DNA of 64,000 nt. Source: Stomoxys calcitrans (taxonomy: Eukaryota; Arthropoda; Insecta; Diptera; Muscidae). The position numbers and the translations under genes are program-made. Where the stretch lies: the NCBI RefSeq assembly GCF_963082655.1, contig NC_081555.1, positions 26,594,776 through 26,658,775 on the forward strand. The letters are read 5' to 3'. The notes under the pieces were generated by a model that was not told the DNA's origin, did no database searches, and saw nothing but the letters and a program-made list of their open reading frames with translations. Positions 1 through 64,000 of this stretch are shown piece by piece. Every line of letters starts with the position of its first letter. Position 1 is the first letter of the stretch.

Positions 1-140
1 ACTCAAATGAAAGGTATTTGGGAGTAGAGTGTGAATATGACATTTAAAATTGGATCCAAGTACCTAGGGAGGTCAAAAACCGCCCCAAAAGTACCGTTAA
101 AATTAAAAGTGGGCCGATCGTGACAATATGGGGTTCAAAT
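1..140. repeat. Dispersed ~118-bp satellite unit (partial)
   Basis: The window opens inside a unit containing CAAATGAAAGGTATTTG and a GACAATATGGGGTTCAA segment. The same block recurs in tandem near 10.1, 20.2-21.0, 33.8 and 37.6-38.4 kb. The unit is cut by the window edge and has no coding sense. Confidence 0.6.
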
Positions 141-580
141 GTACGCTACGCTCCTGAATTACGATACGTTTAATTCAGTTTCCTATTCAAGATCCCTCTC
201 AGATCTTGTTGTTGGAAAAAACGTGTAGGGTATGGGAAAGAAATCCGCGCTGCAATAGGATGGACACAAATGCATTGGAAAAGTGACACAGCCAGTATGA
301 CAAAGTGTCGGGATTAGTTAGTGTGTTACATGCATATCATAGCGGTTCTTTCGCTATTTCTTCGAGATAAATACAACCTACCAATGTAGGACCTTTGAAG
401 CTAAAGATTTCTTGTGATGACCCCCCTTCTAACGAGAGGTCGAAACACGTAAAATCATGATTGGTGTGGTGTACCTCCTGTGGTTTTCATTTTTCCATTG
501 TATAAAATTTCGGACATTAGGCTCGTCTTAAAAAAAAAATTAACACATCATTGGAAATCGAATTAAGCAGGGTGGAGCTT
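141..580. other. No recognisable feature
   Basis: No convincing ORF, RNA gene or clear repeat was seen. The stretch ends in an A-run just before the LINE fragment that follows. Confidence 0.4.
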
Positions 581-1020
581 ATTGGCTTACCTTGTCTTCT
601 ACGTCAAATTGGCTCACCTTGTCTTCTACGTGAACAGGCAGATTTTAGTTATGACTAAGTTAACATTCCGTTATCTAGTTCTAGCCCAGTCATATGTCAT
701 CTCCAAGGCGCTTACGGCTTCTCGGCAAAGCCCTACCCTTTAGAAATATTATAACATTGGGTTCAATGCAGTGTCGTTAAAATGCCCTCCACTTGTGACG
801 TGCCCTTTCCCACATTCTCCCTTATCTTTATGCCATGAGACCCAAAATTTATCCACCTGTTCCCTAGCATATGGTTTATCCATACTCTAAGGACCCAAGG
901 AACCAGGTACTGGTCTAAGGATTGGATCAGTGTCGGTCTTCACGTTCCTTAAGCTCCTCGGGATCGAAGTTTACCTCCAACGTGAACATCTTGACTTTGA
1001 GAGATTTTCATTGAGGAGGA
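581..1020 (-). pseudogene. LINE-A reverse-transcriptase fragment, heavily decayed
   Basis: Read on the minus strand, this aligns by eye with the reverse-transcriptase part of the LINE-A copy at 17.6-18.1 kb. Shared blocks include the AGCCCAGTCATATG segment, CTTATATTTATG-like and TTTATCCACCTGTTC segments, and the run GGTCTAAGGATTG. Many indels and stops remove any open frame. At its left edge a 27-bp stretch (ATTGGCTTACCTTGTC...) is repeated in tandem with one or two changes. Both ends are truncated. It is a dead 5'-truncated retrotransposon copy, more diverged than the copies at 16-18 and 29-32 kb, so probably older. Confidence 0.65.
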
Positions 1021-1044
1021 TCTCCACCGATTTTCCTTTCACAT

Positions 1045-1215
1045 GCAAATGAAATGGAGCAAACTTCTCTCATATCAATTATTGCAGACCTATTTCGGTT
1101 TTAGCTCAATGATATAGGGCCACTTTTTTTATGCCGAGTCGATTAGTAGTAGAGGAGTTTAAACAAATTTCACCAGCATTGGTAAGGGAAGAACCACCGC
1201 TGGTCCCTAGAAGGC
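1045..1215 (-). repeat. SINE-1 fragment (tRNA-derived family), decayed
   Basis: It matches the non-tRNA body of the SINE at 7942-8257: GAGCAAACTTCTC, CATATCAATT, AGCTCAATGATA and the CCAGCATTGG...ACCACCGCTG blocks appear in the same order. The tRNA-like head that should lie to the right is missing. Confidence 0.55.
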
Positions 1216-3411
1216 CCAGGGTCCCACTAGCTGGCCTTCAAAGTAGGTCAACTCAACCCTACAAAATTTTCTTCGGGCAAAAAGCATTTATGGCCCGATT
1301 TTCAATATTTTTTATTTGCTAGAAAGTGCGGAATATGTTTAGAAGTCTCCACGAAGGCATTTTGTGAAGGCATAACTTAGCCGATTTTCAATTTTTTTTT
1401 ACTGATTTGAGTAACTGACAAAATTTGCTATACTTTTGCCCCAACCTTTGCCAAAATCCGATTTTTCATTTATAAGTTATGCGAGTTACATAGCAAAAAA
1501 ATGTGAAAAATACAATTTTTCTTTTTTTCTTGCTCATAAAAAGTAAATTTCATTGTTTCATCTCACTAAGAAAATTTGACCTAAAGCTTTTAATTCAATT
1601 ACCACCCTTGCCTCTTTACAAACAATAATTTTCGCTGTGTTGTTTTAGCTTTCACTGTGACAACTCATATCACAATCATTCACCTAAAAACATCATTAAT
1701 AAAAAAGTGATTGCCTACATTTAGGCTCCCTCAAAATATTTAACTATGTAAAAGATTAATTTGTCTTCTTTGTTGAAGATTCTTTTTACGCAAGTACCAA
1801 AACTTATTTCTGTCCCAAATGAAAATTTAATTTGATATTAAGTAATTAATTTCACTTTCATTCTGGCATACCTTCAAGGTAGACGCTTTTTTGGCTACTG
1901 CAAAATAAATTGCCTACATTAGGGCCAATGATATATATATAGCAAAACAATTTCCCTTTTTTTGGTTTTTGTTCTGGGAAAACTTATTTTGTCCTTTTCT
2001 TTCCCAGAGTAAAGCCAAAACAAACTTTTCCTGCCAGTAATGCATGATTCATGATTCATTAATTGATTACTTTACCATAACATTCAACAAATTGTAGCAT
2101 ACTTTTAGACGCCAAAAACATGGATATTTCCCATGAATCATGCATGTATGTTACTCATCCGAATGTCTTACACGCTCTCTCTCTCGTTCCTCATATCTAA
2201 AGTCTCTTCGCTGCATTTTGAATTCTGTAGATAAATAAGAAATTTTTAAGTTTCTTTTGTTTCTTGTTATACGGTTTTTGTGTAGCAAACACAACCTTAA
2301 ACAAAAGAAGGACCAAGTTTTGTCATATTTTTTTGTGCCTTTTCTGCTTCAAGTTAGACAACGGTTGCACGCTCACACCGCCACACGCAATGACAAAAGG
2401 AATTTTGCGGCAAATTTGTTGGCAACTAAAGTGAGGAGAAGGAAAGTAGATGGCTGGTACCAAGGGTCTGCTTGCAGAGGAATGTATTTTTTGAAGATGA
2501 AGAAAAAGAAGAAGCAAAAAGTGTTCTGCTGCTGAAATGGCAATGTCATTTTTCTTGTTTGACTTGACATAGGGCTCAGGCCAAAATATGGGATATGGTG
2601 GCCAAAGAAATTGCAGTGACGCAACGAGGTGTACAAATAAAGTAAAGGGCAAAAATGGGCGCCAGCCTAAATATGGAATATTCTGCTCAATGAAATTGCA
2701 ATGGTCAATGAGATGTACATATAATGTTCTGGACTATAACTGAAGAGGTAAAGGTTGATTTTGACAGTTTCGATGAATCAACCAAATTTAAGTTGTTCTT
2801 AGTCTAACACTTAGTGGATCACTACCATTCATATATTTGTTTACTTTTCAAACAACCCTCGTTTTTCCCTCAAAGTCTATATTAGCTGGTGGTTGAGAAG
2901 GAAGTGCGTGCAAAATTATACATGTATTTTCTTACACATACGAGTATCTATGTATGAATATATAGTAGTATTAGTACCTTTTTTTCGAATTTTGTTTATT
3001 TATATCACTTTCTTGCATATAAATCTACACATCATTCACTTCAATGTATGTTTGCCAAGAGCGTATGTATATTTGAACATACTTATATATTAACATGTTG
3101 TATATCTTCTTCCATATAAGAAATAACATATCTTAATATTTAATTTTATTTACTTTAACTGTCTATATAACATAAACAAAATGTCTCAAGACAGCATACA
3201 TCCATTTATATACATTAGGAATATTGCAAATGTAAACATGGGAGCAGTATGTCTATTAGAATTAATTTCCGAATAAAAGAGCCCTAAATCAACTATAAGT
3301 TACATTGAGATATTCGAACAAAATTGTTAACCATTTCAAAACTTTACAACAATCTTGGCAAAATCTGATTGTAACATTTCTAGATATTTTTTAATAAATA
3401 AAAAACTCAAT
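1216..3411. other. AT-rich stretch without recognisable genes
   Basis: It has a short CTCTCTCTCT tract near 2175 and a duplicated ATGATTCATGATTC near 2045. Small ORFs on both strands between 2.25 and 3.1 kb have low-complexity composition and no motif I recognise. I see no functional feature here. Confidence 0.4.
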
Positions 3412-5290
3412 TTTTATACCCACCACCAAAGGATGGGGGTATATTAATTTTGTCATTCCGTTTACAACACATCGAAATATTCATTTCCGACCCGATCAGC
3501 TCTTAGACGATCTAGCCATGTCCGTCCGTCTGTCTGTGAAATCACGCTACAGTTTTTAAAAGTAGAGATATTGAGCTGAACTTTTGCTCAGATTCTTCTT
3601 TTGTCCATAAGCAGCTTAAGTTCGAAGATGGGCTATATCGGACTATATCTTGGTATAGACCCCATATAGACCTATCCGCCGATTTAGGGTCTTAGGCCCA
3701 CATTTATTATCGGATTTTGCTGAAATTTGGGACAGTGAGTTGTGTTAGGCCAGTCGACATCTCACTTCAATTTGGCTCAGATCGTTCCAGATTTGGCCAT
3801 GTCCGTCCGTCTGTCTGTCCGTCCATCTGTCCGTTCGTCTGTCTGTTGAAATCACGCTACACTCTTTAAAAATAAAGATATTGAGCTGAAACTTTGCATA
3901 AATTCCTTTTTTGTCCATAATTAGTTTAAGTTCGAAGATGGGCTATATCGGACTATATCTTGGTATAGCCCCCATATAGACCGATGCGCCAATTTAAATG
4001 TGGCCCATAAAAGCCACATTTATTATCCGATTTTGCTGAAATTTGGGACAGTGGGTTGTGTTAGGCCAGTCGACATCCCACTTCAATTTGGCACAGATCG
4101 GTTCAGATTTGGATATAGCTGCCATATAGAGCGATCTCTCGATTTAAGGTCTTATGCCCATTAAAGATACATTTATTGTCAGATTTTGCCAAAATTTGGG
4201 ACAGTGAGTAGTGTTGGGGGTAGATGTCAAGGGGCACATCTCTCTTCAATTTGGCCCACATCGATCCAGATTTGGATATAGCTGCCATATAGACCGAACT
4301 CCCGATATAGAGTATTGAGCCCATAAAAGGAGCATTTGTCATCTGATTAGGATGAAATTGGAAACAGTGTGCTTTGATAGACCTCTACACCTATTTGTTG
4401 TTGTCGTCCAGATCGGACCATATTTGGATATAGCTGCCATATAGACCGATCTCCCGATATACAGTATTGTATAGAATATTATGTAGATTCCCTATATGGC
4501 CCAATCTGGACGATATTCAGCAAAAAGGTTTAGAAGGGTGCCAAAACCCACTGTTTAAAATTTCATCAAAATCAGATGAAAAATGGTCCTTTTATGGGCT
4601 TAATACACTATATTGGGAGATCGATCTATATGGCAGCTATATCCAAATATGGTCCGATCTGAACGATATTCAAGAAAAAGGTTTAGAGGGGTACCGGAAC
4701 TCGCTGTGCCAAATTTCATCGAAACAGGATGAAAAATTACCAATTTATAGGCTCATTACACTACATCGGGAGATCGATCTATAAGCCAGCTATATCTAAA
4801 TATGTTCCGATCTGAACCGCACTTCAAAGAAATGGAAAGGGGTCTAGCAGAACACACTGTGCCAAATTTCATCGAATTCAGGTAATAAATGGATCTTTTA
4901 TGACCCCAATACGCTATATCGGGAAATCGGGTTATAGGGCAGCTATATCCAAATATACTCCGATCTGAACCGCACTTCACAGAAATGGAAAGGGTCTACC
5001 AGAACTCACTGTGCCAAAATTTATCGAAATTGGATGAAAAGTTACCAATTTATTGCCTCAAGACTTTAAGTCTGGAGATCGGTCAACATAGCGGCTATAT
5101 ATCACTAAAATCCGATTTTATGAGATCAGAAGGTCAGGTTTATATACAAAGTATATGATATCATCAAATATTGTTAGGACATTTTTTTTTATACCCAAGA
5201 TATCTGCAAAATTACAAATACCCAAATAAATATCCAAAAAAGGGTATTTATTGGGTATTTACCCAATAAATACCCAAGCGTTGGGTACTT
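3412..5290. repeat. Diverged foldback repeat (GTCCGTCCGTCTGTCTG family)
   Basis: It starts with TTTTTATACCCACCACC and a GTCCGTCCGTCTGTCTG stretch. The block from the start to about 3790 is then repeated from about 3795 to 4110. Right of about 4470 the orientation flips: GATATAGCTGCCATATAGA gives way to its complement, so the element is palindromic overall. The right end (4.7-5.29 kb, finishing in GGGTATTTATTGGG) is closely related to the palindrome nested in the foldback transposon at 59.6-60.5 kb. No transposase is present. Confidence 0.65.
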
Positions 5291-5389
5291 ACCCGGTAGA
5301 AACTCATCTGTACTCATGTCGTATTTTTGTCAAAACTGCGAAAATGTTTGTCAAATTGTTAATTTTAGCAGACCCCGTTCGATGTAGGC

Positions 5390-6680
5390 TAAGAAAAACT
5401 ATTTTGTACTATTTTGCACTTTTTGGTACCAAACTGTACGAATTTTGAAAAGATCATTTAGTCACCCATCATATTTTTCATTCTTGTACATATATGACAA
5501 ATGTAAAGAAAGTAACAAATGGTATCAATTTTGATACCAAAATGTACGAATTCTGAACCATAGTCAACCATAATTTATTTCTTAATTGTTCTCGCATCCC
5601 AAATTTGGGATCTCTAGCTCCATCTATAAAGAGGGCATCAAATAGTAAAAATTTTGGTATCAAAGTGTATGAATTTTTAATAGGTCATTTAGTCACCAAT
5701 CATATATTTCTTAGTTGTTCCTACATCCCTAATTTCAGACCTCTATCTCCATCTGCACAGAAAGTAACAAATGATGCAATATTGGTACCAAAATGTACGA
5801 ACTTAATCTTGTACGAACTTGTATCTTAGTTGTACCAAAATTCCATATTTCGGACCTCTAGCTCCATCTATAAAGAGAGTACCAAATAGTACCAAAATGT
5901 ATGAATTTTCAATACGTCATTTAGGTACTAATCATATATTTTTTGGTTGTACCTACATGCCAAATTTCAGACCTCTAGCTCCATCTGTAAAGACAGTATC
6001 AATTTTGGTACCTAATGTTCGAATTGTGAAAATACCATTTAATCGCTCATCATATATTTATAAGTTTACCTACATGCCACATTTCAGACCTGTAGCTCCA
6101 TCTCCACAGAAAGTACCAAACAGTGCCACTATCCTTACCAAAATGTACTAATTGTAAAAAAGATCATAGTCATCCATCATATTTTTCCTAGTGGTGCCTC
6201 CATGCCAAATTTTAAAACTTTAGCTCCATCCGTAAAAAATGTACCAAATGGTACCAATTTTGGTACCACAATGTACGAATTTGGAATAGATCTTTTAGTA
6301 ACCCCTTATATATTTGCTAGTTGTACCTACATGCCCAATTTCGGACCTCTAGCTCCATCTGTAAAGAATGTACCAAATGGTACAAAGTGCGGTACTAAAC
6401 GTACGTGTTCACCCGTTACCAGTACCATTTTTCTATTTTTTTTTTCACCCTCATCCTTTTGCAGCAGATGTCTTTTAAGTTAATTTTGAAAATTCTACCT
6501 CTATCCTTTCATTGGTACTTTTTTTAAGTACCTAAATGTACAAATTTCGAAAAACTCTTATAATCAGCCAGTTTAGTCTGCCAAAGTGTACCTAAGTTCC
6601 AAAATTCAGAGCTATAGTTCAATTTACAAAGAAAGTACCAATAAGTACCAATTGCGGTACTCAACGTACTAACTCTCTTA
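5390..6680. repeat. ~120-bp tandem satellite with GGTACC-like motifs
   Basis: About ten diverged units were counted from the phrase TAGCTCCATCT, seen near 5614, 5742, 5858, 5979, 6092, 6222, 6350 and (weaker) 6613. That gives a period of about 113-130 bp. Each unit carries TACCAAATGGTACCAATTTT-like and AAAATGTACGAATTT motifs. The short ORFs across the array are by-products of the repeat. Confidence 0.8.
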
Positions 6681-7870
6681 CTTCCGGTGCGATTTTTTTC
6701 GAGGCGGTCTTTAATTTGAGCCTAAGAACATAATTCTAACCCTAGGCAAATATGTGCCATTTCGTACTTTTTGGTACGTTTTAGCACCCAAACATACGAA
6801 TATCACCAAATCCACCCTTATCTCGCGCCCACGACCCAAGACCAAGCAAAATTGTATGATTCTAGCTTTAACCGTTTGGGCTGGGCGATGATCAGTCAGT
6901 CAATCACGCAACTCCTATATATATAGATGTAATCCTTTTTAATTCACTAATGTAAGAATACATCGTCTGTCATTTATATTCAAACTCTCTGTCTAGTACT
7001 TGTATTTTATTTTATTTTATTTATTTTTTTATTTGTCCATGATTCAGCAAAAAATGCCAAGTTTGGCACTTCCCCTTTCTTACAGAATTTTATTGTCAAT
7101 TTTTTTTTATTATTGGTCTGTATTGAAGCCAGACGCCTAGACTGGATGGCAGCCAATTTGTCTGAATGGTTTATGTAGTGGCATTTTAGCAGTTAAAGCA
7201 TCCTCTCACCATTTTTATGCGAGACACACACGCACCAGAAGGGACCTTCTTCATCGTTGGATGGTTTTTTTTGGACTCTTTACAATAATCATTGTTTTCA
7301 TCTTCATCATTATGATCATTTTCATTTGGTTTTCCCCAAGATTATGACATGGTGTCTGGCATGTGAATATGGGATCATTACTCACGCATTCCTTTAGCTT
7401 TTTTTTACTTTCAACTGACAAGAGCATTATATGACTATTATTCAAATAATTATATAGCCATAATTTTCTGCTTTTATTCGCCTTTTGAGGCTTAAGGGTA
7501 GGAGTGAAAAAAGAAAATTAATTATATTGCGGAAATATTTCTTTGGAGACATGGAAATTTAGCATTGTACAATTTGAAATGTACTTAAGGAAGACCTTTC
7601 AATCTATTTTAACTACTTTTGGTATACTCCCAAAACATAATTTAACATTGAATATCTGTTCATATAAATAATGAAATATATTTTCTTTTCGTTTCAGGTA
7701 AATAATGATTCATATTAGACGATATTTATTAACCAGGTTTGTAAAATAAGTTTCGAGCTTAAATTTTAGTATTATTTATATATATGGTCTAACTACAGTT
7801 TTCTAGCACAATTTAAGTTTAAAATACATGTTATGGTTTAGCTATATATTGTAGATGCCGGATCTATTTC
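6681..7870. other. AT-rich unique stretch
   Basis: It contains a TTTTATTTTATTTATTTTTTTATT run near 7008-7030 and one good splice-like site near 7697, listed separately. Otherwise no gene or repeat is recognised. Confidence 0.4.
7678..7703 (+). promoter_or_regulatory. Candidate recursive splice site (ratchet point)
   Basis: A pyrimidine tract ending TTTCTTTTCGTTTCAG (CAG at 7695-7697) is followed at once by GTAAAT. A 3' splice site fused to a 5' splice site is the signature of zero-length-exon recursive splicing in long fly introns. The donor half is only fair (GTAAAT rather than GTAAGT). This is inferred from motif only. Confidence 0.35.
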
Positions 7871-7941
7871 ATTTTTATAACCACCTCCGAAGCATGGGGG
7901 TTCATTCTTCCGTCTGGTCATCTATCTGCTGAAATCATGCT

Positions 7942-8257
7942 GCAAATGCAAATTTTGCCTATGAACATTCCACTAAGGAACAGGGGCAAACTTCTCACAT
8001 ATCAGTTAGTGCAGTCCAATTCAAGTTTAAGCTCAATGATAAGGGGCCTCCTTTTTACAGCCGAGTCCGAACGACGTGCCGCAGTGCGACACCTCTTTGG
8101 AGAGAAGTTTTATATGGCATAGTACCTCACAGATGTTGTCAGCATTAGGAGGGGAAAACCACCGTTGAAATTTTTTTTCTGATTGTCTCGCCAGGATTCG
8201 AACCCAGGCGTTCAGCGTCATAGGCGGACTTTTGCGCTACGGTGGCCTCCAGCGGTG
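7942..8257 (-). mobile_element. SINE-1, tRNA-derived, with 14-bp target duplication
   Basis: Perfect direct repeats GCTGAAATCATGCT flank it (7928-7941 and 8258-8271), showing retroposition into the surrounding foldback repeat. On the minus strand the tRNA-like head lies at the right: an A-box-like GTAGCGCAAAAGTCCGCC, then a perfect B box GGTTCGAATCC (complement at 8194-8204). The body has AGCTCAATGATAAGGGG. It should have been mobilised by a LINE and transcribed by RNA polymerase III. The same family is seen at 1.05, 15.4, 27.0 and 35.8-36.1 kb. Confidence 0.85.
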
Positions 8258-8330
8258 GCTGAAATCATGCTACTGAAAATATTGAGCTGAAACCTTGCAC
8301 CGATGCTTTTTTTCCATAATCAAGATATAT

Positions 8331-8992
8331 ACACCCAGAGAAAAGTTGATACCAAACGTGGTCATTTCAGTACCATATGGTATTGATAGTAAAGCCAAAC
8401 CGTATGGTACAAAAACAATACCGGATGGTATGGATGAAACATAAAATGATTAGTACCGTTTGGTAGTAGTCTTATTACCAAACTGGTATTGGTTTTAATA
8501 CCAATCTGTTATTGTTTTTAGCACCAGACCGTTATTAGTTTTAGTACCAAACCATTATTGATTATTCCACCGCCCTTGAAGCCATCGCACCTAATACGGT
8601 TGAAAAGTCTTCTAACCAAAGACGAAACGCGTCCCATAGTGGTTGTTGTGTGGAAAAGGAAAGCCAAAGATACCAACACAGTATCGTTTTCCACACAAGA
8701 GACTATCATGTTTTTGATGTAAAATGTCCTTTGAATTCGTTATATATTCACCGCTTTCGAATAATTGAACAGGTTTTTACGCACTCAAATTGTTTTACAA
8801 CATTTTATTTTATAATGACGTTTATATTTTAAGTACAGTGACAAAAATACAAATGTTACGTCGTCAATTCTTAATAGCCTTCTTTGTCTGGTATTGAGTT
8901 GATACCAAATCGTATTAAAATTGTTGGCCAATGACACGAACAAAATAATACCAGGCGGTATTGGCAAAGTACCGTCATTTTTCTACCTGTGT
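8331..8992. mobile_element. MITE rich in TACC/GGTA motifs
   Basis: The ends form imperfect inverted repeats: ACACCCAGAGAAAA at the left, and the complement of the right end reads ACACAGGTAGAAAA. The interior has repeated TACCAAACTGGTATTGG-like motifs and no coding capacity. A second, broken copy lies between 21.03 and 23.88 kb. The superfamily is undetermined. Confidence 0.6.
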
Positions 8993-9899
8993 ATGGAGCG
9001 TTATCCCGATTTGGGGTCTTAGGCGCATAAAAGCCGTATTTATAACCCGGCTTTGCTGAAATTTGGCAAAGCGAGTTTAATTGGGTATTTGATATTCGTA
9101 CCAAATATATTCTAGATCGAACTATATTTGAATATAGTTGTCATTTATATCGCTCTTCCGATTTAAGGTCTTATGCTTATACAAGCCACATTTATTACCA
9201 GATTATGCTGAAGTTGAGCACAGTGAGTTGTGCTCACCAATATCCATGCCGAATATAGTCCAAATCGGTCTATATCGAAATATAGCCTCCATATAGACAG
9301 ATCTCCCTATTTAAGGTCTCAGGCCCACAAAAGCCACTTTTATTTCCAGATTTCGATGAAATTTGGCACAGAGAGTGGTCTTAAGATCCCCAAATATGCG
9401 CGCCAGGTATGGTATAGATAGGATTATATCTTAATATAGCCCCCATATAGACCGATTTCCCGATTTTAGGTCTTGCTTGTTCGAGGTCTTTTTCCCATAA
9501 CTGGTCTATTTATTACCCCATTTGCTGAAATCGGGAGATCGGTTTACATGGGAGCTATTTCAGATTCTTGACCGATTTAGACCGTACTTGGTTCCGTTGT
9601 TGACAGTCATAACAAAACACTACATGCTCAATTACAGCCAAATCGGATAAAAATTGAGCCTTCCAGGGACTGAAGAAGTCAAATCGGGAGGTGTGAGCTA
9701 TATAGATTCTTGGCCGATTTGAACTGTACTTTGAAAAGTTGTTAAAAGTCATAACAGAACACTATACGCAAAATTTCACCCAAATCGGGCAATCTCCAAC
9801 GACCTACATCGATATTAAGTAAAGTGCAAAATTTCAAGCTTTACGCGTTCGACCGCTATCGTGATTTTGAAAGACGGGTGGACGGCCATGTCTAGATCA

Positions 9900-10720
9900 A
9901 GAATATATATACTTTGTTGGGTCTTAGACGAATATTTCGAGGTGGTCCCTCCTCCTTACCCCAATTTTCAAAAACACCAGATCTCGGAGATGGGTGCACC
10001 GATTTAAGCGAAATTTTGTATGCCGCCTTATGGTAACCCAGAAATACAAAATTGGTATACAACTTTGGGGAAAAATAATCAGGGGGACGCCCCACCCAAA
10101 AATCCACCCATTCGGTCATATTTGCCGATTGCGACAATATGGATATCAAATGAAAGGTATTTAAGAGTAAAGTACAACTTGATATAAAAATTTTGTACCA
10201 AGTGCCGTAGGGTCGCCCACCTCCCCCAAAAAAAAACATCCCAAAAATGGCATATTTATCGATTGGTGCAATAGGGGTACCGTATTGGAAGTAGAGTACG
10301 AGTCTGATATGAGAATTTGGTCCAAGGTGTCTACAGACCCCCCCCCCCCCCCCCCCCAATTTTAAAATTTTGGTAACTCAAAAACTTATGGAACCCAAAA
10401 ACACAAAATTGCTAAGAGGGTTGTCTTTAATAATTGTTTTTCAAAATATTCCCCATTAAGATCTATACACTTTTGCATGCGTTTGAACCAATTGTCGAAG
10501 CACTTTTGCCACTCTAATTGACGTATCTCCAAAATGTGCATTCTGAACGCATAAACCACTTCTTCAGGTGGAGAAGCCAAAACCTATCCAAAGGGACATG
10601 TTTACCGATTGGGACAATATGGATATTAAATGAAGGATATTTAAGAGTAAAGTTCGAACTTTGTACAAAAATTTGCTCCCAAGTGTCGAAAGGTCCCCCA
10701 AACCTCCGTAAATTTTTTAT
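9900..10720. repeat. ~118-bp satellite array, interrupted
   Basis: Several units share CAATATGGATATCAAATG and AAAGGTATTTAAGAGTA, each followed by a C-rich CCGCCCCACCC-like stretch. One unit has a run of about 20 C near 10,339-10,358. A mariner-like fragment interrupts the array at about 10,386-10,578, and the satellite resumes with GACAATATGGATATTAAATG. Confidence 0.7.
10386..10578 (-). pseudogene. Mariner-type transposase, C-terminal fragment
   Basis: On the minus strand the translation includes LEWQKCFDNWFKRMQKCIDL followed by NGEYFEKQ. The spacing W..R...C....G.YFE is typical of the last residues of mariner/Tc1-like transposases (family knowledge). Only about 60 codons remain. The catalytic DD34D region and both inverted ends are absent, so it cannot be functional. 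It sits inside a ~118-bp satellite array, which continues on both sides. Other C-terminal tails could look similar, and no database check was possible. Confidence 0.5.
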
Positions 10721-11169
10721 GAATGCGGCTGTAGGACTTTTGCATTGAAAAGAACCAAAGTTCCGGAAAGAACTGCATTTTAGTCTAGGTTTTGACTGAG
10801 ATTTATCAAATGGAGGATACAAAGGAAATTGGCTATCAAAGGTTTTGATCAATCGAGATTGATCTTTGGGGTATTTTAAACAAAGGAGATTCTGTATGAG
10901 ATTCTGCCAATTTTAAGAAGTTTTGTCTAAGAAACCATGAGTCTAAAATCAAAATCGAGCTTTAGATTTAAAAAAAAAAATTACGACTTTGACAGCCGCT
11001 TGGTGTGTACTTTTGGTAGTCACTCCCATATAAACCAAAAATGTTTGTTCATACAAGATTTTGTTATTTTCATTAGTACTCTGTCCTTCGATCCGATTAT
11101 ATTTGAATAATAAACCAAAAAACCAAGTATCAATCAATGATTTCTATATTTCTTAACCTTTGCTTCCAG
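10721..11169. other. No recognisable feature
   Basis: Small ORFs exist on both strands but none has a motif I know. A pyrimidine-rich CTTTGCTTCCAG at 11,158-11,169 could serve as a splice acceptor for the candidate exon to its right. Confidence 0.35.
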
Positions 11170-12686
11170 TGTTAAACACGTTTTCACCTTACATGTTGAG
11201 AGTAGTTAGTTGACAGCTTCGTTAATATTTACTTTAAAAGGTTATAAAAAATTATAATTCCCCATTCAAAACATTCATCAGAATAACAATATTCGCAAAA
11301 TGCCCTATCTCGCAAAACTTTGGCAATAAATATTCTCTTTTGCATTCTTCCCACACGTTTTAAACTGCAACACAACAACTCTCTGCTCTCTCCTTACCCA
11401 AGCACAAAATCAACTCAAATCCCAATAAGAATCCAGAAAAAAATATACATAACCCAACAAAGTATTCCTGATTATGAGAGCAAGAAGGGAATATTCAAAA
11501 GTAGTGGCTCTCTTGAGGTCGTTCTCAAAATATCCCAAAAAAGAGTACCACATTTCCATAAAGGGGATATGAATGTGTTCGCTCTTCCCTTATTCCCTAT
11601 AATCCACCACCTTTTTGGGCCACCTTTTTACACAGACAGCTGTGAGTGACAATAATAGAGTAGTGCTGTAAACTCACCGTGAGTGTTTTTTTTTCTGTTT
11701 TCACTCTCCCACCCCTTCGCTTAAAATCTCAAAAGAGTTTAGGAGAGTATGTGCGTATATTATGGGGGGTCGGTCGGTCTATGCCTTGCCAACCCACACT
11801 TCTTCCTCATCATCTTCTTCTTCACAATTCTTGCCTTTCCAATTTCATTATAACGGGGGAAGTTGTAAAGTTTTGTTGTATTTCACGTGTGTGCGTAACG
11901 TGTGTATGAGGGGACTAACGCCGCTCACAATGTGTGCTGCTGCTGCCTCTGCTGTTGTTGCTGACATTGCCACCTCAGTTGCTACCGCTAGTATCTCGCA
12001 TGGGAAATTCTAGAGTTTTAGTATTAAATAAACGTTCGGATGGTGCATAACGGGTTCTCCTTAAACACCGGATATAAGTTCTATATGGGAATAACATAAA
12101 ACCCTACAACAAAAGTCTGTGCTGTGTGCTTCCACTTTTAATAGAAGAGAATATTGAAAATTGAAAAAAAGATTTCCAATTCTAAAAATAGCAAAGTGAA
12201 GTGCTGTAAAAGTGCGTAAAGTGTGAAAAATACTCAACAAAAAGATCAAAGTGAATTATGAGAAATTAAAAGTGAAAACTAAGGAATTTTTCAAAATAAA
12301 GGCTAATTTAAATTGAAAGCAAGCATTTTGAAATTTACAGTAGAGAAATTTTAAATCAAAAGAAGTGGAATTGGAAGAATATTATTCCAATACTTCAGTA
12401 TAAGCAGTGGCTACAAACATCAATCAAATCATTTTAAAGAAAACTTAAAAATCACAAAAATAGTTGAATGATATATGGAAAAATATATGAGAATTTTAAA
12501 GAGTTCTAATGAAAGAAGAAGTGAAAAAAATCATAATTTATTAAAACAAAAAGCTATTACAATTGTGCTTGACATACCAAAACTTCTTGCCAATATTGTT
12601 TGAAAAACTAACAATTTCAATACTTCTTAAAAATTATTTTGGTATTCGATTTTTGCGCAAAGGAGTTAAAAACTAATCATCATGAT
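11170..12686 (+). other. Candidate host 5' exon region (mostly untranslated)
   Basis: This stretch lacks the repeats that fill the window and becomes A-rich between 12.1 and 12.65 kb (runs such as AAAGTGAAAACTAAGG), as fly 5' UTRs often do. It ends in AATCATCATGAT|GTAAGA. An ATG at 12,682-12,684 is followed after two bases by a good donor at 12,687, so a first coding exon of five bases is conceivable. A pyrimidine tract and CAG at 11,167-11,169 could be an acceptor, or transcription could begin inside (TATAAAAA near 11,243). None of this is proven. Small ORFs here, including a Ser-run peptide near 11.8 kb, look fortuitous. Confidence 0.25.
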
Positions 12687-12889
12687 GTAAGATATATTTA
12701 ATACATTTTTAATAAGAATATACCACAAAATTCGAAACCGTTTTTCTTATAAGATTTTTACTCAAAAAATTCCAATTGGGGATCGAGTGAAAACAGAAAC
12801 CTGATCCATATGTAAAACTCCCATAAAAAAGATGTCAATCCAATGATATTCACATTACAGCACTTTGAAAAATTGCTTGAAATTTAGTT

Positions 12890-13215
12890 TTTTTTTTTAA
12901 ATTTTGATGTGTTCTTTTTTAGAGAAAATTTCACTGAAATGTTGTCTGTAGAAATGTTCTCTTTAGAGAAAATTTCACTGAGACTTGGTCCTTTGAGAAA
13001 ATTTCAGTGATTTTTTTTTGTCCAAAAAAAAGTTCACAAAATTTGACATTGAAATTTTGCTTTAGGAGATTTTATTAATTTTAAAGATGAATTAAATAAA
13101 TCTTTTAGAGAAAACATAATGGAAAGTTCTTGCAAAAAAATTTTATGGAAACTTTTAAAAAAAAATTCATAGATTTTTTTTTAATTTCATTGAAATTTAG
13201 TTGCAGAAAAAATGT
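12890..13215. repeat. Minisatellite of TTTAGAGAAAATTTCACTG type
   Basis: Degenerate repeats of about 27-30 bp have the pattern TTTAGAGAAAATTTCACTG followed by AAATTTTGTC. The same minisatellite is seen at 15.65-16.2 and 41.74-42.1 kb. Small ORFs on the minus strand are by-products. Confidence 0.7.
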
Positions 13216-14053
13216 CATAGAAATTTTGTCTAACGATGGTTGGGTTAGTGCCGAGTTTTGGATAAAGCGATCAGCCGATAAAAGTGTTTGAGCCCAGAAA
13301 TGCGTATTACTACCTATTTTCGGCATTACAGTGAGTTGCATGGATCCTTCAAGATCTGAGTATAGACCAGATCTCACCATATTTGTATGCAGCTACCACA
13401 AAGCCCTGTTTTTCGATTGAAGGCAGAGATTGCACAAAGTCCGCATTTCCTATCTTCGAATTTTTAGAGCTCCCTTAATACCTGCACCTGTTATAGTCAA
13501 TATAAGAACTTATTGTACATCCTTTTTACTAAAATTTGGACCCTCTACATCCATAGTTTTATTCAGCACTCTTAACGATTACACAGAAATAAGAAGAAGG
13601 GAATTAATTTTGATTTATCCCCCGCGATTTTTTCAGAAATTAACTTAGATTTATATAATGGAAAACCCTACCAAAAATTAAGATCAGCCTACTAACCTAC
13701 CAAGAGAATAAAAACTTACCAATTTTAGTAGGGACCTACCAAAAACGGCAGCACTGGGCAGGATCCATCCTGACATCCGGCTCTGGAACATTAACAATAA
13801 ACCCAAATTGCAATACAAAAAAGCACGATCTTTTCTAAACTACGTAACGCCATAACAACCCTGCTGACCTCTGGCTTAAAGGGCATTATAGGCGCCCTCT
13901 ATACTATGATCATCTTTTTCTTTCTTTTCATCTCGATCGCCCCTTAAAAAACAGCCAAGGTGAACTTTTTGTTTTCGAGAGTCCTTTTTAAGTGATAGAC
14001 AACGTTGTGTATTAACGCATATTACGATTTTCTGATATATGAAAAAGTAATGA
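13216..14053. other. Decayed foldback fragment, then unassigned DNA
   Basis: From about 13,240 to 13,430 there are weak resemblances to the foldback repeats (GATCAGCCGATAAAAG, ACAGTGAGTTGCATGG, TATAGACCAGATCTC). After that I recognise nothing up to the SINE at 14,054. Confidence 0.35.
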
Positions 14054-14235
14054 ATTCCATGGTTAGGTTAGGTTAGGTAAGAGTGGCAGTCCTTTACAGA
14101 CTCACTAAGACAATCATAGGTCCATTGTGATACTACAGTAGCGACAGACCACGACTTCTGGCGGGAATCGAACTCATGACCCCTGCACTGGTAATCCAAG
14201 CACGCTTCCTACTCGGCTACCGGGGCGCCCCCAAT
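14054..14235 (-). mobile_element. SINE-2, tRNA-derived
   Basis: The minus strand reads GCGCCCCGGTAGCCGAGTAG, a tRNA-like A-box region, then a B-box-like AGTTCGATTCCC, then CGCTACTGTAGTATCACAATGG. It ends in a TACCTAACCTAACC tail. A sister copy lies at 43,310-43,503. The GGTTAGGTTAGG seen on the plus strand is this SINE tail, not a telomere. Confidence 0.75.
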
Positions 14236-14474
14236 ACTTATTCCTCATATGCGAGTCCAAAATATATTCAATGTCTTAACGAAGAAGTTTGAAAGGCTTA
14301 TGGAACGAAAGCAGTTGCGGGCAAATGCACACACACTATTGCACATTCTTGTGTACGCAAACAAGATCATAAGCCCATGGGCTTGGAAATATTGCTCACA
14401 CTACTACATTTGCCCAACACTGGTCTAAAGTCCTTAAATTTGTCCATGAACGTACCATTTAGGAACGGAAAGAA

Positions 14475-15312
14475 TTTTTATACCCTTCACCATAGGATTG
14501 GGGTATACAAAATTCGTCATTCTGTTTGTAACAACTTGCGTCTACGACCCTATAAAGTATATATTCTTGGTCGTCATGACATTTTAAGTCGATCTAACCA
14601 TGTCCGTCCATCTGTCCGTCCGTCTGTCTGCCGAAAGCGCGCTTACTCTAGAAGGAGTAAAGCTAGGCTCTTGAAATTTTGCACAAATATTTTTTATAAG
14701 TGTAGGTCGGTTGGGGTAAATGGGCCAAATCGGTCCATGTTTTGATATAGCTGTCATATAAACCGGTCTTGGATCTTGACATCTTGAGCCTCTAGAGGGC
14801 GCAATTATTGTCCGATTTGGCAGAAATTTTGCAGGTATGGCTCAAATAGGTTCATAAGCTTGTATAGCTGCCATATAAACTGATCTGGGATCTTGAATCC
14901 TTGAGCCTCTAGAGGGCGCAATTCTCATCAGATTTAGCAGAAACTGTGTACAACGTCTTCTCCCATGACCATCAACATACGTGTCTAATATGTTCGGAAT
15001 CGATCTATAGCTTGATACAGCTTCCATATATAAACCAATTTCCCGATTTTGCTTCTTGAGCCCCTATAAGGCGCAATTCTTATCTGAATGGACTGAAATA
15101 TTTCACAATGACTTTTACAATGTTCAGCATTTAATTCATTTTTGGTCCGAATCGGACTATAACTCGATATAGCTCCAATACCATAACAGATTTTATTCAT
15201 TATTCCTTGTTTGCCTAAAAAAAGATACGGCGCAAAGAGCTCGACAAATGCTGTCCATAGTGGAGGGCATATAAGATTCGGCCGGGCCGCACTTAGCACG
15301 TTTTTACTTGTT
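14475..15312. repeat. Foldback repeat, GGCCGGGCCG-tip family
   Basis: It runs from TTTTTATACCCTTCACC, through GTCCGTCCGTCTGTCTG and several TATAGCTGCCATATAAAC units, to a tip reading TTCGGCCGGGCCGCAC then TTTTTACTTGTT. Related copies are at 22.65, 23.87 and 38.5 kb. It is non-coding; ORFs read through repeated units. Confidence 0.8.
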
Positions 15313-15364
15313 ATTATATCAAAGAGTAAGAATACAGTTAGAGGATACCGAAGAGCAAAGCTTA

Positions 15365-15625
15365 GCATGTCCACCTATGACTCTGTACACTTGGGCTTGA
15401 ATCCTGGCGAGAACATCAGAAAAAGTTTTCAGCGGTGATTATCCCCTCCTAATGCTGGCAACATTTGTCAGGTAAAATGCCATGTAAAAACTTCTGCAAG
15501 GCGTTCAGAGTTGGCTGTAAAAAGCAAGCCCTTTATCATTGAGTTAAAAATTGAAACGGACAGCACTCAGTGATATGTAAGAAGTTTGATCCCTGTTCTT
15601 TACTGGAATATTCATGGGCAAATTA
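15365..15625 (+). mobile_element. SINE-1 copy, rearranged
   Basis: It contains GGCTTGAATCCTGGCGAGA (a B-box-like core), CAGCGGTGATTATCCCC, CTAATGCTGGCAACATTTG and ATGCCATGTAAAAACTTCT. These are the SINE-1 body in the opposite orientation to the 8-kb copy. The region after 15,500 is diverged, and the tRNA A box is lost. Confidence 0.6.
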
Positions 15626-15644
15626 GCTCTTTCCAGAAAATTGC

Positions 15645-16205
15645 ATCATAATTTTGTCTTTAGAGAAAATTTCATGAAAATGTTGTCTTAAAAAAATTTT
15701 CATAAAAATTGTTTAATTTAGCAAAAATTTCACGAAAACTTTCTCTTTAGAGAAAATTTCTTTAAAGACAATTTTGTCTTTAAAAAATATTTATTTAAAC
15801 AAACAAACAAACTTTGTTTTTCAAATTCCAATTTAAAGAAATTTTGTCTTAACAGAAAATTTCATGGAAATTTTGTCTTTAGAGAAAATTTTATGAAAAT
15901 TTTGACTTAAGAGAAAATTTCATGGATATTTCATGGATATTTTGTCTTTAAAGAAAATTTCACTGATATGTTGTCTTTAGATAAGATTTCACTGAAAAGA
16001 TGTCTTAAGAGAAAATTTTACTAAAATTTTTTCTTTAGGGAAAATTACACCGAAATTTTCTCTTTAGAGAAAATTTCACTGAATTTTTGTCTTTAGAGAA
16101 AGTTTTACTGAAATTTTGTCTTTAGAGAAAATTTCAATGAAATTTAGTCTTAAAAGAAAATTTCACTAAAATTTTGTTTTTAGAGAAATTACACTGAAAT
16201 TCAAT
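15645..16205. repeat. Minisatellite of TTTAGAGAAAATTTCACTG type
   Basis: About nineteen imperfect repeats of 27-30 bp follow the pattern TTTTGTCTTTAGAGAAAA then TTTCACTGAAA. The array abuts the 3' end of the LINE-A copy that follows. Confidence 0.8.
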
Positions 16206-16209
16206 CTTA

Positions 16210-18245
16210 AGGTTAGGTTGAAAAGAGAGTGCGGATATTAATCCGACCCATTCAACTATGGACATGCACCTAAGCCAATAATCGGCTTGTTGTGCACTCT
16301 TAATAATAAAAAAAGTAACGCCGAAAAAAAACATCTATGCTACTTACAAAATTCTTAATTGTTTTCCATGGCACGCTCCTAAGTTGATTAATATCTACGT
16401 GCCGGTATCTGTTAGCCGCGAAAGCCGGGCAATGATATAGGAAATGCTCCAACTTCTCATCGTCTTCCCCGCATGCCTTACACATGCTATCACTTGCCGC
16501 ACCGATTTTACACAAGTTAGCTCGTAGTCCTATGTGTCCCGTTATAATACCAATAGCTATACTGATTTTCTTCTTACTTCCTCTCAGTAATAGCCTTGTC
16601 CTTTCACTATCTGGATCTCCCCATAGGAGTTTCGACGTCCTGCCGACCCTTTCGCTGTTCCACATGGTTACATATATCGCCCAAGCCCTTAACTCGAACT
16701 GCGTCGACCCGAAATGCTTCGGGTTAACCAAGTTTATTGACCGCAGTCCTCTGGCCTTCACTGCCAAATTGTCTGCTGTTTTTTGTCCGTTACTTCGCTA
16801 TGGCCCGGCACCCAAACGATGCGGATCGTGCCACCCTCATAAAAGGCTTTAATCTCCTTTTTATACTGCAAAACTGTTTGTGACCTTACCTTCCTGGTTG
16901 TTATTGCCCTTATGACCATATGTCCGTAAAGTGGTGTGGTGCTAACGTCCTAGCGTTAGCACCACACCACCTCACGCATTCCGTGATCGCCCGGATCTCT
17001 GCCTGCAAGACCGTATTATGGTTATGGTTGGATTCCTACCGTCGCCTCGATTATACTGCCATGGTATGAGCTGCTCCCATCTTCAATCCATTCTCCCGTT
17101 GCCTTAAGATTCATAGCCTCAGTGGCTACTTCACACTTAATCGGAAACCTATTCCCTTCCTTCCAGGTTTCCTACCTTCGCCTCGATTATACTGCCTTAG
17201 TATAAGCTGCTCCCATCCTCAATCCATTCTCCCGTCGCCTTAAGTTTCATAGCCGCAGTGGCTACCTCACACTTCCATAGCAGTCCACGAAACAACTGAG
17301 ACGTAAGTAAGTACTGTGAGGTGGCACAACAAGCCGATTACTGGCTTAGATGTATGTCCATAGTGGCATGGGACGGATAAATATCCGCACCCTCTTCTCA
17401 ACCTAATTGTCTAATCACACTTCTTTAGAGCCAGTGAAATATCCACGGATTCAGGCCCCATTCCGAGCCTACGGCCCGGTCTACATAATGCCTAACATCT
17501 GTGAGCCTTCTCGGTACGCTCCCGAATGTGACACTTCCAAGTTTCCTATCCAAGATCTTTCCTAAGTATTCCACCTTGTCAGATACCAAAATCGTTTTAT
17601 TGCGGAAACGTGGTGCGTCAAATTGGCCCATTTTCGTCTTCCTTGGGAACAGGCATATTTCAGTCTGGGTTAACATTGAAACCTCTGGCTCTATCCCAGT
17701 CATATGCCATATGCAAAACCCTTTCGACCCTTTGCATAGCTGGTTCGGATCCTTACCCCTAAGAAGTATTATAACATAGTCTGTATGGCAGATGGATTCA
17801 AAACCCTCCTCAGTCAGCATCCGTAATGGGTTATTTATGGTGGTCCTCCAAAGGAGTGGCGATAAAATGCCCCCCTGTGGCGTGCCACTTTCTCCCTTAT
17901 ATTTATGTCATGGGACACACAATTTATCCACCTGTTCGTTAGGTTTATGGTTTATCCAGTCTCTAAGGACCGGGTCCACCCGGTATTGGTCTAAGGATTG
18001 AATCAGTGTGTCGGTCCGCACATTGTTAAAAGCCCCCTCGATGTCAATGCATACCGCCAGTGTGTAAGTTTTGACATGGAAGGATTCTTCTATTTTATGC
18101 ACAACCTCGTGCAGGGCAGTCACCACCGGGAAGGTCAGTGGATATAGGCATGCTGTTTGCATTTGAGCAGTTCGCTGGATGTCCTACTCTTTAACATGGT
18201 ATCCACAATACATTCCATCGTTTTGAGTAGAAAGGCCGTAAAGCT
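16210..18245 (-). pseudogene. LINE-A copy: partial RT, RNase H, 3' end
   Basis: This is a 5'-truncated non-LTR retrotransposon on the minus strand. From right to left it contains RT residues (TLAVCIDIEGAFNNV near 18.05 kb, with D in IDIEGAF), then the YxDD-box region, here CHTDYVIILL and therefore mutated from the TDDVIILL seen in the 30.8-kb copy. Next come DRKLGS and an RNase H-to-C-terminal part (16,300-16,767) with a zinc-knuckle-like CKACGEDDEKLEHFLYHC. The 3' tail ends at about 16,210 with the complement of CTTTTCAACCTAACC. Frames are broken several times. A ~103-bp stretch is tandemly duplicated (17,036-17,137 and 17,169-17,272), and an oppositely oriented 3' tail interrupts it near 17.3 kb. 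RT plus RNase H suggests the I/LOA/R1 group of LINEs; the exact clade is not determined. Confidence 0.8.
17290..17406 (+). pseudogene. LINE-A 3' tail inserted in opposite orientation
   Basis: GCACAACAAGCCGATTACTG to CTTCTCAACCTAATTG matches the 3' terminus seen at 32,450-32,540, but here it reads on the plus strand inside the minus-strand copy. It is about 100 bp, non-coding, and a severely 5'-truncated or inverted insertion. Confidence 0.65.
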
Positions 18246-18960
18246 CAACTGGAGCCTTGTTTGGCGTCATAGGTGGACTTGTAAACCTTTTATCTGCCTT
18301 AAACCTGCCCTAAACAGAAAGACATACCAAATCTATTAACAATAAACAATCAATGTAATCTGCAACATTTTATGATAGATGCCATCCCTGAAAGAGTTAA
18401 AAGCTTAAAGTTGAGTGTGCACTTTCTTTTAGATATCCGGCAGAAGATTTTTGGTGGTGGGACAGTCTGCAGACATTTAGCCCAACTTTTGAGATGAGAT
18501 TCTTACCTGACTATCATATTTGTTCCATATGTACGCTTGGGTTAGGTTTCAGGGAGAGTGAGAACATAGAGAGGAACTTCTCTGTTTGCCTGTGCGTGAA
18601 ACACAAACCTTTCCTGACGGACACAATGACTGAGACTTCAGTTCTAGGCAACGACAGTAAAGCGGCAGAACCCTTCAAGTCTAAATTGGGCCACATAATT
18701 TTTCGAGCGTTCACAACCCACAATTTGTAACCATCTATCATTCACAACCACGAGGAAGGTAAAGTTTGTGGTTTTGGCAGCCTCGCTAGAGGCATACCGG
18801 CATACAGCCTCACGGCAGTGGTCGCTGCAATTTGTCTAGCCACAATGTCTTAGGCATGAAATGTAGCTTTAAATTCATTGCATCAGATGGTGTCGTGCTA
18901 CTGTGCGGCTGTGATGCATAAACAAACCATTCTTTGGATCTGGCTGAGTACTAAAAAAAA
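18246..18960. repeat. Unclassified dispersed repeat
   Basis: The segment ACACAATGACTGAGACTTC with following bases (18,620-18,690) recurs at about 27,460 and 27,855, so this is part of a dispersed family. Two overlapping ORFs of about 75 codons occur on opposite strands near 18.5-18.74 kb. Neither resembles a family I know. Confidence 0.45.
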
Positions 18961-20164
18961 AACAAGTTATTTGAGTTTGAGTTATATTTCCTCTACATTA
19001 TATGTGACTTTTCCACTGTCCAGTACTACCAACTTTTTCCCCTTTTACTAGTTTTTTGCTATTATATATGCCAAAAGTGTTCCGTATACACTCCCTCAGA
19101 CACCTTCGATATATACTCCTAGAATTCTTTTTTGTTGCAAATTCCACCCTGCCCTAAGAAGAACCCTAACCAACCTTACCATTTTCTTGCATAACTCAGA
19201 GTTTGGTTTATTTTGAATTTAATTGAATATCTCAAACACGTCCGAAAACACACAAAACAACAATTCCAAAATAAACAGAAGTCACAAAGAAAAAATAAAA
19301 AAAAAACCAAAAACTCACCCCTTTGCTTATAGCAACGAAGAATCGCCTTTAAACACATGATTTAAAGAAAACAAAAAAAAAAAACGAAAAACAACCACCA
19401 ACAGCACCATGTTATTCATAAGCAGACAATGTCACAATCAGAAGCCCAAAAACCCATGGACTGCAGTGTATTTACCCCCGAATCCAACCAGAAATGTATT
19501 CGGGCATATAACAAAAAAAATTCCTAGGCCACAAACATTAGTCATATTGAAGTTATGAACACAGACAGCACAACAGAATCCTTAAGGGCTATTAGATCTT
19601 AAAACTAACCCCCACCAACAACCTTTAAAGCAAGTGTTACCCTTAGGGGGTGGTGGGACTTTGAAGTTGGAAATATTGAACTTTTGTCAAAAAATATACT
19701 CAACTCTTCTAATTGGGAATAACTTTTATGAATTGGTAGTTCGTGGACTATATTTTTGTATGTGTGTGTATCCATTTTTCTATTTTTACAATGTGCTCTT
19801 AATGGGGTGTTTAGATAAAGCAAGGCGTCACATCTTATCAGATGTGAACATGGAGCTAGGGGTGGATTTTTTTTTCCTTGGTGTTTTGGTGTTTCTATGA
19901 GATGTCTGCAAAAATCAACATTTTGCGATGCTGGGGGAGGGTGAAAAATTGAACAATGTGCCAATTTGATGTTATCAAATTTTCTCATTTAAGTTATAAA
20001 CGGTTTTTTTATTTGAATTTTAGATTTAATTTTAGATATGTAGAACAAGGGACAAATGGCTATAAAAAATCTTGGAATTTTCATGTGTCAAAAATATATA
20101 AAAATGGTAATGGAAACAATCTAAGCGAAATTTTGTGAGCTCTTTCTTATAATAACCTAAACAC
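18961..20164. other. AT-rich unassigned DNA
   Basis: It has A-rich and T-rich tracts (for example near 19,290 and 19,370). Short ORFs on both strands show no recognisable domain. I see no gene or repeat. Confidence 0.4.
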
Positions 20165-21025
20165 AAAAATTTGGTATCCAAATTTCAGATGTGATGACTG
20201 GGGGGCCGCCCCATCCCCTAAACCTACCAAAAATATATTTAGACCAAGCACGACAATATTGGACTCAAATGAAAGGTTTTTAAAATTAGAAAACGTATCT
20301 CATATGCAATTGTAGGACCAAGTGTTTGGGGGACCACCCCATCCCCCAAAAGACACTTAAATCGGACATATCTACCGACCAAGGCAATATGAGATTCAAA
20401 TGATTAAGATTCGTATTCTACTCGCAAATAGCGTGAGTAGAACACGAATCTGATATTCAAATGTGGGGCCACGTTTCTGGGGGTCCACCCTTTCCCCAAA
20501 CAGGACTTATTTACTGACCATGGCATTATGGTGCTCAAATAAAAGGTATTTGAGTGTAAAATACGAATCTCATATCCAAATGAGAGGGCCGTCCCTCACC
20601 AAAAACATCCTTCAAAAACGACAAATTTACGACCATAGCAATATCGAAGTTCAAATAAAAGGTCATTGAAAGTAAAACACTAATCTGATATAAATATTCG
20701 GGAATACGTTTTTATGGGGCCACCCCACCCCCAAAACACCACTCAAATAGGACGTATTTGCTAACCATTGCAATATGGAGCTCAAATAAGAAGTATTTTA
20801 GAGTAAAACCCGAATCTGATATATATTTTGTGTAGCGGACGTTCAACCCCCATAACAACCCCCAAATATAACGTATTTTCTCACCATGACAATTTGTTTC
20901 TTAAAGAGAGTTGAGCTCGGTATATGGTTTTTAGGTCCCATACCCCAAACCAGACATATTTGATGACTTTTGCAATAAGGGGTTTAGGGTACCACTCCTC
21001 TTCACAAAACACCCCTAAATCGAAC
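20165..21025. repeat. ~118-bp satellite array
   Basis: About seven units have CAAATGAAAGGTTTTTAAA-like or CAAATAAAAGGTATTTGA-like cores and a C-rich GGGGCCACCCCA-like stretch. The period is about 115-120 bp by eye. It ends where the TACC-rich MITE starts. Confidence 0.75.
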
Positions 21026-21214
21026 ATCGTGCGTGCTTATTTCAGTACCATATGGTATTGATAGTAAAGCAACACACTATGGTACAAAAACAATACCGGA
21101 TAATATGAATGAAACTGAAAAAACTAGTACCGTTTGGTACTATCCTTATTACCGAACTGGCATTAGTTTTAATACCAATGTGTTAATGGTTTTAGTACCA
21201 AACTATTATTGGAA

Positions 21215-22540
21215 CCTCAGCAAACTATATCCTGTACACAAGAAAGGAAACAAAACGGAATATGCCACAACTCTCGATACTCTCGAGCGTACTGTGTGAA
21301 AGATTAAAACCTAAAGCCAATGAGATAATCTGGCCCTATCAATGCGGCTTTAGACCTGGCAAATCCACCCTGGACCAGATATTCACACTGCGCCAAATCC
21401 TGGAAAAGACCCGAGAAGGAAAAATCAACACCCACCATCTCTTTGTTGACTATTAAGCCCGAGAAGGAAAAATCAACACCTACCATCTCTTTGTTGACTA
21501 TAAAGCCGTTTTCGATACCCCTTTACGTTCAAGGGTATTTCAAGCCATGTCTGAGTTTGGTATCTCCGCAAAATTAAAAAGATGACACTTGCTGATGCAC
21601 GTTCCTCAGTAAGAATAGGAAAGAATCTCTCCGAACCATTCAATACCAAACGAGGTTTCAGACAAGAAGACAGCCTATCGTGTGATCTCTTTAAAATCCT
21701 GCTGGAGAAGATTATACGAGATGGAGATGTGAATAGATATGGCACACTAATCACACATGCTACTCCCCTATTCCGACGACATCGACATCATAGGTCAGTC
21801 ACCGGAAGTAGTAACTGCAGCCTTTGAAAGAAACGAAAGAGAGTCAGTGAAAATGGGTCTGGCAGTAAATGGAGATAAGACGAAATGGATGGTTCCAAAT
21901 CCCAAACTGCCTTGTACAACCGAGCATATAAAGAAAATGGAGAAAGTTGGGAACCACAACTTTTAGATAGTCAGTAACATTATCTACCTCGGCACCGCCT
22001 TAACCGAAACGAATGACACCAGTTTTGAGATAAAGCGAAGAATAATACTGGCAAACAGATGCTACTTTGGACTAAGTAAGCAGTTTAGAAACAAGGCCAC
22101 CTCTCGACAGACGAAGATTACGCTATACAAGACACTGATACTACCCGTGTTGTTATATGGTTCTGAGGCATGGATACTTGTGAAAGCAGATAAGGCAGTG
22201 CTTGGAGTATTTGAGAAAAAGATTCTTCGTAAAATATATGGACCAGTTTGCGTTAATGGAGAATATAGGCGACGTAAACGCATCAAATACGTTGGCTAGA
22301 TCATGTTGTCAGAATGGATAAAGAAGCTCCAGCAAAGAAGTCTTTCGAAGGCAAACACGGTGGTACTCGCAAACTGGGAAGACCAAAAGCCCGATGAAAA
22401 GATCAAGTGGTGGGAGACACCTCGAAACTTGGTGTCAGAGATTTTAGAATGAGCGCAGAAGATTGAGGCGCTTGGAACGCTATTCTTCGGCTAGTGGAAT
22501 AAATGTTCTGTCATAGCTAATTAAAGTAAAGTGAGTAGAG
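21215..22540 (+). pseudogene. LINE-2 reverse transcriptase, broken
   Basis: Plus-strand frames give RT motifs in order: KLYPVHKKGNKTEY; QCGFRPGKSTLDQIFTLRQI (RT box with GFRPGKST); HHLFVDYKAAFDT (catalytic Asp in VDYKAAFD); GFRQEDSLS; the YxDD box as YSDDIDIIG near 21,766; then LGTALTETND and the thumb/C-terminal GVFEKKILRKIYGP. Several stops and frameshifts interrupt it. A 48-bp tandem duplication (21,410-21,457 and 21,458-21,505, starting CCCGAGAAGGAAAAATC) repeats part of the RT. No endonuclease domain is left. Motif style suggests an RTE- or R4-like LINE, distinct from LINE-A; the clade is uncertain. A 3' piece of the same family lies at 28.2 kb. Confidence 0.8.
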
Positions 22541-22650
22541 TAAGTAACGTTTGGTACTAACCTTATTACCGAACTGGTATTAGTTTTTATACCAATCTGT
22601 TCATGGTTTTAGCACCAAACTATGGTTGGTTATTTCACTCCCTAATGAAC

Positions 22651-23595
22651 CAAAAACAAGTAAGAGCGTGCTAAGTTCAGCCGGGCCGAATCGCATTTGT
22701 CGAGTTCTATGCGCAGTATCTCTTTTTAGGCAAACAAAGAATATTAAATAAGAACTTTTATGCTATTGGAGCTATGTTGATCATTGTATAAGTCATTGTG
22801 TAATATTTCAGTTCATTCGGATAATAGTTGCGCCTTGTAGGGGTTCAAGAAGCAAAATCGGGAGATCGGTTTATATTGGAGCTGTATCAAACTATTGATC
22901 GATTCAGACTATATTGAATAAGTATGTTGAAGGTCATGAGATAAGCCGTTGTACAAATTTTCTGCCAAAATCGGATAAAAATTCCGCCTTCTAGAAGCTC
23001 AAGAAGTCAAGATCCCAGATCGGTTTATATAGCAGCTATATCAGGTTATGTACCGATTTGCGCCATACTTCGTACAGTTATTGGAAGTCATAACAAAACA
23101 CCTCATGCAAAATTTCAGCCAAATCGGAAAAGAATTGCGTTCTCTATTGGCTCAAGACGTCAAGATCCAAGATCGGTTTATATTACAGCTATACCAGATT
23201 ATGAAACGAATTGAATCATACTTAGCGCAGTTGTTGGAAGTGGCACCAAAATACCATGTGCAAAATTTCAGTCAAATCGGACGAGAATTGCACCCTCTAG
23301 AGGCTCAAGAAGGCAAGACCCGAGATCGGTTTATATGGCAGCTATATCAAAATATGAACCGATTTGGCCCATTTACAATCCCAATTAGTGCAAAATTTCA
23401 AGCGGCTAGCTTTACTCTTTCGAAAGTCAGCGTGCTTTCGACAGACAGACGGACGGAAATGGCTAGATCGATTTAAAATGACATAACAGTCAAGAATTTA
23501 TATACTTTATGGGGTCTCAGGCGCATATTTCGAGGTGTTACAAACAGAATGATGAAATTAGTATACCCCCATCCTATGTTGGAGGGTATAAAAAA
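22651..23595. repeat. Foldback repeat, GGCCGGGCCG-tip family
   Basis: It begins AACAAGTAAGAGCGTGCTAA with the tip TTCAGCCGGGCCGAAT. It continues through GATCGGTTTATATNGNAGC units and ends with the complement of the GTCCGTCTGTC stretch and GGAGGGTATAAAAAA. The 142-codon ORF inside (23,048-23,476) is read through repeated units and is not a gene. Confidence 0.8.
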
Positions 23596-23870
23596 ACCAT
23601 TGAATATAATTTGAATCTAATTTTATTTCGATTATTTATGTTAATAATTAAAAAAAAGTAATGTTACACAATGACCAATCTCAATTCTTTGTATTCAGCT
23701 GTTGATTCTATATCCATTGATTCCCAGAAGTGATTTTCCTACGAATACACAAACGCAGCATCGTTTTCAACACAAGATGCTATTATGTTTTTGATGTAGA
23801 ATATCCTTAGAATTTGTACTATTTGCATTTTCACAGCTTTCGAGTATTTGAATAGGTTTTTTACGCACTT

Positions 23871-25210
23871 TTTATACCCTCCACCATAAGATGGGGGGTA
23901 TACTAATTTCGTCATTCTGTTTGTAACTACTCGAAATATTCGTCTGAGACCCCATAAAGTATATATATTCTTGATCGTCGTGACATTTTATGTCGATCTA
24001 GCCATGTCCGTCCGTCTGTCCGTCCGTCCGTCCGTCCGTCTGTCTGTCGAAAGCACGCTAACTTCCGAAGGAGTAAAGCTAGCCGCTTGAAATTTTGCAC
24101 AAATACTTCTTATTAGTGTAGGTCGGTTGGTATTGTAAATGGGCCATATCGGTCCATGTTTTGATATAGCTGCCATATAAACCGATCTTGGGTCTTGACT
24201 TCTTGAGCCTCTAGAGTGCGCAGTTCTTATCCGATTGGAATGAAATTTTGCACGACGTGTTTTGTTATGATATCCAACAACTGTGCCAAGTATGGTTCAA
24301 ATCGGTTCATAACCTGATATAGCTGCCATATAAACCGATCTTGGGTCTTGACTTCTTGAGCCTCTAGAGGGCGCAATTCTTATCCGAATGGAATGGAATT
24401 TCGCACGACGTGTTTTGTTATGATACCCAACAACTGTGCCAAGTATGGTTCAAATCGGCCCATAACCTGATATAGCTGCCATATAAACCGATCTTGGGTC
24501 TTGACTTCTTGAGCCTCTAGAGGGCGCAATTCTTATCCGAATGGAATGGAATTTCGCACGACGTGTTTTGTTATGATATCCAACAACTGTGCCAAATATG
24601 GTTGAAATCGGTCCATAACCTGATATAGCTGTCATATAAACAGATCTGGAGATTTGACTTCTTGAGCTTTTACAGGGCGCAATTCCTATCCGATTTGGCT
24701 GAAATTTTGCATGACGTATTTTATTTTTACTTTCAACAACTGTGTCAAATAAGGTTCAAATCGGTTCATAACCTGATATAGCTCCCATATAAACCGATCT
24801 GGGATCTTGACTTCTTGACCCCTAGAGGTCGCAATTATTATCCGATTTGCCTGAAATTTTGTACGACGGATCCTCTCATGACCATCAACAAACGTGTTTA
24901 TTATGGTCTGAATCGGTCTATAGCCCGATACAGATCCCATATAAATCGTTCTCTCTATTTTACTTCGTGAGCCCCAATGGGCCCAATTCTTATACGAATT
25001 GGCTGAAATTTTACACAGGTCTCCAACATATAATTTAATTGTGGTCCGAACCGGACCATATCTTGATATCGTTTTAATAGCAGAACAACTCTTTTCTTAT
25101 ATCCTTTTTTGCCTAAGAAGAGATGCCGGGAAAAGAACTCGACAAATGCGATCCATGGTGGAGGGTATATAAGATTCGGCCCGGCCGAACTTAGCACGCT
25201 TTTACTTGTT
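23871..25210. repeat. Foldback repeat, GGCCGGGCCG-tip family, long copy
   Basis: It starts TTTTTATACCCTCCACC, has GTCCGTCCGTCTGTCCG in tandem, then five units of about 150 bp each built on GATATAGCTGCCATATAAAC, and ends GGCCCGGCCGAACTTAGC then TTTTACTTGTT. It lies in opposite orientation to the preceding copy, with part of the broken MITE between them. Confidence 0.85.
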
Positions 25211-26794
25211 CCATCTTTCTTAGCGCCACGTCTCATAAACATGATATTCATTTTGCTGAATATATAAAAATCATCTGGGCCAAAATAATTAAAGTTCCTT
25301 AAATTTGTTAATATTAAAATTCTTCTTCTCCAAAACAAAATTTTCTACAACTTGTCTATAAACATGTCTAACAAAGAAAAACAATTATAAACCAACAAAC
25401 GATTATTTTCATGTTTGTACAACCCACGCAATAAGAAAAACTGAATCGAGAAATTAACTACAAAAAAAAAACAAAATAAACCCCACCATAGTGGCGGCTA
25501 TGTATGTTAATATATTCTGTCGGCCACCTGCTGCAGGCAAATTACTTTAACCCACACACACACAACCCCGAACATGTTGTTGAACATTTTCCTTTTGTTT
25601 ATTTTCTGTGGTAATTAAGTAATAAAATTCTTAATTTACATATTAATTAAGTGGAAGCTTGCTGCAGTGAACAATTGATTCAAATAAAAGAAAACGAATT
25701 GAAAAGCAATATGTAAACGATTTAAGAATGTTTACCCACGCAACTAGCCACAGGAAACGGAAGCACACAACAGTTGATCAATTTGTTGCATTATTGAATT
25801 GAACGTGAGAACTTTTACGGAGATAGACAATAAACAATATAAAGTCAATGTAAGGCGCCACAGGCTATACCGAAAACATTATTCTGAAAGTTCATATTGA
25901 TGTCAAAGAATCTGGGGTGGATTATGGATTATTTCACTCCTTCATTAATGTCTGTTGATTTTCATACTATAAGCAAATCCTTAAGTGTTTCATGGTAAAC
26001 ATTGGCCATGGCTACTAACATTCTGTAACTTGTAATGCTTACACTGGGTTCTGCATTTGTCTATTACAACTTTTGTGTTAAAGGCATAATGCAATCTTCA
26101 TACCATATAACGAGTATTACATCTCTCCTGTCAATGTATCAAATTTCAATTATTTGGCATTATTCCTATGTACATGATTTCTCTTCAAATATTATTGCAT
26201 TCCAATGCTATAGCTTCTAACACCCCCATCCATTCCCTTGCCACATTTGAATGAACCTTTCACATTTCAATGTCAATTTTCTTGTTCAAAGAAGTTTCGT
26301 GTTACATTTGCCTTTGCCCACACACTGAAGATACCACCAACAGATATGGTTTTCCATTTGGTTCTTTTTCTGTGCGGTTACATTTTTGCTTCGCACATTT
26401 TTGTCAGAAATTGACATATTGGAAAATTGCATGCAACATTGTTGCATCTAAAAAAGTATTATGGTGAAAATATGCACACAGCTGCTACTGCTGCTAGAAG
26501 ATAATGTAAGCAGACAAAAAAAAAACAGTGGCAACAGTGATAAATGTCAATATTTGATGTTGCTTGTGATTTGAAATTTGATAGTTTTGTGCTGTAGAGA
26601 AAAGTAATTTCGAAAGGATTTTCGTATATTGATATTTGCATGATGAAAGTTTACAAGGGAAAAGTTGGAAGGAAAATATTGAGAGAGCTTTAAAGCAACT
26701 GTGAGAAATTGAAGAAAAATCAACAATGATTAGAAAATTTGAGACTTAAGTATTTTGGATTGACTAGGAATTTTTAAAAAATCCGAAAAATTTG
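25211..26794. other. Unassigned, mostly unique-looking DNA
   Basis: It is A-rich near 25,460 and has a CACACACACAC tract near 25,551-25,562. Short ORFs exist but none is convincing. Confidence 0.4.
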
Positions 26795-26935
26795 GTAAGG
26801 TTTATGTGGAAGTCCACCAACAGACTCACTTAGTCGTTTTCGTCCATGGCGATAATACAGGAACCGGAGGAGGAAGATGCCTTCTAGTTCCTACCATTGA
26901 ATCATCCAGTTGGCTGTAAAAAGCCCAACAACTAA
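26795..26935. repeat. Dispersed repeat, SINE-like fragment
   Basis: GGAGGAAGATGCCTTC, preceded by an ACAGGAACCGGAG segment, matches 42,725-42,760. The two copies share a beginning (AGGTTT...GTC) and a TTGAA...CAG end. The family is undefined and has no RNA polymerase III boxes that I can see. Confidence 0.45.
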
Positions 26936-27009
26936 AGAATGTTCATATCCAACTATTCAGACAAGTCCTGGAAGAAATGAAGACAATACGGGACACACAG
27001 AGTAGATGT

Positions 27010-27335
27010 AAATTTTCAAATTTTACCCATTAACATCCACATTAATCCACTAAGGAACAGGAGCAAACTTCTCACATATCAATGAGTGCAGTCCGATTCA
27101 AGTTTTAAGCTCAATGATAAGGGGCCTTCTCTTTATAGCCGAGTCCGAACAGCGTGCCGCAGTGCGACACCTCTTTGGAGAGAAGTTTTACATGGCATTG
27201 TACCTCACAAATGTTGCCAGCATTAGGAGGAGAAAACCACCGCTGAAAATTTTTTTGTGATGGTCTCGCCAGGATACGAACCCGGGCTTTCAGCGTCTTA
27301 GGCGGACAAGCTAACCTCTGCGCTACGATGGCCTC
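27010..27335 (-). mobile_element. SINE-1, tRNA-derived, with 14-bp target duplication
   Basis: Perfect direct repeats CACAGAGTAGATGT occur at 26,996-27,009 and 27,336-27,349. The tRNA head lies at the right: the complement gives GTAGCGCAGAGGTTAGC, and a B box now reading GGTTCGTATCC with one change from the consensus. The body is the same as in the 8-kb copy. This is a clean retroposition event. Confidence 0.88.
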
Positions 27336-27349
27336 CACAGAGTAGATGT

Positions 27350-28179
27350 TCTATAGTCTTTTCTATTTCGACGTCCTCACAGCTTCTGCCGAAGTTGTTC
27401 TTTTTTCAACCCTTAGTCTAACAGCATGTTCGTGATCAGAAAGTTACCTGTAATGAAGAACACAATGACTGAGACTTCTGTTCTATCCAAGTACAGCAAA
27501 GCAGTGGTCCAAAGTGGAGGTCAGTATAGCTATTGGTATCATAACGGGTCTCATAGGACTACGAGCTAACTTATGTAAGAACGGTGCGGCAAGTGATAGC
27601 ATGTGTAGGGCATGTGGGGATGATGATGAGACGTTGGAGCATTTCCTTTGTCATTGCCGGGCTTTCGCGTCTAACTGATACCGGCACTTAGGTGGAGACA
27701 CAATACCAGACATGAACCAACTTAGGGGAGTGGTATTGAGACACAATACCAGACATGAACCAACTTAGGGGAGTGGTATTGAAGACAAGTTGTTCTTTTT
27801 CCAACCCTTAGTCTAACAGCATGTTTCTGATCAGAAAGTTACCTGTAATGAAGAACACAATGACTGAGACTTCTGTTCTATCCAAGTACAGCAAAGCAGT
27901 GGTCCTGCTCTAAGGACTTTGAGCTCCGATCTGTGTGGTGGTTATTGTTATCACGAGAAGATTAGGTGGGAGTTGTCGGGCACATCCACGTGTTGATATG
28001 TTTCTACAAACCTCTCATGAGTCTTCAGCATGAGGGATAACCGACTGTCCTATTAGTCGTTCATCCCTCATGCTGAAGAAGAAAATCTTTCGCTTTCGTA
28101 TTGTACTGTTTTCCTGCTTTTGGAATGAAAGTGACCTTCGTGTCCCTTCATCCCACAGGTTGTTGTTGTAAGAATTAAT
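27350..28179. repeat. Duplicated dispersed repeat with a strong hairpin
   Basis: A ~120-bp block (CCAACCCTTAGTCTAACAGC through CAGCAAAGCAGTGGTCC) occurs at about 27,395-27,515 and again at 27,797-27,905. A LINE-A 3' fragment lies between the two. Right of it, 28,022-28,038 and 28,063-28,079 form perfect 17-bp inverted arms (TCTTCAGCATGAGGGAT) around a 24-base loop. Confidence 0.6.
27516..27786 (+). pseudogene. LINE-A 3'-coding fragment
   Basis: It matches the region just before the stop of the 29-32.5-kb copy. GAGGTCAGTATAGCTATTGG encodes VSIAIGI, and ATGTGTAGGGCATGTGGG encodes MCRACG, the start of a CCHC-type knuckle that continues to CHCRAF. A 45-bp segment (GACACAATACCAGACATG...) is then repeated in tandem. 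It is truncated on both sides and not functional. Confidence 0.7.
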
Positions 28180-28372
28180 GAAGAAGCTTCAGCGAAGAAG
28201 TCTTTTCAAGGCAATTACAAAATTTCGACTATAAGATCAAAACATCTCGAACGAAATTTAGTATCAGAGATTTAAGAAGGATTGCGGTAGATCGGGGTGC
28301 TTGGAATACTATTCTACGTTCGGCTAGTGGAAGAAATTTCAGTCATAGCCAATTAAAATACAAAAATGAAAA
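28180..28372 (+). pseudogene. LINE-2 3' fragment
   Basis: It corresponds to 22,312-22,528: AAGAAGCTTCAGCGAAGAAG, CGGCTAGTGGAA and CAGTCATAGCCAATTAAA. It is about 190 bp from the end of the LINE-2 ORF and its tail, with stops. Confidence 0.65.
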
Positions 28373-28615
28373 GATAACAACTCCATATTACATTATTGTT
28401 GAATGAACAATGTTTTACGGTATTGTGGTGTGATGTACGTCTAGTATTGAAGTTAATTTAAAATCACCAATGTTTACAAAGTTAGAAGGGGAGATTTCAG
28501 TTTGTGTATGTTTATGCTTTCTTAACCTTTAAAAGCATCCTAATTGTATTTAGGTAAAGTTTAAACAAGTTTTAGTTTTCCCCACACCAAAAGTGGTTAT
28601 TTGATATACAATATA

Positions 28616-28849
28616 TTGGGTTGCCCAAAAAGTAATTGCGGATTTTTCATATAGTCAGCGTTGACAAATTTTGCACAGCTTGTGACTCTGTAATTGCATT
28701 CTTTCTTCTGCCAGTTATCAGCTGTTACTTTTAGCTTGCTTTAGAAAAAAGTGTAAAAAAGTATATTTGATTAAAGTTCATTCTAAGTTTTATTAAAAAT
28801 GCATTTACTTTCTTTTAAAAAATCCGCAATTACTTTTTGGGCAACCCAA
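28616..28849. mobile_element. Mariner-type MITE, 234 bp
   Basis: The ends are perfect 32-bp inverted repeats beginning TTGGGTTGCCCAAAAAGT. The element is flanked by TA on both sides (28,614-28,615 and 28,850-28,851), the target duplication of Tc1/mariner elements. The interior has no coding capacity. Such short internally deleted mariner derivatives are common in muscid flies (general knowledge). The perfect ends suggest a young or recently active family. Confidence 0.93.
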
Positions 28850-28894
28850 TACTAAAGAGTCGAATTTCTTTGAAGCAAATTTAATAATTCTATG

Positions 28895-28920
28895 TATTTT
28901 TCTTTATTTGCAGGTAAGTT
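28895..28920 (+). promoter_or_regulatory. Candidate recursive splice site (ratchet point)
   Basis: ATTTTTCTTTATTTGCAG (AG at 28,912-28,913) is directly followed by GTAAGTTTT. This matches the consensus for zero-length-exon recursive splicing in long fly introns: pyrimidine tract, CAG, then GTAAGT. It lies just right of the mariner MITE and outside obvious repeats. It is the better of the two such sites in the window. It implies a plus-strand host transcript, which is not proven. Confidence 0.5.
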
Positions 28921-29203
28921 TTCCAAACATAAAGACCACTAGAAACGTTGATAACTTAAAAGTTGGTAAGAAAAAATAAAAACTCTAGATATCAATGCTA
29001 TGAAGAATTACCTTAATTTTGTTGTAATGAAAAAGAGGCAGTCTGTCGTGAAGTCTTCATTGCTTAATATGCAACTCTCGCCTATCAAAAACATGAAGAT
29101 TTACTTCATAAAGTCATCAACATTTTTGCTTTACGATCCGTATTAAGTCTAAATTGAGTAAAAGTTGTGAGTAACTCGGTGTAATTTGAATTATACATTT
29201 TCC

Positions 29204-32200
29204 CCAGAGTTGTCAACGTCGGATGCAACAGTGGTGAGACAGGAAGACGGTCGAGCATACCTGGCATCACTTTATCTGCCTTCGACTCTCCGACACCAGC
29301 ACCCACGTCACAGCTGCAACGGCTGGTGAGGAAAGCAGAACAGACATCAAACGAGGTACTAATAGGGTGCGATGCGAACTCTCACCACATTTCGTGGGGT
29401 AGTACCAACACTAATAAGCGGGTCCAAGCCTTGGCAGAGTTCTTGAATACTAACGACTTAATAACACATGATATTGATAACACCGCTACCTTTGTAAATA
29501 GGATTAGGGAGGAGGTATTAGATGTGACGATATGTTCGGAAAATCTAATCGATGAGGTTCAGGATTGGAGGGTCTTCATGGAAAACTCTTTCTCTGACCA
29601 TAGAGAAAGAGAGGTTTAGAATAGCACGGCCAGCGCCGAATCCGATAAGCTTCCGGAATAAGTTGAAAACCAACTGGACAAAATTCGCAAGACTTCTCAG
29701 AAGAAGACTTGGGCATGATAATTTAGATTGTCCAAACATAGAAGGGATTGACGAGAATGTCAACACGATTACGACTGCACTGGTGGGATCCTTCGAAGAT
29801 AGTTGTCCCCTTCGGGAAAGGAAATTAGCCCAAGAAAAACCCCTTGATGACCGGGCAGATTTGCAATATTGGGAAAGAGGTCCGCAGACTTTTTAACAGA
29901 GCACGTCGTAAAAAAGCGGAAGATTATTGGGATGTGTATTACACACGGCTCAAGGACTACAATAAGATTGCCAGAGCGGCAAAACGTGCCTCCTGAAAGA
30001 TTTTCTAAGTGCAGGTCGATAGCATTATTGACGCCGCTAAGATAAAAAAGATTCTCTCAAAAACCCATGTCCAAACTGAAGTGTTAGTAGACTACATGGG
30101 AGTGAGAGCAAATACAACGGAGGACATGTTGAGGCTTTTGATGAAAATCCATTTTCCACAGGATACAAGGGGACTCACGGAGACCCCGGAATCTTGGAAT
30201 AATGACGTTGATCGAAGGTTTATAATTACGGAATTTATGGTGAAGGAATCCTTGAGGAGCTTTAAACCATTAAGTCACCCGGACCCGATGGAATATTTCC
30301 GGCGTTACTACAGAAAGAGGCAGACTATCTGGCTCCTCGTCTGGTCAAAATTTTCACAGCGAGCCTAGAACTTGCATATACTCCGAAAGCCTGGATGGTG
30401 GCAAGGATGGTGTTTATACCCAAGCCCGGCAACGCAAGTTGTGCGACACCAAAGGCCTACAGACCCATAAGCCTTATGTCCTTTCTACTCAAAACCACCA
30501 TGTGGACACCATGATAAAGAGTGGGACATCCAGCGAACTGCTCAAATACAAACAGCATGCCTATGTCATGGGAAGGTCAGTGGAAACTGCCCTGCACCAG
30601 ATTGTGCATAAAATAGATGAATCCTTCGATGCCAACCCGTACACACTGGCGGTACGCATTGACATCGAGTAGAGACTGGATAAACCATATGCTAAGGAAC
30701 AGGTGGATAAATTGTGTGTCCCATGGCATAAATATAAGGGAGATAATGGCACAGGGCACACCACAGGGAGGGCATTTTATCGCCCCTCCTATGGGTGACC
30801 ACCATAAATGACCTATTACTAACTGAGAAGGGATTTGAACCCGTCTGCTTCACAGACGATGTTATAATACTTCTAAGGGGTAAGGATCCGAATGAGCTAT
30901 GCAGAAGGGCCGAAAGGGTCTTGCATATGGCATATGACTGGGCTAGACCCAGAGGTCTCAATGTTAACCCAGAGAAGACTGAAATATACCTGTTCACGAG
31001 GAAGACGAAGGTGGGTCAATTTAATGCACCACGTTTTCTCAATAAGACGATTTCGATATCTAACAAGGTCAAATACATAGGTGTGATCTTGGACAGAAAA
31101 CTGAATTGGAAGTGTCACATTAAGGAGCGTACTGAGAAGGCTCACAGATGTTGGGCACTATGTATACTGTGTAGAGCCTACGGCCCGAAAAGGGGCCTGA
31201 ATTTGAAGATAGTCCACTGGCTTTACATGAGCGTGATTAGACAAATAGTTTGGTGGACTGCTTTGGAGAAAAAGTGCAACATAAGGACCATACAACAGGT
31301 TCAGAGAACATGTTGTCTTGGCATAGGCGGAGCGATGAGGACCACGCCCACTAGGGCACTGGAGACTATTCTAGATATCCGACCCATTGACAAACAGATT
31401 AAGTGTGAGGCAGCCACTGCGGCTATGAGACCTAAGGCGACGGGAGAATGGATTGGGGATGGGAGCAGTTCATACTATCGCGGTATAATCGAGGCGACGA
31501 TAGGAAACCTGGAAGGAAGGGAAGAGGTTTCAGATGGGATACTAGAGATGAACCTTGAAGTCGCTGCTGCCATCGGCACAGTCTTGGCTTGCCGGAACCC
31601 TAGTATTGCCATCTGGAAGATCATGTTACACAGATGGATCAAAGCTAGAGGACAGAGTGGGCCTGGGAGTTTGCATTGAGAACTCAGGGACTGAGAACTG
31701 TTTTAGACTGCCTGACCATAATACGGTCCTGCAGGCGGAGACCCGGGCGATCACGGAATGCGTGAAGTGGTGTGGTGCTAACGCGAGGACGTCCAGTGTG
31801 AACATCTTTACCGACAGTAAAATTGCCATAAGGGCAATAACAACCAGGACGGTATGGTCACGAACAGTCTTGCAGTGTAAGAAGGAGATTAACGCCTTCA
31901 CTGAGTATAGTAAAATCCGCATCGTTTGGGTGCCGGGCCATAACAGAGTAAGGGGAAATGAAAGGGCAGACGATTTGGCGGTGAAGGCCAGAGTACTGCC
32001 GTCAATAAACTTGGTTAACCCGAAGCGTTTCGGATCGACGCAGTCCGAGTTAAAGGAGTGGGCGACGAATGCGCATGCAACATTGTGGAACAGCGAAACG
32101 GTCGGTAGGACGGCGAAAATCCTATGGGGGAATCCAGATCGTGAGAAGACAAGGCTATTACTGAAAGGAAGCAAGAAGGAGGTCAGTATAGCCATTGGTA

Positions 32201-32545
32201 TCATAATGGGACTCATAGGACTACGAGCTAACTTATGTAATGGGCATGCGGGGAAGATGATGAGACGTTGAAGCATTTCCTTTGTCATTGGCCGGCTTTC
32301 GCGTCTAACAGATACCGGCACTTAGGTGGAGACACAATACCAGACATGAACCAACTTAGGGGAGTGGTATTGAAGACAATTAAGGATTTTGTAAGTAGCA
32401 TGGAATTCCTAACTTAAAATTTTCTTTTTAGAGGTTACTTTATAGTTTTCAGAGCGCACAACAAGCAGATTACTGGCTTAGGTGTGTGTCCATAATGGCA
32501 TGGGGCGGATTAATATCTGCACCCTCTTTTTAACCTAACTCGGTG
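29204..32545 (+). pseudogene. LINE-A, longest copy: endonuclease, RT, RNase H, 3' tail
   Basis: It begins within the AP-endonuclease domain (LIGCDANSHHISWGS near 29,350; FVNRIREEVLDVT). RT follows: IDIE near 30,665, then a deletion of about 29 codons relative to the copies at 18.0 and 34.7 kb; QGTPQGG; and the active-site box FTDDVIILL near 30,850. A long frame runs 30,795-31,679 (LNVNPEKTEIYLF, ILDRKLNWKCHI). After a frameshift, RNase H (31,555-32,271) shows its acidic residues in order: YTDGSK, AETRAITE, FTDSK and NERADD. The end has a partial CCHC knuckle and the tail CTTTTTAACCTAACT. Frameshifts and the RT deletion make it inactive. It carries both an endonuclease and RNase H, as in the I/LOA/R1 group. 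Confidence 0.88.
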
Positions 32546-33785
32546 TATAGGCTATGACTTTTAACAGTTTGGAAAAGCTAGCCAAAGGTAAAAGTTAACA
32601 GTTCGGACAAGCTAGCAAAAGGCAAAAGTCAGTAAAAGGAATATTAATCTAATGGGTTTCTATTAGATTAATTTCTTTGATGATCTGGATTATTTTAATG
32701 TAATTTCAAAGTTTAAAAACTTAACAACTTCAAAAAATTCCTTCAATATTAAACTTTATGGTATGTTGCTTTTCATGTTGAACACCCTCTAACAAATTTT
32801 TACTGCTCCCACTTGATCCCATTCAATGCATTTCAACTATAAATCTGGAATATGAGCACCACTTCTCCACTATTGGACGCCATAGTTCATTGATCTTAAA
32901 AGTTTTCCTTGTTTGCACAAAAGAGGATTGTATTGCATAGTTTCATAGTGGTCGGTCTCGCCCATAGACCGGCTACCACTTTTACTTGGGAATACTTTTA
33001 CTTAAGAGTTTGCCTTTTGTAAAAGTTTAAGCATTTTGTTTGTTTTCTTTCTTATTTTTTGCTACCACCACTCTTAGCAGAACAATGTCATATTGTTTTA
33101 ACATCCAGCGCCTGCTGATATTTTCCGTATTGCTGGCGCGCCAGCCCCTTGGAAAGAACGACGTTCATTTGACACTTTAGAAAATAAAATGAGATTGTTT
33201 TGCATACTTGAAGCACCGCCCAACGTTGCTGATGGTTGAAGAGGAAAAAAACGGAGTCATGGCCTTTTAGAAAATGTTTAGCAACAGTGGCAATGGATTG
33301 TTGCAAAATGTTGAGGTCTAACGTGGGGGACTTTTAGGCGACATGTGCCCAACATTAGACCCCAACATTGCATGCTGACATACACACAACTCTCCATCCA
33401 AGTAATTTTAATTTATGAATAGGATAAAAGACTGAAGTTTGGCGACAACAAACACACCACCTAACTTAAGCGAAAGGCATTGAAATGAGGCTAGAATGAC
33501 GTGAAGGAAGGAAAAAAAATTATGACAAAATGTGCATTCAAGTGTAAATTAAACATGACGCGGCTCCTAAAAGGCATTTTGCTGTGGAATATCGGGAGAA
33601 ATGTAACACAACAAAAAGTTTTTTGTATGTTTTTTTTTCTCAAAACAAAATATAAGCCGTAATGCACTCATTTACTTAAGCAAGAATACCTTTACTAGGA
33701 AACAAAGAACTAAGACTTCAGAGATCCTTGAAAGTAAGTGACAACGCCGTAGACTTAAAAACGGCTGAACCGATTACCTTGAAAT
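32546..33785. other. Unassigned DNA
   Basis: A small direct repeat (GGAAAAGCTAGCCAAAGG / GGACAAGCTAGCAAAAGG, near 32,569 and 32,606) lies just after the LINE. The rest looks like unique intronic DNA with A/T tracts. Confidence 0.4.
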
Positions 33786-34010
33786 TTTCACAGGTTGTGT
33801 AGGTTGGTCTGGAAGGAAACATAGACTATATAATCAAAAGTGGACTGATCGAGACAATATGGATATCAAGTGAAAGGTATTGGAGACTAGAAAACGAGTA
33901 TCGTATTAAAATTTGAGTCCAAGTACCCGGCGGGCCGCCCTAACCCACAGACTCCTCTAAACAGATATATTCGATGTTCATGTCAATATGAAGCTATTAG
34001 AGAGTTAGAG
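33786..34010. repeat. ~118-bp satellite fragment
   Basis: GACAATATGGATATCAAGTG, AAAGGTATTGGAGACTAG and GGCGGGCCGCCCTAACCC are the core and C-rich part of the satellite seen at 10, 20 and 38 kb. About two units are present. Confidence 0.65.
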
Positions 34011-34140
34011 CCAGGTTTGACTAGTTTTCTCTAAAAATAATTTTCTTTTATAAAAATAAAATTTTTGAAAAAAAATCCATAAAAACATAAAAATTTTGCG
34101 AAGAATTAAAAAAAACGTAAGACTAAACAGATGAAAACTT

Positions 34141-35765
34141 GAGCAAGATAATTTAGATTGTCCAAACATGGAAGACATTGACGACAATGTCAACAGAATT
34201 ATGACTGTAATCGTGGAGTCTTTAGAAAATAGTTGTCCTATTCGAAAAAGGAAATCAACCCCAGAAAACCCCTGGATGGCTGAGAAAAGAGGAAAAAAAA
34301 ATGGAAAAGGGATCAGCTCACTATATAACAGAGAACGTCGTAAAAAAGGCAAAGGCAATAGAAAAACATATTTTCCACAAGAGACAACGGGACTCACGGA
34401 AACATCGTAGTCTTGGAATTACGAAAATTATGGCAAAGGAAAGAAGGAGGCCGACTATCTGGTGCCTCATCTGGACTCTATTTTTACAGCGTGCCTAGGA
34501 CTTGTATATACTCCGAAATCCTGGCAGGAGTCAAGGGTGGTATTTATACCCAAGCCAGGCAGAACAAGTTAGGCGATATCAAAGGCCTACAGACCTATAA
34601 GCCTTACGTCCTTTATACTCAAAACCATGGAACGTATTGCTGATACCACGAGTGGGACATCCAGCGAACTGCTCAAATACAAACATCATGCCTATGCGAA
34701 TAGAAGAATCCTTCGATGCCAAGACGTACACATTGGCGGTTTGGATTGACATCGAGGGGGCGTTTAACAATGTGAGGACTGAAACAATGATCCAACCCTT
34801 AGACCAGCACCGGGTGGACCGGGTCCTTAGAGACTGAATAAATCATATGCCAACGAACAGGTGGATTGAATATGGTTCCCATGACATAAATAAAAAGGAG
34901 AAAGTGGCACAGGGATCTTTTTATCACAACTTCTGTGGGTGACCACCACAAACAGACGATGTTACAATACTCTTAGGGGTTGAGATTGGAATCAGCTTTG
35001 CAGAAGGTTCGAAAGGATCTTGAAGATGGCATACGACTGGGCTAGACCTAGGGGTCTCAACGTTAACTCCGAGAAGACTGAAATATGCCTGTTCACGAAG
35101 ACGATGAAGGTGGCCCAATTTGACGCATCACGTTTCCTCAATAAAACGATTTCGATATCTGTCACGATCAAATACATGAGAGTGATCTTAGACAGAAAAC
35201 TGAATTGGAAGGGCCATATTCAGGAGCGTACGCTCTAAATGGGGACTTAATCCGAGGCTAGTCCACTGGCTCCACATAGCGTGATTAGATCAATACTTAC
35301 TTACGTTTCAGTAGTTTAGTTGACTGCGATGGAGAAAAAGTGTCATGGAAGGATAATAAAACAGGTTCAGAGAACATGTTGTCATGGCATAGGCTAGCTA
35401 GCTATGAGGACGATGCCCCCTAGGGCACTGGAGACTATTCTAGATATCCGACTCATAGACATGCATATTAAGTGTGAGACAGCTAATGTGGCCATGAGAC
35501 TTAAGGCGATGGGCGAGTGGGTAGAGGATAGGAGGATACCGAACGGATACCTGAGACGACACTTGAGGTCGAGTGTGAGGCATTGCTGCCAGCGGTACAG
35601 TCTTGGATTAACGGTACTCTGGTATTGCCACCTAGAAGTTCATGCTGCACAGATGGATCAAAGCTAGAGGATAGAATGGGCCTGGGGGCCTACATTGAGA
35701 ACCCAGGGACTCAGACCTGTTTTCGACTGCCTGACCATTGGTGGAGATGCAGGCGATCACGGAAT
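34141..35765 (+). pseudogene. LINE-A copy, decayed: RT to RNase H
   Basis: It starts upstream of RT with DNLDCPNMEDIDDNVNRI-like coding. It continues through an RT stretch that still has TLAVWIDIEGAFNNV near 34,730-34,775 (here undeleted, unlike the 29-kb copy), AYDWARPRGLNVNSEKTEI, ILDRKLNWKGHI, and the post-RT segment RALETILDIRLID. It then reaches the first RNase H residues (CCTDGSKLEDRMGLG near 35,650) and stops. The YxDD region is deleted: the frame jumps from a WVTTTNR-like stretch to RRCYNTLRG. Stops and indels are frequent. It abuts SINE-1 fragments on the right. Confidence 0.82.
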
Positions 35766-36090
35766 GGGGAAGAGTTTTTACATGGCAAAGTACCTCACAA
35801 TGTTGCCAGCATTAGGAAAGGAAACCACCGCTGAAAATTTTTTTCTGATGCCAGGATTCAAATCTAGACGTTCAGCGTTATAGCGGACATGCTAACCTCT
35901 GCGCTGTGGTGGGCTTCTATAATGAAAGGTACTTGGCAAAGTTCCTCAAAAATGTTGCCAGCATTAGGAGGGAGAACCACAGCTGAAAAATTTTGTTGAT
36001 GGTCTTGCCAGGATTCGAACCCAGGCGATTAGCATTATAGGCGGACATGCTAACCTCTGCGCTACGGTGGCCTTCTGTAATGAAAGGTAC
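35766..36090 (-). repeat. Two SINE-1 head fragments in tandem
   Basis: Two successive pieces, about 35,770-35,915 and 35,920-36,075, carry TGTTGCCAGCATTAGGA, the B-box complement (GGATTCGAACCC in the second, GGATTCAAATCT in the first) and GCGCTACGGTGGCC-type ends. They are truncated at their body ends. A few bases of ~118-bp satellite (AATGAAAGGTACTTGAGAG) follow. Confidence 0.7.
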
Positions 36091-37550
36091 TTGAGAGTAA
36101 AATATGAATATAAATTATTTTAAATTTTGGACCATGTCAAAAGGGGGGTTAAGGGTGTAGCGGTTCACACCGGGCAGCTAGTTTTTATTAAAAAATTGGA
36201 CAAAATTTTCTAGGAAATAAAATTTTGAAAAATTTTCCAAAAATTTGCCAACATTTTTTTGAAAAGAATGTTGTCAAAATTTTCCCTAGAAAGAAAATAT
36301 TTTACAAAAATTCCAAAAATAATTATTCCTTTACACTTATTTGCCAGAATATTTTAACGCCGTCAACTTCCCTCAACTCTGACTTCCTCTGTCTCCATTG
36401 TTACCCTAAACTCATTTAAGTTGCATTGCAACAAAGTTTCCGGTTTCAATGTAATTTTCCCCAAACCATCCCAACCCCACCTGGGATTCATGAATGGGAG
36501 AAAAAACGAATGAAGGAAAAAAGGCAAACATGAAATGAATAAACCTTCAAGTAACAACATTCAAGAGCGTAATAAGTATAAGCGGCTTTAAAAACAAAAA
36601 GTTATTAAAATTAATACGACTCCCCAATGCGCTCTTTTCTCTTTTGCATTGCCCCAAAATGGGGGATTTATTTCACTAAGTTCAATGCCAAATTCTATGG
36701 CATTACCCGGGCAACTACATGGCTACCAAGGAAACAATGAGTTTTGGGTGTTTTTCTTTTCTCAGCTACACTCTTTCGTAGAGCCAGCAGACTTAAATGT
36801 TTGGAACTTTTTAACGATTTTATTTTTTTTCTTGCTCTCCATTGTGTTCTCTTTCTCCGTAGAGTTTTGCCTTAACAACACCAACAGGCACCATGCACTA
36901 TACTTCATAATCTTGAATACGTGCTTTATTTTTTAACAACTCCAATTAAGCATAACGAGAATGTTTTGTGTGTGTGTGTGTCTGTATATATGGTCTCTTT
37001 TCTTATTCTTTTTTCTTCTGTAGTGGTTTTTCTTTGTTATGCTTTTGTCAAGTTTTAATTATTCGATTTGTATACCAAAGTCAATGATGAGACATAAGCA
37101 ACCAAGCAAGCAAGCAAGCAACAGCCCTTCATTGTATGATTCTATGCTTGATTTGTAATGTAGCTGATATTTTGGGGAAATGCTACCGAATGGCGATTGA
37201 GGGGGGAAATTTACTTGAGAATTAAATTTGTTGAGACGAAAGCATTTCCCTTTCTTTCTTTTTATTAATGAGTTTTTAATTTTACATTCATTTAAGTTTC
37301 CGATCAAAAATGAAGGGAGGGTCTTTATATCAAAGAAATTTGTTCTTAAAATTTGGAAATCAATACTTGGGGTTTCTTTATATTGTAGGAAAAAATCCAT
37401 TGGTTAACGATTTTGTTGTCTTAATCGTTATGCGGTTGATAGATCAAGTTCCTGAAAGCGTAAGAGACACTACTGTCAGTGTTCCAGAAAAAAATGTCTT
37501 ATATAACAATTAAATCGTTGAGCTTTGTTTATTAGTTTGTTTTCTGTTCC
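36091..37550. other. Unassigned, low-complexity patches
   Basis: A satellite remnant is followed by an AATTTTGAAAAATTTTCC-type AT-rich patch (36,190-36,330). A (TG)n tract occurs at 36,968-36,981 and an AAGC repeat near 37,101-37,120. ORFs here are short and low-complexity. No gene is recognised. Confidence 0.4.
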
Positions 37551-37554
37551 GTAT

Positions 37555-38480
37555 AGACTCTAAAAAGCTGAACCGATTTTCATGAAATTTCCACTGTTGG
37601 TAGAGTTAGAGCCCCGGTGTTGATACCCGAAGAGTGGTGAACCCTTACACCAATTTTCAAAAATGCCAGATCTCGGAGATGGGTGCACCGATTTGAGCGA
37701 AATGTAGTATGTCACCTTAGGGTACCCCAATGTTGGGGTCAAATAGCCTGGGGCGACGCCCTATCCCAAAAGTCATTTAAAAGTAGAATACAAATCTGAC
37801 ATAAAAATGTATTCCTTGGTGTCTAAGGGGTCTCCCCACCCTCTGAAACACCCCAGCAGGGCATATTTACCAATTGGGGCAATATGAGTATTAAATGAAA
37901 GGTATTTAAAAGTAGACTAACAATCTGATATAAAATTTTAATCATTGGTATCTGAGGCACATCCCCCCCCCCCCCCCCCCCCCCAAAACCTCCAAGCAGG
38001 GCATATTTACCAATTGGGACAATATGGATATCAAATGAAAGGTGTTTGGAAGTTGAGTACACATAAGAATTTGGTTCAAGGTGTCTACGGGGCCTCCCAA
38101 ACCCCAAAAACCCCTTAAACGAGCATTCACATCCAACGTCACAAAATGGGTATCAAATGAAAGGTCTTTGGAGGTTCACCACGAATCTCGTATACACATT
38201 TGGGACAGAGTCTCGGACCGGCCCACCTACTAAATACCCTTCAATAGGACGTGTAGCTCGAGCGGGATAATATGTGAATTAAAAGAAAGGTCTATGTCAG
38301 TAGAATTCGAATCTAATGTTAATATAAGGATTAAAGAATCTGGGTCACGTGCCGTTAAGCACGACATGTATATCGCGACAATAAAGCACGCAAATAGATT
38401 GTCTTTGGATGTAGGACGACCGAGAATACATTGTACTCAAATGAAAGGATGTGTCATAGGGCAATTCCCCTTCCCCTATT
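37555..38480. repeat. ~118-bp satellite array
   Basis: Units repeat GGGGCAATATGAGTATTAAA, TGAAAGGTATTTAAAAGTA and C-rich stretches. One unit contains about 21 consecutive C near 37,964-37,984. The first unit matches 9,966-10,030 (AGATCTCGGAGATGGGTGC), so the two arrays share an edge. Confidence 0.75.
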
Positions 38481-38504
38481 CTACCAAAAAAAAAGGATTT
38501 AAAA

Positions 38505-39140
38505 ACAAGTAAAAAGGCGTTAAGTTCGGCCGGGCCGAACTTTGGATACCCACCACCTCGGGTATATATGTAAACCACCTTTCATCAAAATTCGGTGTAA
38601 ATTTCATACTTTATGTCCCATATAAGTTATATCAAAATATGATCCGATTTGGACCAAATACTAACAAGTACAGTAGCTATATTTAAAAATAAACCGATCT
38701 GAACCATATACGACACGGATGTTGAAAATCTTAACATAAGTCACTGTATCAAATTTTTGTGAAATCGGATTATAAATGCGCCTTTTATGGGGCCAAGACT
38801 TTAAGTCGGATTATAAATGTGGCTTTTGTGGGCCAAATACCCTAAATCGGCGGATCGGTCTATATGGGGGCTATATCAAGATATAGTCCGATATAGCCCA
38901 TCTTCGAACTTAACCTGCTTATGGACAAAAAAAGAATCTGTGCAAAATTTCAGCTCAATATCTATATTTTTAAAGACTGTAGCATGATTTCAACGGACAT
39001 GTTTAGATCGTCTTAGATTTTTACGCTGATCAAGAATATATATATACTTTATAGGGTCGGAAATGGATATTTCGATGTGTTGCAAACGGAATGACAAAAT
39101 GAATATACCGCCATCCTTCGATGGTGGGTATAATATATAT
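38505..39140. repeat. Foldback repeat, GGCCGGGCCG-tip family, short copy
   Basis: It starts AAACAAGTAAAAAGGCG with the perfect palindrome GTTCGGCCGGGCCGAAC, then GATACCCACCACCTCGGG. It ends with the complement-type CGATGGTGGGTATAATATA. Its GGGGGCTATATCAAGATATAG portion matches 3.64-3.67 and 3.95-3.98 kb in inverse orientation. Confidence 0.8.
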
Positions 39141-40800
39141 TAGGGTGAGGACTTATTAAGTTTTTTTCTCAAAAATTATGAATGAACTTTTGGCTATTAA
39201 TGACTAAAATTAAATTTATCTCATTTAAATATTGAAAAAGGTTACGCACGAACCGCTTTAAAATGAAATTTTTGTGAAATTGTTTTAATCGTTTTGTGCG
39301 TGAAGTCTTTTTCGTAAATAAAAACTCATCAAAATATGATATGACTGGGAAACTAAGTTATTTAAAAGTCATTACCCTAATAAGTACTCAACAAGGATTC
39401 TTTGCCTACTCTAAGTATCTACCCGGCAAATCAATTTAGGATCTTGTTCATATGGATGATGATTTTTGAGTTTTTTTTTTTATTTCCTGTTGCACGAATG
39501 AATGAACTTTTGTCTAATTAACTTTAAAATAATACTTATTCCATAAAAATATTAAACAAGGTCAGGTTTTTTTTAAGAATCCCCTTATATGTCAGATTGT
39601 TCTAATCTTAAATAAAAACTCATCAAAATATGATACAGGGATAAGAGTTTGTTAAAAGGTCATTCCTTCCGTCGATTTTAAGAGATATTACACGATCTGA
39701 CGACGTTGGTATTCCTCATCTATTAGTTGTGGGTATAGCAAATATTATTTTGAGAATATACGGAGCTTTGAAACTCTCTTTTTCATTTCAACCGTAATTT
39801 CAACTTTTATTACCCTTTATATATGTTATTCATTGAATTCGTTAGCCTTCTTTTTCTCTCTCTCCTTTTTTGCATCCCTTGATTGTAACCTAAAACTAAA
39901 GCTGACATTAATGCTCCAGCTAAACATTTGATGCCAAAACAAATATAAACCTACTTTAACTTATATTTTGCTAATAGCTAAGGGAAAAATCCTTTATATT
40001 ACCCTCCACTGCATAGGGCAACATTTTATTTTCCCTTTAATGTAGTTTCAAATGTAGTTTTCAATTAATTTATTCTCTTATATGTATCACAAATGAAATG
40101 AGGTTTTCTACCAAAGCCTTCAAATGCCAGTCTATAACTCCGTCCTTCCTGCCTTGCAGCTGTTTGCTTAGAAGCTTTTAATGCTTCGAATTGTTTCCCT
40201 TTAATTAACTTCTGTACAATTTTCTTTTCTTCTCTCTACTGCTCTATTCAACTCTTCATCTGTTTCTATCTCTGAATAGCAGGTTGCTTTTATGGCAAAA
40301 CAACAGCTGTTATTTACCGTGCTGCATGGAGGGTTTTATGAAACCCCCAACTTTTGCAAAAAATATGAATGGCAATGGCAACATTGTGGCCGGGTTGATG
40401 CTTGGGTGGAAGCTGTCATAGCAAAATCTTAGTCAAGCAGAAAATACTTGACTTTAGTGCTGAAGAGGCCTCATATGTTGTAATTTTTTTTTTGTTTGCT
40501 CGGATGCTCTGCGTTAAGCTTACAAATACCCATGCCCCAAATATAATCCTACAGCCCACTTCCCCATAAGCTTTTGTGTGTGTGCTCACCACTGATGCCC
40601 AGCCTCCAATGGAAGTTGTCACCTCCTTGTTTTACACTCGCTCTTAATACAGCCTGATCCATTATGGCGGAGTTTAAGCCATTTAAATGCAGCACTGGTA
40701 GGTTGATAAGGATAAGGACAATTGTTGGTTATACACTGAAAAAAATGTTGTTTGTATGAGAAAATTTGAGTAAAATTTTATCTTTAGAAAATTTTTCAAG
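39141..40800. other. Unassigned, with one diverged direct duplication
   Basis: Blocks at about 39,168-39,375 and 39,475-39,665 are related: GAATGAACTTTTG, then AAATATTRAAMAAGGT, then AAATAAAAACTCATCAAAAT. They are about 200 bp each. The remainder (to 40,770) is pyrimidine-rich with no clear gene. Confidence 0.45.
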
Positions 40801-41695
40801 GATAGGGGTATCCCAGAGCTTACAAAGGCGTTAGGCAGCGAAATCGCGACGGAACGCATTATGGAAGTCTTAAACAAGCAAAATCAAGATTTGGTCGTAG
40901 AGAAATGGGAGGCTTTCCACAGCTAGGAGAAGGAGGAATGTACTCTCCTTGTGGTGGGCATTGATCAAATCTCCGTGACAAGTTTGGCTAAGACTAAAGA
41001 CATGGCGTACTACGGGGCAATGGCCGTCTTTTTGAAAATTAGGAAGACTAGGATAGGCAAATATCCTCGTATTGAGCCATCAGGCGGTACAGTGGCGGGA
41101 CACTCGATAACGCCTAACGGACATGGGAACGGCAACGCGACAATTATCAACTCTCTCAATATTGGGAGGACTAGGATAAGTAAAGATCCTAATACTTAAA
41201 TATCAAGCAATGCAGGGGCGAGAGACCCTACACAGTCTAACGAACAGGGACCCGACGATCGAACCATCAGCAACTTTCTCGAGATTAGAAAGACTAGTAT
41301 GGATAAAGATCCTAATGTTGAAACATCAGGCAGTGCAGTGACAGAGAACTCAATGCCGCCTAACGCATAGGGAGCAGACGATGAGACCATGACCTACACC
41401 CAAAAAGCCCATTCCCTCAAGATTTGGAAGACTAGTTTAGGCAAAGATGCTAATATTGGAACATCAGGTAGTGCAGAGACAGTGGACTCAATACAAACTA
41501 ACGAACAGAAACCCGGTGATGGAACCATTACCGACTTTCTCAAGATTCGGAAGACTATGATAGGCAAAGATCATAATATTAAAACATCAGGCAATGCAGT
41601 ATCGGGAAACTCAATGCAGCCTTAGGAAAAGGGAGCAGAAGATGAGACCATCACCCACTCCCAAGAAGCCCATCTAATGGAGGAGCGTGCGGATA
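40801..41695 (+). pseudogene. LINE ORF1-like fragment with tandem coding repeats
   Basis: On the plus strand, a frame with stops reads GIPELTKALGSEIATERIME, ...LVVEKWEAFHS, then LLVVGIDQISVTSLAKTKDM. This resembles the C-terminal domain of ORF1 in some LOA/I-type LINEs (the '...VLV.GID..S...L' pattern, family knowledge). Five coding repeats of about 41-47 residues follow, each with FLKIRKTMIGKD-like and ETSGSAVTENSMQPNE-like segments (DNA spacing about 121-141 bp: near 41,040, 41,164, 41,286, 41,427 and 41,548). Stops at 41,199 and 41,368 and other breaks kill it. It may be ORF1 of LINE-A, but nothing links them directly. Confidence 0.5.
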
Positions 41696-41739
41696 TAAAC
41701 ATGCCATCTTTAAATTATTGTCTTTTAAAAAATGTCTTA

Positions 41740-42115
41740 GAAATTTTGTTTAAATGAAAATTTCTTAAAAATGTTCACTTTAAAGAACATTTCTTAGCAA
41801 ATCGGTCTTTAGCGAAAATTTCTGGAATATTTCCTCTTTAGAGAAAATTCCATGGAAATATTGTCTTTGGAGGAAATTTCTTAGATATCTGTTCCATGAA
41901 ACAATGTCTTAGAAATTTTGTCTTTAGAGCTAATTTCTTTGAAATTTTGTCTTTAGAAAAAATTTCTTAGAAATTTTGCCTTTAGTGATAATTCAAGAAA
42001 AGTTATCTTTAGAGATAATTTCTTGAAATGTTGTCCTTATAGAAAATTTTTTAGAAATTTTGTCCTTAGAGAAAATTTTTTGTAAATTTTGTTTGTTTTT
42101 TTTTTTTTTTCAGTG
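41740..42115. repeat. Minisatellite of TTTAGAGAAAATTTCTTAG type
   Basis: About a dozen imperfect 27-30-bp repeats: TTTAGAGATAATTTCTTGA and AAATTTTGTC. It ends in a T-rich stretch and a CAG. Confidence 0.75.
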
Positions 42116-42649
42116 TATCCCTTACCTCTGTTTTTCTTGCTGTTTGTTCCTTTCTCTCTCCATCTACCAATTTCTGCCATCAGATGGCATTGTGCCGGGG
42201 TTTGTGTCATGCTTAATTAATCCACTGACAGACGACTTTCTACTGCCTCTATGTGTGGGTATGTGTTTGTGTTTGTGTTTGTATGCGTGTTCGTGTTCGT
42301 TTTTGTGGGATTCACTGAAATTAATGAAAATACATATTATTCTTTAAACTTTGCTCGAGGCTGTAATTAAATGATGACAGCTGGTTAAAGCGAAACACTT
42401 GCCTTTGTCTGTTTGCAGGCAGGAAGGAAAAATGCTTTGACTATTAGCCAAGAAGGTGGGAGGTTCTGTCATTTTGCGGTTTAACAGTTTTGCCTAGCTA
42501 TTTAACGGTATTTTAAAAATTAATTATCCAAGGACAAGTAGAGATGGCAAAAACCACGCACACACACAGAGTCAAGCATCTTTGTTAGTAAAGGGCGACA
42601 AACTTTCGCAAGAAAATTTAAAACTGGGTAAAGTAATTTTTATAATAGG
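42116..42649. other. Unassigned DNA
   Basis: It is T/G-rich (TGTGTTTGTGTTTGTG near 42,262) with no recognisable gene or repeat. Confidence 0.4.
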
Positions 42650-42905
42650 CTGGGATAGGTTTTAATGGCAGTCTGTAATCAGACTTACATAGAGGTTTTG
42701 GTATCACTATGGAAGTGATACCACAGGAACAGGAGAAGGAAGATGCCTTCAGTTTCCTACATTTGAACCAACAGATTGCTTGAAATAATGATTACCTTGG
42801 CGTAGAGATCATTATGTCCGAACGCTTGCGTTTGAATCCTGGCGGGATCGTACATAAAATATTTCTACAGTGGTTATCCCCACCTAAGGCGCGCCGGTAG
42901 CTAAG
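42650..42905. repeat. SINE-like composite fragment
   Basis: 42,650-42,790 matches the repeat at 26.8 kb (GGAGAAGGAAGATGCCTTC). After it come a B-box-like GTTTGAATCCTGGCGGG and TTTCTACAGTGGTTATCCCC (SINE-1 body), then the first bases of SINE-2 (CGCGCCGGTAGCTAAGTTGG). Confidence 0.5.
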
Positions 42906-43305
42906 TTGGATGACTAGGATGGATGAAGATCCTAATGTTGAAACATCAGGCAGTGCAGTGACGGAGAATTCAATGCCGCCTAACACACAGGGAGCAGACG
43001 ATGAGACCATGATCTACTCCCACTAAGCCCATTCACTCAAGATTTGAGACAAAGATCCTAATTTTAGAACATTAGACAGTGCAGGGAGGGTGGACTCAAT
43101 ACAAGCTAACGAACAGGGACCCGATGAAGGAACCATTACCAGCTTTCTCAAGATTGGGAAGACTATGATAAACTAAGATGCTAATATTAAAACATCAAGC
43201 AGTGCAGTGACGGAAAACTCAATGCAGCCTAAGGAAAAGGGGGCAGATGATGAGACCATCACCCACTTCCAAAAAGCCCATCTAATGGAGGAGAGTGCGG
43301 AACGT
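42906..43305 (+). pseudogene. LINE ORF1-like tandem coding repeats, second locus
   Basis: About three degenerate copies of the repeat described at 40.8-41.7 kb: GATCCTAATGTTGAAACATC, GGCAGTGCAGTGACGGAGAA and CAGACGATGAGACCAT. Stops break all frames. It is flanked by near-identical 52-bp direct repeats (42,857-42,908 and 43,310-43,362), so it looks inserted into, or duplicated with, a SINE-1/SINE-2 junction. Confidence 0.55.
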
Positions 43306-43309
43306 ATAA

Positions 43310-43503
43310 AAAATTTTTCTACAGTGATTATCCCCACCTAAGGCGCGCCGGTAGCTAAGTTGGTAGCGTGCTCGGATTGTTAATGCGGGGGTCGTTGGTT
43401 TGATTCCCACCAGAGCCCTGGGTCTATCGCTACTTTGGTATCATAATGGACTTAAAATTTTCCAATTGAGTCGGCAAAGGACTGCAAATCTGACCTAACC
43501 TAA
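43310..43503 (+). mobile_element. SINE-2, tRNA-derived
   Basis: The A box GTAGCTAAGTTGGTAGCG (43,351-43,368) and the B box GGTTTGATTCC (43,397-43,407) sit at tRNA-like spacing. CTATCGCTACTTTGGTATC and a CTGACCTAACCTAA tail follow. It closely resembles the minus-strand copy at 14,054-14,235. The 5' side begins with SINE-1 body sequence. Confidence 0.8.
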
Positions 43504-43664
43504 TTTATCCTCACCTAGGTTAGTTTAGTTTGAATGGGTCGCCCACCAAAGGTGAGTTCACTCGGAGGCCAGTTTGGCCCTTTGTGGTACCCTAGAGAGA
43601 GAAAGGGAAGAAAAAGGAAAATGTGAGACCTTGTACTAGAGGTTATACACGAATAAAAAAAAAC
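43504..43664. other. Short unassigned repeat-like stretch
   Basis: It begins CCTCACCTAGGTTAGTTTAG and contains GTGAGTTCACTCGGAGGCC and AGAGAGAGAAAGGGAAG. It ends in AATAAAAAAAAACC, possibly the poly-A tail of a SINE. I cannot name the family. Confidence 0.35.
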
Positions 43665-44085
43665 CAGTAAGGAAAGGCAAAAGTCGGACGGAGCCGACTA
43701 TATAATACCCTACACCATTGAGTCTACATAAAACTTTCAATATATAGCACTTATATTCAAATTTGGTCAGACTTTAATATTGCATACCTATTGAAATATC
43801 GAAAAGAACCTTCTACGATTTTCTTACGATGGTACGAAAATTGTGGCTTCTACAGCCTTAAAAGTCGAAACGATTAAAAGATATATATGGGAACTTTACC
43901 TAAACCTGGTTCGATTTTGATGATATTTTTTGCATGTAGTGCGACGTCAATTAAAACATCTCCTGCAAAATTTTGTAAGAATGGGACCAAAATCTTGCTT
44001 TCTACAGTCTTAAAAAACCATATCGGATGAAAGATATATATGGGAGCTATATATAAATCTGATCCGATTTTAAGGAAGAAAAGAA
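43665..44085. repeat. Foldback repeat with GTCGGACGGAGCCGAC tip
   Basis: The imperfect palindrome GTCGGACGGAGCCGAC is followed by TATATAATACCCTACACC and by GATATATATGGGAGCTATAT units. It has the same architecture as the GGCCGGGCCG family but a different tip, so it is a distinct subfamily. It is cut off at about 44,085. Confidence 0.65.
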
Positions 44086-44089
44086 ATGA

Positions 44090-44310
44090 AGAAGCGGGAG
44101 ATGAAGAACCATCCTACCCTACGCAAGCACGGACCTACCCACGCTGGAGTCTGTGTCATCCCCCGTCGGAACCATCCTGTCCCCTCAACAAACCTCAGGA
44201 GAGATGACAGAGGTACGTTTGCAAATTCACCCAGATCACAGTAGAAACGGCTCCCCAGAAAGGAGAGCCTACGTATCTGCAGACCCGGACAGGAACAAAG
44301 CAATTACCCA
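44090..44310 (-). pseudogene. LINE-3 C-terminal fragment
   Basis: The minus strand encodes LCSCPGLQIRRLSFLGSRFY, then CDLGEFANVPLSSLLRFVEG and TGWFRR. Several fly LINEs with RNase H end in a C.CP-type knuckle followed by an F..TGWF tail (family knowledge), and this differs from the LINE-A ending. It is about 70 codons with no catalytic domain. Sequence to its right up to 44,550 may be more of the same element but is not readable. Confidence 0.45.
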
Positions 44311-46149
44311 ATAGTCCAGAAGTCATTGTGCGGTATCCCCATACAAGCCGCCATGTGGCCTATGGCACAGAAGTGTGCTCCCTGTTTCTTAATATAATGG
44401 CTGTGGGCGAAGTTGCAATTTTATACACATCATATGCCACGAAGTCAATACTGTCAATCAACTACAAAGCTCCTCTTGATGTCACATCCCTTAAGGATAC
44501 CCATTTCGTAATGATAGATTGTCACATTCTTCGTCCTGGGCGTAATTGATGATTAATAATATTTCAAAAACCAATTAGAAGCCATACTGGGAAAACATTT
44601 CCTCCAGCCCTTTAAAACCCATACAATACCCTTGCTTTCTTGCTCCAGCTAAACAATTTTCAACATCCACCATTCAATATTCATGCCCTCTGCAAATCCC
44701 TTTACACCTTATGTTATACTACAAAATTAAATTGATAATTTATATCACAGAGAGCCAGGGACCTAACTCCACAATACAAAATTTACACTTTGGAGCTTTT
44801 AACAGCGTCATACTACGCTTTTTCATGCAATGAGCAAAAAAATACATTGAATTTGAACAAAAATGATTCACAAAAGCAAATGTCCCTAACTAGCAACTGT
44901 GAAATAAATACAAAAAAAGGATATACTATGCTCGTAAAATAAATATGTTACCCGCCAAGTCAAAAAAAAAATGGAATTCCATATGGACAAAAGACACGGA
45001 GAGTATACGCACACACTCTCTCTCTCTCTCTCTCTCAGTGCCGCTCTATATGTATGTGTGTGTGACCAACAAATCAGAGTGGCACAAAGGCATTTGTTTC
45101 ATATTTATTTTCGAGTACCATAGCTCGAAATGTATTTATTTTTTCCAATTTCCTCTGATGGCTTAAAGGTACAATAAAAATGTCAAAGGGATTTTCCCCA
45201 TGTAGTCCATTTCTTTTGTTGCACGTTGCCAAAGCAAAAGCTACAAATAATAGCTTGGAAAATGACAAATTTTATGGTCGAAAAGGAATTTCTAAAAAGC
45301 ACACTTAACTAGAAATTTATAACAAATTGAACTCTTTGCTTCGGGAGGGGGGACGAAAAAAAGGAAGCTGCCTATGATGATGACTAGGAGCAAAATATTG
45401 GAAATTTAAAAGCAAATAGCCTAAATGTTTGCTCGCAAATTGTATATGGGCAGACCATTCCTTGGGTATTGGGTAAACATTTTTCAGACTGCCCAATTGT
45501 GTGTTGTTTTGTTTTGTCAAGCCTAAAAGCATGCTTCATCAAAATGTAAATAGCTGAGTGGAATCTAAATTACCCCCATCGCATAATGGAAAGTGTTAAT
45601 GATAATGAGACAGCAAAAAGGACTTAAATGGATACCAAGCATTCTCTTATATTTTCTTTTGTAGACAATGCCTAAGGTCTTTGCAAAGGAATTTTTGTGA
45701 ATAAATAAAGGATATGAAGACAAATTTCTTTGTTTTCGATTTTAGTTTGGGTTCTACCGTTTAAATGAAGAAGAAATGAGTTCCATTACATGTTTATCAA
45801 TGCAAACTTATCAAATAAAAATATCTCCAAGGATGTATATAAGGGTGCACATAAGGCAAAGATACTAATGAGGAAGACATGAATTTTGTTACATGTTTAT
45901 CAAGGCAAACTTATCAAATAAAAATGGCTCCAAGAAATATTTATTTCTTATTTTAGAATTTCCTTTTAAATAATACAAAAACTCATGCCATTGAATTTGC
46001 TAGGTCTTATTTTATTAAAAATTAAATATAAAAATACAAAAAGCCGCTTAGCAAAGGACAATTTTGTAACCATTGTCTTCTCAAACTACTTTAGGGCGTT
46101 GGCGTTTCCAAATTGCCAGCAAATATGTGTGTGAAGATAAATTCCGAAT
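44311..46149. other. Unassigned DNA left of the foldback transposon
   Basis: It has a (CT)n tract at 45,016-45,036 and a ~45-bp direct repeat (ACATGTTTATCAATGCAAAC at 45,789 and its variant at about 45,890). ORFs are short and unremarkable. This stretch is probably the host DNA into which the giant element inserted. Confidence 0.4.
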
Positions 46150-46446
46150 TTAACTAGCAGAGACACAAACCGCTTTGTTAACAGAGTGCGAGAGAGAGTA
46201 ACAGAAGTATTAACAGAGATCCACTGAGGGGTTAGCAGAGCTCTGTAAATACTTAACAGAACCAAAAAAACAAGAGAAATTAATTAAATTTCTTACTTTT
46301 TATCAATTTTTGCAAATATTTGTAAAAAAAAAGTAAAACCATAACAAAATTTGGAGTAAAATATCAATGCTTTAAATCAAAAACACCAAATTAAAAATAT
46401 CTATTACCGTAGTACTGAGAAAAATGAAAAATTTATAAAAAAAATA

Positions 46447-49400
46447 TTCTGGGCAGGATTATGACCAATGGTCCTGGAGGACATCTAAGAATTCTACAAG
46501 GTACTACCATACATCGTTGGAAAGGTCACGATAGGAGCTTTCCAAAACATGTCCTTATTCGAAAATCGAGCAGTTGGTTTTTTCAAATTCCTGTCTTTTT
46601 TTAAGAATTTCTCGAAAAAAAATCTGGACAGGATTATGGCCAACGCTCCTGAAGGACATCTAAGAATTCTACAAGGTACTACCATACATCGTTGGAAAGG
46701 TGACGATGTGTGCTTTCCAAAACATGTCTTTATTCGAAAATCGAGCAGTTGGTTTTTTCAAATTCCTGTCTTTTTTAAAAAAATTTTCAAAAAAATTCTG
46801 GAAAGGATTATGGCCAACGCTCCTGGAGGACATCTAAGAATTCTACAAGGTACTACCATACATCGTTGGAAAGGTGACGATGTGTGCTTTCCAAAACATG
46901 TCTTTATTCGAAAATCGAGCAGTTGGTTTTTTCAAATTCCTGTCTTTTTTAAAAAAATTCTGGAAAAAAATCGGGACAGGATAATGTCCAATGCTCCTGG
47001 AGGACATCTAAGAATTCTACAAGGTACTACCATACATCGTTGGAAAGGTGACGATGTGTGCTTTCCAAAACATGTCTTTATTCAAAAATCGAGCAGTTGG
47101 TTTTTTCAAATTCCTGTCTTTTTTAAAAAAATTCTCAAAAAAAAATCTGGACAGGATAATGGCCAATGCTCCTGGAGGATATCTAAGAATTCTACAAGGT
47201 ACTACCATACATCGTTGGAAAGGTGACGATGTGTGCTTTTCAAAACATGCCCTTATTCGAAAATCGAGCAGTTGGTTTTTTCAAATTCCTGTCTTTTTTA
47301 AAAAAATTCTCAAAAAAATTCTTGAAAGGATTATGGCCAACGCTCCTGGAGGACATCTAAGAATTCTACAAGGTACTACCATACATCGTTGGAAAGGTGA
47401 CGATGTGTGCTTTCCAAAACATGTCTTTATTCGAAAATCGAGCAGTTGGTTTTTTCAAATTCCTGTCTTTTTTAAAAAAATTTTCAAAAAAATTCTGGAA
47501 AGGATTATGGCCAACGCTCCTGGAGGATATCTAAGAATTCTACAAGGTACTACCATACATCGTTGGAAAGGTGACGATGTGTGCTTTTCAAAACATGCCC
47601 TTATTCGAAAATCGAGCAGTTGGTTTTTTCAAATTCCTGTCTTTTTTAAAAAAATTTTCAAAAAAATTCTGGAAAGGATTATGGCCAACGCTCCTGGAGG
47701 ACATCTAAGAATTCTACAAGGTACTACCATACATCGTTGGAAAGGTGACGATGTGTGCTTTCCAAAACATGTCCTTATTCGAAAATCGAGCAGTTGGTTT
47801 TTTCAAATTCCTGTCTTTTTTAAAAAAATTCTGGAAAAAAAATCGGGACAGGATAATGTCCAATGCTCCTGGAGGACATCTAAGAATTCTACAAGGTACT
47901 ACCATACATCGTTGGAAAGGTGACGATGTATGCTTTTCAAAACATGCCCTTATTCGAAAATCGAGCAGTTGGTTTTTTCAAATTCCTGTCTTTTTTAAAA
48001 AAATTCTCAAAAAAATTCTTGAAAGGATTATGGCCAACGCTCCTGGAGGACATCTAAGAATTCTACAAGGTACTACCATACATCGTTGGAAAGGTGACGA
48101 TGTGTGCTTTTCAAAACATGCCCTTATTCGAAAATCGAGCAGTTGGTTTTTTCAAATTCCTGTCTTTTTTAAAAAAATTTTCAAAAAAATTCTGGAAAGG
48201 ATTATGGCCAACGCTCCTGGAGGACATCTAAGAATTCTACAAGGTACTACCATACATCGTTGGAAAGGTGACGATGTGTGCTTTCCAAAACATGTCCTTA
48301 TTCGAAAATCGAGCAGTTGGTTTTTTCAAATTCCTGTCTTTTTTAAAAAAATTTTCAAAAAAATTCTGGAAAGGATTATGGCCAACGCTCCTGGAGGACA
48401 TCTAAGAATTCTACAAGGTACTACCATACATCGTTGGAAAGGTGACGATGTGTGCTTTCCAAAACATGCCCTTATTCGAAAATCGAGCAGTTGGTTTTTT
48501 CAAATTCCTGTCTTTTTTAAAAAAATTCTCAAAAAAAAATCTGGACAGGATAATGGCCAATGCTCCTGGAGGACATCTAAGAATTCTACAAGGTACTACC
48601 ATACATCGTTGGAAAGGTGACGATGTGTGCTTTTCAAAACATGCCCTTATTCGAAAATCGAGCAGTTGGTTTTTTCAAATTCCTGTCTTTTTTAAAAAAA
48701 TTCTCAAAAAAAAATCTGGACAGGATAATGGCCAATGCTCCTGGAGGACATCTAAGAATTCTACAAGGTACTACCATACATCGTTGGAAAGGTGACGATG
48801 TGTGCTTTCCAAAACATGCCCTTATTCGAAAATCGAGCAGTTGGTTTTTTCAAATTCCTGTCTTTTTTAAAAAAATTCTCAAAAAAAATCTGGACAGGAT
48901 AATGGCCAATGCTCCTGGAGGACATCTAAGAATTCTACAAGGTACTACCATACATCGTTGGAAAGGTGACGATGTGTGCTTTTCAAAACATGCCCTTATT
49001 CGAAAATCGAGCAGTTGGTTTTTTCAAATTCCTGTCTTTTTTAAAAAAATTCTTGAAAGGATTATGGCCAACGCTCCTGGAGGACATCTAAGAATTCTAC
49101 AAGGTACTACCATACATCGTTGGAAAGGTGACGATGTGTGCTTTTCAAAACATGCCCTTATTCGAAAATCGAGCAGTTGGTTTTTTCAAATTCCTGTCTT
49201 TTTTAAAAAAATTCTCAAAAAAAAATCTCGACAGGATAATGGCCAATGCTCCTGGAGGATATCTAAGAATTCTACAAGGTACTACCATACATCGTTGGAA
49301 AGGTGACGATGTATGCTTTTCAAAACATGCCCTTATTCGAAAATCGAGCAGTTGGTTTTTTCAAATTCCTGTCTTTTTTAAAAAAATTCTCAAAAAAATT

Positions 49401-51145
49401 CTTGAAAGGATTATGGCCAACGCTCCTGGAGGACATCTAAGAATTCTACAAGGTACTACCATACATCGTTGGAAAGGTGACGATGTGTGCTTTTCAAAAC
49501 ATGCCCTTATTCGAAAATCGAGCAGTTGGTTTTTTCAAATTCCTGTCTTTTTTAAAAAAATTCTCAAAAAAATTCTTGAAAGGATAATGGCCAATGCTCC
49601 TGGAGGACATCTAAGAATTCTACAAGGTACTACCATACATCGTTGGAAAGGTGACGATGTGTGCTTTCCAAAACATGTCTTTATTCGAAAATCGAGCAGT
49701 TGGTTTTTTCAAATTCCTGTCTTTTTTAAAAAAATTTTCAAAAAAAATTCTGGAAAGGATTATGGCCAACGCTCCTGGAGGACATCTAAGAATTCTACAA
49801 GGTACTACCATACATCGTTGGAAAGGTGACGATGTGTGCTTTTCAAAACATGTCTTTATTCGAAAATCGAGCAGTTGGTTTTTTCAAATTCCTGTCTTTT
49901 TTAAAAAAATTCTGGAAAAAAATCGGGACAGGATAATGTCCAATGCTCCTGGAGGACATCTAAGAATTCTACAAGGTACTACCATACATCGTTGGAAAGG
50001 TGACGATGTGTGCTTTCCAAAACATGTCTTTATTCGAAAATCGAGCAGTTGGTTTTTTCAAATTCCTGTCTTTTTTAAAAAAATTCTCAAAAAAATTCTT
50101 GAAAGGATTATGGCCAACGCTCCTGGAGGACATCTAAGAATTCTACAAGGTACTACCATACATCGTTGGAAAGGTGACGATGTGTGCTTTTCAAAACATG
50201 TCTTTATTCGAAAATCGAGCAGTTGGTTTTTTCAAATTCCTGTCTTTTTTAAAAAAATTCTCAAAAAAATTCTTGAAAGGATAATGGCCAATGCTCCTGG
50301 AGGACATCTAAGAATTCTATAAGGTACTACCATACATCGTTGGAAAGGTGACGATGTGTGCTTTCCAAAACATGTCTTTATTCGAAAATCGAGCAGTTGG
50401 TTTTTTCAAATTCCTGTCTTTTTTAAAAAAATTTTCAAAAAAAATTCTGGAAAGGATTATGGCCAACGCTCCTGGAGGACATCTAAGAATTCTACAAGGT
50501 ACTACCATACATCGTTGGAAAGGTGACGATGTGTGCTTTTCAAAACATGTCTTTATTCGAAAATCGAGCAGTTGGTTTTTTCAAATTCCTGTCTTTTTTA
50601 AAAAAATTCTGGAAAAAAATCGGGACAGGATAATGTCCAATGCTCCTGGAGGACATCTAAGAATTCTACAAGGTACTACCATACATCGTTGGAAAGGTGA
50701 CGATGTGTGCTTTCCAAAACATGTCTTTATTCGAAAATCGAGCAGTTGGTTTTTTCAAATTCCTGTCTTTTTTAAAAAAATTCTCAAAAAAATTCTTGAA
50801 AGGATTATGGCCAACGCTCCTGGAGGACATCTAAGAATTCTACAAGGTACTACCATACATCGTTGGAAAGGTGACGATGTGTGCTTTTCAAAACATGTCT
50901 TTATTCGAAAATCGAGCAGTTGGTTTTTTCAAATTCCTGTCTTTTTTAAAAAAATTCTCAAAAAAATTCTTGAAAGGATTATGGCCAACGCTCCTGGAGG
51001 ACATCTAAGAATTCTACAAGGTACTACCATACATCGTTGGAAAGGTGACGATGTGTGCTTTCCAAAACATGTCTCCATTCGAAAATCGAACAGTTGGTTT
51101 TTTCATATTCCTGCCCTTTTTGAAAATGTATCGAAAAAAAATTTG
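46447..51145 (+). repeat. Left arm: ~27 tandem 174/175-bp units
   Basis: The phrase ACATCGTTGGAAAGGTGACG recurs 27 times (from 46,511 to 51,031) at 174- or 175-bp spacing; one unit near 49,041 is 12 bp shorter. Units differ at few sites, for example ATTCTTGAAAGGATTATG versus AATCTGGACAGGATAATG versus AATCGGGACAGGATAATG. Because 174 = 3 x 58, one frame stays open for many units (58-residue repeat with HRWKGDDVCFPKH and IMANAPGGHLRILQG); each 175-bp unit shifts it. The long ORFs on the plus strand, and 63-codon ORFs on the minus strand, are most simply products of the repeat. The outermost unit is the most diverged. Confidence 0.93.
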
Positions 51146-51431
51146 TTTGAGAGAGAATGTGGTTGTCTAGCCGTTCTGTTGTGTACTCTATGTCGCTCTT
51201 TTCAGTTACAAACATTGAATGTTAGAGCTTTCTGTAAAAATGTTAATTACATATAATCATATACATGGGAATGTATACTTTTCAACTCTATAAAATAATT
51301 CATAAGTTTTCCCATAGAGGTCGCTTGTGTTATTAGCGTACTCGCATATAGCGTCTGCGCTGTTTACTTTTTCCACTTCTGTTCCAAGCTTTTTTGAACA
51401 TAGTATGAGGTGTCTATACTTTACTTTATCT
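51146..51431 (+). repeat. Left arm, unique inner segment
   Basis: Non-tandem sequence from GAGAGAGAATGTGGTTG to CTTTACTTTATCT, repeated as its complement at 62,415-62,700. The repeat-frame ORF runs into it and stops at 51,256. Identity is high, with small differences near the inner edge (ATACTT versus ATATAT). Confidence 0.85.
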
Positions 51432-51436
51432 ATGCC

Positions 51437-52101
51437 AGGCATGGACACATATTTTTGGCTCTGTTCGTGAGTACAATTGTTTTGCTCTACACGCGAAATA
51501 AAATTACAATGACAAAATGGTTCGAAAATAGTTATTTTTTTACAATTAATTTCAAATGATTTTTTTTTTTTTTGGGTTGAACTTGTGGCTTTAATGATGA
51601 GAGCCTTTCTATTGATAGATACTTATTGAGCAAATGTTTCATTACAATTTGAACATGACTGTGTTTGCTTCCAAATTAAGCATCTCCAAAAGATGTCTGG
51701 TAAGGAACAAATTGAGTTTTCATTCATTCGTCGTTATTTGTGTTTATGTTGCCTGATCAGTAATTAATAATGTACGTAGTTTGTTTCTATTTCAACGTGT
51801 ATAAAGAGAGCTAGTATCCACCAAACAAGAATAAGCTGCTAAGTGCAAATGCTCAAAAGAGTTCCTTTCCCCATGCCTGCTCTAAGCCAGCGAGGGCCAA
51901 ATCGGTACCCTGTGATTTTTCTCTCAGCAGAGAAGTTTTTTTTTGTTACGAGCGAGCTCTCTTTCCACAAGCAGAAAATAAAACAAACCACGAACATTCG
52001 GTGAATAATATTGTAGGTTAGGCAATTTGCAATTTTATTTCGCATGTAGACAAAACAATTGTACTCACGCAAACATAGCCAAATAATTGGGCCCACCGCT
52101 G
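51437..52101. repeat. Nested inverted-repeat element (MITE-like)
   Basis: Left arm GTGAGTACAATTGTTTTG (with flanking GCGAAATAAAATTACAA) at about 51,466-51,512 is inverted at about 52,023-52,076. The outer bases, CAGGCATGGACAC at the left and CAGCGGTGGGCCC as the complement of the right end, are weakly alike and hAT-like. No clear 8-bp target duplication is seen. A further forward copy of the same tip starts at 52,115 and a fragment lies near 55,465-55,545. Confidence 0.5.
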
Positions 52102-52539
52102 TCATAGTCTATAACAGGCATTGGCACTGCTTTTTGACTATTTGTGCGTGAGTACAATTGTTCATTCAGAGTTTGAAATAATTCTCTAACTGTAGTAGAT
52201 GCAATGTAAGCAAGACCATTGGTCGTGAGTGAGAGTGCAAAATTACTCTCTGTTTGCTAAATGTTAATTGGTTATCGTTCCTCAAATGCTTCTTCTCGCC
52301 AGCCGGCAATCAAAACAACTCTTTCTCTCTCTCTCTCTCTCTGATCTGTCAGTGCAGAACATGGGGAAATGTTGGAGCGTAGCAAATTTCTCTTGCAGCG
52401 TTCCAATTGCAAAAGCTGCACCATTAGCTTCTTTGAACTGCGACATGCGTTAATCCTGCGCAACGTAGGTGTTGTTACAAAAAACAAAAAAAGAAATGGA
52501 ATCATTCTAATGAAAGCATTTGTTAAGTGAGGTTTCATT

Positions 52540-52860
52540 ATGGAGCAAAACAAAAAAACACTTTTCCGCCTTAGTGCGAAACTATTTTATATGGACTTAA
52601 AAGAGAAAAAAAACGTTTCTATAAAAGATTTTTTAAATATTGAAAAAAGTGTTTTATACGAAGACTTTATTAAAAAAATTAATAACTTTCATTATATTAA
52701 AACTCTACACAATTTTGTCGGAAATAGACAAATGAAATTGAAGCTGTATGGATTGTTTAAATATACCGTATGTATTGTAATAATCATCTGGACAAAATGT
52801 CTTACACAATTTTATTTGGTTGTGAAGAAAAATGAAAAAGTGGGTGGTCTCATGTTATAA
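52540..52860 (+). CDS. Hypothetical 106-aa protein, copy 1
   Basis: I do not recognise this protein. It starts MEQNKKTLFRLSAK and ends KKNEKVGGLML. It is lysine-rich, with a hydrophobic stretch (YTVCIVIIIW, about residues 75-84) that could be a single membrane segment or a buried helix. No catalytic motif is visible. It lies between the left arm and the transposase, on the same strand. An identical peptide is encoded 1,338 bp downstream. Retention of an intact frame in both copies is weak evidence of coding function, because the duplication is recent. It may instead be a remnant of an older, longer ORF; no intron signals were identified. Confidence that it is a real gene is low to moderate. 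Confidence 0.4.
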   Translation: MEQNKKTLFRLSAKLFYMDLKEKKNVSIKDFLNIEKSVLYEDFIKKINNFHYIKTLHNFVGNRQMKLKLYGLFKYTVCIVIIIWTKCLTQFYLVVKKNEKVGGLML

Positions 52861-53877
52861 TCTAACAAAAGGTCGATAAATAGTTTGATGATTTGAAGAG
52901 GAGAATGTCCAGGATTAGATGCAATGGTTTTGCTTTGCCCACCACCGCAGAGTAGAATAAAATCGAAAAAATAGTAAAAAATCTACCGTTCATTAAAGTT
53001 TAAAGATATCTCACTGAAATTTTTAATGGTTACAGGTAAGATGTTAGCGAGATCATGTGCAAAATTTCAAGGCCCTAGGTGGTCATCCCCCCTTAAGTTG
53101 GTAGATTAGGCTTGGTTTTTGGACCAATTTTAAAAATTTTTTGCTGGATAGTGGTCAAAATTCCCTATAAAAAAGTCCCCTTGAGGTCTACAATAGAAGT
53201 TTAGTTACTGGACTATGGAAAGCCTAAGGAAAAATTTAAAGTTAAAGCAAAAAAATACAAAAAAAAAAAAAAAAACAAAATGCGGACAGTTAAGCAATTG
53301 AAATCGATTCATGTTGCTTTGCTAGTGTGTAATAGCTTAAACTGCGTGCTTAGGAATTTAAGTAAAGTTATTCTGATTTTTTGGTTGCTTTTGCTGTTAC
53401 GTTGCTTGTTTCTTTTTCGTAGTCATAGGTAACAGCGTGCCATCCTCCACAAGATTATTATGAGCATTTATTTTTGTGGTGGCATGCTGCTGTTCTCTGG
53501 CACACACATACGTTTCACATAATTTTTCTACGCCGCTTTCTCGCGCGCAGTGAGAGTGCTAAATTACTCTCTGTCTGCTAAATGTTTATTGGTTATCGTT
53601 CGACAATGCTCAATCAATCAAAACAACTCTTTCTCTCTCTCTCTCTCTCTCTCTCTGATCTGTCAGTGCAGAACATGGAGAAATGTTGGAGCGTAGCAAA
53701 TTTCTTTTTCAGCGCTCCAATTGCAAAAGCTGCTACACGGATGGTACAGTTTATTCATCGAAATGAAGCACCATTAGATTCTTTGAACTGCAACATGCGT
53801 TATTCCTGTGCAACGTAGGTGTTGTTACAAAAAATAGAATCATTGTAGTGAAAGCATTTGTCAAGTGAGGTTTCATT

Positions 53878-54198
53878 ATGGAGCAAAACAAAAAAACACT
53901 TTTCCGCCTTAGTGCGAAACTATTTTATATGGATTTAAAAGAGAAAAAAAACGTTTCTATAAAAGATTTTTTAAATATTGAAAAAAGTGTTTTATACGAA
54001 GACTTTATTAAAAAAATTAATAACTTTCATTATATTAAAACTCTACACAATTTTGTCGGAAATAGACAAATGAAATTGAAGCTGTATGGATTGTTTAAAT
54101 ATACCGTATGTATTGTAATAATCATCTGGACAAAATGTCTTACACAATTTTATTTGGTTGTGAAGAAAAATGAAAAAGTGGGTGGTCTCATGTTATAA
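53878..54198 (+). CDS. Hypothetical 106-aa protein, copy 2
   Basis: The peptide is identical to that at 52,540-52,860. The one nucleotide difference I found (GAC to GAT for the Asp in YMDLKEKK) is silent. The upstream flank differs more: it includes an extra ACACGGATGGTACAGTTTATTC stretch absent from copy 1. Function is unknown. A single silent change fits either very recent duplication, gene conversion, or purifying selection, and cannot separate them. Confidence 0.4.
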   Translation: MEQNKKTLFRLSAKLFYMDLKEKKNVSIKDFLNIEKSVLYEDFIKKINNFHYIKTLHNFVGNRQMKLKLYGLFKYTVCIVIIIWTKCLTQFYLVVKKNEKVGGLML

Positions 54199-55009
54199 TC
54201 TAACAAAAGGTCGATAAATAGTTTGATGATTTGAAGAGGAGAATGTCCAGGATTAGATGCAATGGTTTTGCTTTGCCCACCACCGCAGAGTAGAATAAAA
54301 TCGAAAAAATAGTAAAAAATCTACCGTTCATTAAAGTTTAAAGATATCTCACTGAAATTTTTAATGGTTACAGGTAAGATGTTAGCGAGATCATGTGCAA
54401 AATTTCAAGGCCCTAGGTGGTCATCCCCCCTTAAGTTGGTAGATTAGGCTTGGTTTTTGGACCAATTTTAAAAATTTTTTGCTGGATAGTGGTCAAAATT
54501 CCCTATAAAAAAGTCCCCTTGAGGTCTACAATAGAAGTTTAGTTACTGGACTATGGAAAGCCTAAGGAAAAATTTAAAGTTAAAGCAAAAAAATACAAAA
54601 AAAAAAAAAAAAACAAAATGCTGACAGTTAAGCAATTGAAATCGATTCATGTTGCTTTGCTAGTGTGTAATAGCTTAAACTGCGTGCTTAGGAATTTAAG
54701 TAAAGTTATTCTGATTTTTTGGTTGCTTTTGCTGTTACGTTGCTTGTTTCTTTTTCGCAGTCAGAGCTAAAAGCGAGCCATTCTCTTCATGTTTATTGGC
54801 ATTTATTTTTGTGGTTGCATGCTGCTGTTCTCTAGCACACACATATGTTTCACTTTATTTTTCTATGCCGCTTGAATATGTTGTGTGTACGTGTAACAGA
54901 TGCCCGCAGCATAAGAAATAATGTGGAAATGCGTGCGTGTGTGCGCCCATAACAATGAAGCTATGGCTTTGACACCAACATTACGCACATTGCGTGATCT
55001 CTCAGAAGC

Positions 55010-55240
55010 AAAGAGACAGAGTAAAATTACTTTCTGGATGCAGCGAGAGCAATGTTCTCAAAATTGCTTTCTCTGCTTAATGTTTATTGGTTCTTTCGAC
55101 GATTGCTTCTTCTCGTCTGCCAACAATTTAAACATTTCTCTCTCTATCTGAGCTGTCAGCGCAGAAAATGGAATGTACGTGCAATACAATTGCTAGAGCT
55201 TTTTATGTACAGTTTATTCAAGCAAAAAAGCATCTTTTTG
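55010..55240 (+). repeat. Third, partial copy of the duplicated unit
   Basis: AAAATTACTTTCTGGATGC, TGCTTAATGTTTATTGGTTC, TTCTTCTCGTCTGCCAAC and TCTCTATCTGAGCTGTCAGC parallel 52,235-52,365. It breaks off before the 106-codon ORF and runs into a LINE-A tail. Confidence 0.6.
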
Positions 55241-55317
55241 TGCTTTTTTGACCTGGGACGTTTGTCGAGTGCCTTAAATTATTTAGCAGACATTTTGAAA
55301 AGTTATTATTTATTACC

Positions 55318-55460
55318 CGCCTTTCGTGGCTAACAGACACCGGTACTTAAGTGACGCCACAATACCAGACTTAGAGGAGCGTGTTATGGAAAGTAATTAG
55401 GGATTTTGTTAGTAGAACAGAATTCCTGAATTAGATTTTCTTTTCCGAGTTTACTTTTAA
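55318..55460 (+). pseudogene. LINE-A 3' tail inside the transposon
   Basis: CGCCTTTCGTGGCTAACAGA, ACCGGTACTTAAGTGACGCC and ACAATACCAGAC match the stop-proximal LINE-A sequence at 32,295-32,440 (CTTTCGCGTCTAACAGATAC...). It is about 140 bp, 5'-truncated, with no coding ability. Confidence 0.65.
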
Positions 55461-55789
55461 GTATTTAGAGAAACGGTGGTCACAGTTTTTTAGAAATGTA
55501 TGCGTGAGTAAAATTATTTTGTTTGCACGCAAAACACAAGAAAGGATAAGCCGGTCAAAATGACCGGTAAAAGATAATTTAAATCAAAAATTTTATAAAA
55601 ATTTTTTAACCAGTCCACCAATTTGAATGCTACAGCTCCTAAAACCAACAGATTATAAAATTAAGTAAAGTTAAACCAATATGTTAATGCTATAGACTCG
55701 GATTGACGAAGGGACTGTACCATGAAGATGTAAATGAACACAGGAGTGGAGTTGTACACAAAAACCCTAATAAGTGTGGCATATTGTGA

Positions 55790-55942
55790 GACGATAAAAC
55801 GTTGGCACAAAAGCAACATAATCGAAAAAAGTCAACTTTGGCTCAAATCTTGCACAACAGTAACACTGCTAACAACCAATTGCAATTGCTGCACGTAAAT
55901 AATCAATGTTATTGTTTTTGTCAGATTTTCTCAAAGGGGGAG
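55790..55942 (+). CDS. Candidate 5' exon of the transposase gene
   Basis: A frame open from 55,790 reads TLAQKQHNRKKSTLAQ and later NNQCYCFCQIFSKGE, and ends at a near-perfect donor, GAG|GTAAGTTTA, with GT at 55,943-55,944. Joined in phase to the acceptor at 56,324 (TGTATTCGTAG), the frame continues KGE|DSTCSSLKDITENAR. No in-frame ATG lies in this piece, so the true start is upstream or in another exon. A second frame, 55,734-55,898 (starting MNTGVELYTKTLISV), overlaps it and may hold the true N-terminus if there is an indel. The CxCxC cluster could be part of a small metal-binding knuckle, but that is only a guess. Confidence 0.5.
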
Positions 55943-56324
55943 GTAAGTTTATCTCAAAATTCCACTTAGAACAAATCGAATTTTGTTAAGACTTCAATCC
56001 TTTTCTTGAACCTTTGAAAATTATAAATCTCTCTCCATTCTGTTATTTGATATGTTATTACGATTTGCTATAAACTTTCTAAGTTGTGTTAAATTGTGTA
56101 TATCAATTAATTTTGTTTTCACACTTTTTGAATTAGCCTAGAATTGGGTAAAACTATTTAAAGTTATCCTCCGAAAATGTTGTTGATACAAAGCATATGA
56201 TTTAAGATTCGGTCAGGACGACCTTAACGCCACTTTAATTGTTATACTGCAGCCCTTTGAAAATTTTATATTTAACAACATATATATGCTAATAAGTTAT
56301 ACTTTACTATTTGTGTATTCGTAG
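55943..56324 (+). other. Predicted 382-bp intron of the transposase gene
   Basis: GTAAGT at the left edge, and TTTACTATTTGTGTATTCGTAG at the right edge with a pyrimidine-rich lead. It is AT-rich with stops in all frames I followed. Splicing keeps the downstream frame open. It is not verified by RNA. Confidence 0.5.
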
Positions 56325-57221
56325 GACTCAACTTGTTCAAGTCTTAAAGATATTACAGAAAATGCTAGAGAATACTGTGAAAAAAAGGGAATTCTGGAAC
56401 AATTTTCCACAATGTTATCGATTTTGGAAATTGAAAGCGACGACCCAGCTGATACTCAAGACCATAACAGATATTCGGTTCTGTCAGGGGACGACAGTTT
56501 TGAAAATACATACTTGAATTTGGACCAAGAAAATGACTACATTTTATTCCCAGAAAAGTGCACATGTTCAGGAAGAAGTTCTTTTCAAAATCAATCAATA
56601 AATATTGGTTGCACAAACCAAATGGATCTTCCAAGTAACAATGAATGTGTCTTGTCAGGAGAAAAACCTTTGGGTAGCGAAGAAATAGGAAATATTAATG
56701 AGAATGAAGATGTTGAAAATGACGCCAGAAAAACTACTTCAACACCCAAAACTTATTTGTTAAAAACAGTTAATTCAACAAATTCTTTTTATGAAAATAT
56801 TGACTTTTGCTCAACAAGAAACAAAAATATTTCGCATAATTGCACCATTAATGTTAGTAATGATTCCGATTCTCTTATAGAAGAATACAATGTATTAAGA
56901 AAAAAAATTTTAATTTCAAAATTGCCGACCAAACGACCCACAATTGTATCTCCAGAAGTTGAAGGTTTCAAACAAAGTGTATGTAAGTACAAGAAAATAG
57001 ATTGTGACATTAAATTCTCTAAAGAGGAAGAACTCTTTTTATTAAGAAGTAGAGAAAATCGAAAAATGTATTTAAATTTCATGCAAGATCTTCTCAGGAC
57101 CAAATTTGGAATTTTTAATAATGTCTGCCCAATAAATTTTAGTAGCCATAAATTCCACAAAAAAAAAAATAGTCCTTTATGCCAAATGTATGTATTATTT
57201 AAGTGGTTGCGGGGCGTATAA
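56325..57221 (+). CDS. Transposase, N-terminal part (ORF-A)
   Basis: The frame is open from the predicted acceptor: DSTCSSLKDITENAREYCEK, then KGILEQFSTM, with the first ATG at 56,412 giving 269 residues. Because coding sense extends upstream of that ATG, it is probably not the true start. The first half is acidic and Asn/Ser-rich (LEIESDDPADTQDHN, DENEDVENDAR-like), probably flexible. The second half is more basic (KILISKLPTKRPTIV, RENRKMYLNFMQDLL) and may touch DNA. The stop is at 57,219. ORF-B, in the +1 frame, is open from 57,136, so the two frames overlap by 86 bases around an A11 run (57,159-57,169). One protein made through a frameshift, or one ORF broken by a one-base indel, is the simplest reading. 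Confidence 0.72.
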   Translation, partial: DSTCSSLKDITENAREYCEKKGILEQFSTMLSILEIESDDPADTQDHNRYSVLSGDDSFENTYLNLDQENDYILFPEKCTCSGRSSFQNQSINIGCTNQMDLPSNNECVLSGEKPLGSEEIGNINENEDVENDARKTTSTPKTYLLKTVNSTNSFYENIDFCSTRNKNISHNCTINVSNDSDSLIEEYNVLRKKILISKLPTKRPTIVSPEVEGFKQSVCKYKKIDCDIKFSKEEELFLLRSRENRKMYLNFMQDLLRTKFGIFNNVCPINFSSHKFHKKKNSPLCQMYVLFKWLRGV

Positions 57222-59556
57222 ATTTGTAATTGATTTCGATAGCATCATTACTGTGTACGCTTCCAGTTTAGAAATCACTCACCCCAAAACTGCCAAAAAA
57301 CATCAACTCAGAGGAGTTCGCAGATTGTTAGCAAAACAACATATTAAATATCTGCGGCCAACAAACTGGCGAGACAAATTACTCATAAAGCAATCAAAGC
57401 ATTTAAAGGCACTAGGGAATGACCAAGGAGTCGTATCGAAAGATGCAGCTAGAAGAATAAAATTTGAGCAAGTGCGGTCAATTGATAGAGATGCTGACAG
57501 CCACATCGATATTTGCAAAATGTATTTAGACAAAAATTGGCGTACATATATACAAAAAGTAGCGCTCCCACAAGAAATTTATTTAATTTCCAAACGGCCA
57601 ATAGAAATTCTCCAAGCCAAAAATTTTGCTTTACTGAAACTTAGCCACAACACTTTATTTTTTGATGCCACTGGGAGCATTATGAGAAAGTATGAGCCCG
57701 AGTCAAAAAGAGTATTTTTGTATTCTCTCGTGGCTCACCTCGATGCTGGTCCGAAAAAGAGAGGTACGTTGCTTCCAGTGGCCGAAGGATTTTTATGCAG
57801 CCACTATGCAAACTGTGTCGCGCGTTTTCTAATGTCTTTAGAGACTTTTTGTGCTGCAAATAAGCTTAAATGGCCAATATGCAAACGTGTTTGCACAGAT
57901 TGGAGCACTGTTCTAATTAATGCAATATTGAAGGCATGGAACTGTGTAACCCTTGAAGGTTATATAGATCAATGCTTTTATTTATGCAAGAAAAATGAAT
58001 ATCCAAAGTTTATCGTTATACAACTATGTTGCGCCCATTTTATTAGGATTGTGGAAAAAGACATAAAAGCTTTTCAAAAAGACAAAGAAATTGCAAGTTT
58101 CTATAAACTGCAGGTGTGGAAGGCCATTAATATTTCAAAAATTGATGACTTTTTCATTTGGCTAAGGTGCTTTTTGGTTGTACTTTTGAGTCCAACCGAA
58201 ACAGACGATGTGATATACTCTATAGATAACCTTAAAAATTTTGTAGATGATGAACCGTATGACAATTGGGAAGAAGAACACATGTCCGTTGCCACGTCTG
58301 TTTTTACCTCGACCTACAAGAATAGTCCGTTTTTCCATGAGGGTTCAAAATTATTTCAAAAAGTTCAGTCCGAAGTAAAAAGCGCCACCAATACAAACAG
58401 TTTTTATTCCGAAGAATTTGCAAACGTTATCCTAAAAAAATATGTTCCATATACTCCATTGTGGACAAACATTGTCGGCGTATTTGTAGATAATATAAAC
58501 ACAAGAATTTCCAATAGTCCGGTCGAGGGTTACTTCAATATTAAAAAAAACATCACATTGGATGGAAGGCGCAACATAAAACCTGCCGACTATGTAAGGT
58601 TGTCTATAAATTATATGCAAGCTCGTCTAGTTGAAGCTGAAGATGCTCTTTCAACACTAATTAGTGACACTTCAGAACCAGTTGCTTGCAACCTAAAAAT
58701 GGAGGAAGAAACTTGGAAGAGGACTCCGAAAAAAGTACAGTCACAAATCACCAGCCAAATGAAATTGGAAAAAATCTTGTCAACTTTTAAGAATTTACCA
58801 CGCAAATTTGACAAACGCTATATAGCCCTTAAATTTCAAAATGTTCATTCGAGCGTGCAATCGGAATTAATAGACGCGCCAACTATAGATTTCATAGAAT
58901 TAGAATCTTTAAATAAAAAAAAGGAGTTATATAGCAACTTAATTGATATATATATAGAAATATTAATAAAAAATTCAGCGAAAAAAGCCTTTTCCACTTG
59001 CTGTGAAATAGGCAGAGATATTTTTATTGCACAGAATTCAAATATACAGATACCTCTGCAAAACTTCGACATTTTGTTAATTCCCGTATTTGAACCAGGC
59101 CATTTTACTCTTGTATATGTCGACACAGTTGATAAGACATTCTCCTACTTAAACCCCCTAGGGGAAGATTTTTCTGATGTTGAAAAATTTTTAAAGACTT
59201 TCAAAAAACACACAAACGCTTTAGAATATAAGCCAAAGCAAATAAAACATGGTCGTCAAAAAGACAATTTTAATTGCGGAATTTATGTGTGCCAGTTTGC
59301 CGAAGCAATTTTAAACAAAAAAAACCTAGAAGACATAGAAGACCCAAATATTTACAGAGGCCTAATAAAAAAAGTACTGCTAGAGAGTGCAGATGACATG
59401 ACAAAAGTATGTCTTCATTGCGGGTCCTATTGTGATGAAAATCTCTGCAAATCATGCGATCGTCCGATCTGCGGCGGTTGCTTTCGTTTTTATTATAAAA
59501 ATGAAGACAACTTTGAGACATGTCAATTCTGTTCCGCTGCAACATCGAAATATTAG
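57190..59556 (+). CDS. MULE-type transposase with C48-like protease domain (ORF-B)
   Basis: This 788-residue frame (open from 57,136) has three parts. First, a Mutator-like DDE core: FFDATGS (Asp159), VCTDWS (Asp237), a CCAHF motif (Cys280/Cys281...His283) as in the MULE C-x2-H, and NSPVEGYFN (Glu446, the position of the third acid). Second, residues about 610-730 look like an Ulp1/SENP-type C48 protease: PGHFTLVYVD (His638), SYLNPLG (Asn655 where Asp is usual) and QKDNFNCGIYVC (Gln690 and Cys696, spaced Q-x5-C as in the family). Third, the cysteine-rich end CLHCGSYCDENLCKSCDRPI and CGGCFR...CQFC resembles a RING- or treble-clef-like zinc site. It would cut and join the element ends; the protease role is unknown. 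It resembles in plan the NOF protein of Drosophila FB elements, but I could not align them. Long intact coding argues for recent activity. Confidence 0.85.
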   Translation: MYYLSGCGAYKFVIDFDSIITVYASSLEITHPKTAKKHQLRGVRRLLAKQHIKYLRPTNWRDKLLIKQSKHLKALGNDQGVVSKDAARRIKFEQVRSIDRDADSHIDICKMYLDKNWRTYIQKVALPQEIYLISKRPIEILQAKNFALLKLSHNTLFFDATGSIMRKYEPESKRVFLYSLVAHLDAGPKKRGTLLPVAEGFLCSHYANCVARFLMSLETFCAANKLKWPICKRVCTDWSTVLINAILKAWNCVTLEGYIDQCFYLCKKNEYPKFIVIQLCCAHFIRIVEKDIKAFQKDKEIASFYKLQVWKAINISKIDDFFIWLRCFLVVLLSPTETDDVIYSIDNLKNFVDDEPYDNWEEEHMSVATSVFTSTYKNSPFFHEGSKLFQKVQSEVKSATNTNSFYSEEFANVILKKYVPYTPLWTNIVGVFVDNINTRISNSPVEGYFNIKKNITLDGRRNIKPADYVRLSINYMQARLVEAEDALSTLISDTSEPVACNLKMEEETWKRTPKKVQSQITSQMKLEKILSTFKNLPRKFDKRYIALKFQNVHSSVQSELIDAPTIDFIELESLNKKKELYSNLIDIYIEILIKNSAKKAFSTCCEIGRDIFIAQNSNIQIPLQNFDILLIPVFEPGHFTLVYVDTVDKTFSYLNPLGEDFSDVEKFLKTFKKHTNALEYKPKQIKHGRQKDNFNCGIYVCQFAEAILNKKNLEDIEDPNIYRGLIKKVLLESADDMTKVCLHCGSYCDENLCKSCDRPICGGCFRFYYKNEDNFETCQFCSAATSKY

Positions 59557-59603
59557 GCACTATAAGTATTTGAATATAATCAAACTTTTTTATGTATATC
59601 TTG

Positions 59604-60540
59604 AGATGGGTTTCTACCAGGTGAATACCCAACGCTTGGGTATTTATTGGGAAAATACCAATTTTTTGGAAATTTATAATTTTGCAGATATCTTGGGCAT
59701 AACAACAGTTCCAAACAATTTTTGATGATTTTGTATGTTAATAAACCCGACCTTCTGATCCCATAAAATCGGATTTTAGCTATATATAGCCGCTCTATAG
59801 ACCGATCTCCAGATTTAAAGTCTTGAGGCAATAAATTGGTAATTTTTTTTATCCGATTGCTATGAAATTTGACACAGTGAGTTCTTGTAGACCCCTACCC
59901 ATTTCTGTGAAGTGTGGTTCAGAATGGACTGTATTTGGATATAGCTGCCCTATAGACTGATCGCCCGATATCCCGATATAAGGTATTGCAGCCATAAAAG
60001 GTATTGCAGCAATACCATAAGGTATTGCAGCCATACAGTTATTATACGTATTCGATGAAATTTGGTGCAATGTTTTCTGGTAAACCCCTACAAATTTCAT
60101 CGAATTCGCGTAATAACTGTATCTTTTATGGCTGCAATACCCTATATCGGGATATCGGGCGATCATTCTATAGGGCAGCTATATCCAAATATAGTCCATT
60201 CTGAACCACACTTCACAGAAATGGGTAGGGGTCTACAAGAACTCACTGTGTCAAATTTCATCGCAATCGGATAAAAAATTACCAATTTATTGGCTCAAAA
60301 CTTTAAGTTTGGAGATCGGTCTATATAGCGGCTATATATAACTAAAATCCGATTTTGTGGGATTAGAAGGTCGGGTGTATAAACAAAGAATACAAAATTG
60401 TTTGGAAAATTTTGTTATACCCAAGATATCTGCAAAATTATAAATACCCAGATTTTGGGTATAAATGGGTAAATACCCGGGTATTTATCCAATTTACCGG
60501 GTAAATTCCTTTTGGGTTTTTACCTATCGCCCATTTCTAT
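59604..60540. repeat. Nested ~0.93-kb palindromic foldback repeat
   Basis: Arms at about 59,620-60,063 and 60,092-60,535 are inverted copies around a centre near 60,078. Matching pieces include CACTTCACAGAAATGGGTAG with its complement, ATAAATTGGTAATTTTTT with its complement, and CGATATCCCGATATA with its complement. The tips are GGGTATTTATTGGG-like. It is related to the right half of the repeat at 3.4-5.3 kb. The 105- and 70-codon ORFs on opposite strands encode the same peptide because of the palindrome and are not genes. Confidence 0.85.
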
Positions 60541-61829
60541 GTATGTAGAATCGAATATTTGACAACAATGCCGAATATTCCACTTTATATCATTCCGGTA
60601 TTATTTAAAATAATCACCCCGATTTTGAACATAATGCTGAAAAATATGGACATACACTTCGCTCAGTCGTACACGAAAATTGAGTACGACATATATATTA
60701 AGGGTGAATTGCCGCTATTTCGTTCAATTTAAGTCCAAAGCTTCTGTGTGTTTTTTTTTACGTACTAACAATTTAATCAATTTAAACATTTAATCATTTT
60801 TCTAGGAGTTTTTCATGCTGAAATGCGCGCAACATTTTAAAACTTTGGGTTTTCACGATACTTTTCACCTCTACTGTGCTAAAGGGTATTATGACCTTGT
60901 GTATATATTACATCAGGTCATGTCAGTCCGATTGTACGTTTATTAGTCCGTCCTTTTGACCGTCTGTTTGTCCATCCGTCTGCCATTTTTTGTTTGTCTG
61001 TCTGTCAATGTGTTTTTGTTATTAAAGTACGTGTCGCATTTTTTATCAGATTGTCACCAAATTTTGCACATGTTACTTATTGGCTCACATAACTCCCATT
61101 GGCACGAGCGCTATTTATCTTGGAAAATCGGTTCTAGTGTATATAAAGCTCCCAAACATGTTTTTCTTCCGATATGGTTGTATTTGGCAAGCTTTAAGCC
61201 TAATCTTTAACACATTTAACATGCATCGATTCATTTAATATATGTTTTATTTGATATGCTTAGTTTTGACTCTTAAACAATTGACACATAAAACTGAATT
61301 TGCAGCTGTTATTTAGAGGCTTTTAAATACTTTGGTTCCATTTTTCTTTAATTCGTTTTTTTTTTTTTGGATAATTTTATGGCTACTTAATATATACTTG
61401 AGCTTCTTTATTAAATTGAACTACTTAATTTTTGAAACACTAATATTTTATTATAAAATATATGCAAATATTAATTTTTTGGAATTCAAATGCACATTAA
61501 TAAGAAACATGCTCTCAAACTATCACAAAAATTATTCCCTACGTAAATTCATTAACAGAAATAATTATAAAATCTTCAGTAATTATTATGACAACTATGA
61601 ATTCCATTTTTTTAAACAACTTATAAACAAATTTAATTTTAACAACCAAATTCTGAAATTTACCCTTTCTTGATAGTTACATGAATTTTCGCCCATAATG
61701 TGCTCTTCTATATACGAGTATGTACATACAAATAGGTACGCACGAGTGCTTACACACCCTTGTGAAATTTGTGTTTAACGCAAAAAATGGTTGTTGCATT
61801 TTTTATGAAAAACTCCAACACCAAAAGTT
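60541..61829. other. Interior of transposon, no gene seen
   Basis: A degraded foldback-like patch (GTCCGTCCTTTTGACCG, TTGTCTGTCTGTC) occurs at about 60,900-61,200. A 113-codon ORF at 61,332-61,673 is very Phe/Asn/Ile/Lys-rich from AT-rich DNA and is probably chance. Confidence 0.45.
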
Positions 61830-62310
61830 AGAAATCTACTACTTATCAAGTTTTAACCATGAAAGACTGAACTTTTATAAAAAAATTATATTTTAAGTTT
61901 AAACCATGAAAGACGGAAATCTTATAAAATAAACCAAAGCAAACCAAAATTGGAACATAACAATATGCTTTAATTTTTTTGTGAAAAACCAAAATCTATA
62001 AATCTACTATTAATTAAGTTTTAAACATGAAAGACTGAACTTTTATAAAAAATTGGTTTGCATAGTAAACCAAAAAAACCTGTTTTGCAAAGCATACCAA
62101 AATAAACACACATACATTTTTAATTTTTTCTTTCTTTAATTTCCGAATATAAATTATATATTTTTTTGTTTTGAATGAGAAAGTCTTTTAAAGCTTAAAA
62201 CTATGTACTTTCATAACAATTTGTTTTACATATTTTGTAAGAGACCAACATTTAAAAATCTACTATTCATTAAGTTTTAAACATGAAAGACTGAGCTTTT
62301 ATAAAAACTT
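61830..62310. repeat. Diverged spaced repeats with CATGAAAGACTGA
   Basis: Four related blocks start near 61,833, 61,889, 62,002 and 62,258, with AAATCTACTATTAATTAAG, TTTTAAACATGAAAGACTG and ACTTTTATAAAAA. Spacing is irregular (56-256 bp). They lie just inside the right arm and have no match near the left arm. Confidence 0.6.
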
Positions 62311-62414
62311 TTAATAAAAAAATTTTTGTTAAGTTTAAAAGGTTTACATTCTAGAGCATTTTATCAAACAATAAAAAAATATAAGATACAACTTTGTTAT
62401 TAATTCTACATTTT

Positions 62415-64000
62415 AGATAAAGTAATATATAGACACCTCACACTATGTTCAAAAAAGCTTGGAACAGAAGTGGAAAAAGTAAACAGCGCAGACGCTATAT
62501 GCGAGTACGCTAATAACACAAGCGACCTCTATGGGAAAACTTATAAATTATTTTATAGAGTTGAAAAGTATACATTCCCATGTATATGATTATATGTAAT
62601 TAACATTTTTACAGAAAGCTCTAACATTCAATGTTTGTAACTGAAAAGAGCGACATAGAGTACACAACAGAACGGCTAGACAACCACATTCTCTCTCAAA
62701 CAAATTTTTTTTCGATACATTTTCAAAAAGGGCAGGAATTTGAAAAAACCAACTGTTCGATTTTCGAATGGAGACATGTTTTGGAAAGCACACATCGTCA
62801 CCTTTCCAACGATGTATGGTAGTACCTTGTAGAATTCTTAGATGTCCTCCAGGAGCGTTGGCCATAATCCTTTCAAGAATTTTTTTGAGAATTTTTTTAA
62901 AAAAGACAGGAATTTGAAAAAACCAACTGCTCGATTTTCGAATAAAGACATGTTTTGGAAAGCACACATCGTCACCTTTCCAACGATGTATGGTAGTACC
63001 TTGTAGAATTCTTAGATGTCCTCCAGGAGCATTGGCCATTATCCTGTCCAGATTTTTTTTGAGAATTTTTTTAAAAAAGACAGGAATTTGAAAAAACCAA
63101 CTGCTCGATTTTCGAATAAAGACATGTTTTGGAAAGCACACATCGTCACCTTTCCAACGATGTATGGTAGTACCTTGTAGAATTCTTAGATGTCCTCCAG
63201 GAGCATTGGCCATTATCCTGTCCAGATTTTTTTTTGAGAATTTTTTTAAAAAAGACAGGATTTTGAAAAAACCAACTGCTCGATTTTCGAATAAAGACAT
63301 GTTTTGGAAAGCACACATCGTCACCTTTCCAACGATGTATGGTAGTACCTTGTAGAATTCTTAGATGTCCTCCAGGAGCATTGGACATTATCCTGTCCCG
63401 ATTTTTTTCCAGAATTTTTTTAAAAAAGACAGGAATTTGAAAAAACCAACTGCTCGATTTTCGAATAAAGACATGTTTTGAAAAGCACACATCGTCACCT
63501 TTCCAACGATGTATGGTAGTACCTTGTAGAATTCTTAGATGTCCTCCAGGAGCGTTGGCCATAATCCTTTCCAGAATTTTTTTTGAAAATTTTTTTAAAA
63601 AAGACAGGAATTTGAAAAAACCAACTGCTCGATTTTCGAATAAAGACATGTTTTGGAAAGCACACATCGTCACCTTTCCAACGATGTATGGTAGTACCTT
63701 GTAGAATTCTTAGATGTCCTCCAGGAGCATTGGCCATTATCCTTTCAAGAATTTTTTTGAGAATTTTTTTAAAAAAGACAGGAATTTGAAAAAACCAACT
63801 GCTCGATTTTTGAATAAGGGCATGTTTTGAAAAGCACACATCGTCACCTTTCCAACGATGTATGGTAGTACCTTGTAGAATTCTTAGATATCCTCCAGGA
63901 GCATTGGCCATTATCCTGTCCAGATTTTTTTTTGAGAATTTTTTTAAAAAAGACAGGAATTTGAAAAAACCAACTGCTCGATTTTCGAATAAGGGCATGT
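62415..64000 (-). repeat. Right inverted arm, cut by the window
   Basis: This is the complement of the left arm: unique inner segment 62,415-62,700, then at least seven 174-bp units (the complement of ACATCGTTGGAAAGGTGACG appears about every 174 bp from about 62,797 onward). Unit types alternate as in the left arm, with variants such as ACATGTCTTTATTCG. The ORFs on the minus strand (for example 62,590-63,324) are repeat products. The arm is incomplete here. Confidence 0.92.

Follow-up and report, generated by a model that had tools for sequence, protein, structure and literature searches.

A giant foldback, MULE-like DNA transposon with long tandem-repeat arms in the genome of Stomoxys calcitrans

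A 64,000-nucleotide stretch of the Stomoxys calcitrans contig NC_081555.1 (positions 26,594,776 to 26,658,775, hereafter the window) carries near its right end a large reading frame enclosed by two inverted arrays of 174/175-bp units, and this arrangement raises the question whether it is a mobile element and, if so, to which group it belongs. Array, arm-pair and ORF calls agree that inverted tandem-unit arms enclose an interior with a large transposase ORF, as a sequence-only reading had proposed. The left array (46440-51126) was called as 27.0 copies of a 174-bp unit with 95% matches, and the arms of the window copy pair without gaps over up to 901 nt at 96% complementarity. Reading 10 kb further rightward and comparing both ends of five copies, we found that the right array stops at ~66365 and that the outer end lies at 66666. 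The window copy thus spans 46125-66666 (20,542 bp), so that the proposed left border at 46170 has to be moved outward while the predicted total of about 21 kb was close to the mark. The anticipated 9-bp target-site duplication (TSD) is present as well, with CCAGCAAAT flanking the copy on both sides. The features of the window copy are as follows.

46116..46124, no strand: left 9-bp TSD CCAGCAAAT; its right counterpart lies outside the window, after base 66666
46125..46439, + strand: outer terminal domain of the left arm, beginning ATGTGTGTGAAGATAAATTCCGAATTTAACTAG; its first ~60 bp are common to a divergent element (family C, see below)
46440..51126, + strand: left arm, consisting of 27 tandem units (174/175 bp), for which a 349-bp dimer was scored as well
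51127..51432, + strand: non-tandem inner portion of the left inverted repeat, with 98.7% complementarity to 62414-62719
52228..53538, + strand: first copy of a ~1.3-kb tandem duplication, from alignment
53549..54873, + strand: second copy of the ~1.3-kb tandem duplication, from alignment
56325..57221, + strand: 5′ portion of the transposase ORF, with a frame break towards 57136-59556
57136..59556, + strand: main part of the transposase, with a D-D-E core with CxxH, then a Ulp1/C48 protease domain, then a C-terminal Cys-rich finger
59604..60450, no strand: inverted-halves repeat resembling one at window 4276-5309 (76-91% similarity) and probably nested
62414..62719, − strand: non-tandem inner portion of the right inverted repeat, pairing with 51127..51432
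62720..64000, − strand: right arm, of which the first 7.3 units lie within the window; 21 anchors in all, array to ~66365

We compared the window protein with the 1.07-Gb genome and obtained 52 matching stretches. The window is one of ten loci with 98-100% identity to this protein, and in seven of the ten (seven of the nine besides the window) the full match lies in one uninterrupted frame. These seven frames are stop-free with 1,044 or 1,047 codons; that of copy C5a, for example, is a single ORF of 1,047 codons. The broken loci are the window copy with its split frame, one locus matching only to residue 721 and one in two pieces. The search for other copies yielded four more with the arm-interior-arm plan that could be read whole. 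Together with the window copy, C5a, C1a, C4b and C4c make five whole copies on three contigs with lengths of 16.4-20.5 kb. The interior measures 11.4 kb in the window copy and 10.0-10.1 kb in the other four, a difference due to the ~1.3-kb tandem duplication, since the duplicated segment (52228-54873) aligns as a single one in those four copies. A further copy at C1:76.08 Mb is 20,544 bp long, near the length of the window copy, and may share this duplication.

A search with the outer 300 bp gave 506 candidates, of which the best 40 were scored, so that the resulting counts are lower bounds that lean to the best-matching, youngest ends. Paired by eye, these at least 40 ends form 17 head-to-head pairs 2.2-20.5 kb apart (the window copy and C5a among them) and leave six ends unpaired. 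A perfect 9-bp TSD was found in all 15 additional end pairs from these best 40 of 506 candidates (32 bases read per end) and a 9-bp TSD in three of the five whole copies; C4b and C4c have no TSD at their ends. Altogether 18 of the 20 copies examined from the window family (family A) carry a 9-bp TSD, a length within the 8-11 bp expected of MULEs. With both strands counted, the 18 duplications have an AT content of 89% at position 5 and of 50% at their ends. Since four further whole copies and 15 of 15 more end pairs with 9-bp TSDs were found, the arm-interior-arm plan is not due to chance. Some copies are very recent, with open coding frames and clean target duplications. The earlier assignment to a foldback-type, MULE-like DNA transposon with 9-bp TSDs and further copies is supported by these data.

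We also observed a ~153-bp tandem repeat in the window (4494-5061, 22954-23366 and 24148-25016) and near C5a, C1a, C4b and C4c. By eye the insertion flanks at C4:102.99 and C1:230.82 Mb resemble this repeat, and the transposon may sometimes land there. Elsewhere in the window, two overlapping ORFs at 30747-32271 (+) read by eye as the end of a reverse transcriptase followed by RNase H, that is, as a broken non-LTR retrotransposon. Arrays of a ~29-bp repeat with similar consensus (TTTTGTCTTTAGAGAAAATTT...) are present at window 15620-16201 and 41712-42092 and, near family C, at L038 7871-7978.

MULE transposases are recognized by a D-D-E triad with a CxxH motif between the second D and the E. 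The window-family transposase has both. The residues D418, D496, C539, H542 and E705 are invariant in all 14 sequences aligned; in a set of 28 sequences this still holds for the E, while each of the other four residues is kept in at least 90%. Profile searches returned no such assignment: with Pfam (E<=1) the window protein matched C48 only and no transposase domain, the 14 sequences matched 24 families of which none is MULE, and with NCBIfam nothing was matched for the two window ORFs. Foldseek with the core gave no PDB match at E<=0.001, and a match to ISCth4 came from the second-look aligner only, at 10% identity. The C-terminal Cys-rich finger of the window-family protein was recognized by eye and has no Pfam PHD match; among the 14 sequences PHD was matched in three and C1_1 in four (Pfam, E<=1). 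A possible role of the fused Ulp1/SENP-like domain is to take SUMO off host chromatin or off factors bound to the transposon. Within 34 kb at G000:C1:32704483-32738641 there are three near-equal 38% matches that cover only residues 559-785, the protease part, of the window protein; possibly this part has moved or been duplicated away from the transposase.

Unit numbers, counted by an anchor motif, are 27/21 (left/right) in the window copy, 27/20 in C5a, 14/18 in C1a, 40/10 in C4b and 23/23 in C4c. The arms are thus long, inverted, built of tandem units and variable among copies, as defines the foldback class. The interiors of C1a, C4b and C4c are 99.5-99.8% identical, and C1a does not differ at all from C4c in its transposase gene. 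The arms align at 96.0-96.9% for C1a-C4c and C1a-C4b, values that partly reflect the alignment of non-corresponding units because unit numbers differ. For the window copy and C5a the figures are 99.0-99.6% (interior) and 98.2-98.5% (arms). In the pairs compared, re-sorting of the arms therefore appears to outpace mutation of the interior. Copy C4b has nine outer right units that match left units 1-9 exactly and in order, while the best matches of its right units in other elements average 97.6%; aligned from the outer ends, its two arms are 99.0% identical over 2,073 bases. Copying from one arm to the other would be expected to leave such a pattern. For the remaining four copies, the best matches of the right units in their own left arm and in other elements are about equal (98.7/99.1, 99.2/99.8, 99.2/99.3 and 99.5/99.3%), so that arm-to-arm copying stands out in one copy only.

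We considered a coding function of the arm units and rejected it. Long ORFs cross the arms, but two of the three forward frames of the unit consensus contain stop codons, and the remaining open frame varies most at the first codon position (0.060 vs 0.031 and 0.043), which is not coding-like.

Two more transposase lineages with the same plan, each 42-43% identical to that of the window, reside in the same genome. Family B comprises the loci L012, L013, L014, L016/L019 and L017, which form one family at the DNA level and are 36-51% identical to the window protein over the matched parts (41-42% for three near-full matches). Its 156-bp units are found inverted on both sides of L012 and also beside L013, L014, L016 and L017. 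At L017 (G000:C2:165928636-165932973) 156-bp arrays stand on both sides near a shortened coding part, and this locus is apparently an internal deletion derivative of family B. Family C (L015, 43% to the window) has 176-bp units, ~38 in the left and ~44 in the right arm, in an element of ~23 kb; no TSD was seen by eye at the ends of the one copy read. Both family C ends closely resemble the A terminus over their first ~60 bp, beyond which the similarity fades. The arm units themselves show no homology above chance between A and B or between B and C (127 and 52 of 200 shuffles score as high); between A and C this is true of only 2 of 200 shuffles, but there the aligned part is an A-rich tract of 21 columns. 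By these comparisons, the arm units of the three families are not homologous beyond chance or A-tracts. The most AT-rich 40 bp of the units, looked at as a nucleosome-phasing signal, were not significant against 2000 shuffles (P 0.085, 0.136 and 0.26 for A, B and C), and the recurring unit length is therefore without support from composition.

The proposal of a new lineage in muscid flies is too narrow, as the blow fly Lucilia cuprina has a relative (35% identical over 83%) and beetles have more distant ones. Searching from the distant relative P0010 we obtained 30 proteins, P0010 included. Seventeen of these (P0009, P0010, P0013-P0027; 844-1,526 aa, 41-100% query coverage) have a YqaJ nuclease domain, several come from beetles (Phaedon, Ceutorhynchus, Pyrocoelia, Callosobruchus) and some also carry PHD and C48. 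The YqaJ-bearing relatives, several of them from beetles, are candidates for a nuclease-protease-transposase fusion. No relative was confirmed among viral contigs in one scan that used six peptide patterns and is suited to close relatives only.

To sum up, the element has one transposase gene, conserved short termini, 9-bp duplications and tandem-unit inverted arms whose unit number varies widely; the same ends also occur in more closely spaced pairs. It is very probably a DNA transposon that moves by cut and paste, works from its termini and belongs to the Rehavkus/foldback branch of the Mutator (MULE/IS256-like) group. We propose that the transposase would bind the conserved terminal ~60 bp, cut both ends and insert the element with a 9-bp stagger, the arm arrays not being the primary recognition signal. 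The arms would grow, shrink and be re-sorted by unequal exchange or arm-to-arm copying, eased by arm pairing, and shorter copies of 2.2-12.9 kb, which share the same ends, would move in trans. Points against this account are that C4b and C4c have no TSD and the family C copy none by eye, that Pfam gave no transposase domain and Foldseek no PDB match for the core, and that arm-to-arm copying stands out in one copy only.

An alternative, which we regard as possible though not probable, is that the element is a true relative of FB-NOF rather than of Rehavkus and that its transposase is the NOF orthologue. The foldback plan and the 9-bp TSD fit FB-NOF, the NOF protein is of similar size to the window transposase, and NOF and Rehavkus are perhaps one group in repeat libraries. 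Our protein searches returned nothing named NOF or Rehavkus, but as the method reaches near relatives only this is no test; FB-NOF is, however, reportedly called non-autonomous in the title of a 2013 article by Badal, which we counted against this reading. It seems rather unlikely that in the same kind of transposon the arm units are the main platform for transposase binding, with many secondary sites, and that long arms are selected for this reason. Tandem arms occur in all three lineages examined, and secondary transposase sites have been reported in the arm repeats of Galileo, according to the available text of PMC4079207 and PMC3573991. Against such a platform speaks the lack of shared homology among the A, B and C units, and a terminus-like motif occurs in the units at chance level (out of 1000 shuffles, 654, 488 and 266 reached the score of the A, C and B units, respectively, with B scored against the A terminus), a measure that a short degenerate site would escape. 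A reading of the arms as satellite DNA in their own right, or as an artefact of assembly, with the element lying between two arrays by coincidence, is extremely improbable: tandem arrays are hard to assemble and C4b has two exactly matching 9-unit stretches, but five whole copies on three contigs share one plan with differing unit numbers, and this reading is already contradicted by the perfect 9-bp TSDs that adjoin conserved outer ends beyond the arrays in 18 of the 20 copies.

Returning to the terminus-based Rehavkus/foldback transposon, SUMO acts in piRNA-guided silencing in flies, and we speculate that SUMO removal by the Ulp1 domain could be a counter-silencing function. A wider proposal, which we put forward as quite doubtful, is that this branch keeps the ~60-bp terminus and units of near-nucleosome length (156, 174/175 and 176 bp; 164 bp in Tribolium) and swaps the arm sequence wholesale. 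In that case the arms would have a role in chromatin or pairing, not in sequence-specific binding, and the SUMO protease would strip SUMO-dependent silencing as a counter-defence against piRNA/heterochromatin. One genome with three lineages of the plan and some very recent copies permits direct tests of how foldback arms grow, of the reason for the recurring unit length near 156-176 bp and of the role that the protease domain has inside a transposase.

The long inverted arms of short tandem units around an interior, known from FB and FB-NOF of Drosophila, resemble the plan of the window element; FB units are short compared with 174/175 bp, and NOF was likened by description only. The TSD of FB4 is given as 9-10 bp in the available text of PMC8277862. 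The window element is best filed in the Rehavkus/foldback branch of MULEs, as a variant of giant size, with Rehavkus compared by description only. Very few Rehavkus elements are known and these are described only in Repbase, as stated in the accessible part of PMC6446971, which gives for the group a 9-bp TSD, one ORF, a PHD finger and a minisatellite before the 3′ TIR. The window family likewise has the 9-bp TSD and a single ORF, and its arrays by the TIR are found at both ends. Rehavkus-1_TC of Tribolium castaneum (Repbase) is a DNA transposon of 9.5 kb with 164-bp units in short arrays, mostly of five and eight units, within inverted termini (PMC10218199, text in part), compared with 16.4-20.5 kb and 10-40 units per arm in our five whole copies and ~23 kb in family C. 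The Ulp1 domain of the window family is not mentioned in the available text of PMC10218199 and PMC6446971 on Rehavkus. Rehavkus serves as MULE outgroup in PMC6446971 and also in a 2026 arthropod survey (PMC13359780), apparently only in this role in the latter, where the main text does not name Stomoxys, foldback, NOF or ULP.

The long arm unit had been taken as a distinguishing mark, which does not hold in view of the 164 bp of Rehavkus-1_TC, the ~220 bp of Tetris and the ~210 bp of Galileo F (available text of PMC10218199, PMC4079207 and PMC3573991, respectively). Tetris of Drosophila virilis is similar to the window element in its foldback structure with units between outer flanking and inner domains and in its 8-10-bp TSDs, but has TIRs of up to 1,735 bp and, in the text available, non-autonomous copies only and no known transposase (PMC4079207). 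The Phantom/Muta MULEs, represented by Muta1 of Aedes, likewise have 8-9-bp TSDs and subterminal tandem repeats; Muta1 differs in its 3.2 kb, its 12-bp repeats and its 504-aa transposase, for which the accessible text mentions no Ulp1 domain (PMC5225508). Galileo also has foldback arms, and in subfamily F the repeat number varies and differs between the arms of one copy, but Galileo belongs to the P superfamily (PMC3573991, text in part). Titles and the beginnings of abstracts from an open paper collection revealed no paper on the window element, though Repbase or subscription journals may hold one. The plan itself is already known. With respect to the text compared, what is new is the unit number, the presence of three co-resident lineages with unrelated arms, the Ulp1 domain and the size, the elements of 16-23 kb exceeding the range of 1.4-10.0 kb given for 322 arthropod MULEs in the available text of the 2026 survey (PMC13359780).
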